A stretch of 64,000 bases of DNA, taken from assembly GCA_002794785.1 (NCBI GenBank), contig NBBA01000012.1:744001-808000 (forward strand), read 5' to 3'. How positions within the stretch are numbered: the stretch's first letter is position 1; every line of letters begins with the position of its first letter. The translations under genes and the position numbers were made by a program. The notes beneath the pieces are model-generated. The model worked only from the letters and a program-made list of their open reading frames with translations, was not told the DNA's origin and made no database searches. Origin of the DNA: Coniferiporia sulphurascens (Eukaryota; Basidiomycota; Agaricomycetes; Hymenochaetales; Hymenochaetaceae). Shown here one piece after another: positions 1 to 64,000 of the stretch.

Positions 1-1334
1 ATTTCGTAAGAATTTTCATCTGTAAATGATACATGTCAAGAAGGAGTATTTGACAGTAAATGACTGGGTCCAGTAGGAGGGAGGAATGTGGCTACAGTTT
101 CTTCAAGTTGAACCATTTGTGATATAATCCTAAGTTCTAGATCTTTAGCGTGTTGTCGGGCTTGTTCCTGAAGGGTCGATTGTAGATTTGTAATCATTGA
201 GCTGATAGTGGTGAAGTTTGGACTGGAAGTAATGGTGGCAGCCGTGGGTTCAACGACATTGTCTTGAATAGAATCAGGGTAGAGGATTGGGTTACGAACT
301 TTGAAGTCAAACTGTCCAGTGTCATCAATACTAGTTTTGTGATAGGTTATCAGAAGGGTTGGTTCGGCAGGGTGTACGATGGTGACCAAGGTGGAAGACG
401 GTATGAAATGGAGATGAAAAAGCTGAATGGCATTCGCTAAAGAATTCATGGAATGGTCAGTGAGGTGTTGATTGAAACGTGATGGCCAGGTGTTTGAAAT
501 GAGAGAAAGTAGCTGTTCGATAGATAGAGTCCATTCCTCAAAGGAGCAAGGGCTAAGAATGTTTTCGAGTGCATCACGGGTTTCGGATTTGAGGATGCGA
601 TCTTCCATGGCTTCTTCGTCAGGTGATGGTGTGAATTGAAGGGTTCGGCGATTTTGTGAGGGATGTTCTGATGACGAAGACGATTGTGATTGGTTGGAAA
701 TTTGATGTGAAAGAATAGGGGCATGTGGGGAAACGTGTTCTTGAGGGGTGTGTGTAAGAGGTGAGGTGGCCTGCAGGAGAGACTGAGAGTCAAGGGGAAA
801 AACGATGTCCATAGGGGTGGAGGTGGGCACAGCAAGAGTAATTTCAGAGTAATCAGCATAGGTAGACGAAAAGTCTTTGAAGTGAGCATTGAAGGAAGGG
901 TCTTGAGAGGTGGGCATAGATAAAACAGATGGAGATTGAGAAGATGGAAGAATTTGCTGATATCCTGTTATTTCTGTGTTTTTGTTAGTGTTAGTATTTT
1001 CTGTAGGAGGAGAAGGAAGAGGATGAGGAGGAGAGTGAGAGGCTGGAATGTTAGGAGACATAGAGTTGTAGGCATGCATTTCTTTGGGGGTATTGGCAAA
1101 TCTGGGGCTGTTGAGAGATGGGGTTTGAGAGGACGCCATGAGGGAAAAGAAAATTTAAGGGGGATAGGGGGAGATGGGAGAGGGAAGTGGATATGGGTGA
1201 AGTTGGATGAAAAACAGCTCAACAGATGTCTACTGTGAGGGGGAACTGGTGTGGGTGGTTAACCCAGGGAGTTTAGGGGTGGCAAGAGTGGCTGTGCAAA
1301 GGGTGGGATGATGGTGGTAAGAGGTCAAGGGGTG
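1..1334 (-). mobile_element. 5' part of a LINE-like retrotransposon (LINE-1)
   Basis: The minus-strand element begins at 1334 and runs off the left edge. The 5' boundary is set by comparison with the poly(A) retroposon at 30,818-31,664. Both start with CACCCCTTGACCTC and share a leader containing CTAAACTCCCTGGGTTAACC and CACAGTAGACATC. The second copy is flanked by a target duplication, so this is a true 5' end. The leader is followed by the 367-codon reading frame at 1139-36. No reverse transcriptase is visible because the window ends first. Assignment to LINEs rests on the poly(A) tail and target duplication of the related copy, not on a polymerase here. Confidence 0.65.
36..1139 (-). CDS. 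ORF1-like protein of LINE-1 (uncharacterised)
   Basis: An intact 367-codon frame starts about 195 bp inside the element. The first 170 residues are rich in Pro, Ser, Thr, Asn and Gln. The second half is more ordered, with an EEWTLSIEQLL helix-like stretch near residue 200. The C-terminal 60 residues look like a coiled coil (LQSTLQEQARQHAKDLELRI, then VQLEETVATF). I see no zinc knuckle or RRM. The position directly behind the retroposon leader suggests an ORF1 (RNA-binding, gag-like) product, which is inference from location. The intact frame suggests a young copy. Confidence 0.5.
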   Translation of the reverse strand: MASSQTPSLNSPRFANTPKEMHAYNSMSPNIPASHSPPHPLPSPPTENTNTNKNTEITGYQQILPSSQSPSVLSMPTSQDPSFNAHFKDFSSTYADYSEITLAVPTSTPMDIVFPLDSQSLLQATSPLTHTPQEHVSPHAPILSHQISNQSQSSSSSEHPSQNRRTLQFTPSPDEEAMEDRILKSETRDALENILSPCSFEEWTLSIEQLLSLISNTWPSRFNQHLTDHSMNSLANAIQLFHLHFIPSSTLVTIVHPAEPTLLITYHKTSIDDTGQFDFKVRNPILYPDSIQDNVVEPTAATITSSPNFTTISSMITNLQSTLQEQARQHAKDLELRIISQMVQLEETVATFLPPTGPSHLLSNTPS

Positions 1335-1423
1335 AAAGGTGAGCAGTATTAGCTTGGAATGTATGTAGTCTATCTGACAGCAACAAAGACACCTTTGTCC
1401 TTTCTGTCTTAGGCTGAACTTCA

Positions 1424-2044
1424 GTGTTGCCAACTTCTGGTTGGCTTCCAACCCTGTGCATCTCCATGGTGCCCACCAAGGACTACTTCTTTGGGCAGAA
1501 CACCCACACCATCAACAAGAAGACACTCTTGGCCGAGGTTATGCACAACCCAGCATTGAAACACCTCGAATTTGTCATCGCCCCTCACTACACAGCCACC
1601 GAGGATCACCTCCCCAATTTGGAGACATGCCCGGTTTCTTTTTCCTTCATCGACCTGGACGGCTCCATCTGTGAGCACCTGCTCAGGCACAACTGGGTGT
1701 GGATGTTTGGAACCTCCCTCAAGCTCTCGGTCCCCCCAGTCTGCCCCACACTCACTCAATGTGAGCGATGCCAGGGCCTGGGTCACAGAACGAAGGGCTG
1801 CAAAGCTCAGGCATGTTGCACCGAATGTGCAGGTCAGCACCTGACCCATAATCATTGTAAGTCCTGCGTCCACTGTGCTGCTGATGCAGTGGAGGGCGAC
1901 ATGTACCCCCACCCCCGCCAATGCAGCAACTGCAACGGCGACCACCCAGCTACCTTCCCCGCATGCCCCAAGAAGAAACGCTTCCGTGTAATCAAGGCGG
2001 CCTTGGCAGAGGAAACCAACCATGACATGGACGAAGAGTACTAA
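1424..2044 (+). pseudogene. LINE-2 ORF1, gag-like protein with CCHC-type zinc knuckles (N-terminally truncated)
   Basis: The frame resembles C-terminal halves of LINE ORF1 proteins. It has a segment starting LCISMVPTKDYFFGQN, then a Cys/His-rich region with CERCQGLGHRTKGC, CCTECAGQHLTHNHC and CSNCNGDHPATFPAC, each fitting zinc knuckles that bind RNA. Upstream residues continue in frame to 1372 but include a stop (TAG, about 1412), so the ATG at 1424 is not the original start. The stop codon TAA overlaps the ORF2 ATG by one base (TAATG at 2042-2046), a layout compatible with termination-reinitiation. Confidence 0.75.
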
Positions 2045-5000
2045 TGAACATGGGCCTCCATGTTCTGCAGTGGAATGCTGCCTGCTCACTTGCAGCAATT
2101 CAGTCACTAACTCCTCTTCTTACCGATGACCCCTCCCCACCGCACCTTCTTCTTATTCAGGAACCCCCCTGGTATCAAGTCGGATCACAACCATCTCTCA
2201 CTGACCCTGCTGGCACCCTGGTATTCCACGTGCCTACCATCCCCGGTTTCGTCCCCATCCTCCCACCAGCCACCTGACCTCGAGTGGTTACATATATTTC
2301 CCGCACCCTTCCCAACACCTCCTGGTCAGTCCTTGGCACCGCCTCAAATGGCACTGATGTACTAACTGTGGAAATCCGCTCTCATTCCACCCTCAGGGTG
2401 TGCAACTATTATGGCATGGCACCCCCAGAGCAGCAAGGAGCCCCCACCCAATACCCAGGTGAGTCATTTCTTTTTACCCTCCCCTTGGTGCTAGCCACCA
2501 CTCTATTTGTGGCAGGTGACTTCAACCATCACCACCACTCATGGTCCGTTCTCTCTGCCTCCCGGGAGGAATCATGCAGGGCGCAACCCCTGGATGACTT
2601 TTTCCATGGACATGGCCTGGAGCCATCCCACCCTCCTGACTTTGACTCTCGGCCCATCGACAACTGCTGGTGGTGCCCCATAGACATGATCTGGGCCCCC
2701 CCCTCAGTCTCCCCCGAGCTCATTATGGACTCGGTCACCACCACCACCTCCCCCTTGTCGGATCATGCAATCCTGCGCTGGTCCCTGCCTTCTTGGCCCC
2801 CTCCTCCCATCCTCAAGACATGCCAGCTCCTCTCAGCCAACAGGGAAGAATGGACTGACATTGCCTTCCCCCTCCTTGAAACAGCTTTCCACCTCCTGGT
2901 CAGTGACACCGCCACCCTGGATGACAAAGCCGAAGCTGTGATTAGTGCCATGGCCACCGCTCTACAACCCTTCACCAAAATCGCCTGGCCATCAAAGACC
3001 AAAGTCCCATGGTGGACTCCCAAGTGTAAACGACTACTTGGGGCCATCACATCAGCCACCACCCCCTGCCAGCGCTCTGCAGCAAGGCGCGCCTTCAAAA
3101 GAGGCGTCCAGGTGGCTAAATGGCACTTCTATGCTGAGCAAGCTGCTGAAGCAGATCCCTCCAACATCTGGAACTGGGCCAAATGCGGCCTTGGGACCCA
3201 TACATCACCCATCCCATCGCTTCAGCATCGAGATGGGACCTTTACCCAGTCAGACAATGAAAGAGGTGAGCTGTTTCGCAGCACTTTCTTACTGCCCCCT
3301 CCTCCCCTGGCTGCGGACCCTACTCTGCCACCTCCCCCTCCCCCAGCTGCCCTGCCGGTCCTCCTCACAGAGCTCATGGGGGCACTGGCTGACACTTCCA
3401 ACTTGTTGGCTCTGGGCCTCTCGGGTATTGGTTACCACCCCCTTAAATGGGTGGTGGACACCTACCCTGACAAGATTCTATCGCTTTTCAATGACTGCCT
3501 GCATTTGGGGTACCACCCTAAATGCTGGTGGGCAGCAAAAGTAGTAATGCTCCGGAAGCCCAACAAGAAGGACCCATTCTTGCCGAGATCCTATTGGCCC
3601 ATTACCCTTGAGGAGACACTCAGTGAGCTCCTGGAAAAAATTATTGCTAACCGGCTCCAGTTCCTTGCCAACCAGCAGGACTGGCTGCCACCAAACCAAT
3701 ATGGTGGTCGTCAGGGCCACTCAGTCTATGATGCCACCCAACACCTCTTACAGATTGCAGAAGGTGCCCATATGAAGAACCAGGTGTGTTCGGCCCTAGT
3801 GGTTGACATACAGGGCTTCTTTGACTCAGTGTACCCCTGCCTCCTACACCGGCAACTATTGGATATGGGCTGCCCCCGCAACATGGCGGATTGGTGCCTT
3901 TCGTTCATGGTGGACCAGCAGGTTGCTGTCGCATTTGATGGCACCACCCTTCCCACTGCCCCCAAACCCGATCTGGGGATCCCACAAGGTTCCCCAGTCT
4001 CCCCCATCTTATCAACCATTTTTGCAGGTGTTGTCCTCCAGCATTTCCAACAACCAGGGACCATGGCACTCGCATATGTTGATGATCACCTCCTAGTCTG
4101 TGTAGGCTCCTTGGTGACATCCAACTGTCGCTCCCTGGCCCGCACTTACCAACAACTCAATGGCCTCTTTGGCGAAATCGGTCTCAACATCGAAGCCGCC
4201 AAGACAGAAGCCATCCATTTCCACCCACCTTGACGGTGTGTTGGCTACCATGGCTGGGACACCACAGGTATCCAAATCGACGCAACCACACTCATCTGAC
4301 CATCCAACCCCCTCCGATGGCTCAGTATTTGGTGGGACACCTCCCTCTCCTTCCGCCCTCATGTGGATTGCATGCAATCCAAGGGCCTCTCAACACTTGC
4401 TGCCCTCCGCATTCTCAGCAACACCCAACACGGTATCTCAGCCCTCCTCCTCTGCCATCTTTACACATCCTGTGTGCGCTCAGTTCTTGCCTGGGGTGCA
4501 CCAGTTTGGTATCATGGACAGCAACAGAAAACTTTGGTAAACCGCCTCCAGACCATGCAAAACATGGCCTGCAGATGGATTTTAGGTGTCTACAAGGGCA
4601 CATCCCCCCATTCCACTAATTTCTTATGTTCTACCCCTCCCCTTTCATTTTATTTTGAGTATTTAAAAACATCCCATGCACTGCACCTATGGCGCACCCC
4701 CCACTCTATTGGTTGTCATCGTTTTAACACCTTGGCTAACACCCCTTTTTCCCTTTCATTGCAGGTCCGTGTCCCTTGAGTTCAACCGGCCCCAGCATAC
4801 ACACATCCCCCATGGATGGACCCCCTTGCTTTTGGGCGAGGTCAGATTACCTTCTCCACCCCCACCCCCCCCAGTAGCACATGACACTCACAACCATTTT
4901 GTGGAACAAGCATGTGCCCTCTGCTCCGAGTTCTCCCTGCAGATCTTTACTGATGGCTCACACATTGGGAACAACTCAGGATCTGCCATCTGCACCATGC

Positions 5001-6609
5001 AAGGCCCCTGTTGACTTGGGTCCATCCGCCTGGCGTCCCCCACCCCCGCCACAGCCACGGATGCCGAGATAATTTCGCTTACCTCAGCACCGGACTGGGT
5101 GGCCCATCACCTCAGGGAACAGCTTGTGGGTACATCGGACATCTTTTTCTTCTCCAACTCGCTAGCCGCCCTCCATCTTATCCACATGTGGGCCCCATCA
5201 CTGGGCGCTCACCTCCTCCACAACTGGAAGGCTGGGGTTGAGACTCTTCTAGATTCATTCCCTAATGTCACTGCCCACTTCATTTGGTGCCCTGGCCATG
5301 AGGACATCCCTGGCAATGAGTGGGCTGACTTGGAAGTGAAACTAGCAACAGAGCTCCCCCCCTCTACCCTTGCACCCTCCATATCCGCTTTGAAGGAGCA
5401 GGCCACCAACACCCTCATGGAATGCTGGTCCCTCTCCCTCACCCACCCACTTGCCTCTACGGCCAACAAATACTTGGCTGTTCATGGTGTCCCTTCCAGG
5501 GATCCCTGTAAGCTCCTTTTGCATTCAGTGGACCACCCCCACCATGAGCTGTCAGCAGTCACTCAGGTTCTCTGCCGCGCTGGTCCCTATGGGGGTTACT
5601 GGCTGAGCTTCGACTCAGCCTACCGTCGCATGCATGGCCTGATCTTGCACTGCCAGTGGCACAATCACCCACCCTGGCCAGCACAGACAACTGCTCACAT
5701 TCTGGGCGGGTGTTCCACCTTCTAGCCTTGGATTCACCACGTCTGGCCCCCTCGTGCCCCCTTGCCTGTCCACCACTCCGAGTGGGCAGATGAGTGCCGC
5801 CTCCCTGTATTGTGCCACTGGCTTAAGCTGATGGGGCATCTCAACCGCATTTCCAACCGAACTGCAGGATCTGTTACAATTTTCCTTTACTTTCCCTTAT
5901 GTGCTGACTCACTTCCTCTTCGTCATCATCAGTCAGCGCAACTCCCCCATTTCTCTGCCTTACTCATCCTTATTTCGCCTTACACCATAAGATGCCATGA
6001 TGACGCCTTATTGCACCATCATGACATGCTTTGCTTACTGATACCTTCAATTGTATTACCAAGACATTCCTTGGGTTTCCATGACCTTCCATAGCCATGT
6101 AAACATACTAATACACGACCCTACAGTAGCAAACACATAGAGTAGTATATAAGCATGTAACTTCAGTAGCACAAGCCCTAAGCTTGTGCTCTTCATTCAT
6201 ACAAGCCCATTATCTGCTACCACCAGTCTACTGTGCGCCAGTGTGCCACTAGTCGCTTCGTCGCAACCCGACTCTGCTAAGAAGCATCTCGTGTCCACAT
6301 CGTCGATCAGGAAGCCCTATCGACGATCACCTTCGACTTACGACATCTAGGAAGCCCCGTTGCCGTACCACCAGTTCCAACGATCAGGAAGCCCCGACGT
6401 CGATCACCGCGTAACCGTTGAGCTTAACAGGATCCATCTGCCTGGCTTTCGCCACCATGGACCTGGATGGTCACCCAACTGACAAAGGACTCGACCTGGA
6501 CCTCCTTAGGGGATACATGCGTCGCTACCTCAGACCACAAACTCAGGACACGGACCCAGCCCTTTTGGAGCTCTCAGGTATGCTTCCCCCATTTCCCTCT
6601 GACTTGTGA
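2044..6609 (+). pseudogene. LINE-2 ORF2: endonuclease, reverse transcriptase and RNase H, decayed
   Basis: From N to C: an exonuclease-endonuclease-phosphatase domain (GDFNHHHHSW near 2515, SDHAILRWSLP near 2760); a reverse transcriptase with a fingers block (about 3580-3700), ALVVDIQGFFDSV near 3800, GIPQGSPVSPI near 3975 and catalytic YVDDHLLV near 4075; then RNase H (IFTDGSHIGNNSG near 4933, a FSNSLAALHL block near 5150, CPGHEDIPGNEWADLE near 5290). Stops occur at 2275, 4231, in the 4.7-5.1 kb region and at 5723, with one net +1 frameshift between 4.6 and 4.7 kb. The C-terminus is split by the solo LTR and resumes in frame at 6430, ending at 6609. The protein acts in target-primed reverse transcription. 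Confidence 0.85.
5872..6429 (+). mobile_element. Solo LTR, family LTR-A copy 1 (558 bp)
   Basis: It starts TGTTACAATTTTCC and ends GAGCTTAACA, and is flanked on both sides by GGATC (5867-5871 and 6430-6434), a perfect 5-bp target duplication. It holds a TATATAAG box near 6146 and a perfect 8-bp hairpin just downstream (AGCACAAG at 6168, CTTGTGCT at 6183). Three repeats of a GATCAGGAAGCCC-like motif lie in the last 130 bp. No internal retrotransposon sequence adjoins it, so it is the product of LTR-LTR recombination. It interrupts LINE-2 ORF2; removing it with one target copy would restore that frame. Confidence 0.95.
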
Positions 6610-6925
6610 TTGTCTTTTGGTTTCCTCATTGATTTCCTGAATGGCATCAGTGCCCTCCCCTTTTCAATTCTAATCTACTCCCTTACCTGCTTTCATTTGC
6701 CTTGGCATGGGCGTCAAGATATGTATTCCTCCCTCCTTCTTTATTTCTTTCAATAGGGCATGTTAGTACATGAGGCCTCCCTTGGGAGGCACATGCCCCG
6801 CCCAGTTTTGCACGATGTGCAATGACAGGCACCTCCGTAGTTATATAGTTTACAGGCAGCCCCTTTGGGGCTGCAGGTGTATTATGTAATTCTGTAGGAA
6901 TAATTTAAAAAAATTTAAAAAAAGG
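6610..6925 (+). other. LINE-2 3' untranslated region and A-rich tail
   Basis: It is non-coding. It contains two short hairpins (GAGGCCTCCCTTGGGAGGC near 6772, GCAGCCCCTTTGGGGCTGC near 6855) and ends in AATTTAAAAAAATTTAAAAAAA. The hairpins are plausible recognition structures for the element's own reverse transcriptase. Confidence 0.65.
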
Positions 6926-8075
6926 ATAGTGCCAAGGTGGAGGAGAGGAAGGTGCTTGCTCCCACTTTATAGGTGCAGAAGGAGGCAAAGAAGGGTTACT
7001 TGGGGGCAGAGGTGGCAGTGTATTCGCAGGATTTCCAGCAGGAGCAGGGTGCACAGGAGCAGGAGGATTAGCTCCCACCAAATCAGGCTCATCTCTCACC
7101 TCATCATCATGCTCCACAGAACCAGGAAAGCGACTAGGCACTCCAGTAGGGACAGAAAGGTCCACTGGCTGAGTAGAATTACCTGGGAACACCTGCTCAT
7201 CAAATTCAGCTGAATCACTAATGACTGTCTTGCGAGCAACTGGGTTCCAGAATAGCCAGCCCTTGTAATCAGGGGGGTACCCTAAGAAGACACACTTAAG
7301 TGTTTGGGACTCCAACTGTTTCCACTTGTCTTTCTTGACATGCACATAGGAGGTGCAGCCAAAGACACAAAAATGGGAGACATCCAGTTTCAACTTGAAC
7401 CACATCTCAAAGGGAGTGGCATTCTTCAATGCAGATGTTGGAGAACAGTTGTGAACATGGACAAAAGCAGCTACAGCATCCCACCAGAAGGTTGCAGGAA
7501 AATGTGCCTCATTGAGCATGGTAGTTATGCTCTCTGACAGAGTACGATTAGCATGCTCTGCAACTCCATTCTGATGGGGTTCCCCAGTAATAGTGTGCTG
7601 CTGCTGTATACCCTTATTCACGCAATGTTGATCCCACTTCTTAGGAATGTACTTGCCTCCCTTATCGTCCCTTAACCGCTTCACTTTCAGGCCAAGTTGA
7701 TTCTCAGCATAGGCCTCAAACTGTAGATATGCAGCAAAGGCATGACTTTTCTCCCGCAGTGGCAGGACGGCCCAGAAGCACATGGCATCATCAATGAATG
7801 TGATCCAGTACTTATAGTGGCCAATGTGCGACTGAACAGGAAGAGGTCCATGCACATCAGAGTGAACCAGCTCAAGAGGACCAATATAGTGAGTGACTTT
7901 CACTGAAGATGGAACAGCATGATGATGCTGCTTCCCAGCTAAGCATGGCTCACAAATAGGGTCAGGGGAGTCCTTCAACTTCAAACTAATACCCTTCACC
8001 ATGTCCTCCCTCACAAGTTTGCACATGTCTTCATGATTGAGATGTGCAAAGTGCTGATGCCAGAGCATTAGGGCA
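6926..8075 (-). pseudogene. Ty1/copia polyprotein fragment: GAG-pre-integrase and integrase
   Basis: Read on the minus strand from about 8070, the frame opens with the pre-integrase zinc-binding region (LWHQHFAHLNHEDM, then ICEPCLAGKQHHH). The integrase core follows: HSDVHGPL, then RDDKGGKY, then EPHQNGVAEHANRT, giving the D, D and E catalytic positions. The C-terminal integrase region (FGCTSYVHVKKDKWKQLE, VFLGYPPDYKGW) and a Pro-rich linker before the lost reverse transcriptase end the piece. It is truncated at both ends: by LINE-2 at 6925 and by a GGGTGCACCC-type repeat at about 8075. The surviving frame is open, so the integrase part is not very old. Confidence 0.9.
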
Positions 8076-8245
8076 TTCCACGGGTGCACCCATGGGTTGA
8101 CCCACACCCATGGCATGGGCAATGCACTTCCCAAGGGCCCTACCTGCACCCACACATGACCCGCACCACGGGTGACCCATACCTGTAGGTCAATGTATGC
8201 AGGTACCTGCAGGTACCTGTGCAGATACCTGTGCAAAAAAATGTC
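8073..8245. repeat. ACCCATGGGT / GGTACCTG-rich terminal repeat block
   Basis: A stretch of short overlapping motifs (ACCCATGGGT, CACCCATGG, GGTACCTGCAGGTACCTG) starts with AGGGCATTCCACGGGTGCA exactly where copia homology stops. The outer motif recurs in inverted orientation at about 12,256-12,275 (GTGCAGG...GGGATGCCCT region). Such blocks behave like transposon ends. No matching target duplication was found, so the element is not delimited. Confidence 0.5.
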
Positions 8246-8582
8246 AGATAATATAATATAACTATAGCTAACATACAATTACACAGTTGACAATGGTCAA
8301 CTGCATCATTAACAATGCAGATGAATGCATCAGCACTGCTAATGCATTCGTCTGCATGCATTTTCGGCAAGAACTGGGGATATGTCAGGCATTGGGGCAA
8401 CAGAGGCCAGCATTGAATAGAGTGCAAGACAATGCTTGGACCCAGCTGTCTTTCCTGTTTTTGCAGGAAGCATGATTTCATTGAGACAGTGTTCTTCATT
8501 TGCAACATCCGGAAAAAAGGCTGATTAACATACCAGCCTTGGATGGGGGTACACTGCTCCTTGGCCCACTCACAATCCTGAC
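8246..8582. other. Unassigned stretch
   Basis: I recognise no gene. Reading frames on both strands are short and show no family features. A TTTTTGCAG splice-acceptor-like site near 8457 is the only notable signal. Confidence 0.3.
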
Positions 8583-8988
8583 TGTTACAAATTTCCCTTA
8601 CTCATCACCTTTATCAGCATTAGTCATCTTTGCTGACTGATCCTAGCCTCATGATCAGTCAGACTCTTCTACCAGTTTCTATTTCCTTCCATGCTGACTG
8701 ACCTCTGTCTTCACTCAGTCAGCCTTCCATCATGTTCCATAGGTTTCTACACATGTATATAAGGACTCACTTTCAGAGCACTAAGCCTTAAAGCTTGTGC
8801 TCTTCATTCGATAGAGCCTACTTGTTTACTATCTTCTCTGTGGGATACTATGCTACCAGTCACCAGTCCACCAGTTTACTAGTCCTTGGGGAAACCCTTG
8901 CTCAATCATCATCTCATCTCTACCTTGTATCATTTGGTCAATCCTCACTGATCACTTATTAAGCCTTACCTAATCAGTAGGCTTAACA
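8583..8988 (+). mobile_element. Solo LTR, family LTR-B (406 bp)
   Basis: It starts TGTTACAAATTTCC and ends AGGCTTAACA, flanked by CTGAC on both sides (8578-8582 and 8989-8993), a perfect 5-bp target duplication. It has a TATATAAGG box near 8756 and, just after it, an AAGCTTGTGCTCTTCATTC segment also present in LTR-A. The two families therefore share ends and the R region but differ elsewhere. No internal domain adjoins. Confidence 0.92.
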
Positions 8989-8993
8989 CTGAC

Positions 8994-9315
8994 ACTGACT
9001 GAATCCTTGAAACTCCCAAGTTACAACAATCTACTCAAATGCAACTGAATCTGAGTGATAGACACTGGCAACTGAGAGCATGGTGATGATGCTGCAGAGG
9101 TGTTCTGAGGAGGGCCCTTAGCCCAGGCAGATGTACAAAGTTGTTTCTAATGGAATTCATCTGTTCTTTCAAGACCTGGTGGGACATTGTGTTGAGTGCA
9201 GAGAATGAGCACAACACTAAAGGGACAAAGCCCACTGCAGTCCAGTGATGAGTGTAAAAGATAATGGACACTATCACTGGTCTGCTGCTTTTGCAACTAC
9301 AGATTATGTAAGGAG
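8994..9315. other. Unassigned stretch
   Basis: No gene, repeat or element boundary was recognised. A minus-strand frame of 95 codons crosses it without family features. Confidence 0.3.
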
Positions 9316-9570
9316 GGTCCACTGGACATGTCCAGTGGACTCAGTTACCATAAAGGGAAGGAGGTTCTCACAGGCCAGTGGACACATCCACTGGACCCAG
9401 TTACCATAAGAAGAAGTAGGTTCCCACGGGCCAGTGGATGCATCCACTGGACCCAGTTACCATAAACAGAAGGAGGTTCTCATGGGTCCAGTGGACATGT
9501 CCACTGGACTGTGACAGAAAAGGGAAGGCAGTTCCCATGGCCAGAGGATGCATCCACTGGCCACATCATT
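9316..9570. repeat. Array of five spaced palindromes (GTCCACTGGACATGTCC type)
   Basis: Five 20-24 bp palindromes recur every 52-65 bp. The unit at 9317-9340 is a perfect 24-bp palindrome (half-site GTCCACTGGACA). One near 9435 is a perfect 20-bp palindrome (half-site CCAGTGGATG), and one near 9486 is again perfect over 24 bp. Spacers repeat CAGTTACCATAA and AAGGAGGTTCTCA. The array is a diverged tandem repeat whose unit contains a dyad. Confidence 0.85.
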
Positions 9571-10309
9571 GAAGAAAAATCAAAAATAATAACAACACAT
9601 TGGGGGTAGACACATGAAGTGTGCTGTCGACAACACACATTAGACACAGATCGAGGTCTAGACACAAAGGCATTGAAGTACATAGCAGGTTTGATGGTCA
9701 GAGGGTGAATGAGAAGCAATACATTGTATTAACAGTGCCATGACACACCAGCAAACCCACTTCGTTATCTAAAGCTTCCGCATCCAACACAGTCCAACCA
9801 GGTATCTTTGTTGGTTGGACCTGGACAACTGCAGCTGGCGCAGAGGGATTGCGCCTGTGCACAGCGAAACGTCTTGGGAACGGGGACATGAGTGATATGG
9901 GTGGTGGATGTTGAGCTTGCTGGATGAGCAGCATATCACAAATGACAGGGAGGAGGATGTTGTGAGGGGGGAAGTGGGTGTGTTGGAGAGAGACAGAATG
10001 ATGGGATGCAGAATGACCCGCTGCATGTCTGGGTTCTCCAGCACAGGATCCTTTACCTTTGCCAGCATGTAGTCGAGCAGCTCAATGATAAGACAACCTG
10101 TGGTGTCAAGTTGGCAGTAAGTAATCTTGGTAGCACCATGAGCACACCTACATACCATTATAATAGGGCATGCCTGAGTGATGCAGTGACATCGGCAGTG
10201 GCAACAGCGACTGAAGTGGGAGGGCAGAAGGTGAGTGTTGAAGTTGTGGATGAAGATGTTTGGGGGTCCTTACTGGACAATAAGTTGGGCATTGCACACG
10301 GAATTGGGT
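9571..10309. other. Unassigned stretch
   Basis: Only short overlapping frames on both strands, none with recognisable motifs. It may be decayed transposon DNA like its surroundings. Confidence 0.3.
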
Positions 10310-10660
10310 TATAACTAGTTATAACTGGTTATATAACTAGTTATAACCAGTTATAACACGTGATTATAACTAGTGATGACCGGATTTGTGCGAAAGCTCC
10401 GGCCATAACGTGTGGTGATGGCTGTGCCGGTGCCTTTGCAACCGGGTTCATCACCAGTTATAACCAGCAGTTATAACTTGCAACTGCTTTCCACAATCCA
10501 TAATCAGTTATAACTAGTTATATGCAGTTATAGGGTTCATGGGAATAATCACAAATAATTCCATTTAGTTCAAAATAATTCAAAATAATTCCTTGTAATT
10601 CCTTGTAATTCAAAATAATAATCAAATAATTCAAAATAACTGGTTATAACTGCTTTGTCA
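10310..10660. repeat. TTATAACTAGTTATAA palindromic and AAAATAATTC tandem repeats
   Basis: The block 10,312-10,372 is made almost entirely of TTATAAC, CTAGTTATAA and CCAGTTATAA units in both orientations. A second cluster lies at 10,455-10,530. At 10,555-10,640 the unit changes to CAAAATAATTC / CTTGTAATTC. It is non-coding and able to form cruciforms. Confidence 0.8.
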
Positions 10661-10744
10661 GCAATTCATTGCAAATGCATGGATTTTTGTCCAATAAGGA
10701 CCTCCATAAAGATGCTGGTGACACCACTGCCCAGCCGCATTTAG

Positions 10745-10830
10745 CAACAGGTTGGCATTACCTGTGGGTACCCAGCAGGTGGGCAAGTGCCTGACCCATG
10801 ACCCATGCTGAACCATGGGAAATGGGTACC
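10745..10830. repeat. GGTACCTGTGGGT-type repeat, left part
   Basis: Contains ACCTGTGGGTACCC and AAATGGGTACC. It is contiguous with 12,178-12,275 once the LTR-C copy inserted at 10,831 is removed, because that insertion duplicated GTACC. Confidence 0.6.
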
Positions 10831-12177
10831 TGTTAGATTCGCTCCCTGATTAAGGGTTAGAAACAAGTGATAACAGATTCACACAATGACACTAGTTAGT
10901 TTAGGGCAGGCTTAGTACCCTTCACTTGCTAGAGTGTTAGAGCTGATGATGGTGGTAAGAGACAAGAGTGAATTAAACTGCTTTTTACCACAATTTTACA
11001 TTGGGCTTTTATACCCTACATGTTGTAGTCTATTTACTACATTCTAGTATGTACCACTACATACTACTATGTGTTTGTAAGTCATAGGAATGTTCTGGTA
11101 CAATCCTGTACATGCTATTTACTATTCTTAGCTTCCTACAAGTCAATGACATCTTCCAGTACATTCTACAGCCTACTGTGCTATCTTTATCCTTACTAGA
11201 ACCTTCCCCTAGTTTCCATTGAGTCATAAAGCATAATACCTAAGGTAACCAGTCTTGGATACTACCTTTACCTAAATGCTTCTACTAGTTTCCTAATCAG
11301 TTCTCCTGTGCAATGCATTATTTGTGGCTCCCATCAATTATGTCTTCAATTGATCACCATGCTTCCATCAGCTATTCTTAGTTGAACACTTAGATATACT
11401 TGTGTGGCTCAGTGTTTATGCTAGCCTTCTGAATCTTATTGTGGCTTGTTACTTATTACCATAGACTAAGATTGAGTCATTCCATCTATAGATTAATGAT
11501 ATTGGTGAAAGGGGTTTGCTCTGGTGTCCTATTGTCTATTAGCATAAAGAGTTCTTCAGGCCCTGTATTCATAAGGTTTACAATTCTATTGTAACCTGCC
11601 ATGACTCAATATGATGGTTCCTCATTCATCCAACACATTAGGATCTCTCTGTCCATGCTCATCATTTGAGGTGTTCCTTCTTCTCTTTGATCTACTGCTG
11701 TGTGTCCTTTGGCTACAAAGGTGTTCATGTATGCAAACATTTGTTCTCATAATTGCTTATTGATATTGTGAACTATTTGGTTAGCATTCTTGGCATAATC
11801 AGTTTGTGCTATCACCGTTTGTTGATAACATAAGTTATTATGTGGTTGATTACATATCCTAGTTCTGATGTAAGCATTGATTACCCACTTGTTTAATTGG
11901 TAAGAGAACATTGTGGCTTTGTGTTTGATTACAATTTCTTGTTTGTCCATTACTGGTACTTCCCTTGTAGTGTGATCAAATATGATTTGACAGTTATCGT
12001 ATCCCGCATTTATGCCTATCATTGCACATGCTATGTTGAATACCTTCCAGCTAATTAGATTTGTGTCTTTACATCACTGACACATTCCCTGGGTATCTAT
12101 TATGTTTACTGGTCTCTCCATGTCGATCTTGCTAATCTGTCAATCCGGTGATCATGATTTTCATCAATTTACTAACA
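10831..12177 (-). mobile_element. Long solo-LTR-like element, family LTR-C copy 1 (1347 bp)
   Basis: In its own orientation it starts TGTTAGTAAATTGATG and ends GCGAATCTAACA. It is flanked by GTACC (10,826-10,830 and 12,178-12,182), a perfect 5-bp target duplication. TATAAAAG on the minus strand (about 11,013-11,006) precedes CAGTTTAATTCAC by 33 bp, about 150 bp before the end. The promoter near the 3' end is the layout of U3-R-U5, so a long solo LTR is the best reading. Copy 2 at 12,355 shares both ends, the TATA-to-CAGTTTAATTCAC spacing and the internal reading frame. A short-TIR DNA transposon is the alternative. Confidence 0.8.
11510..12100 (-). pseudogene. Reading frame of unknown function inside LTR-C copy 1
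   Basis: The longest open part is 91 codons (12,022-11,747). Homology with the frame in copy 2 extends further on both sides through stop codons. Matching points in order are a C-x2-C-like motif before a W-x2-FN motif, AGYDNCQIIFDH, a stretch ending FVAKGHTAVDQ, and a C-terminal MIDNR-like motif (FMLIDNR). I do not recognise the family. Two diverged copies keeping the same residue pattern suggest the ancestor was translated. Confidence 0.55.
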
Positions 12178-12275
12178 GTACCTGTGCCACAGGTACCCAT
12201 ACCTGTGGGTAATGGCATGGGTCTACCTGTGGGTACCTGTGGGTGACCTGCACCCATGGGATGCCCTACCCTGCT
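12178..12275. repeat. GGTACCTGTGGGT-type repeat, right part
   Basis: It continues the block at 10,745-10,830. It ends with CACCCATGGGATGCCCT, the inverted counterpart of the block edge at 8073, directly against gypsy coding sequence at 12,276. Confidence 0.6.
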
Positions 12276-12570
12276 ACAATGGGCCCTATACCATCTTGGC
12301 AGCATTCCCAGAGAAGTCGGAGTACACCCTGGAGCTGACCGACTCCAACCAAACTGTTAGGAATTGATGTATAAGCTTGCCTACAAGCTTAGACAATGGC
12401 ACCAGCAACTACCAATACAGGAAGGGACTCCCATGGAGACTATCCAGCGATCATTCAACATGGGGATGGAAGTAACTAGAAAACCAGGACTTCCTGGGAA
12501 CATCAGGCCAATCATGATGCTCAAGTGACCACTAAAGACTCTTGACACATCAAGACTCTGCCACTGATGC

Positions 12571-13125
12571 CAGACCACATACAATCAATCATGGGAAGCA
12601 TTTAACACAGTAATAACCAAATGCTTTTACATGGCAGGGTACACGAACTGCCAGGTAACTACAGATCATGCTGTAGACCCTATAGGTGATGGCACAGAGG
12701 TCAGGGTAACACACACAGTACAAATGTACATCTTCAATGTACAGGAGTTTTTGCACAACATCCATGTCCAGACAATAGTGAACCCGCACATACATGACAA
12801 GGAATGTGACCTATGAGTGGTCTCAGGATCTTTCCCATACAGGACATTGCAGGACAATACATTCCTAGCTAACACTCACAGATTACATGCAAAGGTAATC
12901 ACCCTCTTTGAGAATCTATCAGCAAAGGGATCAATGACCACTGATCAACAGATCAGCAATGTTAATCTTTATGTGATAACACTATGGTTATCAAATGGAT
13001 CACCACCAGCAGCACCTCCAGGATACATGAGATGTATCGCTAGGATAAACCACATTAATGAACTGCCGGATAACATGATTGACAACAGGACACTGACTGG
13101 AAGGTACCCGCCTATGGACCTTTAG
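12571..13125 (+). pseudogene. Reading frame of unknown function inside LTR-C copy 2
   Basis: The frame contains, in order, CH-stop-C, WEAFNTVITKCFYM, AGYTNCQVTTDH, a central region, LSAKGSMTTDQQ, LWLSNGSPPAAPPGYMRCI, and INELPDNMIDNR near the end. It aligns along its length with the minus-strand frame of copy 1. One TGA (before 12,571) and one TGA at 12,814 interrupt it. No known family is recognised. It lies in the U3-like part of the element, upstream of the putative promoter. Confidence 0.55.
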
Positions 13126-13414
13126 CTGATATCACATTACACAATTAAGCCACACTCGGCAGGAACCGAAGCGCTTACCGAAGCCAGCCACAAACCCTAA
13201 ATGGACAATTGTCCAAGACGACAAGACAATATGCAGGAACCAGTACAGGAGGCCAACAAGACAAGTTAACGACTTACCAATCATCAAGCTGTTAAGCAGC
13301 ATATCAACAACAAGCCACCAGCACATAAGTCTACAGGGTAGCATGCTGTAACAGTGGGGTGATGCGCACAGCCTAAGCATCATGGTAGAGTCATTATGAC
13401 AGCATATGACTTCA

Positions 13415-13485
13415 CTATGAGCTCAGTGGAGCCTAGTGGAGCATAGTGGAGCGCATGGAGCGCAGTGGAGCTCAGTGGAGCACCA
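13415..13485 (+). repeat. GTGGAGC tandem repeat
   Basis: Seven or more degenerate AGTGGAGC units lie in the U3-like part of LTR-C copy 2. Single GTGGAGC units recur up to 13,640. They could be enhancer-like repeats, but that is inference from position. Confidence 0.7.
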
Positions 13486-14238
13486 ATGGCCAATCATGGA
13501 TAGTTATTTCTCATATGATCACCTTATGGTGTCATTTGCACTGGTACACAGCTCCAAGTCACTGGGGCCTATGACAATGCTGTGAGGCATCATAGCTCCA
13601 AGTGCAGAGCCTTGTGGAGCATCCACTGTGGAGTGTATTCAAGCAGAGCTTCTTCTACATGTATATAAGGAGGGCCTAGGCCAGCCTAGAGCCCCAGTTT
13701 AATTCACCTTCTCAATTCTCTCAGACTTCTCCTGAGCGAAGTACCAACATCTACCAACTTATTCTTGACTCAATCACATGCCTCATCTCTATCTCGACTA
13801 CTTGTTCCATCGGCTAACCATGGTTACCCTTGGTCCTAACACAAACCTTCCCAGGGTTCCATGCCAGTCAACTCCGACATTTCATTCCCAATGATGATGC
13901 TCTTTTCCCTGGGCAGGCACTTGCATGACCTGGCCCAGTAGATGAAGATTGGAATGAGTTTGAGGTTGACTCCATTGTAGATGAGTGCAGGCAGGGGTGT
14001 GGAACCCAGTTCCTAGTCTGATGGAAGGGCTGGGGGAACCAGGGACAAGAGTGGAAGTCCCACATGGAGCTGTGCGAATCTGCTCTGCTCATTTTGGAGG
14101 CTTGGGAGCAGCACTGAGAGCAGACTGCTTAATTTCATTTCTTGCAATTTTCCACTTTTCTCCTTGCCTTCCCTTCACATATTTCTTTCTGTTTTATCCA
14201 TTCCACCACTTCTCCCTGCAGAGGGGGGACTATTTTTC

Positions 14239-14572
14239 AGAGGGGGGAGGGGTGTAAGCCTAGGGGCTCACCACGATCACCCAACACAAATCGACAACCA
14301 ACACAAATCCAACATGGCCACTCCACCCTGCTTGGCAGAGCCGATGTGCAGGAACACTGCTCGACACTGACACATCCTGACAAGTGGCATCTATCAGCTG
14401 ATGCACAGGAAGCTGCTCCAACCCAACAGGTGGTACTGACATGCATGTTGGACTTGGCACATGACCAGTTGGACTCATCGGCTTGGTGCAGGAAGGATTG
14501 GAATTGGTGCAGACTGTACAGAACCATCATTACATAATGTTCCTGTTACTCCTGTCTGCTTTCCATACCTTT
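14239..14572 (+). mobile_element. Gypsy polypurine tract and partial 3' LTR
   Basis: AGAGGGGGGAGGGG at 14,239-14,252 is a textbook polypurine tract, placed about 110 bp after the chromodomain frame. It is followed directly by TGTAAGCC, the expected start of an LTR. The LTR runs to the Plavaka boundary at 14,573. I could not find its end there or beyond 32,635, so it is truncated or cut by the transposon. Confidence 0.7.
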
Positions 14573-14760
14573 CATCAGGAAAAACCCAGAATGCTATATA
14601 GTACTATATAACACTATATAATTCAAATAGAGCCCATAGGTAAAATAGGTTAATCTAGCCCTTCTTAGTCTAATATAGTGCTTTATAGTACTATATAGTA
14701 AGGAGGGCTACTATATAGTACTATATATTGCTATATAGCCCCCTTTCTCCACTATTTTGT
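14573..14760 (+). repeat. Plavaka left terminal inverted repeat and TATATAG subterminal region
   Basis: A 31-bp terminal repeat (14,573-14,603) is followed by repeated CTATATAGTACTATATAG units to about 14,745. The matching terminal repeat is at 32,606-32,635. Transposase binding is inferred from the analogy with CACTA elements. Confidence 0.75.
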
Positions 14761-14935
14761 ACTATTTTCTAACTATTTTTAACTATTTTCTTGCTATTTC
14801 AGCTATTTTCAACTATTTTCTGTCAGTTTTCAACTATTTTCCAGCTATTTATGACTATTTTCCAGCTATGTTTTGGCTATTTCTGACTATATTTGACTAT
14901 TTTGAACTATTTATGGCTGTCTCTGGCCTACAGAA
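14750..14935 (+). repeat. AACTATTTT tandem repeat
   Basis: About fifteen degenerate CTATTTT units (variants ACTATTTTCAG and ACTATTTTCC). A spurious 63-codon frame here is a by-product of the repeat. Confidence 0.85.
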
Positions 14936-15303
14936 ATCTCACAAATAACCAGTTTACAGGATGATCACAACCATTGCTTGGATTGTGTAGAACAAATTTT
15001 CTCATATCTATTAGCAATGAATACAAGCAGGAAATCATCTAAATCATCTATAAGTATAATGTAGAAAAATAACCAGTTACACAGTCAGTGTGGAAGAAAA
15101 GAAAAGATTCTGAGCAATGTATACAAGGTCACCTAAAAAGCATAACAGATGCTGCCTATGCCCTGGCAGTTAACTTCAAGCTAGGTTTAGAAGGAGACAT
15201 TAACTGGAATAATAGAAGGTCAGTGCTTACCTGTGCTGGTAGAACACTCAAGTATACACTGGCTGAATGGACAGGTTAGTCAGCTTTCAAGACATTATGG
15301 GAC

Positions 15304-15421
15304 ATGAGATAAACTGAGAAGAAATAAAACTATGGCAAGGCCACCTGCAAGCAAGGCCATAGTGAGATAGACTGAGAAGAAATGAAACTATGGCAAGGCT
15401 ACCTGCAAGCAAGGCCATAGT
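15304..15421 (+). repeat. Two-copy tandem repeat, about 59-bp unit
   Basis: The units GAGATAAACTGAGAAGAAAT... and GAGATAGACTGAGAAGAAAT... differ by a few transitions. The rest of 14,940-16,280 shows only short frames (for example a hydrophobic plus-strand frame at 15,938-16,171) that I cannot assign. It is part of the left arm of the transposon. Confidence 0.8.
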
Positions 15422-16289
15422 AGAGGAATGAAAATGTATTGATATGTACTCTTTAAGGTCATGCAAATCATTTGACACATGAGATGCAAGAAGCCTTATG
15501 AGAGATAATTGTTTTGTTGCAGCATTATGACACTCAGCCATTAATATAGAGGTGAGTGTGATATATGGGAATGTATGGGAGAGGGAAGGTAGTAGGATCC
15601 TATCATCCCCCTCCACATTATCCAAGAGATTTGTAATCCATAACACAAAATGCCAATTGTGGATATTTGCAAATGGCAAGATGGTGGTAGGAATAAAAGA
15701 AGCAGAAGACCCTGAAATAGTTTTTAAAGAAGCTGGTCACATGACAAACAAATATATACAAATAATCCTTTTATAGACATGTATATATACTAAACAAAAT
15801 CACTAATACGCCTGCTTGTCACTGCTTAGAACAGCTAGTAATCATTATGTCCTTGCCATTGTGAGTGCTCTAGTTTGAAGCTTACAACTTGTAAACTATT
15901 ATTTGTATCACAAGTGTCTATATATCTTAACTTGATGGAAGCTGAACAATGTGCAAAAACTCTTTTCTTCACTACTGCAACCCCCCATACCCCCATTACC
16001 CTAAGTCTCACAATTTGCAAGACTATCTTCCTTGTCTCCCTCCTTATTCTAGTTTCAGCCTCTGCTGTTTCTTCAGAGGCCAGCACAGGAACTTTAATAG
16101 GGGATTCAAACAATTTCAAACAGCAGCTCCTTGATATTAACTTCAGTGCATACTTGGTCCTAATTGGCTAATATAATATATAATTGCAAAAGTAAGAATG
16201 GATAGATTAGTTTATATGGGTTCTGAAAAATAAACAAACCCAGTCTTCATTAAATACAGCAACAAATAGGAATAATGGCTTACAAGATG

Positions 16290-18160
16290 CTGTGACTGAT
16301 CTTTCAAGTGCAGCATAGTCTATCTCTGCATCCTCATCCTCACTGCCACCATTAGGAATCCCAATTTTGGCATGTATACTTGTGAGTAATAAGTAAAACT
16401 TAGTTCAAATTCCATGGTTTAAAACAATCTGTCTCACCATGCATCTTTATAAAGCTGCTTTTGTATTGCTGCAATATAAGTGGGAGCTCTCTTGGGATAA
16501 GCCATGTCATTCAGTCTTTTCAAATGCTTGTGCCAGATAATTCTGAATGATTCCCCTTCAAATCTTTTCTGGAAAAAAGTCCCTGACTCATAATCCATTA
16601 AAATTGCCTCAATCTGTACTTATTTGTTTAGCATGTATTCTTAGTAGGATTAGATCACTTACTGAGGTAAGAATAAGTGCAATTACAGGAAAAGGAATGG
16701 GGTTGAACTTGTCCTGGAATTTGATACCATCTGCCTTTCTGGAAGAAAACCACTGCACTTGAAGAATCTGGCTGATAATAGGATTTGCAAATGGCTTCTG
16801 TTTATCATTAAAAAAATGGCTAGAGAGAATAGTAATATGACTCAAAATTAATCAGTAAATCTTGCATATAGACTACTCACATCCAGATGTATACCCCCAT
16901 ATGCAAATGCACCCCTATTAATAAGGACTTTAACAAGAGAGGCCACTTTTGCAGGATCACCATTGTTCAGATGGAAGGCAGTCACAACTGCCCCTGAGGC
17001 CTTTGTCTTGAGGTTCTGCCTTGCATTTGCAGTGTTTCTCCCAACCTGAATGGGATAAGTAAGTTGAAAGTGTATTGTTATCCTGATATGTACTTACCAC
17101 TTGTAATATAATGGTTTTGTAATGATCATCCAAATTCCATTTTCTTAGCTGTTCATCACTTCCTGGCCCAAGGCCAGATGGAGCAGCATCTCGAAAAGCA
17201 GAATAAACCATTTCTATCTTTTCATCATTTGTAGGGAAACCATTCTCTAGAGCAATAGATGCTCTAAATATCTTGCTAGCAGCCTGGGCCTGAGACCTGC
17301 TCCTGGGGTCTAGAGCTGAGAGGACTGCCCCTTTACTAGAACTGGTGCTCCTGCCAGTGGGCTTGTCCATTAGATCTGTATTTGGATCCTTTGGTTCATC
17401 CTCTGTTGCAGCTGGTGTTGCTACCTGACTGGACAGAGCCTGGGCAGATGGCTGAGGAAATTGACTAGGCACTATTGAGGTGCTTCTGTTGGATAATTCA
17501 CCTGTTATAATAAACTACAGGTGTGTAAGATACTGTGTACTTGGAAGGAAAGCTGATTTACATCACTGCGAGGCCTTTTTGCAGGCATCCTGGGTGTGCG
17601 CACAAGGTCTAGGCCATCTCCAGAGTTCTCAGCAAAAGTTGCAGTAGTTCACTTTCTTTTGACTGTGGATACAAGAATTAAAATAATGACAGCTAACTCT
17701 TAAGTGTGAGGATACTTTGTGTACCTGGACTTGGGATAGCTAAGGATCCATCTTCATTTTCCTCTTCATCTTGGTCTGAATCCAAAAGCTGTTGCCCACT
17801 TTCTTGTTCTCCTGGACCCAAATGGCCTGGGGGACCAGTTTCTGCACCAAGCCCATCAGAGAACTGAGTGGCAGGGAAATCATCTTCATCCTCCAACTGC
17901 ATCTGGGTTTTTGCCCTTTCCCTCACAGCTAAGAGGTGTAGAATTAGAGTTACTGAACAATAAATGTTTAAAATAAATTGCAATTTACCTTTTGCTCTAG
18001 CCTCTTCCAAAGCCTTGGAAGATTTTTCTGCCAGTGACTCAGCTAACCTCTTGTTAGCCTCTTCAAGCTGTTTCTGGAGCCTAGCTACTTCATTGGATGA
18101 AGCAAGGCTATTATCACCATTGGACTTCTTGCCCCTGGTTGTCTTTTTTTGTCCAGCCAT
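16290..18160 (-). pseudogene. DUF6532-like protein gene of the transposon's left arm
   Basis: The start at 18,160 gives MAGQKKTTRGKK, then a coiled coil (EVARLQKQLEEANKRLAE), an acidic linker (DSDQDEEENEDG) and a nuclear-looking KRPR stretch. Downstream exons carry the conserved core: WNLDDHYKTIILQV, ANARQNLKTKASGAVVTAF, FANPIISQILQVQWF, FNPIPFPVIALILTS, then after an intron EAILMDYESGTFFQKRF and FRIIWHKHLKRL, ending GGSEDEDAEIDYAALE. This order fits the DUF6532 family of basidiomycetes, whose function is unknown. One TGA lies in the exon near 17,645, so this copy is probably dead. A solo LTR sits 40 bp upstream of the start. Confidence 0.65.
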
Positions 18161-18199
18161 TCTGTTGTACAGAAGTAGAGGTAGAGGTAAGCAAGAAGG

Positions 18200-18476
18200 T
18201 GTAAGCTCAACGGTAACGGGATCGACGTCGGGGTGATATCGGGATGAGGATGGCAAGGGCTAGATGTGTAAGTCGAAGGTGATCGTGATGGGGCTGTCGG
18301 CGATGGGAAGGGAGGCTTATAGCAAGTCGGTACAACGAAGTGACAAATAAAGACACAGTGATGGTAGCAATAATTTTATGAAAAAGAGCACAAGCTTACT
18401 TGTGTATGAGTTACATGTTATATGTATCTATGTTTTTATTATCGTGTATTAGTATGTTTACATGCCTATGTAAAGG

Positions 18477-18543
<67 letters not shown>

Positions 18544-18563
18544 AAAAAAAAAAAAAAGTAACA
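18200..18563 (-). mobile_element. Solo LTR, family LTR-A copy 4, internally deleted and poly(T)-expanded (364 bp)
   Basis: On the minus strand it starts TGTTAC, then runs into about 79 T (plus-strand A tract, 18,479-18,557) where other copies have AATTTTCC. It rejoins LTR-A at CATGTAAACATACTAATACA and ends GAGCTTACA. GAAGG flanks both sides (18,195-18,199 and 18,564-18,568), a perfect target duplication. About 190 bp of the upstream U3 is lost. It points toward the DUF6532-like gene, whose ATG is 40 bp away, so it could supply that gene's promoter. Confidence 0.85.
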
Positions 18564-18694
18564 GAAGGTAATGGTAAGCAATAAAGATGTGTGCTTCCCA
18601 AAAAGGCAAATGATGTGTGATTTAAAACTGTATAGTTTTAATTTCCTTATTTGGAAAGCCACTATTCTTGTACCACATGTGATCTATTTACAAA

Positions 18695-19255
18695 TACAAT
18701 GTACAGCATAAAGGAGAGGATGCCTTGAGTCAGGTTTAGGGCTACAAAGTCTGGTGATCCAGGATGGCATTATCACAGATGGGGTATATAAAGCACTGTA
18801 GGTTCATTCAGGTCCGGGTTTGTCAGATTCTCGAGCCTTTTGACATGTCCCAGAAATTCATTGCTCATTAAGCCAATTTGACTTAATCTTAGTTCTGTCA
18901 AACCAGGGCAACGTTGAGCGAGGCACAACATACAGTCTATGTCAAAGCATGGGGATTGAGTGATGAGAAATCCAGTTAGTTGCAGGCAATCAATGAACAG
19001 AGACCGCCACTCTTCTGGTCTGATGAGGAAGGGGCCGAGCAGCTCTATCCTCCTGATCTTAGAGAAATGGTTTCTTCAGTATTTAATGGCTTTGTTGTCG
19101 ATTTGTCCACAAAAGTCGATCCGAAGACTTTCCAAGAATGGGTTAAGAGAGGCAGGAGTGCTAAACACGTTCGGGCCGTGCAGAGATGTGCTACACATGC
19201 CCCGCCCCTGACATATACACAAGAAATACCAGGTAGAACTCATTGAAAGGCGCTG
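18695..19255 (-). pseudogene. RAD7: Captured RAD7/Rhp7-like leucine-rich-repeat fragment
   Basis: Minus-strand translation gives, in order, ASLNPFLESLRIDFCGQIDN, IRRIELLGPFLIRPEEWRSL, LTGFLITQSPCFDIDCMLCL, CPGLTELRLSQIGLMSNEFL and LENLTNPDLNEP. This succession of leucine-rich repeats with the ELLGPFLIRPE and FLITQSP signatures resembles Rad7/Rhp7, which with Rad16 acts in global genome nucleotide-excision repair. The N-terminal half and the end are missing. One frame break (TGA after DNKAIKY) is present. The piece lies wholly inside the Plavaka transposon. Confidence 0.55.
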
Positions 19256-19366
19256 AAATTGTTGTTGTCATTGTCGTCTGGTAATACTTGTCACTATCAT
19301 CATCGCCGCAAAGACAAAACGAGGCTGTGCAAGAGGAATGGGTAAAGGGTCAGCCCATTCTATCAG

Positions 19367-19926
19367 TGTTACAATTTTCCTTTACTTTCCCCTTATTGCA
19401 CTGACTCACTTTCCCTTCATCATCATCAGTCAGCACAACTCCCCCATTTCTCTTCCTTACTCATCCTTATTCACCTTACACCATAAGACACCATAATGAT
19501 GCCATATCGCACCATCATGATGTGCTTTGCTTACTGATACCTTCAACTGTATTACCAAGGCATCCCTTGGGTTTCCATGACCTTCCATAGCCATGTAAAC
19601 AACCTTATACAAGACCCTACAGTAGCAAACACTTAGAGTAGCATATAAGCATGTAATGTAGATCGCACAAGCCCTAAGCTTGTGCTCTTTGTTCATACAA
19701 GCCCATTATATGCACCTCAGTGCCCTCTGTGTGTTATACCTCATCATCTGGCACTTTGTCGTAACCCGACTCTTCTAAGAAGACACCACACACCTTCTCA
19801 ACGATCAGGAAGCCCCATCGCTGATCATCACCACCTTATGACATCTAGGAAGCCCATTGCCATACTACCAGTCCCAATGATCAGGAAACCCTGACGTTGA
19901 TCACTGCGTAACTGTTGAGCTTAACA
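19367..19926 (+). mobile_element. Solo LTR, family LTR-A copy 2 (560 bp)
   Basis: It starts TGTTACAATTTTCC and ends GAGCTTAACA. ATCAG flanks both sides (19,362-19,366 and 19,927-19,931), a perfect 5-bp target duplication. It keeps the ATATAAG box, the AGCACAAG...CTTGTGCT-type hairpin and the GATCAGGAAGCCC repeats. Several differences from copy 1 are CpG-to-TpG or CpA. Confidence 0.95.
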
Positions 19927-19931
19927 ATCAG

Positions 19932-20578
19932 CACATCTGCATTTTTCAAAATGGAGGAACATTTGGGTGTCCTTTACAGAGGAAACAAAAGTCAACAGAA
20001 GGCATGCTCATTCAGACAGGGACACCACATACCGTGAGTGCTACATGGTCCTTTGCTCAAAGTACCTCCCAATATGGTAATGCTGAACTTTAATTTACAG
20101 GGGTATCGGTCCGCAGGTAGGGCTATCGACGTATATGTTCACAGCCAGGTGCAAAGGAAGGAATCTGTGATGCACAGGACTGGAAGGCTGGTGTGGCGAC
20201 ATGCGCTGGTTTGCATACACATCAGTCAAGTGAATGGCAAGCAGTCAGATGAAGAGGACAGCTCTATGAGCAAAGATGATGTACCATTCCTGGTACGTGC
20301 ATTCTGAGTTCATTGGGCATGGGGCACTGCATTACAATCCCATGGGTGCGAGTGGCAGCAGTGGTGGTAGAGTCAGAGGTGGGGGTGGGGGGTGCATGTA
20401 TGTGCATGTGTGTATGGACGAGTGCGTAGAGGCACTGTTTGTTGAAGCGAGGGAGCAGGCGCTGACAGGGGGACCGGGGACAGTGGTCCAGAATACGACT
20501 AGGTGGGAGACTGGTAGCAGAGGTGGGTGCAGGTGAGGGGGGAAGTCGGGGAGGGGAACTGGGCATGGCAGGGGCGGG
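19932..20578. other. Unassigned stretch before the zinc-finger cargo gene
   Basis: A plus-strand frame (20,038-20,307, 89 codons) is open but shows no recognised domain. Base composition changes toward GC- and CpG-richer DNA from about 20,100, so this may already be captured DNA. Confidence 0.35.
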
Positions 20579-22860
20579 ATGAGGGCGAGTGTGGTAGGTA
20601 AGAGGAGTGAGTCAGCATTGATGTCTGCATCCATGCCTGCACCTGTGGTCGAGAATGCTACGGCTTCGGCCAGGCATGCGCCGGTTGGCCAGGTTCAGGG
20701 CAGACAGGGTAAGGGTGGGGGCACTTCAGCTTCGGTTTTGGTTTCGGCTTCAGGCAGCGGTAGCACACACAAACGCAAATGTGAGCCCAAACACGAGCAC
20801 AGTGTGTTGCTGCACACGGAGGTGAGCGTATGGTCAAGGAGAGCTGCAAGTGACAAGGTCAAGGCTAAGGTCAAGGTTGAAGCTTTGTCCCCTTCCTATT
20901 CCCCTTCTCCCGTACCTGTGCGTGATGGTGGCGATAGCATCCGTGATTCGCCCCCCGAGATACGGGTAGGGATGCACAGAGCTAGGGTGAAGGCTGTATC
21001 TGCTATATGGCGCACCGTCCAACAGGAGGAAAAAGGGTCGGAGTCGGAGTCAGAATCCGAATCCAAGTCTGAGTCGGACTCTGCATCTGCCTCTGCTATC
21101 ATCAGCACTATCCCACTTTCCAGTAGTAGGGGCAAGGGCAAGGCAGTTAGTGCCAGCACTAGAATGGCTACTCTGCACAGAGGCTGCCCAGTGTCCATGG
21201 CAGGACCCTCAGCATCGCCTGCCTCTACACCATTACATGCTCCTACACCGTCTCAGAGGCAGAAGGCCTGCCAGAAGTTGTGTCATCTGTGCAGGAATAG
21301 CGGGAATCGGCTTCCGAAGATGGTGTGTGGGAGTATGAGGGAGAATGGGAAGGAGTGTCTGGTGCCGTATTGTAGGAAGTGCATTGAGAAGAGGTGCGTT
21401 GCTTATGCCACTCATTGGAAAATTTTGCGATGCTCTTGCTCACCACTCCTCCCCACTTTTTCTTCTAATTCTCTATTTTATTTTATTTTATTTTGATGGG
21501 CAAGACACTGATTTTTATTACTTGCCTCCGTTTTTAAAATCTTGTGCTCAAAAGGTATCCTGAGATAACTTTCGATCTCGAGGCCCCGTTTCGCTGTCCA
21601 AGATGCATGGGTATGTGTAATTGTGATGCGTGCATGAAGGGGTGTGGGGAGCGGTATATCAACACGAAGGAGTTCCAGGAGATGTTGCAGAAGAATGGGA
21701 TGGCGCCTGGTGGTATGCGGGCTGCAAATGTGAATGCAAGTGAAGTGGAGATGTGGAGGGTTGAGGTGAAGGTGGAACTGATGGATGTTGACGGGGAGGG
21801 GGAGGGTGAGCCAGTGGAGTGTCTGCTGGATGGGGTGAGAGGCTCTGGTGAGAAGGATGAAGAGATGCATAAACACTTCGAGCTAGGGGGAGAGGGAGGG
21901 GAGACCCCTGGCAACAACGGCTCGACACAGTGCGAGCATTAGGAACTGCGGCTCACCGCAGTAACAAATGGCGCTGCAAACTCACACAACGACAACGATG
22001 AGGCAGAGGGGCGCTCGATGCCAATTGGTATCCCTGTGAGCAGCCTTGCGATGAGATCGAGCTCGGGTCGGGTGGTGAAGCCATTGGTGAAGGCGCGGCA
22101 GCATGACATGGGGATTGAGGGAGAGGGAGAGGAGGAGGGGCCGGGAGGTCCTCTGAGGAAGAGGTGGAGAAAGCTTGTGACTGAGTCTGAGTCTGTGTGG
22201 CGCGATAGCCCTGTGCTTAATGGTGCGGTTCATAGTGTGGAGACTGCAGCAAATGCAGATGCAAACGCAGGCAACCCACCAACAACGACGTTGGGCTCAC
22301 TGCTTTCGGACCGTGATGTGCTTGGCAAGAGCAAAGATGGGCCCAATGGACGTGTAGATGCTCGCTCGTCTCAAGCGGGAGTGGAGGTGGACATGGAAGT
22401 GGACGGAACTGTGGTTGGCGAGGATCCGCCACTGCAGCAGCACATGGCAGACCCGGAAGAACTTATCACTGCCCTTGATGCGCTGCTGCCCTCGACGTCC
22501 CAGGACATTGGAAAACCGGATCATGCCGGCGCAGAAGAAGGAACGAGCAAGACGTACAGGGTTCATGTGAATGGCGTTGATGAGCACGTTCGGACGACTA
22601 ATGGTATGGGCGTTCAAGATGGACTAGGACAGATCCCGATCCAGCAAGCGTCCACTGTGTTACCAGGTCATGATGCTACTTTCAGCATGACGAGTAAAGG
22701 CGTAGAGGCGATGTGTGCGCTTCTTTGCGGTCTCCTCAGTGATACCCTTCTTGTGCATGCAATGGTACACCTGTGTCCATGTGATCTTGTGTGGGTTTTT
22801 ACGTTGCAGGAAGAGCGACTTGTTCTTGCTGTTGGCGAAATGAAAGACCTGCAGGGATAG
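20579..22860 (+). pseudogene. Captured 4CXXC-R1-type zinc-finger gene
   Basis: Exon 1 encodes a basic, Ser-rich N-terminus with an SE repeat (residues 150-165), then KLCHLCRNSGNRLPKMVC and CLVPYCRKCIEKR. An intron of about 160 bp (from about 21,394) follows. Exon 2 opens YPEITFD, then FRCPRCMGMCNCDACMKGCG. These Cys pairs match the zinc-finger domain of the monoamine-oxidase A repressor R1 family (zf-4CXXC_R1), a nuclear DNA- or chromatin-binding module. A TAG at 21,940 stops the frame, which then stays open and in phase to 22,860. The 3' 150 bp run antisense over the eL24 fragment, so the C-terminus is a capture artefact. Confidence 0.7.
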
Positions 22861-23000
22861 ATACACCGTCAGTATCAGAACTGGAGAAAGAACTTGTGTT
22901 GAGGACGCACTTTGCTGTCGCCATGGACGAACAGGTGCCCCTTGCTGGGGTAAATTTTGTAGTTTGAGAACAAGTCGATTTCAACCTTCTGCATAGCCAT
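22660..23000 (-). pseudogene. RPL24: Captured 5' part of ribosomal protein eL24 (RPL24)
   Basis: Exon 1 (23,000-22,911) encodes MAMQKVEIDLFSNYKIYPSK and GHLFVHGDSK. A 62-bp GT...AG intron (22,910-22,849) follows. Exon 2 encodes VFHFANSKNKSLFLQRKNPH, KITWTQVYHCMHKKGI and TEETAKKRTHR. This is the conserved N-terminal half of eL24, a large-subunit ribosomal protein. After KKRTHR homology stops, and 15 unrelated codons lead to a TAA. The kept intron shows it was taken from genomic DNA, not from mRNA. The truncated product lacks the C-terminal helix, so ribosomal function is unlikely. Confidence 0.85.
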
Positions 23001-23095
23001 CAGCACTGTTCAAGCTAGACAGAAATGAAGGAACGCACCATCAGTAACATGTTTGTGCAATTACGAGCATGCTGTATGTGGCAAGTGTGGCCATG

Positions 23096-23419
23096 GGAAT
23101 TGTATAACTTATTAGGAAAAAATAATAAAAATTCACTTTCTTTCATCAGGCTCAAACCTAGGACTTGGCCCTCCTACCACAGCAGCTGGGGGAAACCCAC
23201 AAAAAAACATAAGATAAAATAAAGAAAAATGGGATTTGGGGTGGCATTTTCATACCTAATCGATACCATATGTGCTGCAGTTAAGCATAGGTCCACCACC
23301 TTACACAGTATCTGCTGCCAATCCCAGTAGTGGATGCATAAGGTTCGGAAACCCGAAAGCACCTGACTCTAAGCGAGCCTCAATACGGTTTGGAAACCAC
23401 TCAACCACTGAGCCATTCA
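23096..23419 (-). mobile_element. tRNA-derived SINE (about 324 bp)
   Basis: The minus-strand head reads TGAATGGCTCAGTGGTTGAG, a good RNA polymerase III A box. Further on is GGGTTTCCGAACC, a B-box-like motif. The body is unrelated to tRNA and the tail is T/A-rich. GGCCATG flanks both sides (23,089-23,095 and 23,420-23,426), a possible 7-bp target duplication. It sits between two captured gene pieces. Confidence 0.55.
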
Positions 23420-23466
23420 GGCCATGAAAGTGCTCGCTACTATGAGCCCTATGACCCCTCTTTGAC

Positions 23467-23503
23467 TAATAAGATTACAAACTGTCACCTTGTAATCTTA
23501 TTA
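23467..23503. repeat. Perfect 14-bp inverted repeat with 9-bp loop
   Basis: TAATAAGATTACAA, loop ACTGTCACC, TTGTAATCTTATTA. It could be a terminator-like hairpin or a foldback scar. The rest of 23,504-23,866 holds one open minus-strand frame (115 codons, hydrophobic) without family features. Confidence 0.75.
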
Positions 23504-23866
23504 CTCCTTTGTAACTAATCCACTGTTATTTGGTCTCTCAAAGTATTTAAATTTAAATTTACCAACAGCAGTACATATCGTGATTGCTGAACTCAGTTCT
23601 GCATTGATGTTAGAAGATAGAAGAAATATAGAGATAAAACAAAAGACAAATGTGCATCTCCATACATTTGCATCGTCATTGTCTGGTCTTGATTTCCACA
23701 TGCACGTATGTGCCAGTATGGGGATAATCACCACTTGACCGGAGCAAATGCCTATCTTGACAATAACGACGACAATGAAGAAAACACACTTCAACCACAG
23801 CCGCCTTGGCTCGCCTTTACTGAAACCCACAAACTTCTCAAACTGCATCTCACCCTGCTATGACAT

Positions 23867-24596
23867 ATGCAGACTGACCTTGAACGACATCTAGGCAGTG
23901 GCGTGGAGGAGCCTGTCCCAGTGCCACCCGGTATATCCACGATCGCAGCGCCATTCGATGGTATCTCGGAGCGTCCTCAGGAGTTTTACATACAGTCATC
24001 AACAGGATGGAAGAGTGCACTCGATAAATTGCGCAATTCATCGGGGAGCCGTGAGGAGGCTCTAGGTCATGAGCGCCGGGAGCAGGAAGCGGAGGAATCT
24101 ACAGCAATCATTGCCGGCTGCCGTGAAGATATGCATGCTCTCTGGACGGAAAGCGTCATACAGCAGATGCTTGATCGGTGCAAGCATTGTCTTGAGGACT
24201 GTGCAGGATTGTAAGTTAGTCAGCTACTCTTCATGTTCTCCCTCTAATGAAGACGGCTGCACGAAGCTTCCTCAATGACGTGGAATGTGTAGTGGTGCGC
24301 AAATACGAACCATCAGATGATGATATCATCCGCATGTGCCTATGCACAATGGGCGTACAAGAGCATCGTTTCTTGTTTGAGCGGGGTGCTGAGGCAGGGC
24401 AAGAGTGGCTAATGTACGATGTCGGGGGAACGTGTACTTTGCGACATGTGTGGGCATCTTTCTTCGACAATGTCAATGCAATCATCTTCCTTGCTCCAAT
24501 TTCGTGCTTCGATGAGAAACTAGTGGAGGACCGATGTGTGAATCGTCTTGAGGACTTGTTTCTACTTTGGAAGGCAGTCTGTTCAAACATCAGTTG
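23867..24596 (+). pseudogene. Captured internal fragment of a G-protein alpha subunit
   Basis: Exon 1 encodes part of the helical domain (FYIQSSTGWKSALDKLRNSS, CREDMHALWTESVIQQML, CLEDCAG). An intron from about 24,212 follows. Exon 2 encodes FLNDVECVVVRKYEPSDDD, MGVQEHRFLFERG, then WLMYDVGG (switch II) and FDNVNAIIFLAPISCFDEK and VNRLEDLFLLWKAVCSN. The P-loop (GxGxxGKS) before it and the NKxD motif after it are absent, so it cannot bind GTP. It resembles the expanded alpha-subunit paralogues of Agaricomycetes. The frame is open, suggesting recent capture. Confidence 0.85.
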
Positions 24597-24599
24597 AGG

Positions 24600-25790
24600 C
24601 AGTAATGGTGGTGTTTCCATATTGATGAACATTGATCCATCCGTGTACATACTAGAGGCTTGTGCAATCGCCATTGAAGTAGGGGATAGTGACCAAGGTG
24701 TACTTGGTCCGATACTGTCATTGCAACTGATACTTGCATGACGACTGCGAGGCTCTGTCAAACTGCTGCCAAAAGTCCCGCTGCCTCCATGACCACAACC
24801 ACAACCACTATTGCCACCCATGCCGCCCCGCCCACGATATTGACAACCGTCTTCGTGCCCATGCCTGCATCCCCTACCCCACTCCCATCCATGACCTCTT
24901 CCTCGGCCACTTTCGTGCCCAAAATCTCTCTGCCGGTCTGAGACATTCTGCCTGTCTTCCCCAAGCCGTGCAGATGTCGGTTCTGATGAGATAGAGGTGG
25001 GTATGTCTTGATATGGATCGTCAACTCATCATAAGGCAAAGGAGATGGACGCAAGGGTCCGGGAACCACATCCATATTGTAAGGTCCATATTCGTCATAC
25101 GGCAACGTGCCGTAAACGTTGTCTTCGGTCATTTCGTGATCATGCATTTGTGATGGTGTTGGTGTAGAGAGCAGGCCCTGTGTTTGTGATTCGGTCTGTG
25201 GAGGCGACGGTGTGCGATCCGTCTCCGTCTCCGTCTCTGGTTCCGGCTCCAAGATATGTGTCGAGATGCGCCACGGTTGTGGGACATGTAATGCAGTGGA
25301 AGAGGCATGGGCAAGAGTAGAAGGACAAGGGGCTGCTGCAGCCACAGACACCACGCTTTCTTGGGCTTGATCTTGAGCCTGAGTGTGGAGGTGTGGTTCT
25401 GTGGCATGACACGCAAGAGTGGGTGAGGACCCACCGCAAGAAAGTGGTCGTTCAGGATAGTAACTTAAGCCTGTCTGATACGAATGTGCATAGGCTGATG
25501 ATCCCGTCTGTGTGTTAACACTGGAGGCCGGGTACAGGTAAGATGGAGTCTGCCTCACTGATTCCCTCCCACTTGCACTTCCGGTTGCGCTCCTGATCTG
25601 GATGGATGACTGTGGGGCAGCTTGGTACACATATTTGTACCCACTGCTAGAGGGGCTGGGAACATGAGTCAACCCAAGTGCACTGGCGAGTACCAGTGCT
25701 GAAGATGTAGAGTTAGAAGTTGAAGTAGGGTAGGCAATAGGTCTTTGCTCACGATTCAGTGCACATAGCTGAGGACACATGCACAACACC
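24600..25790 (-). pseudogene. Captured Ser/Pro/His-rich gene fragment of unknown identity
   Basis: A 343-codon minus-strand frame (25,789-24,758) is rich in Ser, Pro, Thr, Gln and Tyr, with EPEPETETETD. A second frame (24,821-24,600) with FGSSLTEPRSRHASISC and NMETPPLLPQLM looks like its true continuation after a frameshift near 24,830. The composition resembles disordered tails of fungal transcription regulators, but no domain is present. It abuts the G-alpha fragment at about 24,597 and native transposon DNA at about 25,800, so it is probably a further captured piece. Confidence 0.45.
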
Positions 25791-25853
25791 TGTTGACGGC
25801 TCGCTCACCAACTTGAACAGAAACCACCACTGCCAGCATCCATTCCCCCACCA

Positions 25854-28319
25854 TGCCACCAGCAGCTCATAACCCAGAAGTAACCAAGTACAAGAATGGA
25901 AGACCAAAATTGCCAACCTGAGAAGAGGTCATTGCAAAAGCAGTGGCTAATGCAACTTTTGAGCCTACTGCTGGGTCCAAGCAAGCTGCAGCTTCACATC
26001 CAAGCCATGTTCGGATGACACTACAAGCTCATAAAGCAGTAGGAGAGGCTGTAAAGCCAAGTGATGAGCATACATCAGCAACAGAAACCAATGCTGGTAC
26101 GTTGCTAAACGTGTAAACAGCTGCTGACTAATCCCTGTTCTGACATGTGGCACAGGCACAGGCACAGGCACAGGCAGTGCTGACCAATCGGAGTTGATTC
26201 AAACAATGAAACAAAAGCAGAAGGATTTCCAAGTGAGTTCTAATCCTTTTTAAGATCTATAGCCTGCTTAAATTTTTAAAGGGAATGACTAGACAGGAGA
26301 AGAAGGACTATTGTGCAAGCTGTCACCTTGCTCAATTTGAGACTACACCTGGGGACAGTGCAGATCAGCAGCATCCCAAGCCTGCTTCCAAGAGCCATAC
26401 AGATCAGAAAGCCAAGATCACTGAGAATAATAACCAAAGGACCAAGGAAATTGCAGCTTGTATTAATACATTTGTCTGCTGGGAACCATCTCATGGAAAA
26501 GCCCCCTGTGGCAATGATGGATGCACATTTGCAAGTAAGTCTATCTGATACCTGATCTTTGAGAATATTCTAATTATTAGAAGACAAGGAAATAACTGCT
26601 GGTGACCTAGTCATGGTGCAGCCTATGCCAGGATCAAGATCTGCAGATGTCTGTACTATCTTCCCTCCCTTCTCTGGTATTTAGATACTGATATTGTGTA
26701 TAAACAGGGCTTCATACCCACTCTTCCAATTTATCAGCACTTCAAATGCATCAGCAAATATGCTCTTGCTCAACTTGAAGACCCAAGCACCTATCACCTC
26801 TCCAGATTCCTTGATGATGATCAGGAGGCTGGTATAAAGGATGCAATTTCTGATGCTGTTTCTTGGGTAGCAAAAAACCCTTGCCAGGCTCCAAGTTCCC
26901 AGGACATCAGTGCACCCCTGCACAAGTCCAGTCTCTCTAAGAGGCAATTCAAGTGCCTGCTTAGGTCTGGGAAGAAATCTGCAGCAGCATACCATGCAGA
27001 ACACACAGCACTTTCCCAGAGTCTAAAGCATAGAGCTGAAAGGTCTGCCAAGTATGCAGCACACAAGATGGAGGTTAAACTTCAGGCAGATGTCAGGAAG
27101 GCCAGAGAAGAGACTGAAAAAGTCAAAGCAGAGGTTGAGAGTGTCAAATCAAACCTTTTGAAGACAATGGAGGAGAAGGAGGCAGTGGAGAAGGAGCTAA
27201 AGGAATCAAAAGATTTTGCAGATCTACTAACAGGCCTTCTGAACAAGAAAGAACAGAGAAGGCTAGCACAGAAACTCAGGAGGAAGCTGACCTATTGTTA
27301 CAATTTTCCTTTACTTTCCTTATGGCGCTGACTCACTTCTTATTCATCATCATCAGTCAGCGCAACTCTCCCATTTCTCTGCCTTACTCATCCTTATTTG
27401 CCTTACACCATACGACACCATGATAACGCCTTATTGCACCATCATGACATGCTTTGCTTACTGATCACCGTACTTGTATTACCAAGGCCTTCCTTGAGTT
27501 TCCATGACCTCCCATAGTCTGGCAAACATACCTAACCAAGTCGCTACAGTAGCAAACACATAGAGTGGCATATAAGCATGTAACTTCAGCAGCACAAGCC
27601 CTAAGCTTGTGCTCTTTGTTCATACAAGCCCATTATCTGCCACCACCAGTCTACTGTGCGCCAGTATACCACGAGTCGCTTTGTCGTAACCCGACTCGCT
27701 ATAAGAAGCCTACCATGTCCACATTGTTGATCAGGAAGCCCCACCAACAATCACTTTCGACTTACAACATCTAGGAAGCCCCGTTGCCGTATCATCAGTT
27801 CCGATGATCAGGAAGTCCCAGCGTCGATCACCGCATAACCATCGAGCTTAACACCTATGAACATGGGCTTGAACTGCATAATATGATCCACTTTGACACT
27901 ATGCAACTCCACACCTTAATCCTGCATACCCATGAAGCCATCCACAGTGATGAAGGTATCAGGAGTGTTATTAGGGATGCCATTGAAAGTGCACATCCTG
28001 GAGAGGGGGACATATATATTAGGAAAATGGAGTACAGAGCCAACAGAGGTATAGTGTGTCTTCTCAATACATTAGCATACTAACATCTTGTCTTTTTACA
28101 GGACCTCATGGATATATTTGTGGAGATTTCAGGGGAGAAAGTTCCAAGAAATTGGTTGAATCCATTGAAAAGGGGTTGTATTTGGTTGATACAGAGGTAG
28201 ACTGGAAGAAAGGACTAGATGCCAAGAAGGCTGGAAACAATAAGGCTGAGGGTCCTGTGGAAATGGAGGTGGATGAGCTGGAGGATTTGATAGCAGAAGC
28301 GGCACAGCTTGGTGAATAA
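25854..28319 (+). pseudogene. Plavaka accessory gene: Cys-rich, coiled-coil protein, split by a solo LTR
   Basis: The start at 25,854 gives MPPAAHNPEVTKYKNGRPKL, then a TGA after LPT. Exons continue through KKDYCASCHLAQFETTPGD (possible metal site), FVCWEPSHGKAPCGNDGC, and IPTLPIYQHFKCISKYALAQ. A long Lys/Glu-rich coiled coil follows (about 27,060-27,285, EETEKVKAEVESVKS). The solo LTR at 27,296-27,853 interrupts the frame; it resumes in phase with EHGLELHNMIHFDTMQ and ends EMEVDELEDLIAEAAQLGE. The function is unknown. Its place directly upstream of the transposase suggests a partner protein. Confidence 0.55.
27296..27853 (+). mobile_element. Solo LTR, family LTR-A copy 3 (558 bp)
   Basis: It starts TGTTACAATTTTCC and ends GAGCTTAACA. 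CCTAT flanks both sides (27,291-27,295 and 27,854-27,858), a perfect 5-bp target duplication. It is inserted in an exon of the Plavaka accessory gene. Compared with copy 1, CATCGTCGATC reads CATTGTTGATC, the pattern of CpG deamination. Confidence 0.95.
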
Positions 28320-28456
28320 TACATTTGAAAAGAGTTAGATAATTAGATAATCATGCTGACATATATTGTCTTTGAAATACATCCCCACTCAGTCAATTTT
28401 CCCACACCTATCTTGATCTTGAACTACCATCATCCCTTGCCAATTACTCTACAATC

Positions 28457-31400
28457 ATGAACAGCTTCAGAAAAACCTCACTCCTCCAACAAACAAAAAT
28501 TGACTGAATCTGTCCTGCCTGTGGAACTGACTTCCCATCCATTCGTGGGAGGAACATTCACCTTTCCAGGGCTGAAAGCTGCAAATGGTACAATAAAGGG
28601 AAATTTTCAGAACTTGTCTCCACATATGTTCCAAAAGGTGAAAATCTTGAGGATGACCCTCCCAGTGCTATGGAAGATGATAATGCTGACCCTCTTAATT
28701 GGGATGATGGGTTTGTGATGGATGGGGATGACTATGCACCAGTTTCTGTCTCCCACACAGACCATATGCCAGGGACATTGTATGAGGGCTTACCCAAACC
28801 ACCAAAACGAGCCCATATAGATGAAACTCCCACAGTCTGTGACACCCACCCAACAGCAGGAAGGGTTGTGGGGCATGCACAGACAGCTCAAGAATACAAG
28901 GATGCCCACCCCATAGATAACAATTCCAGATCAACCAATCTATATGAACCTTTCACATCTGAGCTTGACTGGATGGTGGCAAAGTGGCTCATTCAGGATA
29001 GTTCTGGAAAGTCGGCATCAGACAGGCTTCTAAAAATCCCAGGGGTAAGTTATGTAGTGTATTTAACTTTTTTTCCAATATAGTGAACTCTACTTTTCTT
29101 AAAGCTTGTTGACAGGCTTGGATTGTCTTTTCACAATATGGACAATCTATACAAGAAAATAGACAAGCTCCCAGGAATGGCCCCATGGCATGAAACTACC
29201 ATTAGACTTGCCAATGAACCAGATGAAGCCCATCTCATTCAGTATCGTGATCCTATTGAAGCTATCAAAAGTCTATGGAGAAATCCTACATATGCAAAGC
29301 ACATGGTCTATGTGCCAATGAAGATGTGGGAAAATTCAGATCGAGACTCAAGATTGTACAATGAAATGTGGACTGGTAAATGGTGGTGGACAGTGCAAGT
29401 GAGCTACCTTCACAATATTTTCACAAAAATACCTAAGCAGGCTTCTTTTTAGGAGCTACTGCCAATAGGGGCAACAGTTGCTCCTGTTATTATTTCAACA
29501 GATAAAACCCAATTAACCAATTTCTGTGGGAGCAAACAGGCCTATCCAGTCTATCTAACAATTGGCAACATCCCCCGTGCTATCCGGAAGAAGCCAACCC
29601 AGAGAGCCTGTGTACTCTTGGCATACCTATCCACAGATAAAATAACATCTGCCAATCTCTCCCCAGATGAAATCAGACACAAGACACATTGCCTTTTCCA
29701 TGAATCCATGAAATGCATATTAAAACCCTTAGAGAAGGCTGGAAGGGAGGGCATAGACATGACTGGAGCTGATGGTGACATCTGGAGCAATTTCCCCATT
29801 GTAGCATGCTACCCTGCCGACTATCCTGAGCAGTGCTTGGCTACATGTGTCAAATATGGAGGGTGCATTCTATGTGACAAGGGGAAAAAGCAAGTTGGAG
29901 ATCCTGGAATTGGTGAACTTCGCACATCCCAGAAAACTTTGGACATTATTGATGAAGCTTTAAACCATCCAAAATGAGCATTCCATACTGTTTGCCAAGA
30001 TCCGGAGAACAATCTCAATGGCCATGTCCACAGCCCATTCTGGGAGAACCTACCTTATCTCAACATCCATGCATCTATGACACCTGACATTCTCCATCAG
30101 CTCCATGGAGGAGTATGCAAACATGTATTGGGATGGGATCAGCTGGCATTACCACAGAAAGTGTTTGACCAGCAGATAAAATCACTTCCTCCTTCCCATG
30201 GTATCTGGCATTTTCCAAAAGGGCTCTCTAGCTTAACAAATGTGTCTGGGACAGAGCGCAAGCAAATGATGAAACTATTACTTGGTGCCATTGCCAATGG
30301 TGTTCCCAAGAAAGTGGTAATTGCAACACAGGCCATCCTGGACTTTACATATATTGCACAGTATCCCAGCCACAGTGAAGAAACTTTAGGGTACTTGGAA
30401 GATGCCCTTGAAACATTTCACATGCACAAATCCATTTTTATTGAGCTTGGGATACAATCAGACTTTGAAATTCCCAAACTTGCATCCCTACCTCATTACA
30501 AATCATCTATCATAAACTTTGGTGCTACAGACAATTATAGCACTGAGCTATTTGAGCACCTACATATCAACTTTGCAAAACAAGCTTTTTGGGCATCAAA
30601 CAAGAGGGAAGAAAGGCCACAGATGTTAAAATGGCTTGACAGACAGGAGAAAATTGCTTCATTCCAGCAACTCTTGGCCATACACACTCATGAGGAAGAG
30701 TCATTGTCACCACTACTTAAAGCAAGGCAGGGACAACCCATACTATTGGCAAAGATTGTGCCATTCCCCAACAGAAATATTGATCTGGTGATGGAAGAAC
30801 ACAGAGCACCATGGTTCCACCCCTTGACCTCTAACCACCATCATCTCACCCAGCGCACATCCACCCACACCACCCCTAAACTCCCTGGGTTAACCACCCA
30901 CACCAGTCTCCCTCACAGTAGACATCCGTCGAGCTGTTTTTTTCGGCCTTGTTCATCATTCCACTCCCCTTTCCCCCCATCCCCCCATGCCCCCTTCTAT
31001 TCCTTCACCTCCCAGTGCCAAACTTCAAAACCAATACCACATATGAACCTTTCAACCTCGTCAACGAAAATCAGCACATATTAGAATGGGCCATACGCCA
31101 GTACAAACTACAGGTTATCAGCATTATTGACCAACCACACAATTCACGACATATCTTTCTCTACCAAGAACACCTCAACCTTTATGGCCCATGCATGGAC
31201 TTAACATCAGTCCTCCTACAATTCACAGTCAACCTCACACCTCATGGCAACCTGCCCCTAGCCTCATGCACACATGCCGCTCCAAGCGCTGTCACGTCAC
31301 CCCTCTCAGAGTCACAAATCTCGGACATTAAACAATTCAAACCACACCCACCCACACATCACAAAAAATTGAGTAGTTTCTCCCACCTTACACATTCAGC

Positions 31401-31631
31401 ATTAGCCATCATAGAATCCATAAAACCGCCACCCCCTCCTACACAATTTGTTCTTCCAATTCATATCCCACCTGACAAAATCATTTAGTTACTTCCGACC
31501 ACAAAACTTCCTACCCATCCATCGCCTTAAGCCCAGAAACTTTATACCTTGTTAATCTCCTCTGACACTACACTTCATATGGTCTCATATCCGCGTCTTT
31601 TACTATGTAATGTAGCGGTATACAAATGCAG

Positions 31632-31665
<34 letters not shown>

Positions 31666-32369
31666 CACCATGGTTCACTTGGTATCTCAAGGAGTACCTG
31701 TACAAACATGGATTTATGAATACCTATGGCCAAAGGGTTCAAGACTATCCCCTTCCCTTCTCCAACATCAATGTTTGGACAACTGTGTGCCTGTGCCATC
31801 AGGACATACAAGGACTTGACAAGGACAAGGAAGTCATGGACTCATTTCATGCATGCCCAGAAAGAGTTGATAATCGAGGGAAAATCATTCCAGCACACTT
31901 TGACACAGCGCTTGTTGAGGTGGACCCAGCTGAATCAGACTTTCAGGAAAATACTAGTCTTGATGGTAAGGGTTATGTTTACATCTTGATTTCCTCACTA
32001 ATGGGTGATTCAGGTACACGAGCAGGAAGAGTTAAGATTATATTCTCCCTTCCAAGGTCATTCACAGACAATAGCCTTGGTGTGCCACATGAGCCATTAG
32101 CCTTTGTAGATTGGTACACCAGAGCCAGAGCAGAGCCAGATGCAGCTTCAAGGTTCTATGAGATCAGAAAGCACAAGGAAAGGGGCACTGGAGAAATAAT
32201 AGGAGGGATCATCTGTTTATCTCAAATTCGCCATAGCATTCAGTTGGTGCCAGTATTTGGGAATGGAAAGGCAAATCCATCTTGGAAATCACATACTGTC
32301 CTAGATGACTGTGATACATTTTATATAAACAACTGGGGAAGTCTTCATACCTACCAATCAGTGTATTAG
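28457..32369 (+). pseudogene. Plavaka transposase, broken by TGA stops and a retroposon insertion
   Basis: From the ATG at 28,457 the frame reaches a TGA, then a C2H2-type finger (CPACGTDFPSIRGRNIHL, CKWYNKGKFSEL). The conserved body follows: YEPFTSELDWMVAKWL, an intron (29,045-29,104), LVDRLGLSFHNMDNLYKKID, MYNEMWTGKWWWTVQ-like LYNEMWTGKWWWTVQ, an intron (29,398-29,451), VIISTDKTQLTNFCGSKQAY and PVYLTIGNIPRAIRRKPTQR, DYPEQCLATCVKYGGCILC, a TGA at about 29,976, HSPFWENLPYLNIHASMTPD and ILHQLHGGVCKHVLGW, and NFAKQAFWASNKREERPQML. After the inserted retroposon it resumes and ends FYINNWGSLHTYQSVY. It would cut and rejoin the transposon ends. It belongs to the RNase H-fold, CACTA-related Plavaka group. 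Confidence 0.85.
30818..31664 (+). mobile_element. Poly(A) retroposon sharing the LINE-1 leader, with perfect target duplication
   Basis: It starts CACCCCTTGACCTC and ends in about 29 A (31,636-31,664). GCACCATGGTTC (30,806-30,817 and 31,665-31,676; 13 bp if an A is counted) flanks both sides, so the insertion is fully delimited at about 847 bp. The first 130 bp match the LINE-1 leader at 1334-1200. The rest is different and contains an open frame ending at 31,488 (TYEPFNLVNENQHILEWAIR, VLLQFTVNLTPHGN). No polymerase is present, so it is a non-autonomous derivative moved in trans. Confidence 0.9.
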
Positions 32370-32454
32370 CCGTGTCATGTACATTTCACCACTGCTGATG
32401 GACCATAGTTGAAATATTCTAAAATAGACAAAATACTTTGTATAATCATGTATA

Positions 32455-32635
32455 TCAGTGGCAATACTATATACAGCTATTAACTACAATATAGTAGCAT
32501 TGAGTGACTATATAGTACTATATAGTACTATATATGCTATAATACATATAGGGCACAAATATAGTTGCATATATTGCTATATACCACTATATAGCTCTCC
32601 TGCCATACTATATAGGATTTCGGGTTTTCCTGATG
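32455..32635 (-). repeat. Plavaka right subterminal TATATAG region and terminal inverted repeat
   Basis: CTATATAG and AGTACTATATA units fill 32,455-32,605. The terminal repeat is 32,606-32,635 and matches 14,573-14,603 in inverted orientation with a few mismatches. Confidence 0.75.
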
Positions 32636-32647
32636 TTGTTGCCTCAG

Positions 32648-32735
32648 TCTATCTGACAGCAACAAAGACAAAGACACCTTTGTCCTTTCTGTCTTAGGCT
32701 GAACTTCAGTGTTGCCAACTTCTGGTTGGCTTCCA
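32648..32735 (+). repeat. LINE-2 ORF1 fragment
   Basis: The 88 bp from CTATCTGACAGCAACAAAGAC to TTGGCTTCCA match 1372-1450, apart from one duplicated AAGACA. Both copies begin at the same base and both include the same TAG, so they share a truncation or processing history. It lies 12 bp outside the Plavaka right end. Confidence 0.8.
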
Positions 32736-32880
32736 GGCCAGCAGAAATCACAATGGACAAGGCAAAGGGCTCATCAGTTTGGTTGTTGCAGCTGCCCTTG
32801 GGTATGTGCACTGGGTGGGGAATGTGCTGTAAGCAAGAATGAGTGAAAAAAAAATTAGTCACTGTCAGCACCATAAGAAA

Positions 32881-34290
32881 AACCAGTAGCCAATGAAGGA
32901 AGCCCCAGTGAGCAATGACCAGTTCATTAAGAAGGGAAAAGTCAGAAACATGTACAGTCCCCTGCCAAAAGTTTTTGCAGGCCAAAAAAGGCAATACATA
33001 GATACCTGCATGTATGCTTTATTGCACAACCACAAATGTATATATATCTATTGTGATGCCTGGAGGCTCTTTATTTGACCTCTAGCAATCCCTGGGTGAA
33101 AGAAAGTATGCAGTTATTAAGTAAATTAATTGCCTACTTGTCATTCTTTTCCCACTCCTCAAAAGTGGCCCTCCTAAGTGCATCTACAATGCTCAGCTTT
33201 CCCCCCTAGTGTTCAACCTGATAATTTGTGGAAACTGATCATCTTATATTATCATTGTATTTAATGGACAATTCAGGCACACAGGCAGCATCCATTGAGT
33301 TGAAATTTGGCATCTTTGTGCCACTATGAACCCATGAAATGCCACATAATCTTCTGAAGCCTTTTAAACCCCAACCTTCTTACAAAGCACCCTTTAAAAG
33401 CTCTGAAAATGCATTCCTAATATTATAATAACATAATCAGCACTTTTCATCTGAAATTAAGGCATAGATATAAGTGCATTCATCCATTTGTGTGTTAAAC
33501 ACCCCCAAGTCCTGATACACCATCTTTCTGGCCCAGTAAAAGATTAAATACATCTTACTTTGTATTCTAGAGTGGGTATACTATTACTAAAGGGGTAGAT
33601 AGATACTTTCAAGGCTTAATTGATGAATGATCTGTCCAGATGGTCCACTCTCAAGCATTCTTTCCAAGCTTTGATTTAGGCTTTGCATACCCTAGCCATT
33701 TCTCCCCATTTTCTCTTTTAAAAAGCAGATCCTTTGTATACATGACATAGGCATACATGTTAGCTGTCAATAAATGCCTTCATGACTGGTGTTGAAGTAG
33801 TCAGTGAATTAAGAGAGGTGGTTAGAAATTTGGTAATTTTTCAAGTATTTGACATTTATTAAAATCTAGTGACCTTTATGCATGCTTAAAATTTGGCCAT
33901 CAGTTTTGCATGGATATTCACTTCAGATTATGTCTATACCATAGCCTCCAGTCATCTGTGTCAGGAGGAAGTGTTTGATGGTCCAAACAGTATGATTTTA
34001 CAGATGTGCAGTTTTAGAAGGAAGTATTTATGATATAATTATAATATTTACATCAACATGTGCAGGTAAGCAAGGGCTATGCATTGCAGCTTATATCATT
34101 AAATTTGGTAAAGAAATGGTTGAATAATAGGGCAAACAAATCGAAAAAATAGTGTATTTTGTCATGTGACCCACAAAAACTTTTGGTAGGGGACTGTACA
34201 TAAGGAGAAGTATCAGCCAATGAAATGGCCCCCAGTGAGCAACAACCAGTCCATGAGGAATGGACAAGTCAGACAGACAAGTCATAGCCA
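32881..34290. repeat. Direct repeats (about 70 bp) flanking the Tc1/mariner-like element
   Basis: AGCCAATGAAGG...CCCCAGTGAGCAATGACCAG at 32,887-32,950 recurs as AGCCAATGAAAT...CCCCAGTGAGCAACAACCAG at 34,215-34,279. A third AGCCAATGAGAT follows at 34,287. The host sequence was probably a short tandem repeat before the insertion. Confidence 0.65.
32955..34196. mobile_element. Tc1/mariner-like element (1242 bp), decayed
   Basis: The ends are CAGTCCCCTGCCAAAAGTTT and, on the complement, CAGTCCCCTACCAAAAGTTT, with similarity over about 28 bp. TA flanks both sides (32,953-32,954 and 34,197-34,198), the Tc1/mariner target. The length fits an element with a single transposase gene, but I find no open transposase frame; stops occur throughout on both strands. 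It is CpG-poor. Confidence 0.75.
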
Positions 34291-34615
34291 ATGAGATGAA
34301 GGACATGATATGCGGAAATTTATGCATGAGAGTAATGCCGAGCATCGGCACGGAAAAGACGTTCGAAAAAGAAGAGTATCGGCGGATGCCGAAGGTGAAA
34401 ATCACCTTATAAAGATATTTCTGCTAAGTAAAGTAAAAATGGGTTCAACCTAGGTTACTTAGTCATACTCGAAAACTCTGAATTTTGTCCTCATAGAACC
34501 CTCTACCTATCGGTATCGGGAAAAACAGCCCCCATTCAGTTGCAATAATCATATTGATATGTTGAAAGGGTTGTGACTTTTGGGATCACAAACAAATTAT
34601 CGCAAGCATACAAGT
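34291..34615. other. Boundary zone between mobile-element half and gene island
   Basis: It contains AGAACCCTCTACCTATCGGTATCGGG at about 34,496-34,520 in two overlapping short motifs, which recurs with changes at 46,540-46,565 next to the STT3 pseudogene. CpG frequency rises to normal from about 34,330. No gene is recognised. Confidence 0.5.
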
Positions 34616-35919
34616 TTACATGTCAGGCATGCCAACTTCTAGTGGTTCTCGGGTGGACCAGGCAAAATGGGAGCGTGGACTGGATATTAGCATGTACATT
34701 TCCTGCGCTTGCGTACTATCTCTTCCCAGTTCGATTGTGGACCAGTTGAAAGCCAACGATGCCCAGGCAGTCACCGCCCGCTCACTTCGCAACAAAAGTC
34801 AGCTACGTAAGTGAGGTCATTAAAGCTCCTATACTCACTCGGAATGCGCAGCGGCAACAAACGCAACATCCCCTGCTAGTCTCCCGCGCTCACTCCAATA
34901 TTTCTCTTTTTCGCCAAGTGTCCATATCTCCTTCGCGATGCGGACAGCGTCTTTCCCACCAAGATACCCATGATCCCATGTTCCAAATACCTGACTCAAA
35001 GAACTCATCCGTGTCAATCGATCGTCTGAAGCGACTGAGTTTGGTGATGACAGAGAGCAGACGGAACATGAACAATTGAAGTTATAAAAACGTCGTAGGT
35101 AATCCCTGTATTATATGTAAAAGTCTGCAGGAAGCGCTTGCTTCGAGGATGACGTACTGCCGTTCGTTGCGAGACTTCTTGGTGTCCAGATAAGTAGTAA
35201 GAAGCTCCTGAATATTAGTGTCAATGAAGCAGGAACTTGCTGTTTGGAAGCTGTCCTACATCTCCACGTTTTATGCGCTTGAGCGCATGCACAACTAGAG
35301 CACCTTCCTGAGGTCTCCAAGAATAGACGGAGTTGAAAGCCGAACTACAGCCGTGATTGAGTCGTGCTGTTCGAGGGAAAAGCCCAACATTTTCACCAGC
35401 AGATATAGCATTTGTCTGAAAAATGGCTAAATCAATTTCACCATCCGACAAGGTCTTCGAGTTTGGGTCTTCGCTAAGTGAGACATATGAAAGCGAATAG
35501 AATTCTTTCCGTTCATTTGAAGAAAGTAGGGCTAGGCGCTCCTCTATAAGAGCAACAGGCGACATACTTGCTGAGATATTGGGAGACATCGTCAAGCCTG
35601 CGAAAGCTATTTAGTGTTTGCCATTGAATAGACGCACTCGTTCCCGGCACAAGTATCAAGGGCTTCTCTCTGATGAGCATTTCGCCTTGCTGTAAATAGT
35701 GTTTGTATTAAGCACGCACTTTACAGAGGCGTTAAGGAGTACCTCAATATCCCTTGCTGCTATTAGGCCTTTCCCCCGCCCGGGAATGTCCGCAACAAAG
35801 AAAGGAGGCATATCGGCGACAGACAAAGGACGCACTGGCATACGCCTCGTCCCGTGCACGAGGAATAATAAGCACGATACTACCAATAGGGCAATCAAGG
35901 CGGACGAAGCAACGGCCAT
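34616..35919 (-). CDS. SET-domain protein (SMYD/SET5-like) with N-terminal membrane segment
   Basis: The start at 35,919 gives MAVASSALIALLVVSCLLFL, a signal-anchor-like segment. The SET core follows across several exons: IPGRGKGLIAARDIE, GEMLIREKPLILVP, an insert (ALIEERLALLSSNERKEFYS), then TARLNHGCSSAFNSVYSW, the catalytic NHxC-type motif, and VVHALKRIKRGDE. A GTACGT intron leads to LRRFYNFNCSCSVCSL, the post-SET zinc-binding cysteines. The C-terminal helical part (SDDRLTRMSSL, ELGRDSTQAQEMYMLI) ends GMPDM. It is a predicted protein lysine methyltransferase; the substrate is unknown. It is divergently arranged with DDB1. Confidence 0.8.
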
Positions 35920-36321
35920 TGGTTGTGAGTTTATTCTGCGATATATTATTTATTACGTGCGGAAGAAATAGACCCGTGCTGTGTAGCGACTGACGTTAAG
36001 AAAAGACAACTGCAAGGGCGACAACGGCCAGCCCGAGTCACGCTGGCTTGTGCATCTTGATCCTGTCCCTTCGGTATGTGCGAATCTGATTTGTGTTTAC
36101 GCGCCCTTATTTTGGCCCCGGGCATGAATTGTCGATAGGAAGAAGCACTTTTGACGAGAGCGTCGAGGAAAGAGTACGGTTTGGTCGACGTGGTCGGTGG
36201 TGGTACGCCAAAAACGGACACCTGGTTCCAGGAACAATTACAGTAATACCACAGTAGTGACGCATATGTGCAACTGTCTGCCGCTAACTTCATCCCTGGC
36301 GCTTACTCCCTCTCGTCGGTG
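35920..36321. promoter_or_regulatory. Shared upstream region of the SET gene and DDB1
   Basis: 402 bp separate two divergent start codons. No TATA box is obvious. A bidirectional promoter is inferred from geometry only. Confidence 0.5.
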
Positions 36322-39300
36322 ATGAAGGCCGTATCAACATTTCATCAGCCAACATCTGTTGTTGCTTCTCTTAAAACTACATTGACCGACGACACTGATA
36401 TCGAGCATCTTGTCGTCGCCAAGACTTGCATCCTTGAAGTGTTCGCCATCTTCCCCGACGGCTTGCGTCCGCTGTGTAGTCTGGAAGTCTGGGGCCGCAT
36501 CACATCACTCCAGGCGATTCCAACCGATGCATGTCCCTCTTTTTTTAGCTCCTCTTGTTCTACTGACCAAAGCGCACTCGTCAACTAGAACAGCTCCGAG
36601 CACCACCTGTTGGTACTGACCGACCACCCAGAACCGAGACTATTATTGTTCAAATATGCCCAAATCAGTGGGCAACACAAGTCACAGCTGAAGTGTATAA
36701 AATCTCTATCGCTTTTTGAGAGGAATGCACGCCCAGCAGAATTCTTCAACGGCTGTCTGGTGGACCGTAAGGGGAAAGTCGCAGTGATCAGCGCATATGT
36801 CGGAAAACTTCGGATCCTCGAGTTCGACGACGGTCTTATACTTTCCGATTTTGATGTCTCGTATGTCCGCCACTACTTCCATAAACTATTTCTGACTCTA
36901 ACAAAACCTCGGGGCTTCCTAGCGTTCGTGAACTCAACATAGTATCAATTTGTTTTCTTCCCACAACATCTTTTCGTTCGGTCGCGCTAGCAATTCTACA
37001 CAGAGATCATAGTCAGATGCTTGCATTATCATCCCACGACCTTTCAGTCTCGGGGCGCGAACTCGCAGTCTCCTCCGCGTTTCTTTCTGACATCGTCTTG
37101 CCCAACGTTGACTCCGGATCCTTGATCCCTGTTCCGCCCCACTCACAGAGTAGCTGGAATCCCAACGGGGGAGTGCTTGTCCTAAGCGAGAGTTGTATAT
37201 CATTCTATGCGATTGACAAAAAACAGAAAAGGAAGAGCAATACGCATCGTTCTAGCGGCACAAAGTCCGCGAATGCAGAATGCGATTGGACACTGTCTGG
37301 AGTCACTGCGTAGGTTCCAGTCGAATATGAACTTCGCGCCCACTACGTACTTATGCGCACCTTTTTGCTATTGTGTAGGTGGACGCAAGCCGATATCGAG
37401 GGCAAACGATATATTCTGGGTGATAATTTCGGACGACTGTTTATGCTGGCGTTCAACGCCGAGCTTACAGGGATAGAACTACTGTCACTCGGAGAGGTCA
37501 GTGTCAAATGATAGTCGTCTTGATTGGTTTTACTGAGCAGTTGCAATCAAGGTATCGCCTCCCACTTCCATCACTTTACTTCCGTCGCATTATCTCTTTA
37601 TAGGTTCACATTTTGGCGACTCTCAGCTTATTCGTATTGTAACAAGCAAGTCGCTAATAAGCGGGACCTTTCTGGAGGTGGTGGAGACGTATAGGAACAT
37701 CGCACCAATTGTAGACGCGGTTTTGGCGGATACTGATAACAGTGGCCAGGTACAGCCTTCCGACTAAATCAAAGGTCGGTCTAGATTTTCAAGCTACTCT
37801 AAATTCTTCTCTAGCCGGCGATCGTGACTTGCTCGGGAGGAAGAAGTACAGGGTCTTTACGGGTCATACGCAATGGTGCTAATTTCACAGAGGACGCGCG
37901 CATGTGTGGCATTCCGAACGTCGTTGGCATGTGGCCATTGAAATTGCAGTATGACGACGAGTAGGTTGTAATCAACATTTCGAGGTAAAATATAATTAAT
38001 CCCCTTTCTAGATATCATTGTTTTATTCTAATTACCACCTCCGTTTCCTCCCACCTCTTGAGACTACCCCTCTTGCGACATGAACATTCAGTTATTCGAA
38101 CAACCGAAATCACTGGCCTAAAACTCAACACCCGGACTCTTGCGGCCGGCAACGTCTTGAATCGAGTGAAATCTGCAACTGGGGGATCTGCATATGAGAG
38201 TGGGCCTTTCTCAGTGCAAGTTACCCCGAGTTCCATCGTCCTGGTAAACGTTTCGTTAGGGATCACGGAAGATGTATGGGAGCCTGAGCGCGGTCGCGAG
38301 ATTGTAATGGCGGACGTCACCCCGAGCCAAATTTGCGTTGCTGTGTCGGGAGGCTTGGTTATCTTGTTTAATATCCTGGGTGACAGGATTTTGGAGCAGA
38401 AGTCTGTGCTAGTCTTTGCTGCCACTTCATGGGCTGACAAAGACTAATTACTTGCAGCCGGAAATCGTTCGCTGACGTTTCAGGAAAAGTTTCTGAAATC
38501 TCAGCCCTCTCCATCTCCCCGTAAAGCATGGCTTGCCCTATGCTTCCTTTGTTGTTTTGGGGTTTTGGGCATCCCACGAAGTAAGGGCTTTCAAGTTACC
38601 CGACTTCACACAGACGGAAGTACCCATCGTACTACCTCACCTTCCTAGGTCCCTGTTACTGTATGAGTTCGGGGACGAGAAATCCGAATCTCACCCATAC
38701 CTGGTGGTTGGTCTTGCTAATGGACTAGTGGCATGTTTTCCCTTTGCCAAGGGAAAATTTGGGGAAAAGAATATTGTGGCGTTGGGGGAGTCACCCGTCT
38801 TTCTGAGTGTCTGTGGCGTAAACGGACAGCCGGCGATCTTGGCCAGTGGAACCCGTCCAATACTTTTCTTCTGGCTTAAGGACTCGCTCAGCCATTCCCC
38901 AGTTCTGCTCAAGGTCAACCCGTAATCTAGCTTTTTTGATTGCGCCTAGCTGAGCTTGCTTTTTGTAGGATGTTAGGACCGCTTCACCTCTTCATTCAGC
39001 CGTGTTTTCTTCATCCGTCGTATTATCATCGGACGATGATCTCATCATAGGCCGCGTATTGGAGCTAGACAAGTTGCACGTCCGGACGGTACTCGGCGTC
39101 CTCTTTTACTGTATTTGTTCGCTTTGAAGACGAACCTTCCTTACAGATAAGCTTGGGGATGGATAATCCTGTGAAATTGGCATATCATCCGAGTGCGAAG
39201 CTATTCGGAGTAGGCTGCATACGGCAAAATACTGAAACGATCGACCATGGGATAGCGAGAAGCACATTCAAACTTTTCGATGCTTTGGATTTTACAGGTA

Positions 39301-40629
39301 AGCGAAGAGCGGGTTTACTTCTTTAAGACTGACAATCATGGGTACAGCCACTTACAATTTCACGCTTGAGCCTCACGAAGAGGTTACTGCAGCTGCCGCT
39401 GTGAGTCTTGAGTTGCACCATAGCGACAACGTGTATTTCGCTGTCGGGTCCATGTATTATGACGACGCAGAAAGTGAACCTAATCGTGGACGTGTGCTTA
39501 TTTTCTCTATAAACATCGAAACGCATGCATCCACTTTCCAGAATAAGCTTCCTCAACTACTGGTTGAAACTGATACCAGGGGCTGTGTATATGCATTAGC
39601 TTGCACCCAGGGAAAGCTAGTCGCTGCCATCAATACAGGCGTAAGGCATTCACCTAAAGCACCACGACTATTCTTTATTAACTGCATTATTCCCAAGGTC
39701 GTGATATTCAATCTGGAATGCACTGACGATTATGCGATTCGGCTAGTCCGAACGACAGAGTGGAACCACAATTACTTGATAACAAGTGTAGTCGTGTGTG
39801 ATGATAAAATCGTCACCGGAGATGCAGTTTCTTCGTTGAGCGTACTTCAGCTTGACGGCGATAGGCTAATCACGATTGCAAGAGACTACGGACCTCTTTG
39901 GCCTCTATGTATCGAACTTATTGATGGACGGTCAATTATCGGTGCAAATGTGAGCTCTCTTCCATTATTTGTTGGAATGAAGTTGACCGACTGCATTCAC
40001 CGTCATCAGACCGATAACAACCTATTTTCGTTCAATTTTCAACGGCAGAGTGGCAAAACGCTCCTGGAACAAGATGGCCTATACAATATCGACGAGACAG
40101 TCAATAAGTTTGTCCCTGGTAAGCACTGCAGGCTAAGATCCTTCAGTTTCGCTCTTATATCCCGTAACGAGTGCAGGCTATTTCGACAAGACAGGGAAAA
40201 GGCCTGGTTTCACGCCTTTGTTACTTTTATTCACCACGACTGGAAGAATTGCAGTCATCATCGATGTGGATGAGGGCCTTTCACGACACTTGTCGTGTCT
40301 GGAAAGAAACATAGCAGGCGTTATACAAGGTCCGGGGAACGTGGAGCACGCCTTGTGAGTCCCCGTCAACCCATACCACAGCCAGGGTTTCTTCTCTGAT
40401 CTGTTACGTGGGAAGGTGGCGGGCACCATCGAATTCTCGAGGACGATCCGATTCACAAGCTGCATCTGTCGGATTCCTCGACGGGGATCTTCTTGAACGC
40501 TTCCTCGATTTTCCTGCGTCGTCTTCCGAAGCCATACGCATCATGGCTGGCAAAAACGAGGCCGAAAAATTGACGATGCCCTACAAACAATTACGGTCCG
40601 CTTTGGAGTCTCTGCGCAGCACGCATTAA
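36322..40629 (+). CDS. DDB1: DNA damage-binding protein 1 (DDB1) homologue
   Basis: The start at 36,322 gives MKAVSTFHQPTSVVASL, matching the position of the DDB1 N-terminus. Many exons follow. Recognisable pieces are EHLVVAKTCILEVFAIFPDG (first propeller blade), ARPAEFFNGCLVDRKGK, SWNPNGGVLVLSESCISFYA, GSHFGDSQLIRIV, VTCSGGRSTGSLRVIRNGA, MCGIPNVVGMWPLK, ESGPFSVQVTPSSIVLVN, then the C-terminal propeller (YFAVGSMYYDDAESEPNRGR, ALACTQGKLVAAIN, DKIVTGDAVSSLSVLQLDGD) and FLDGDLLERFLDFPASS. DDB1 is the adaptor of CUL4 ubiquitin ligases in nucleotide-excision repair and chromatin regulation. Its 3' end converges on the antiporter gene 160 bp away. Confidence 0.85.
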
Positions 40630-40788
40630 GGCCCGTTTAAAGTCAATGTGACAAGCGGTATCGTCAGTTCTAGACAGGTTATGTACATAGCGGTCAACGT
40701 AGTCGGTATAAAAATGTCCGATGATTTGATAAAAAATAGCGAGCAAATATTTCCAGGTGACCGGGTGATGAGAATTCCAACTACGTAA

Positions 40789-43700
40789 TCACCTGTTTAA
40801 GAACAATGTTATCGCATGCAGAACAGATTCATACACAGGACTGGGAAAATATCGCTGATCAGCGCCAAGAACGCCCTGCTCGACACTTTCTGGACGTTGG
40901 GGTGCGAAGTAAAACCCGGAGAGCAAAACTATGTAGCTGCGACATGGAGAGTCTGTAAATGGAGTTTTGCGCGTAATTAAGCATTTAGCCCACCTGAGGA
41001 TGAGTATACTACCTCGATGATAGTTACTCTTCGCTTCGATGTATGTGTATGTCAATAGAAAAATCGACAAGATTATAGCGATCACATCCCATCTAGGGAA
41101 AATAAGTCTAGGAAGCCCATGTCAGCTTTCAAACGCTCAACTTCTACATGTCAAAGGATTTACGTAAAGGTATCTGCGACTGTCCCCATTTTCATCGGGT
41201 TATGCCATGCCGAAAATGCAACCATTGCGGGAATTTGAAGTAGGCACACTTGCAATGCATAAGCCGAACCGATTTCCATGCTGTTTCGTTTGTGTTAATC
41301 GCCATCCCATTGAGGTTGGCTGAAAGCATGACTTGCCTCAAGGCAATGTTTCCGTACATGGCAAATGATATAGCGTTCATGAATTCTGTCGTGTTAGGAA
41401 CCAGAGCAAATAACGTTAAACCAAGAAATTTCTCGTCAATCCCGGATCCATCAAGGACAACGTCCACAACATCCACCAATATTTCTGAAACAATTCGCTG
41501 AGAATTTCAGCATGACATGGCGTAAAACTACTCACCGGCAATGGCAGCGTACAGTGCCGTACAGGCAAGAAGAACACTCGCACTTGTTGTACGACTCCAG
41601 CTAGGAGCTTCATGGCCGCCATGGGCAGATTCCTCAGGGCCTTCTCCAGCACCGAGTGCAGATCCGCGAAGACGGACTGGAGAGTGTGAGTACGCCTGCT
41701 GATGCCTCAAGGCAGAAACTGTGGCAACAGCGACGGCTCGAGTAAAGTCATCAGTCGGCATATTTTCAGGTTGTATTCCCGAGCTTTTGACGGCATGATT
41801 AACACTCTCCATCAAAGGCGCGAAAATTGGCGACTGTTGTTGAACTTGCGGCCCTTGAGAGACTCTGCGATTGACAGTTGGGGATGGAGGTCGTTCTCTT
41901 GGACCCGGTGTCTGCGACCTGGACTGTGGTCCGTCACCGGAAATTGTTATATCACTAGCTTTGCGGTTTAAATGGTGCGTCGGCAACGCCAGACCTGTTT
42001 GTGTCAACCGATGATAAAAGGTCATCCTTCCTTGACCAGGATGTACAGGCATATCGAGCGGGTGCATCAACTGCTGTGGATTCTGCCAAATCTGGGAGGC
42101 ATGAGTGCGCAGAGAAAACCACAACCCAATGAGATAGGACTGTTACGGACGTGAACAACATATCCCGCGTGAAAAAGACTAGACAAAACTCACAAAAAGG
42201 AGAATGGCAGCGCAAAAATACATCAACGACTTCACGGTTGACTGATAAAATTCGTCGTGCACGGGATCGGGGTGTTCGTAATAGCAATGGTCGCAAGTCC
42301 ATGGCATTTTCTGCTGCAGCGAATAGTCGTTTGTTTCCGGACAACCATCGCAGATCAGCTGAAACTGTGGGCAAACGATAAGACAAAATTTGCGAATGGG
42401 GTAAAACAAGGACTCACATTTCCGTAAGTCTGGTAGAAAAGCGTCGGAGTCAATGTGCCGATAATGGCCATGATGAGCATTGTGCTAGTTACACCAGCAC
42501 TTTTCGCATTAAACTTTTGTTCCTTCTTGTACAATGCACCACTGCACATACTCGCACCGGGCATCAATAACACGCCAGCGAGCAAGCTGCCCACAATGCT
42601 CCCTTCCACCAAGCGCCCTTTGCCCTCCGTTAACGCGATTGCATATAAAATGATTTCGATAATAGACCCGAATGTAGCGTTTATTACCGCACCCATTCCG
42701 ATTGACGACTGAGCGCTAATCGACGCAACCGCCATGCCAATGAAGTAGGACAGGGGAATAACACTTGCTAAACTGACAATAAAGATGAGAGCTCTGCTCG
42801 CAAGAACGTTCAAGATTGCCGGTACAGGTCTCCCGTATTTTTCGTAATCATCCTTTATGGGAAGGAGAATTAAACCGTCTGCAATCGCGAAAAAGACGAC
42901 CGCCATCAAATTAACAAAGAAGATATTGACCCCCCCAACTGTGTATTTGTAGTACCGGACGCCAGTAGCACGATAAGTGCAAAGCAGGACTGTAGATGAA
43001 GGTGAACCGGAGGGTGCGGCTTGGCCGGCCGACAGTCGGGCGTTCTTAAAAGTAAAAGTGGGCACAAGGCCTGCAGTCGACGATGTATCATTGTGGTCTG
43101 CAGATGACGAAGGATTAGGAGGAGTGGCAACAACAATTGCAGGTGGGGCTGCACAAAATCGGATATTGTCTGGGCGCTGGAACATATGCTTGATCAAAGC
43201 CCAGTTCAACTTCGCCATGGGTATAGTGATGACAAGAAACCAACAAATTAGGCAAACGCAAAGCATGAGGGGAGCGATGATCAAGACTAGCATTAACCAA
43301 AACATTACGCAACCCAGCCAGTCTTCCCGTCTGCTGGACTTCGCTTGCGGGCCTTCTGTTTGTTTTACTGTTCCGTATGACCTCCTTAGGTCCTTCCGCG
43401 CAAGCGGACTGTGCTCTGTAGGAGCGTCCATAACATGAGGAGTGGCTTGCTGCAACGAGGGTGGTAGGTCCTGAGGTATAACAAGAGTTGATGGGACGGA
43501 CAGCATCTGGGACAGTCTCTGCTCTTCGTCGCCCCCACCCATGGGACGAATAGTTTGGTTACTTCCAACATCGGAGACTTGAGCAGGTTGCAGGTTTCCG
43601 ATCTCATTGGAGGCTTGATCTGAGAGCCCTTCGACGTATTTTCCGAAAGGCCATAGCAGATACCATCCTAAACCGTAGACGAGAGGCGCATATCGCCGTC

Positions 43701-44349
43701 CACCCCACGGCGTTATGGACAGTACCGCCGACACAAATAAGCATATTACAAATAACCACAGCCCAAAAAACACGCCCCAAGCGATATTTCCTGGGTACAA
43801 CAGCCGTTCACCATAAGCCGTCGGTGTAGCGTGGAGAGCTATCTCCGCATCCCTGTTCACGGTGCGTGACTTCTTGTACAGAGCAGGTTTCCAGATCGGA
43901 AGTCCAAATGGGTGGTCAACATTCATAAGTGACTGTCGGTCCTTGAGGGTGAGTGGGTCTTCTTCTGTATATTGGCGTCCTGGATGCGAGGCATCGTCAC
44001 TCTCGCCGTTCCGCTCGCCGGGACTTGTCGAGTCGGCGAGGGAAGGGCCCTTGCCGAGATCCTCTGTGGCACCGGGCTGGCCATCATCCTCGTCTTCGTC
44101 CCGCTCACTGTTGACGCTAAGGCTACGGGCGGCGGAGAGTGAACGATTGGGGGCGCGTCTGGAAGAGGGTTGTGCTGCTGGAAAGTAAGAGGTACCCTGG
44201 TTGTGGTGAGAGGCGTCCGCGGACCATGTGGAGGAACGAGATGTGCTTCGATGGATAGGAAGGCGATAGACGGGCGTGGTCGGGGGTGTCGCGACAGGGG
44301 ACTGGCTTCCGGATGGCTCGCGGTCGGATGGCGAAGGGAGTTTTGACAT
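40789..44349 (-). CDS. VNX1-like cation/H+ antiporter (CaCA superfamily)
   Basis: The start at 44,349 gives a Ser/Pro-rich cytosolic N-terminus of about 130 residues. Membrane segments follow (NIAWGVFFGLWLFVICLFVS, then VMFWLMLVLIIAPLMLCVCL, with ITIPMAKLNWALIKHMFQRP, typical of Vnx1). The first exchanger repeat has GAVINATFGSIIEIILYAIA, matching the GNxxE alpha-1 motif. A long loop with PPSPTVNRR follows, then the second repeat (DEKFLGLTLFALVPNTTEFM, NAISFAMYGNIAL), a CaCA alpha-2 motif. The last exons hold DVIAIILSIFLLTYTYIEAK and end SVLHAITLFLNR. Fungal Vnx1 exchanges Na+/K+ for H+ at the vacuole; closeness to Ca2+ exchangers leaves the cation open. Confidence 0.8.
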
Positions 44350-44364
44350 GGATGTGGCAGCACG

Positions 44365-44390
44365 GCGGCGGCGGCGACGGCAAACGCGGC

Positions 44391-44421
<31 letters not shown>

Positions 44422-44422
44422 G
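44365..44422. repeat. CGG/CGA trinucleotide repeat upstream of the antiporter start
   Basis: Imperfect GGCGGCGGCGACGG followed by eight or more GAC units lie 16-73 bp before the start codon, on the leader side. In other frames it produces artificial poly-Ser/Val/Ala tracts. It is likely length-variable. Confidence 0.85.
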
Positions 44423-44582
44423 GTAGCGACAAGGAGGAGGAAGTTCGCGCCCGCACGCCACCAGGAAGACGCGTCTTGATGTCGGTCGAGTTGAGCTCAC
44501 TCCTTTTGGGAATTGTGCTTACGTGATTGAGATTACTTATTGATACTTGAGAATAATGACAGGGCCAGCTGCGCTGGCAGGG

Positions 44583-46565
44583 CCCGATACCTTTGTTAGG
44601 GACAATATTAATGAATTTAATCTTCTAATAAAATTTGTTACATTTAAAAAAAATCGAGGATGGGCTTATATAACAGGTAACCTAGCGGCCAACGAAGGTA
44701 ACTAGCATGTAATCAACGTCATATTTGCACAGGAAAGCATAAGTCCATGGAATAGGAAAAAGACAAAACGTACTACTAGTATTGTTCCACGTATTGATTT
44801 CAACGAGTGTTGGCCTGCCTGCAAAACCAGCAATCTGGTAGCCATAGTCCCACCAGCTCATGGTGGACGCTGTCTCCGGAGTATTCTGCCTAAGGTAGTA
44901 GTACGCCTCGCGGTAATCATCGACGATGTGCTTCGATCCGTCGAGATTGTTCAAGGAAAGTACAACGGACGGTGAGTATGCATCAGCAATAACCCACGTA
45001 CAATGTAGAACAAATGTATAGAGCATCGTAAGCGCATTCATGATCACAACCAAGCGTGTGTCGAGGCCAAAAATGCCCCTCTGTTTGTCTCCCTTGCCCG
45101 GGAGGAGGTTTGCGGGTTTGGACAAAAAAAGGTTGCCAGACGAGGAGGCCAACACATTTCAGACTCCTTGGCCTTTTTGGACGGAGTAGTGGGGTAACCG
45201 CCGGAATCAGCGACAGGCTCTTCGTCTCCTCCTCAGATACCTCACTATCCGGCTCAACAGGGTCCATGTACTGTTTGAGTAGACTCGAAAGTGCGACTGC
45301 GGCAGTGACACATACACAGGGCGTGAGTGTGAGCATAAGCCTAACCATGACGCCAGCGAAGTATCTTGCCACAAGTGCGTAAATTATCACAAAGACATGT
45401 TCATCACGCAATTCGTTAAAGCAGAGATAAACACCTGCGGGGAAGAGTACGATGAGGAAGTGCAAGGCCATGAAGAACGACGGCCAGGCGGTCGGCTGGT
45501 GCTCTGACACGGAGGCAATGATAGGAATGTATTTCTTTGCATAGCCTGTGTCCTATAGGGAGTAGAAGCGACCTGTCCAAGGTACAATCGATCCGTTCAT
45601 AGTAAGGGCGCCGAAAACCAACGCGCCGGTTGCGCCGAGCACAACGACAGACACGCGGAATAATGCCTGTAACTGTTTTGAGGAGACGTGCGAGCGGACG
45701 AGATCTGTGAAAGCAACGAGCTGAACCGAAGACTCCCCAGCGCGGCCATATTCTCACTTGTGCGGACGGGTTGAAAGCCAACGAAAGGCACTTGCATTCT
45801 TGTAAGAGTACCAACGGCGTACCAAGAGGAATAGGCCACGCAGAAGCGATTAGAGTAGCGGCCATGAGCAGGAGAACTAACGAGTGTAAGGGTAATATAG
45901 TGCACAGGAAGCACATACGCACCATCGGAAGCCGATGAGCGAAAACTGGGAGGTAGTCCCAAAGAGCCGGTAACAGTACGTAAATGTATACTGGCATCAA
46001 AAGCAAAACAGAGCACTTAGGGGAGCAGCCAGGCAATTCACGTAAAAATGTACAGTCAGACCAGCAGTAGAGGAGGACGAACAAGATTTTTTTGCAGGAG
46101 TCACGTAATTACATGCATGTCATACACCAAAAAGGAGATTTTCAAAAAGATGCCTAACCACAAAAAGAAATAAAATAAACCAAAGGTATGGAAGCGAAAC
46201 GCACGGCAAGTCGGCAATTCAAATAAAGCAAGTAATTGGGGGCGAAGCCCTCCAGTTATCCGGTTAAGGGCCTCCAAAAAGCTAGATTAGTCAGCAAAGC
46301 GTGGTGGCTGTGTGGCCCCCCCCCCGTGAGAACAAGCTCTTACCCCTCAAGCCAGCCTTAAAGGAAAGCCGTCCCTTGCTCAACTAGGATTAAGCCGTGA
46401 GTCAAAGCTTCGCCTCTCCACTCTATGTGGGCTCCCCACATATATTAACATAGTTTTTCTAAAGTAGGTAAAAGTCCGATGTTCGGTTGATTCATAAGGA
46501 ATTTGTAACACTGGTAATTTCCCTGAGTTATCACCCCACAGAACCCTCAACCTAAAGGTATCGGG
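44583..46565. mobile_element. Possible non-autonomous element bounded by CCCGATACCTTT inverted repeats
   Basis: CCCGATACCTTT at 44,583-44,594 is matched by AAAGGTATCGGG at 46,554-46,565, a perfect 12-bp inverted pair. The CCCTCAACCT next to the right copy also recurs at 34,500. The pair encloses the STT3 pseudogene. No target duplication is evident, so the boundaries and mobility are uncertain. Confidence 0.4.
44682..46010 (-). pseudogene. STT3: Truncated STT3 oligosaccharyltransferase pseudogene
   Basis: Minus-strand homology gives LPLHSLVLLLM, GRYSNRFCVAYSSWYAVGTL, MQVPFVGFQPVRTSENMAAL, MNGSIVPWTGRFYSL, DTGYAKKYIPIIA, SEHQPTAWPSFFMALHFL, and the signature STMSWWDYGYQIAGFAGRPT (WWDYG). STT3 is the catalytic subunit that N-glycosylates proteins in the ER. 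The 5' third is missing. There are one-base frameshifts near 45,835 and 45,735, a TAG replaces W before DTGYAKK near 45,556, and the 3' end stops soon after EINTWNNT. It is clearly non-functional; a complete STT3 should exist elsewhere. Confidence 0.85.
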
Positions 46566-47023
46566 AATAATAACACTACTGTAGTAGTAATAATAATAAC
46601 GGATTACAAGTAACACAATAAACGTTGCCATTTCGTGCCAGCGTCGAGTGTACGCGGCTGGCGGTTCTGCCGACGGACAGTGTGTGCTTAGCACCAGCGG
46701 CTTTCTCTTCCTCCAGCTCGACACCGAACACTGGCAGTGACTCTGAGCAGTGCCATCTCCAAGTGTTGGTAGGCTCAAGGGCACCGCTTGCAAGGCGGAC
46801 AACGCGTTTTGCCTCCTACCACCACCTCCGACTCAAGTCTCTCAGTCCTGCCCCTTCTCTGCTGCACTTTCACTGCACTCTGTTTCTTCATCCATTGTGC
46901 CCTTCCGAATATCCAAACCTGCATACACTTCGAGGGCCCGGCACCGCGACGCGCGCGTTACTGGTTGTAAGCAGCTTCTGACTAAACGAGCAGCTCGCCC
47001 TCACCACCCGCCGCCGCTAATCC
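46011..47023. other. Intergenic stretch upstream of the RING gene
   Basis: It holds the right inverted repeat of the STT3 block, a C10 run near 46,318, a TAATAATAATAAT-like stretch near 46,590 and the probable promoter of the RING gene (CpG-rich, 46,620-47,023). I see no gene. Short frames on both strands lack family features. Confidence 0.45.
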
Positions 47024-50000
47024 ATGGGCCAAATCAACTCTACTAACGGCAACAGGCGTGTCTCTCCAGCGTCCGTGTCTAGTGCCGGGTTGCCAACGAC
47101 AGAATCGGAGGACCGATACGGGCCTGGGACAGGATCGAGTAACTCTGCGGATGGTATTTCCAGGAAGCGCGCACATCGGCGGTCACTACGGGATAGCATC
47201 GTCGGGGCGCTGGTTCCCCGGCCGCCGGATAGGGAGGGGCAAGAAAATGCGTCCCGGCCTGACACTGAGAGCAGGAAATGGTGGCGAAGTTCCCGCCGCT
47301 GGTCGAAATCACCCCTTGCACAATTAGAACCGAGTAGTAACATCCCCGTCATCGAAAGCCCGTACGTAGCGAAGGAGGTGGGAGGTCCACCTCTTTCTGC
47401 GCATGATCCCGGCGACTCTCCTGACGGTGGTAGCAATCCGGAGTCGTCCTTAATGGGTACGGCGCTGAACGAGTTTCAAGGCCGCACGTCCTCCACTATC
47501 CCCGACGCTGAACCTCTGATCGACGGAAATTATATTTCTCCCTCACGGAAAGGCAAGGAGGTGACCCCACCTTGTTCCGACGCAACGACATTGCCTTCTG
47601 TGGATATCACAAGGGACAACGAGCAGTCGACAAGTGCTTCTCATTTTGCTCCGCCGCCTCCAGTCGACCTCGGGGATACTACAGAATACTATGAACATGG
47701 ATCAGCTTCCGCTTCTGGCCCTCCATCCGAAACGTTTTTAACAAACGCATCGACAGACATGGCGTCCGAGTCCCCATTAATGTTGGGTGAATCCGGGGCC
47801 CGACCTGCTCAGGAAAATCGACCCGCGCGCCATTTCCCCCCTGCAGGCACTCTTGTAGTCGTTCAGGGTGTTGTGCATACTTCGGATGCAGTGGGGCTAG
47901 CTAACAACAATGCAGTTCCCACTTCACCAACGGATCCAGGTCCTCCATCCGGGTCACTCCCAGCCCTCGCCCAACAGCAGCCATTACGTGTTCCTGCCGT
48001 GTCTCAGCGGTCCAGCATGCTTTCCAACCTCTTGCGACGTAGGGGCTCAGCAGTCTCCTTGGGATCACACATTTCTTCGGAGCCCGATGTATCTGGTCTA
48101 TCAAGTCCTCGAGGGGTCCGGGGCACGTCCAGGCCTACGACACAGTCGGCAATCGCGGAGTTGAATTCACCTCGGAGGAGATCGGTGGAGCACGTACCGC
48201 ACGGTCTCTTATCGTCCGTTGGCGATGGCAATACTCAAGAACTTCCACGTGGACAGGGTTCGCTGAGTTCAAACAGTGTTGACGTACTCGGTGCATTATT
48301 GAGGTAAAATGTTGCAATCTAGTGGACCTTTAAAAGCGGCTGAATATATAGCTAATAGCGTTGCCACGGCTGCCACGGCTGCTTCCCTTCTGTCAAGTAC
48401 GCCTTATTATCGCAATAGGGTCGAGTTATAAACTTTTTCTAAATACAAAATTCAGGTTCCAATGGACGACACGCAGGATCAAATTTACCTCGGGCAGGGG
48501 CTCCAAGCGAAACCAGGGGAAGTCCTGCGCCAATAGACTCTTCATCTGCAAATTCTGCTCCTGGTCTGACAATCCCGGCTCTAGTACGTGCTCTGGCGAA
48601 CGCGAATCCGGCTGCTGCCGCCGCAATTGCACAACGGGAACACGAGCGGGAACGAGAGGAGCATGAGAGGACTCGGATCCGTACGTTATGGGATGGTCTA
48701 CGTGAGAGATTGGTTCACGGACGTGGAGGGAGGGAGTATATACCCACAAGCCAGACGACTGGAATACCTCATTCCGATACTTCGGCAGGGTCAATAGATC
48801 GAGAGCGACGCGCAGATGGTTCCGTCATTCCTGATTCTCTTTTTAGTGAACTTGCCCGTGCATTCAATCTAGCCCCATCTCAAGATGACCGACAGGCGGA
48901 AGCCCAAGATGTCTCTGATGTACTCCCGTCCACAAGCGCGAATCAGGCATACTCCACTAATCTTGAACAGGATAGGAGTCGACGAGAAATTGATATTGCT
49001 CCTCCGGATAGCTTTGAACGCTTCTTAATTGACTTGCAAACGGACCTACGAGTGGCCCTCACACGGATGGAGTCTGTTTCGAATAGTCGTTCGAGTAGAG
49101 TATACGACCCAACCAGATTGGTTGGGTCGAACGAAGACGCCGGAGGCCTGAGTGAAAACAGAGAGGCGGTGCGCAGGGCCACTGGCGGAGAGGATTCAAG
49201 TGGGTCTGACGTCGTTCACGGGCTGATGACTAGTTCTCAGGGCCCTGGCGCCAGGAGTAATCAACGTCGGGATTCCACTGTTCCTGATAATAGGGGAGGC
49301 GTCTCCGAAAGAGCCTTGTCGCCATCAACGCCAGACCCAGTCGGAACACTTCCGCCTACTGACGAAAGTATATCAGTCTCGGAGAGAGTCGAGGGCACCG
49401 GTCTAGAGGCGCGTGTGGCCGAGCGATCCGAAGTCGGTGGCAGGGCCACTGAGGAACTTCAGCATTTGCCAACGATTAATTCTGTCCCGCCAACTGTGTC
49501 CTCTCCACCGTTAGATGGTGCTTCGGCTGTATGGGGTGACCGTAACTCCACTGTTAATGCACGTGGAATTAACTGGTGGAGAATGTATCGATTCCCCGCG
49601 ATGCAGCCTCCCCAGTCGCAGCAACACGGTACGATGTCGGACTTAGCCTCCTCAAATACGACTACGGGTGTCCCTTCAGGCACACTTCCATCGCCTACAT
49701 CGACCTCAACAACGGGCGGACCTTCAACCTCGAATGCTTCGTTAGAGCAAGACGCCCTCGTTGTACCGGTTATTGTGGTTGGCCTTCAGTCCATCAACCC
49801 CAACAACGAACGCTTCCCGCCAAGTCAAGCCCCATCTTACACATCTCCACCTGAAGAAGAAGACAACGAGTCTACGCATGGTGCGAGAGATACGGATGCT
49901 GCTAGCCTAAATGGCTCGTCGGAATCCCAACGGAGCCCCAATTGGTCATCAAGAGCTGCCCGGGCTTTTAGTAGATTGGGTCGCAATGGTGGACCGAACA

Positions 50001-50689
50001 TAACTGAGCGAGAGCAGGATGCGCAGGAGAATTTTGGTGGTTCCCGGACATTCTTTATTTATGTCTTTGGAGGTAATTGTCATTTGTTTTGCTTTTATCC
50101 CTCAATTGACCATTCTTTGCAGGCTACTATCCCCCCGATCATCATATTCTAACCGGGGCCAACAACCTTGATTCATTTGAGGCTCTATGGTAATTAGCTT
50201 AACTTTTGATGTGTTTATCTCAACTTTTTTCAAAATGAATCGGATAACAGGGAATTAGCGGAGATGTTGGGTCAAGTCAAACCACCTGTAGCCACTGATG
50301 AAGAAATTGAGCGATCCGGCTTACAGGTCTTCAAAGCCAAGACTTTGGAGCAGCTGGAAGACAGTGGACAAGTTGCGAGCAATTGCATAGACAGGGTGTG
50401 CATATTTTATCTTTTGTGTCACCATTCAAGCGTTTACCTAGGTTATCGCAGTGTCTCATATGTCTGGACGATTACAAACCGGAAGACGATCTTCGGCTTC
50501 TATCATGCAAGCATGCTTTCCACAAAGCCTGCGTAGATCAATGGCTGAAAACCGGCCGGAACAACTGCCCTGCTTGCAGAAGCAAGGTAAGCCGTTCGGG
50601 CTTCTATTCTATTCACTTCGTTGTGTAATGCAATTGTACAGGGCGTGAAAACTGGAGAGCGGAACAGTCCATTCGCGTCATCCGCGTAG
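47024..50689 (+). CDS. RING-H2 finger protein with long disordered N-terminus
   Basis: The start at 47,024 gives MGQINSTNGNRRVSP. About 1000 residues of Ser/Pro/Glu-rich sequence follow, interrupted by short introns (48,304-48,350 and 48,400-48,455 around a small exon encoding SVATAATAASLLS). Late exons reach the RING-H2 domain CLICLDDY...LLSCKHAFHKACVDQWL...NNCPACR, with the C-x2-C, C-x-H-x2-H-x2-C, C-x2-C ligands all present. The last exon encodes GVKTGERNSPFASSA. It is a predicted E3 ubiquitin ligase; targets are unknown. It is convergent with MYG1, 222 bp apart. Confidence 0.8.
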
Positions 50690-50911
50690 ACCCACAAATC
50701 TCTACTAACCAGTGTGCTTCCGCATTTGTTATACTCCCCTCGTCTTTCTTTTCGGGCTGCCTATTCAATATTATATTCTTTCCGATTTCGTGCTGTTCGT
50801 TGTCGTGGCTCTTTCTTTGCTCGCCTCAACCCTTTCTCATGTATGATCATCGTCAGGTACATCAACGTATTGTATAGCTCACTCTTGTTACTTAAGGCTG
50901 GCTCTGTCTTT

Positions 50912-52479
50912 TCACGTCTGTTGTAAGGCCGCCTCTGCCATTGCCAGTACACCAGTCCTTGTCGTATTTCCTGTGCGTGGTGCATCAATAACTTTATCAT
51001 CCATCTAAGTGCATGTTGGTCTAACCTCCAATAAACCCGCTTGCATGCACGAAAATACAACCCGGAATACCAGTCAGTTGGGACAGGGCCTCGTCCCGAA
51101 TCCCGCGCCATGCTTGTGGCAACGCCCTTCTGCTCTCAAAGCTGTCCGGGGAAATGGGCACCGCTTGTATTCTCCAATTTGAGGCAGTCTCGTCCGGGTA
51201 GACGATATATAATGGCTTCTCGGCCCCGACAATGTTTTGCTCCTGCTCTATGTCAAACAGATGCTCCTTACCACGCAATGCGTCAGTTCTATACTCTGGG
51301 GGGAAAAATCTCTTCCTCACCTTCCATGGCGCGAACTGCTCAAATGCGACGATTTGACCAGACGGGTGAACAGATGTTCGCGTAGACAAAGCGGACACAA
51401 CGATATCACGGGCCGGTATCCATGCCTTAGCATAGTAATCCAGTCTATTGAGAAACTCTTCACCCGTCATACTAGATGCTTTCGAAAACAACAGCTTTAC
51501 GGATTTCCGGAATCAGCAGCCAGAAAACAACCGCGAGTATAATGCTGCTTACATCGAGCTGAGCTGCATCAGTGCTCTCGTTCCAGGCCGGATTCAACCA
51601 CGCAACTCGGTTTGAGAGGTCTGTCCGATTTTTGTAACGCATAGTGGCACCCTCTGTATACTGTGGTATGCCATTGTCGATACCATCGATACCTTCAACG
51701 AATTCCTGTTAGATAGATGAGAACGACGTCCGAAAATATGGATTCAAGTGCTAGCAAAGCCTACCTTGTAGAGCTTTAACCAAAGTAACTCGACAACAGG
51801 ACTACTTGAGGGTGACTGAGTCCTTGAGGCGATTATTTCTTTACCATAGTGTCTTATGAGGGACGAAAAGAAGGCCGCGTCAGTGCACAGCGAGTCGCTT
51901 TGGAGAATTATTGCTGCTACTTGTAGACCAAACCAGCAGAAGAGAGTTTCGTGGTGAATCCATGACCAAATTCACCCGCGAAATCGCGCTGATGGTGATC
52001 GTATCGCAGCTTGTCGTCGTCATACACCCCTCCGACGTCGACAACAATGTCGCACTCGTTAAGGACTTTGGGATCGCGACTTCTGACAATACCTGAAAGC
52101 ACTGGGTTCAACAAATGCGAAAAACCATTGTCTCGTAAGTTTGTCTCACTCGCGTCCCGGTATGCCGAAGTTTGTTTCAACAGGAAGCAGGCAAGTGCCT
52201 CGTCGCAGTGAAAAGTACCATTGTGTGTCCCGATGACCTACCATGATTTCGTCAGGACATCCTATCGAGCCGGGGTCCAGAGATGCGTACCTTTGGTCGG
52301 TCCGTACGCGCACGTTTTACGCTCCTGTCTTCTGCTATATTGTCCGTAGACATTGTGGAAAACGCTGTGAACGCGATAGCGGCTTGTGTGCTTAGCTGTT
52401 CGTGCAATGCGGTCCGGGTAATTGGACGCGCGTGCAAACTAGTGTAAAGACCTCTCAGTACGCGTCGCGCCAGCAGCAT
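50912..52479 (-). CDS. MYG1: MYG1 exonuclease family protein
   Basis: The start at 52,479 gives MLLARRVLRGLYTSLHARPI, a mitochondrial-type presequence; a second ATG (MSTDNIAEDR) could serve a nucleo-cytosolic form. The DHH-type core follows: IGTHNGTFHCDEALACFLLK, VRSRDPKVLNECDIVVDVGG, DDKLRYDHHQRDFAGEF and LSSAGLVYK. Later exons hold EEFLNRLDYYAKAWIPARDI, PLYIVYPDETASNWRIQAVP, FESRRALPQAWRGIRDEALS and IPGCIFVHASGFIGG. The last exon encodes NTTRTGVLAMAEAALQQT. MYG1 is a 3'-5' RNA exonuclease found in nucleolus and mitochondria. All metal-ligand motifs are present. Confidence 0.9.
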
Positions 52480-52731
52480 AAGGTCGCTCAGGAGTCAGCA
52501 GTAGTGGGACAGCACAACAACTGACGCAGTCTTTGCAAGATGCATTGTTATTATGGCTTGGGAAAGACCCTCGCTTATCTAGTTGTACACTAACACAAAA
52601 CGCTAGCAGCAAGGAGTGATCGGAGTGTGAAGATGTTCGATGGGGTTATCGCGCGTCTGGAACTGATTGATATTGTACAGTGTAAATAAAAGAAAGGGAC
52701 GACCATCGAAATGAATAGACTAGCAGGTATC

Positions 52732-55700
52732 TTATGAATACGTGGGATACTTCCTAAGTCCACTCTGGCGTCTTGCCCCAGGTTTCTGAGGCGAACGGGG
52801 AGAGGGACGTTTTCGTTGTGGGACAATAGACTCTGCGACAGGTTTATCCTTGAAGGCCAACAGATCATAAAGCGAGGCAATTTGATCACCCTAGCGGAAC
52901 AGTCAGACGGCGCCACAAGTTAGGCAGAACGATGAGGGAAATACATACCTTTTGCTCTAGCGTGTTTATCACTTCTTTGAGATGTTCAGCGAGCACATTC
53001 CTCTTCGGTACGTTTGAGGCTGCATCCATGATTTTGTACTGGTCGGCTAACTCGGTATATATCCTACCGAGTCGATGAGGATTGCGCGACAATAGTCTGT
53101 ACTCATAAATGCTGACGTACCCTTTGTAATGCGTGAAGTCGTCCTCCAATTCTCGCAGCACACGAACTAGAATCGTCTGAGGAGGCAATCTATCCTCGGA
53201 AAACGGCAGCTTCGTCGCAGGGTTTAAGCTGCAATGTCCAAGGGATTTATCGCCATCGCCAGTGTCTCCAACATACCCACGTCTTGAATGCTCTTCTTCC
53301 ATACCGAACCTAGCACGTTTTCGGGGTGGGAGCCATGAGGGAAAGTCAAGTTCGTCATCCGACTCGCCTGGGCGACGCCGTCTGTGACAAACACGACACG
53401 TCTTAGCATTGTGCTCCGGAGCAGAAAAGAAAAGGCGCTCCAGTCGTTCCCCACGAATCTGAGGGAAAGGCGTCTCAACTTCGGCTTTCTGAGCCTTAGC
53501 GAACCGCGCTGGGGTCTTAGCAAAAGCCCTGGACGACCTAGGAGATTCCTCATCCACAACGCGTGCGCGTGGTCGCCGGTTACCCTCTGTCACCTTCGGT
53601 CGAGCAGAACGAGAGGATTGAATCTGATGGCGCCCAGCCTGGACTATGCTCCGGTCCTGTGAAAGATCCTGCGAGTTGGACGCAGACCTCTCCGAGCGCC
53701 GTTCTTCCAATTCCGCGGACACCCGTTCCAATTCGTCTTCGTCGATGAAGCGACCTCCTCCATTAACACCGGTGCGCGAAGGACCGGAGACAACGAAATC
53801 CGTTTCCATCGTCTTGTCATGAACGGGAGGTCTAGGCTCCTGACGAGACTGGGGACGAGAAGGGGGAGGAGATGGCATGTCCACTCGAGAGGGTTCATAA
53901 GTTAAGTCAACATGGCCACTATAATCTGGCACGGTTCGCGATCCGGCATTTTCGTCGTCATTCAAGGACTTCTGTATTTGGGGTATTTGAGAGACGGAAG
54001 CATTTGAGTTGTTAGCAGAATCAATCGATTCCTTGACTCTTCGCCTTTCCTTTAAACCCTCCTCAACAACGCCTCGAAGGATTTCGACCTCACCACCCAG
54101 ACGCTCAACCTCCAACTTCAGACTATCGACTTCCGCAATCTTGTCCCGTAAGTTTCGCAAGTCGCATTCACGCATGGAACGCAGCTCGCCAAGCTGAGCC
54201 TGTTGAGAAGAAAGCTCATCCGTTAGGCGAGACAAATGCGATCGTAGCGTCACAATAAGGGCCTCCAACGCTGAAATACGCAGTGAATTGGCAGATCTTT
54301 GCTACAGAGTTACACACACCTCTTTTCTCTTCTATGACCTCATTATACCGACTTTCTTCGGCGGGATTGGGGTCTACTTTCGCGGGCCTGCCAAAACTAG
54401 TCTTCCGCTTCTGGAAATCTTTTTGTTGAGCAACAATTATTTCCTCCCTTTCTAAAACACGGGTTCGCTCTCGCTTTACTTCTGCTTTGCATGCTTCCAG
54501 TTCGAGCTCGAGCTCACGGACACGTCTCCTGGAGACAAGGTTTTGGGATTCAAGCTGGTTGAGGCGCGTCTGCAACGATGTTAAGGTTTGAAGAAGTTGT
54601 TCTGCTGCGATTCAGCACTCTAAGGGCAACAGGCCATAGCAATGCACGCACCCTCTGCCTGTCCACCCCTATCGCCACCATTATAATCGCGCCACTCTGC
54701 TTCCGCTTTAATTGGACTACCGATAGCACTCGTTAAGCCAGTCACGTCCGGTAAGCTTACAACCCTCGACCGTGACTTGTCTTGTCTCGCTATATCGGGA
54801 AGCCTAGAGTCCGTGTCCCTACTAGATCGCACCTTGGCTTTAGAGGAGGAAAAGGGTGAATTATTCATCGTAAACGAGCGATTAATAACATCTTGGAACG
54901 GACTTCGCTGTGTCTGCTGTCGCCTTTTCGATGCTTTCGCCGGCGATGCATCCTCAAGTTCTATCCCAGCTGCCCAACGTTGGCTCGCTTCAATCTCCTT
55001 CGCTAAACTCTTCGCAAGTTTAGTGAACTTGCTACCGTTCGTCACATTGCCCGCTGTAGATGGAGTAGGTGGTTGGACATTAAGAGCTGGGTGCTTCAAC
55101 CTTGTTTTTGCTTTGGGAATAGTAGCTTGGTCGGCATAGATGGCTGATTTGTGGTCTCGTCTCTGGCTTGTAAACCGGGCCTTATTCAGTCCGCGAGCTG
55201 CTCCCCCGAAGCCGGAAACATCGTGATCGATAATGACAGGATCAAATGTAACTTGTGCTTGAATAGAAGAAGGCTGCATACAAACAACGTTTAGCTCGGG
55301 GAAAGTTGCACAACTGTCGGATGAACGTACGTTGCTCTTGTGTTTCCCAGACGGACGTGGTGTATTCATATTGAGCATGCTGAGATCGTTGGCCATACCA
55401 TTCATAACATTGTCTAAAGGTCTGTCTGGATCGTACTCTGCACCACTCAGACTCGCATCCCCACCGTACGCCCGTTTATTTCGACGACCACCTAAACCGG
55501 CAGAAAGAGTGACAGCCGAAGCATGGTGCGCAGCGGTAGACATGGTATTGCCAACATAATGGATACCGTCATCATCATCCATGGAACGATAGGAGTAGTG
55601 GTGTGGGTCGTAGTCCTGTTCCATATGGGATTGTTCGAGGAAAGACGAATTCTGGCCATGAAATATGGAAACATCGCGAGGACGAGGGTTATGACGGGGA

Positions 55701-55930
55701 TACTCAAGCTCAAAGCTGCTCTCCGACTCCCCTCGAGGACGATAGTTTCCTTCCCCGCTACGTTCATGGTCGCTGTCCTGCGACGGGTTGGAAAGGGAAA
55801 ACTGGATGCTCAGGTCCTGGAGGTTGTGCTCGAGCTCGATGCGGTGTTGTTCCTCCTCGTCGCCGACGATGCTCATGTCGAGCACGCCATCGTCCCCATC
55901 GTCCTCGTCGACTTGATCTCGGTATCGCAT
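52732..55930 (-). CDS. Cep57/Ppc89-like spindle pole body protein
   Basis: The start at 55,930 gives MRYRDQVDEDDGDDGVLDMS. About 430 residues are largely disordered. Long coiled coils follow (RLNQLESQNLVSRRRVRELE, VTLRSHLSRLTDELSSQQAQ, LKLEVERLGGEVEILRGVVE). The C-terminal module, QTILVRVLRELEDDFTHYK, YTELADQYKIMDAASNVPKR, NVLAEHLKEVINTLEQKGDQ and IASLYDLLAF, matches the Cep57 microtubule-binding domain found in S. pombe Ppc89. A CRVCHRRRR-type motif lies before it. It is a predicted scaffold of the microtubule-organising centre. It is divergent from BMS1. Confidence 0.7.
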
Positions 55931-56149
55931 TGAGAGCAAGAAAGAAAGGAACAAGGAAACGCGGCAGTAACAGCAAAAAGTACAGGGAATAGGAGGTGGC
56001 CGCACGCACAGGTGCGTCGGTGGCAGTCGAATCCGAACAGGACGCGAACCAAACATGCGTGACACAACTCGTAACGACGCGTCTGTCACGCGTGCGAATT
56101 CAAATTTCTCCATATTTTTTAATAGCATTATGTACTACTCCCGGCAGCC
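55931..56149. promoter_or_regulatory. Shared promoter region of the Cep57-like gene and BMS1
   Basis: Only 219 bp separate the two start codons. It contains CGTGCGTC/ACGCGTCTGTCACGCG-like CpG-rich segments and an AT-rich TATTTTTTAATAGC block 20-45 bp before the BMS1 ATG. Bidirectional use is inferred. Confidence 0.5.
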
Positions 56150-59100
56150 ATGGAGGACAAGACACACAAAGCGCACCATCCAGCGCAGTCTGGCGTCAAG
56201 GCGGGAAAAAAGGACGGGAAGGGTAAGGAGAAGCAGCATGGATTCAACGAAAGGGTATGCTTTCTTTTCTGTTTTTCTTTTCGTAGACTCGGACTGACCT
56301 CTCGGGTCACTATTAGGCATTTGCACCTAAGTCAGGTCGTAGGGCGGAGAAGCAGGGACGACGCAATGTAGAGCGGGATCAAACAAGATTGCATGTCCCC
56401 CTCGTAAATCGCACACCGGATGATCAGCCGCCGCCAGTCATTGTCGCAGTCGTAGGCCCTCCCGGAGTGGGAAAATCGACCCTCGTCAAAAGTCTTGTCA
56501 AACGCTACACAAAGCAGACACTATCCGAAATTAAGGGCCCCGTTACGGTAGTCAGCGGAAAGAAAAGGCGTCTGACTTTTGTCGAATGCAACAGCGACTT
56601 GAATTCCATGATAGACATTGGGAAGGTCGCAGACCTTGTATTACTTATGATCGACGGTTCCTTCGGATTTGAGATGGTGTGTGTCTATGTTGTCGTGCTA
56701 TTGCTACTCCTCTTGACTCTGGTACGCAGGAACAATTCGAGTTTCTCAACATTTTACAATCGCATGGCTTCCCCAAGGTCATCGGCGTCTTGACGCATTT
56801 AGACCTAATACGCAAGCAGGCTACGCTGCAGACCACAAAGAAGGCGCTTAAAAAGCGGTTTTGGACGGAGATATATCAAGGGGCGAAGCTTTTTTACCTC
56901 TCTGGTGTGCTAAACGGACGCTACCCGGATGGCGAAATCCAAAATCTTTCACGTTTCATTTCGGTGATGAAGTTCCGCCCTCTCGTTTTTCGTAACACCC
57001 ATCCGTACTTGCTTGCTGACCGTTTGGAAGACATGACTTCCCGCGAGGAGATACGGGCATCAAAGGGGAAATGCGATAGGACTGTCACAATATACGGTTA
57101 CCTGCGTGGGACGAACCTCCGCCATAACATGAAGGTTCATGTTCCAGGTGTTGGCGATTTCGACGTCAAGTCCGTCTCTGTTCTTGGTGATCCTTGTCCC
57201 CTTCCAGACGCCAACTCGGAGAGAAAAAGGAAACTTAGCGAGAAGAAGAAGCTTCTGGTTCATGCCCCTATGAGCGATGTAGGCGGGGTCATGTATGACA
57301 AGGACGCGGTATGGATTAACGTTCCGGGAAGTTTTACTCGAGGCAATATGGACGGTCAGTCACCTGTGGTAAATGTCTTGGATATCACTTTTGTTTACAA
57401 GTCTATGATATAGCTCTTCAAGGAGAGGGCGAGCGAATGGTGATCGATTTACAGGATGTTGGCGATACTCTGGATAACGCCGTAGCCAAGAGTCAAATTC
57501 GTCTCCTAGGATCCTCTAATAGAAATCTTGCAGTTGACCCAGGTGATGAGGAGGAGGATTCTTTTGGTACATTCAATCGGACATCGGGTGGTTACGAGAG
57601 TGAGGAAGAGGATGCAAGCTACTACTCTGAAACGGACGGCAGCACAGAGCAGTCCGACACGGATGATGATAACACCGACCAGGGTGAATTTGAACAGGGC
57701 GCTTCTGATGGGAGAGCGGCGGGTAATCATGGAAGGGCGAGGGCACGAATACTTCAGCGCTCGTTAAACGATATACCTTCAAGAGCAGGAGATTCAGAAA
57801 CCGCTGTCTTCGCAGAAAGTGACTCTGAACTCGACTTTGACAGGGATGGTGAAGAGGGCAGAAGATGGACGGGTGGCGGGTATGTGCAGGATGACGGTGA
57901 AGATGTTCTAGGGCTCAATGGTGAGGAAGACGAGCTTCAGGAAAGTGATGATGATACACCACGGTGGAAAGCCAACCTGTCCGCTCGGGCCGCGGATTCC
58001 TACAACAAGCAAACAGGAAGGAAAAAACAGACGGACTGGATGAAAATGATTTACTCTTCGAATACATTGCCGGAGGACATTGTTTCGGGCAAATTAGCAG
58101 AGATGCACGAAGCGGACGAGAATGCAGACGACGATGAACTATTTCAGGTCAAGAAGGTCGCCTTCGCTGATGAAGATGAGGGATGGGATATGTCCAAAGA
58201 AGCGCTTGTTGAGGCCGATCTTGCACTATGGGATGACGAAAAACTGCTTGACTCGTTGCGAAGTCTTTTCATAACGGGGGGCAATGCTACAGGTGACGTC
58301 GACGAGAATGAGGAACAATATGAAAATAATGAAGGCACCTTCGAGGATCTGGAGGCTGGCGACCCCACAGAGGATGTTGACGTCGATCATGAAGATAATA
58401 TCCCGCAACCTAGAAAGTCGGGGGACGACTCTGTGACTCGGGCTGCAGCCCTAGCATCCAAAAAGGAGGCGCTGAAGCGGAAGTTTGATGAGCAATACGA
58501 TGATCCGGAAGCTTCAAAATTAGATTTCTACGACGAAAAGAAGGATGAAATGGCTCGTCAGCTGGACCTAAACCGCTTAGAACTTGAGGGTATTGATGCG
58601 GAATCGCGAGCTCTCGTGGAGGGATACCGCCCGGGCTCGTACGTACGAATCGAATTGGGGGGTGTGCCGTGCGAGATGATAGAACACTTCGATCCTATGT
58701 TTCCCATTATCGTCGGCGGCTTGCTTCCCGCAGAGGAGCGTTTTGGCTATACCCAGGCCAGAATCAAACGGCATCGTTGGCATGCGAAGACACTGAAGAC
58801 AAACGATCCTTTGATCCTGTCTCTAGGTTGGAGACGCTTTCAAACTGTCCCTATCTATTCATTGGACGACCACTCCATTCGAATGCGCATGCTCAAGTAC
58901 ACCCCCGAGCACATGCACTGCTACGCCACTTTTTACGGGCCAGTCGCTCTGCCAAACACCGGTTTCTGTGCTTTCAACACCCTTTCTGGGCAAGCTGGTG
59001 GCTTCAGGGTGTCAGCAACCGGGGTTATATTGGACATTGATCGCTCGACAAAGATCGTGAAGAAGCTCAAATTGACCGGTGTACCGCTCAAAATATTCAA

Positions 59101-59896
59101 GAATACCGCGTTTATTCGGGATATGTTCAATAGTGCACTTGAGGTATCGAAATTCGAAGGTGCGAATATCAAGACGGTTTCCGGCATTCGTGGCCAAATA
59201 AAGAAAGCACTTTCGAAGCCTGAAGGAGCTTTCAGGGCCACTTTTGAGGACAAGGTCTTGATGAGTGGTGAGTTTTTTTTTCAATCATTCTCCGTCAAAC
59301 ATTTTTGTGAATAACACACATCTTGAAATCAGATATTATATTCCTCCGCGCATGGTACACCATCCAGCCCCGGAAGTTCTACAACCCTGTGACTTCGCTA
59401 CTGTTGTCAGAGAAGGACCAGTGGTCGGGTATGCGCCTCACTGGCCAAGTACGACGAGACGAGGGTCTGAAAGACGCCGCTGGACAAGAACTCGTCCTAC
59501 AAGAAAATTGAACGTTCGGGTCGTCGCTTCAACCCCCTGAAGGTCCCAAAGAAGCTGCAGGCCGCACTTCCATATGCATCGAAACCCAAGCTCATGAAAG
59601 CGCAGCATCGCCCGACATATTTGCAGAAGCGGGCAGTCGTAATGGAGCCAGAGGAGAAGAGGGCGGTTGCGCTACTTCAACAGGTAAGGGCTCTGCGGAA
59701 GGACCAGGTAGCTCGTCGGAGGGAGAAGCAGGAGGAACGGAGGGCCGTACATCGCAAGAAGGTGGCGAAGGAAGAGGAAAGGAAAGGCGAAAAGGAAAAG
59801 GAAAAAAGGAAGGAGTACATGCGCGCCGCCGGGATGAAGAGTAAGAGAGAGTCTGATCTGTCGGAAGGTCGACAAAGCAAAAGGCGTAAAACTTGA
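56150..59896 (+). CDS. BMS1: Ribosome biogenesis GTPase BMS1 (with an apparent one-base frameshift)
   Basis: The start at 56,150 gives MEDKTHKAHHPAQSGVKAGK. Introns lie near 56,255-56,315, 56,677-56,729, 57,353-57,414 and 59,271-59,332. The G1 motif is GPPGVGKST, G4-like THLD follows, then RGTNLRHNMKVHVPGVGDF and the acidic middle (57,540-58,400). The C-terminal AARP2CN-like and DUF663 region has YVRIELGGVPCEMIEHF, HRWHAKTLKTNDPLILSLGW and NTLSGQAGGFRVSATG. After RLTGQVRRDEGLK the frame shifts: TPLDKNSSYKKIERSGRRF and NPLKVPKKLQAAL lie one base out, caused by one extra A in AAA at 59,470-59,472. It acts in 18S rRNA maturation with Rcl1. Confidence 0.9.
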
Positions 59897-60315
59897 GCCA
59901 ATGAATTCCATCATATATTATCTTTATCTTCCTCAAGAACCATCATTGTCGTGTGGTATATTTGATATAGCATTAATTGTTGTCCTTAACCATCGTGTAT
60001 CCAGTGATGAGCCTCCTTCTCTTAAAATTCCGTACCCCCAGGGTACATATATCTGGTTTGTGGATGAGACAGTCTATTTATTATCTCCATTGCAGTCGAT
60101 TATGTATCAGGGAGGTCTCCGTAAATGATGTCAATATAGAGAGCGTGTGTTGCGGGCGATCAAAAGGTCGAGATGAAAAAAATGGAAAAAAGTAGCGGCC
60201 CGATGCGGCGTGGACACACTGTCCTCCGCATTGGGCGCACAACGCCGTAACACACGCTGAACACAAATCAACGTACGACGCAAAAACAAGAGGGGAAAGA
60301 AACCAATGTCAACAT
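59897..60315. other. Convergent intergenic stretch between BMS1 and the P450 reductase
   Basis: AT-rich 3' flanking DNA of two convergent genes, with no gene recognised. Poly(A) signals cannot be fixed from sequence alone. Confidence 0.5.
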
Positions 60316-62615
60316 CTAACTCCAAACATCCAGCATCAACCTCGAGCGGTCCTTTAGGAGCTTCATCTCAGCCGCACCCTCAACCTCTGCGGTCCCACCT
60401 TGAGCTTCGCCAAGTATGCGCATCAACGTCTCCTCGACGCTCTTTGACATGCTCTTTGCGTCACCGCAGATGTAGATGTATCCCTTGCCCTTCAGAATTG
60501 CGTCTGCAAGTGCCTCACGCTGCTCCCATACAAGGTCTTGCACATATATCTTCGAGCCGTCTGGTTTGTAAGGCGGCTCACGCGAAAGCGCAGTGTGCAT
60601 AGCGAATTTGCCGCCCAATTCCTTTTCATACTGGGGCCATTCGTCACGGTAGAGGAAATCTTCTGTTGATTTGCGGCAACCATAGAACAGCCAGATGCGA
60701 CCCCAGTCCGCAAGAGCCTCCGGACCATTCTTCTCGATTGTCCGGCGTGCCAGGGCAACGCGTTCTTGAACAAATCCACGGAATGGCGCGACACCCTGTA
60801 AAGCATGATCAGGAGTGAACACTACGCCAGTACAACATAAAAACCACATACAGTACCGGGTCCAACCATAATAACCGGTGTTTTCGGGTTCGTGGGGAGA
60901 CGGAAAGTCGAGCGGCGCACGTGAATCGGCACTCTGTATCCAGTCTCGCCCTTGTACGCTCCTCTTGGTCCATCTAGCGAGTACGTCGGCGCATTCACGT
61001 GTGCGGGCAACAAGCTCTCCCGTGATTCGCCGGTTTGCGCCTGTTTTAAATTTAACAAGAAATTGGTCCCGACGCCATACACCATCTTTGAGGGAAGATG
61101 ATCGGAAGAAAGAGACTGATACTTGAGTACAACTGCCGTAACATGAATCGATCCAGGGTAGAGCTTCGGACTGGAGGAAATCGAGTAATAGCGCGGCTGG
61201 AGGCGTGTGATGCTCGAAACGATTATGTCAAAGGGGATCGCCCAGGCAGTAGTGTTCTCTGGCGTCGGCTTAGCATTGACATCGTTGCCCGCCGCGAGCT
61301 GAAGTAGTTCGCCAAGCTTGAGGCATCCCTGTGCGACAATCCTGCTGTATTCGTCCTTGTTCGTGTTGAGTCGCTTGAGGAACACTTCGGCCTCGGGTGA
61401 AGGAGAGAACTTTGACAGCGTACTAAGAATTTGGCGACCGACAACGGCAGAGATATCGAGGTAGTGCCGGAGAACGGTACCATACGTAGTTGGGACTGGG
61501 AAAGGCACCTTTGCCAGCATAGGATCGAGCGACTCGATATTAATCACGGTATCCTTCTTTTGGCTCAACCCGAGGGCGCAGAGAAGCCGGTCAACCTCCA
61601 GATCGGCATTCGAAGGCCAAACGCCAACGTGATCACCGTGTTGGTATGCAATGCCAGAGCCCTCGATGTTCAGTTCGATGTGAACGCAGTTCCTTTCCGC
61701 ATCAAGCGTAAACAGCTCGCGAGCGACTGTGATCGGGGACGGGTAAGGGTTCTTAGCGTCGTGGATACCCTTAGTCTTTGTGAGCGCCCGGGCAGACAGT
61801 TCACCAAGGTACACCTTTTCATGAGGGTGCTCGTCAAGCTCGGACACCACAAAGTCGGCCGAATCACCCCCTTGGCCTTCCTCGACACCGAGCTCGCGCG
61901 CGAATGCTTCCCACATCCCGTCTTTCCACTCAAGATAATCCTCTTCCATGGAGCGGTCATCATCACCTTCGCCACGCTCGCCGATACGTATCGCGCCCAT
62001 AGCCTGGAGCTGATCGTCCATCTTGCGAGCAATTTCGTTGTAGTGTTCGTATGTCTTGTTCCCAAGGCCAAACATGACGTATTTGAGGCCTTCAAGACGG
62101 TGGGCACCTTTGGAGAATTCAAATGACTCATCGGACATATGCTGAGTGAGCTCAACGGCGTTGTCGGTCGGCTCACCCTCGCCGTAGGTAGCTACGACGA
62201 AGATCACAGCGCAGTCCTCGGGAAGCTCATCAAGGTTTTCGAAGTCATACTCCTCAGGGTCGCAGACCAGAGAGGCGAGACCAAACTTCTGTTTGGCCTC
62301 TTTTGCAAGCCTTACGGCATACTCCTTCCGCGGTACCAGTCTGAGAACCATAGAAGATGACGATACGTTTTTTCTAAGGCAATTGCGCGTCGTGAGCGCA
62401 GGACGATAAGGGTAGGACAGATACTCACGCTTTCCTTCATCTTTGCGATGAAGTCGCGGGGGTTGCCTCCATCGGAGGGGGTGCCCTTCGGGGGAGCGAC
62501 GGGGACCGTGTTTGATTTGCTACCGGAAAAGATGGAGTCCTTGAAGAGATAGAGGGCAGCGAGGATGACGCCGAGGCCGAGGATGACCACGTCAGAAGAC
62601 GAGGATGCGGCCATC
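60316..62615 (-). CDS. CPR: NADPH-cytochrome P450 reductase (with an apparent one-base frameshift)
   Basis: The start at 62,615 gives MAASSSSDVVILGLGVILAA, an ER membrane anchor. After an intron the FMN-binding part reads KKRIVIFYGSQTGTAE. Then one extra G in GAAGGAG (about 62,325-62,331) shifts the frame, which continues EYAVRLAKEAKQKFGLASLV. Next are VVATYGEGEPTDNAVE, MFGLGNKTYEHYN, the linker, the FAD motif RYYSISSSP, VGPGTGVAPFRGF across an intron (NADPH), IYICGDAKSMSKSVEETL and the conserved C-terminal DVWS. It passes electrons from NADPH to P450s, including those of ergosterol synthesis. Everything except the single base is intact. Confidence 0.93.
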
Positions 62616-63096
62616 TCGGAGGAGGGAAGAGAGGCGGGCGCAGAGGGACGGACGCGCAGACTGGACGAGCTGTCGAGGAAATCCATGAGTTAGAGGGGGG
62701 GGGATGGAAAAGAGGGGGAAGAAAATAAGGGAGATACATACTCGATGCGCGGGCTATAAGAAGGGCCGAGCGGGTTGGAGGAAGGAAAGAGAGAGCTGAA
62801 TGGCCCGATAGTCGGTGGGAGAGTGAGAATAAAGGGAAATCAGAATCGGTACAGCTTTATCACATAAGCCGGCAATTGACACGTCACCCTATGTTATATA
62901 TTCTACGTGCAATATCCCATTTGTACTGAAGCAACAAGAAAAATGCGATGGTATTCCCGGACCTCCGTGCCTATTTATTAGTATAATTACTACTACGCAA
63001 TTTTATTGGAAATATCAAAAGGATTCGCCATTGGACCGGCCCTGAACAACGCTTCTACTGCCGGGAACAATCGTCCTCAGCTCTCGCACATTTGTC
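62616..63096. promoter_or_regulatory. Divergent upstream region of the P450 reductase and DAD1
   Basis: 481 bp between two start codons. It includes a G-run near 62,694 and a TATATATTC-like site near 62,894. No other gene was seen. Confidence 0.45.
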
Positions 63097-63574
63097 ATGC
63101 CCGACGACGAGCAAGCATTCTTCGACAGAGAGCGCGAGCGCCTCGCGGCCGACATCGCGTCCGTATGTGCTCTCTTTCGCGTTTACGGACACATACGCAT
63201 CTCACGCACGGCACTAACAGGGCTTCGAGCACCTCCTCACCGCGTCCAACCTCCTCAACCGCAAGCTCGAGGAAGTCCTCGGCATGACGAAGGAATACGA
63301 CACAATTGCAGCCCTTTGGACGCGTTTCCATGCACTCATGCGTGCACAGGGAGGCGCCGACACTAGCGGATCAGGACCAGGACCTGGGCCTGGGGCTGGG
63401 ACGGGGCTCGGTGAGGAATCAGGGAAGGGCTCAGTTTTGGACGGGTTCGCAGACGAGAGCCTTGTTGTAGCACTGCACGACACGACCGTCGTCCCAAATC
63501 CGCACGCGCCCGCGGGTCTTCCCGGCACAGGAGGGTACACCCTACAGATCCCACCGTCTGCGCGCAAGGCGTAA
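63097..63574 (+). CDS. DAD1: DASH/DAM1 complex subunit DAD1
   Basis: Exon 1 (63,097-63,162) encodes MPDDEQAFFDRERERLAADI. A 58-bp intron (63,163-63,220) follows. Exon 2 encodes FEHLLTASNLLNRKLEEVLG and YDTIAALWTRFHALM, together the Dad1 helical core (FERERDRL, LLNRKLEE, LWxRF pattern). The tail of about 80 residues is longer than in yeast, with a Gly/Pro-rich linker (SGPGPGPGAG) and LQIPPSARKA. DAD1 is part of the ring-forming DASH complex that couples kinetochores to microtubules. Confidence 0.88.
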
Positions 63575-64000
63575 TCCTTGGGCCGTCAACTTGGTTTCCG
63601 CGGCCTATTTCCCGACGATTACGACCCTGTTTTGACAATTTTGTTCCGCGGCACCGCGTACACATCCTTTGCCCCGCCACGGCCTGGCTCAGGGCCCGGC
63701 GCCGGGCAATTATCACCCCTGATGTGTCGCCCACTGTCGCAGACATGAGCTGCGGCCGCCGTGAGTGTCGGACTACTCGGACTACCGGCCGTTGGCTGTT
63801 GGCTGTTTTTGCTCGCCCGGCTCGACTGCCGTAAGCGTAGCACGTCATTGTAGGGCCGCTACATCCAGCATCAATGATTTAGTAGCTTATATACAAAAAT
63901 TGCGAATTGCGAGTTCGAAGTACAACAAGGAAAGCTAAGCGACTGCACCGTAAAGTAAAGCCGTTGGCTCCGACAAAAGTCCCACTCGTGATTATCTATC
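63575..64000. other. 3' flank of DAD1
   Basis: GC-rich DNA with no complete gene recognised. A palindromic GGGCCCGGCGCCGGGC-like segment lies near 63,693. Minus-strand frames here are antisense by-products or too short to judge. Confidence 0.4.

Follow-up and report, generated by a model that had tools for sequence, protein, structure and literature searches.

How DNA transposons acquire host genes is an open question for which several models exist. Related gene capture is known from DNA transposons of plants, animals, and ascomycetes (PMC1947982, PMC8903248, PMC8277862, PMC3538342). PlavakaB transposons (CMCT clade, Agaricomycotina) are described as having CATCA...TGATG termini, a target duplication of 2 or 3 bp, and C(2)C and H(3-4)H motifs between the second D and the last E, and the same account names a TET/JBP dioxygenase, thought to aid silencing escape, as a known captured accessory gene (PMC12730594). 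The Pack-TYPE elements of plants (Pack-MULE and Pack-CACTA) are defined as nonautonomous and duplicate and move gene fragments held between terminal inverted repeats (PMC8903248), and Tgm-Express1, a 5.7-kb soybean element of the CACTA superfamily located in one gene, carries fragments of five unrelated host genes with their introns (PMC1947982). For animal Pack-TIRs a gap-filling model is described in which an internal break is filled from elsewhere with small gaps and a median microhomology of 2 bp, and single-copy elements are biased to nearby sources (PMC8277862). Among fungi, transduplication by hAT and Tc1/Mariner elements is reported from Pyrenophora tritici-repentis, with an H3-like gene in one family, two coding regions in another, and near-identical amplified copies; the available portion of that report describes no patchwork drawn from many loci (PMC3538342).

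The window analyzed here is a 64,000-nt stretch of the Coniferiporia sulphurascens genome, and positions 14573–32635 are a single PlavakaB transposon of 18,063 bp. It resembles described PlavakaB elements in its Plavaka transposase, its ends, and its 2-bp duplication, but where a TET/JBP gene is the capture reported there, its cargo consists of numerous decaying pieces of host genes unrelated to one another (PMC12730594). Like Tgm-Express1 it combines intron-bearing fragments of several genes, whereas here the fragments sit in a fungal transposon family that has transposase genes, nested pieces, and several sets of cargo (PMC1947982). The name Pack-Plavaka given in the original prediction is apt in that a Plavaka element has host fragments, copied from genomic DNA, between its terminal inverted repeats; it is less so in that the window element carries a (broken) transposase gene, whereas Pack-TYPE elements are nonautonomous as defined (PMC8903248). 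The small gaps of the three nested cases in the C7 copy, the short overlaps at junctions, and an internal break that would have been filled from elsewhere may be compared with animal Pack-TIRs, although the gap in the window case is far larger (about 950 bp); differences are that the window sources lie on other contigs, that captures look serial and nested, and that cargo has moved (PMC8277862). It shares with the P. tritici-repentis elements the presence of host-like genes in fungal DNA transposons and differs in its many-locus patchwork (PMC3538342). Our literature search found no report of such host-fragment capture for Plavaka, so the claim that it is undescribed there met no contrary report; a TET/JBP gene is, however, a known captured accessory gene in PlavakaB (PMC12730594). 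On the evidence below, we consider it likely that the PlavakaB family gathers copied host genomic DNA in its spacer by serial break repair and that the mobile element carries them on.

Ends, insertion site, and genes of the window element

Our search of the 39.3-Mb assembly identified six long PlavakaB family members, namely the window element and copies on contigs C7, C16, C20, C25, and C1. The left terminal inverted repeat (CATCAGGAAAAACCC...) and its TATATAG-rich subterminal region (14573–14960, + strand) are matched in the five other long copies, and at the right end a TATATAG subterminal region with the terminal inverted repeat (...GGGTTTTCCTGATG) occupies 32400–32635 (+ strand). Target site duplications of TT were found at 14571–14572 and 32636–32637 both from the termini and from the alignment of unoccupied sites, and such 2-bp duplications agree in five of the six long copies, these five being the ones with both termini readable. 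The assignment to PlavakaB, which rests on the transposase domain, the CATCA...TGATG termini present in the window element, and the 2-bp target duplication, holds.

Unoccupied paralogous sites match the joined window flanks straight across the insertion point: 35 of the 43 listed matches cross the join, two others reach past it by a few bases only, and six do not, two of which are the flanks themselves. Three paralogous unoccupied sites aligned to the window flanks are identical around the join, and unoccupied sites were aligned for two family copies. The window element is thus one insertion event. The original prediction had placed matched inverted ends at 14573 and 32635 and had pointed to other copies and an empty site as the check; both coordinates are exact, with CATCAGGAAAAACCC starting at the first and GGGTTTTCCTGATG finishing at the second, and both further copies and empty sites are in the assembly. 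The contrary case, ends that belong to different elements, is not what we see, given matching TT duplications and continuous unoccupied sites. The element is large, though "giant" is a generous word for its length.

Between these ends lie a Plavaka transposase and partner genes, as had been predicted. The left module (15290–18160, − strand, limits approximate) contains one or more leftward partner genes, whose DUF6532 matches fall short of the Pfam cut-off, and is collinear with the other five long copies except for insertions. The first gene of the right module (25853–28316, + strand, limits approximate) matches no Pfam family; other copies are mostly 77–80% alike up to 27292, after which a later solo LTR (27296–27853, + strand, duplication CCTAT/CCTAT) breaks the gene. 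The transposase gene (28456–32369, + strand, limits approximate) matches the Plavaka domain PF18759 (E values 4.9e-56 and 2.1e-12) in two open stretches parted by an in-frame stop and is also broken by a retroposon-like insertion with poly-A (about 30818–31663, + strand, duplication about GCACCATGGTTC), which is absent from four other long copies, the C1 copy being without the corresponding part. In the sister copy on C20, the transposase frame stays open for 667 codons. A CILC motif is visible in the window transposase translation.

Four later insertions were identified in the window element, two solo LTRs and two poly-A insertions; the remaining two are a retroposon-like insertion with poly-A (18201–18562, no strand assigned, 7-bp duplication AGAAGGT), which none of the other five long copies has, and a solo LTR at 19367–19926 (+ strand, duplication ATCAG/ATCAG). 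Because each LTR has its own 5-bp duplication, we read the two as independent solo LTRs and rejected an LTR retrotransposon carrying the cargo block. The middle also contains a central core of about 345 bp with tRNA-like boxes (23086–23429, − strand), common to related elements, for which Rfam and ARAGORN searches returned nothing. We rejected the core as a host-gene piece, since 20 of its 22 matching places, its own included, have a listed family end no more than about 11 kb away. The matches at C11:409639 and C1:32829 have no family end listed near either.

Captured pieces and their donor loci

The middle measures 6.45 kb without its solo LTR; about 85% of it matches loci on C1, C5, C7, and C9, all of them other contigs, and about 10% has no assigned source, whereas a control stretch from the same window (50000–57700, one 7701-base stretch picked without regard to transposon content) matches only itself. 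From left to right, the first piece (18798–19181, − strand) derives from a RAD7-like LRR gene at C9:1365577–1365960 (91% identity); Pfam gave no match for the captured piece, and the RAD7-like label rests on the donor, whose best PDB match is RAD7 (E value 1.1e-13). It is followed by a piece of an unnamed locus (19184–19362, no strand assigned; C5:585134–585306, 84%), assigned by coordinates and identity. A piece of a zf-4CXXC_R1 gene (20305–22709, + strand; C1:386200–388637, 84%) keeps an intron and the domain (E value 3.9e-05 in Pfam), and a piece of the ribosomal protein eL24 gene (22715–23045, − strand; C7:861786–862130, 86%) retains the Ribosomal_L24e domain (E value 5.6e-13 in Pfam). Beyond the core, two outer pieces of one RING-type gene, the 3′ end (23577–23737, − strand; C7:200890–201050, 88%) and a second piece (25174–25744, − strand; C7:199266–199938, 88%), enclose two inner ones: a G-alpha piece (23736–24588, + strand; C1:49227–50079, 93%; G-alpha domain E value 8.4e-30 in Pfam) and a piece of a NAF1-like gene (24590–25170, − strand; C1:4238310–4238882, 89%), the donor of which has a Gar1/Naf1 match below the Pfam cut-off and outside the captured part. 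Some neighboring pieces are parted by longer stretches with no assigned source, namely 19927–20304 (40 of 858 candidates scored) and 23430–23576; in 18731–18797 the only match reaching in is one of 62 bp at 85% (C11:1251194).

All four gene pieces named in the original prediction (RAD7-like, 4CXXC-R1, eL24, and G-alpha) thus align to donors on other contigs, and its "at least four" host genes can be extended by three, the NAF1-like gene, the RING-type gene, and the unnamed C5 locus. Its further proposal that the fragments came from genomic DNA agrees with our alignments: the G-alpha piece aligns to its donor across the intron without gaps, the R1 intron is also kept, and the donor loci remain. 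Copying of the window cargo from genomic DNA is therefore supported.

The direction of copying was determined from CpG decay. Across six donors, changes from a donor CpG to a captured TpG/CpA number 289, versus 19 in reverse, in counts that leave out alignments below 80 bits and two rows of comparison with C6 (3:1 and 6:9); therefore, the transposon holds the copies. Host CpG methylation, which the decay pattern suggests, would decay captured copies. The eL24 donor on C7 has a clean polarity (15:0). We rejected C6:772871–774303 as an alternative eL24 donor, since this locus, another transposon copy, carries the core and has a flat polarity (6 vs 9 changes in the main stretch, 3:1 in a small one).

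Nesting, cargo sets, and the course of capture

Three nested inserts in the C7 copy interrupt older pieces, and the outer donor loses only about 5–15 bp in each case: about 15 bp (C7:227293/227309), 8 bp (C19:281454/281463), and 5 bp (C9:1173232/1173238). In the window, where the G-alpha and NAF1-like pieces sit between the two RING-type pieces, these two lack between them about 950 bp of their donor, and clean insertion is therefore not established in this case. Abutting pieces overlap by 0–3 bp or leave 1–5 bp unassigned between them (raw counts, chance overlap included). In six of six comparisons, identity to the donor is higher for the inner piece than for the outer; these comparisons share pieces and so are not independent, they use length-weighted means of hand-picked pieces, and in three the difference is 0.8 points or less.

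Cargo differs among copies, with four sets across the six long members; sources in the other five copies were assigned by coordinates and identity. The middles of the C16 and C20 copies share an alignment of 6463 columns at 96.4%, whereas their 1.5-kb flanks do not match each other, and outside CpG the cargo (0.79%) has diverged about as much as the backbone (0.95–1.20%). Most of another set is common to the C25 and C1 copies, whose flanks share one 54-bp match; here the cargo is more diverged outside CpG (3.66%) than the backbone (1.56–1.90%), an excess that simple co-movement does not predict and that counts against it. Because cargo sets are common to members at unrelated sites, cargo moves with the element: captured DNA has been mobilized in C16/C20 and, less cleanly, in C25/C1.

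Serial break repair is the reading we prefer, and of the alternatives the one that survives best, though we think it unlikely, is that each patchwork arose in a single complex event, with the template hopping from A to B and then returning to A. Template switching can yield an A-B-A order, and junction homology is small. Against a single event, divergence from donors is unequal within the window copy, the non-CpG values being about 1.6% for G-alpha, 3.1% for NAF1-like, 5.0% for RING-type, and 6.6% for R1, and sources that the two pairs share (C11, C13, and C8) are 85–89% identical in seven of eight listed stretches, compared with 93% (C10) and 91% (C15) for pair-specific pieces. The trend for older pieces to be less similar has exceptions, which favor a single event: C13 reaches 93% in the C1 set, and a piece found only in C16/C20, from C1:2058200, stands at 88%, no closer to its source than pieces that might be older, which counts against serial capture.

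Fusion of two closely spaced copies with complementary terminal deletions, enclosing host DNA through aberrant excision, is the model reported for Arabidopsis Pack-CACTA, the nearest plant relatives (review PMC13317346), and closely spaced family ends do exist in this genome, for example on C6. We regard it as improbable here, because the window sources lie on several other contigs and because such fusion does not give small pieces inside older ones with a loss of about 5–15 bp from the outer donor. Another mobile element nested in Plavaka, such as a Helitron, is a very improbable carrier: Helitrons carry gene fragments in plants and animals, whereas those of Pleurotus are described as not capturing host gene fragments (PMC4289320), and the junctions of abutting pieces, together with the three clearest nested cases, which lose outer-donor bases and gain no duplication, argue against one. 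A chance patchwork, pseudogene graveyard, or assembly error between Plavaka ends, for which one might cite that the window's own cargo set is seen in one copy only, has almost no probability in our view, being already contradicted for the sister copies by two pairs with common patchworks at unrelated sites; unoccupied sites that indicate one insertion and a control stretch without such matches also speak against it.

The cargo site is the spacer between the two outward-facing gene modules. Under serial break repair, a double-strand break there, whether left by failed gap repair following excision or arising in some other way, would be repaired by copying an unrelated locus, joined with little or no homology; these steps are read from the anatomy of the copies. 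Because the ends and gene modules are left intact the element would stay mobile, and cargo would therefore travel with it and grow through later breaks; in the window copy, later insertions have also broken the transposase and a partner gene. More tentatively, and at somewhat less than even probability, the spacer may be a long-term trap for broken-end repair, in which repeated failed gap repair, proceeding from both ends inward, packs the middle with host copies, leaves a nested, datable record of capture, and continually shuffles host exons while the element keeps its own genes and mobility.

Nested pieces with surviving donors give the order of capture, break size, and end joining in one genome, and therefore allow capture models to be told apart. 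They also add to the known range of patchwork gene capture a group of fungal transposons for which TET/JBP is described as a captured gene (PMC12730594). A 257-bp repeat shared by the middles of C1 and C25 was rejected as a MITE; it also forms direct repeats around 5.4 kb of inserted DNA in the C1 copy, and an LTR is the likelier identity. Annotation pipelines may call captured fragments of this kind genes; in three other cargo stretches (10 of 26 listed frames each), Pfam identified an HMG box, a CH domain, and Rpb1 domain 6, with a cellulase match below the cut-off.

Limits and family of the element

The original prediction placed a Plavaka transposon at 14573-32635, and these limits are exact: CATCAGGAAAAACCC begins at 14573 and GGGTTTTCCTGATG finishes at 32635, giving an element of 18,063 bases that has TT on either side and a transposase matching the Pfam Plavaka family. 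We used both ends as queries against the 39,347,566-base assembly (31 contigs; the window is G000:C12:744001-808000) and found six loci with good matches to both, the long family members on contigs C12 (the window copy), C20, C16, C25, C1, and C7. The five copies with both termini readable carry matching 2-bp target duplications (TT, TA, TG, TG, and AA), and a pattern search did not find the left terminus of the C7 copy. Ends of the form CATCA..TGATG and duplications of 2 or 3 bp are among the published features of PlavakaB families (PMC12730594). Alignments of the flanks revealed unoccupied counterparts for two copies. The window copy is inserted in repeated sequence, and among the matches listed to its joined flanks 35 of 43 cross the join (manual count), the three that were aligned being identical around it; the counterpart of the C16 copy, C12:60505-60723, is 81% identical and gap-free at the join.

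The window copy has been damaged since. One solo LTR (duplication ATCAG) lies within it and a second, at 27296 (duplication CCTAT), interrupts the first gene of the right module, while poly-A insertions occupy 18201-18562 (duplication AGAAGGT) and, in the transposase gene, 30818-31663 (duplication about GCACCATGGTTC). The former insertion is missing from all five other long copies and the latter from four, the C1 copy being without that region. Because this first right-hand gene is interrupted and the transposase is broken by the poly-A insertion and an in-frame stop, the window copy is probably unable to mobilize itself; the transposase frame of its sister on C20 is open over 667 codons. The first right-hand gene (25741-27292) is mostly 77-80% identical to other copies, its last 286 bp are 88% identical to the C7 copy, and the adjoining backbone (the transposon's own modules) is at approximately 87-98%, so that the element resembles a mosaic of two lineages. 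In the C1 copy (L055, joined-copy bases ~1050-6516), a 5.4-kb insertion lies between 265-bp direct repeats that are 97% alike, and the repeat is also present singly in cargo regions.

Captured host DNA in the window copy

Between its two gene modules, at approximately 18731-25744, the window copy holds pieces matching loci on other contigs. As predicted, these include pieces of a RAD7-like LRR gene (donor on C9), a 4CXXC-R1 gene (C1), eL24 (C7), and a G-alpha gene (C1), to which we add a piece of an unnamed C5 locus, two pieces of a RING-type gene (C7), and a piece of a NAF1-like gene (C1). Assigned pieces cover 5463 of 6454 bases (85%, solo LTR excluded), or 90% when a core shared with related elements is counted, and one control stretch from elsewhere in the window, equal in length to the cargo query and unselected for content, matched only itself. 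The expected retention of introns is evident in the donor alignments of the R1 piece and of the G-alpha piece, whose 853-base alignment runs through the intron with no gap.

The R1, NAF1-like, and RING-type labels are soft. The captured R1 piece scores 24.2 bits, above the Pfam cut-off of 22.7, and the donor frame 19.4, below it; the NAF1-like donor scores 24.7 and 25.5 bits against Gar1/Naf1, below the cut-off of 29.3 and outside the captured part. A 997-codon open frame at the RING-type donor is 88% identical to a Coniferiporia weirii protein over 99% of its length, and a Pfam scan of this frame gave no match; the label follows the Pfam accessions listed for the Coniferiporia homologue. A 348-codon open frame (24761-25804, minus strand) spans the NAF1-like/RING-type junction and is possibly chimeric; it had no match in a Pfam scan.

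Across the six donors with aligned DNA, donor CpG corresponds to captured TpG or CpA at 289 positions and the reverse holds at 19, compared with 6 and 9 along the main stretch when the C6 transposon copy is used. This polarity identifies the pieces in the transposon as derived, CpG-decayed copies. Non-CpG differences, calculated from the donor alignments and still including selection on the donors, are ~6.6% for R1, ~5.7% for eL24, ~5.0% for RING-type, ~3.6% for RAD7-like, ~3.1% for NAF1-like, and ~1.6% for G-alpha.

Shared and nested patchworks

The six middles fall into four sets: the window copy, C16 and C20, C25 and C1, and C7. The C16 and C20 middles are 96.4% identical over 6463 aligned columns, their compared 1.5-kb flanks have no mutual match, and outside CpG the cargo has diverged (0.79%) about as much as the backbone (1.20% on the left and 0.95% on the right). 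Because the flanks are unrelated and cargo and backbone have diverged alike, we conclude from these alignments that the patchwork moved together with its element. The C25 and C1 copies have most of another set in common, and their flanks share only a 54-bp inverted match on the right; here cargo divergence (3.66%) exceeds that of the backbone (1.90% and 1.56%), an excess only partly explained. By coordinates and identity, the sources of these two paired sets lie on C11, C13, C1, C15, C8, and C10, and those of the C7 set on C13, C1, C7, C11, C19, C9, and C8. Few domains could be named in this cargo (an HMG box, a CH domain, and Rpb1 domain 6, with a cellulase match below cut-off). By coordinates, donor regions C13:935664-937469 and C11:1496633-1500028 recur in more than one set, partly as different segments, and may be either old common captures trimmed differently or preferred donors.

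Pieces are also nested. In the C7 copy, matches to C7:225644-227293, C11:1487879-1488357, and C7:227309-228668 follow in that order, so that the C11 piece splits the C7 piece with a loss of ~15 bp of the outer donor; a C19 piece is split by two C1 pieces and a C9 piece, which is in turn split by C8, with ~8 bp (C19) and ~5 bp (C9) lost. In the window, the G-alpha and NAF1-like pieces split the RING-type gene, of which ~950 bp is missing. Inner pieces exceed outer ones in donor identity in all six comparisons, three by only 0.5-0.8 points. For the sources that the two pairs share (C11, C13, and C8), identity to the cargo is 85-89% in seven of eight listed stretches, the eighth being a C13 stretch of the C1 set at 93%; pair-specific pieces are at 93% (C10), 91% (C15), and 88% (C1:2058200), and the two pairs carry non-overlapping C11 segments. 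The identity trend between sets points weakly towards serial capture. Abutting pieces overlap by 0-3 bp, possibly by chance, or have 1-5 bp between them, and some neighbors are further apart, with longer stretches between them that have no assigned source.

Possible origin of the patchwork and a shared core

This anatomy fits breaks in the spacer that would be filled by copying unlinked DNA. A gap-filling model for animal Pack-TIRs involves small gaps and short microhomology, with medians of 4.6% of element length and 2 bp, respectively (PMC8277862). The breaks may stem from failed repair after excision, which is argued in animals to leave larger deletions near the ends (PMC8277862). The central position of the cargo fits repair from both ends and also fits selection against insertions in the element's genes. 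Fusion of neighboring elements enclosing host DNA, a model for Arabidopsis Pack-CACTA according to a review (PMC13317346), would not readily produce nested pieces from several contigs.

DNA transposons that capture fragments are known from plants, as the original prediction held (PMC1947982; PMC8903248), and from animals (PMC8277862), and hAT and Tc1/Mariner elements capture genes in an ascomycete (PMC3538342). A PlavakaB element with a captured TET/JBP gene is already known (PMC12730594), and Pleurotus Helitrons, according to PMC4289320, do not pick up fragments of host genes. Among titles and abstract openings, mostly from outside subscription journals, we found no published description of patchwork capture by Plavaka and no report contrary to the predicted novelty of capture by this group.

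A core of ~345 bp lies near the middle of related elements, and eight copies were aligned (window 23086-23429, L032, L061, L056, L062, L053, L049, and L065). One end carries an invariant motif, ATGGCTCAGTGGTTGAG, resembling a D-arm/A-box, and the other a mostly conserved GGGTTCGAGCCC, resembling a B-box, with a T run; the part between differs between two groups of copies. The core may be a Pol III unit, and scans of it with ARAGORN and Rfam found nothing. Locus L065 is the middle of C12:725171-733642, a member of a shorter related element family with the same kind of middle. Pieces in this middle match other loci, which may be donors or family members, and include a 1.8-kb stretch that is 91% identical to C1:1198476-1200272.
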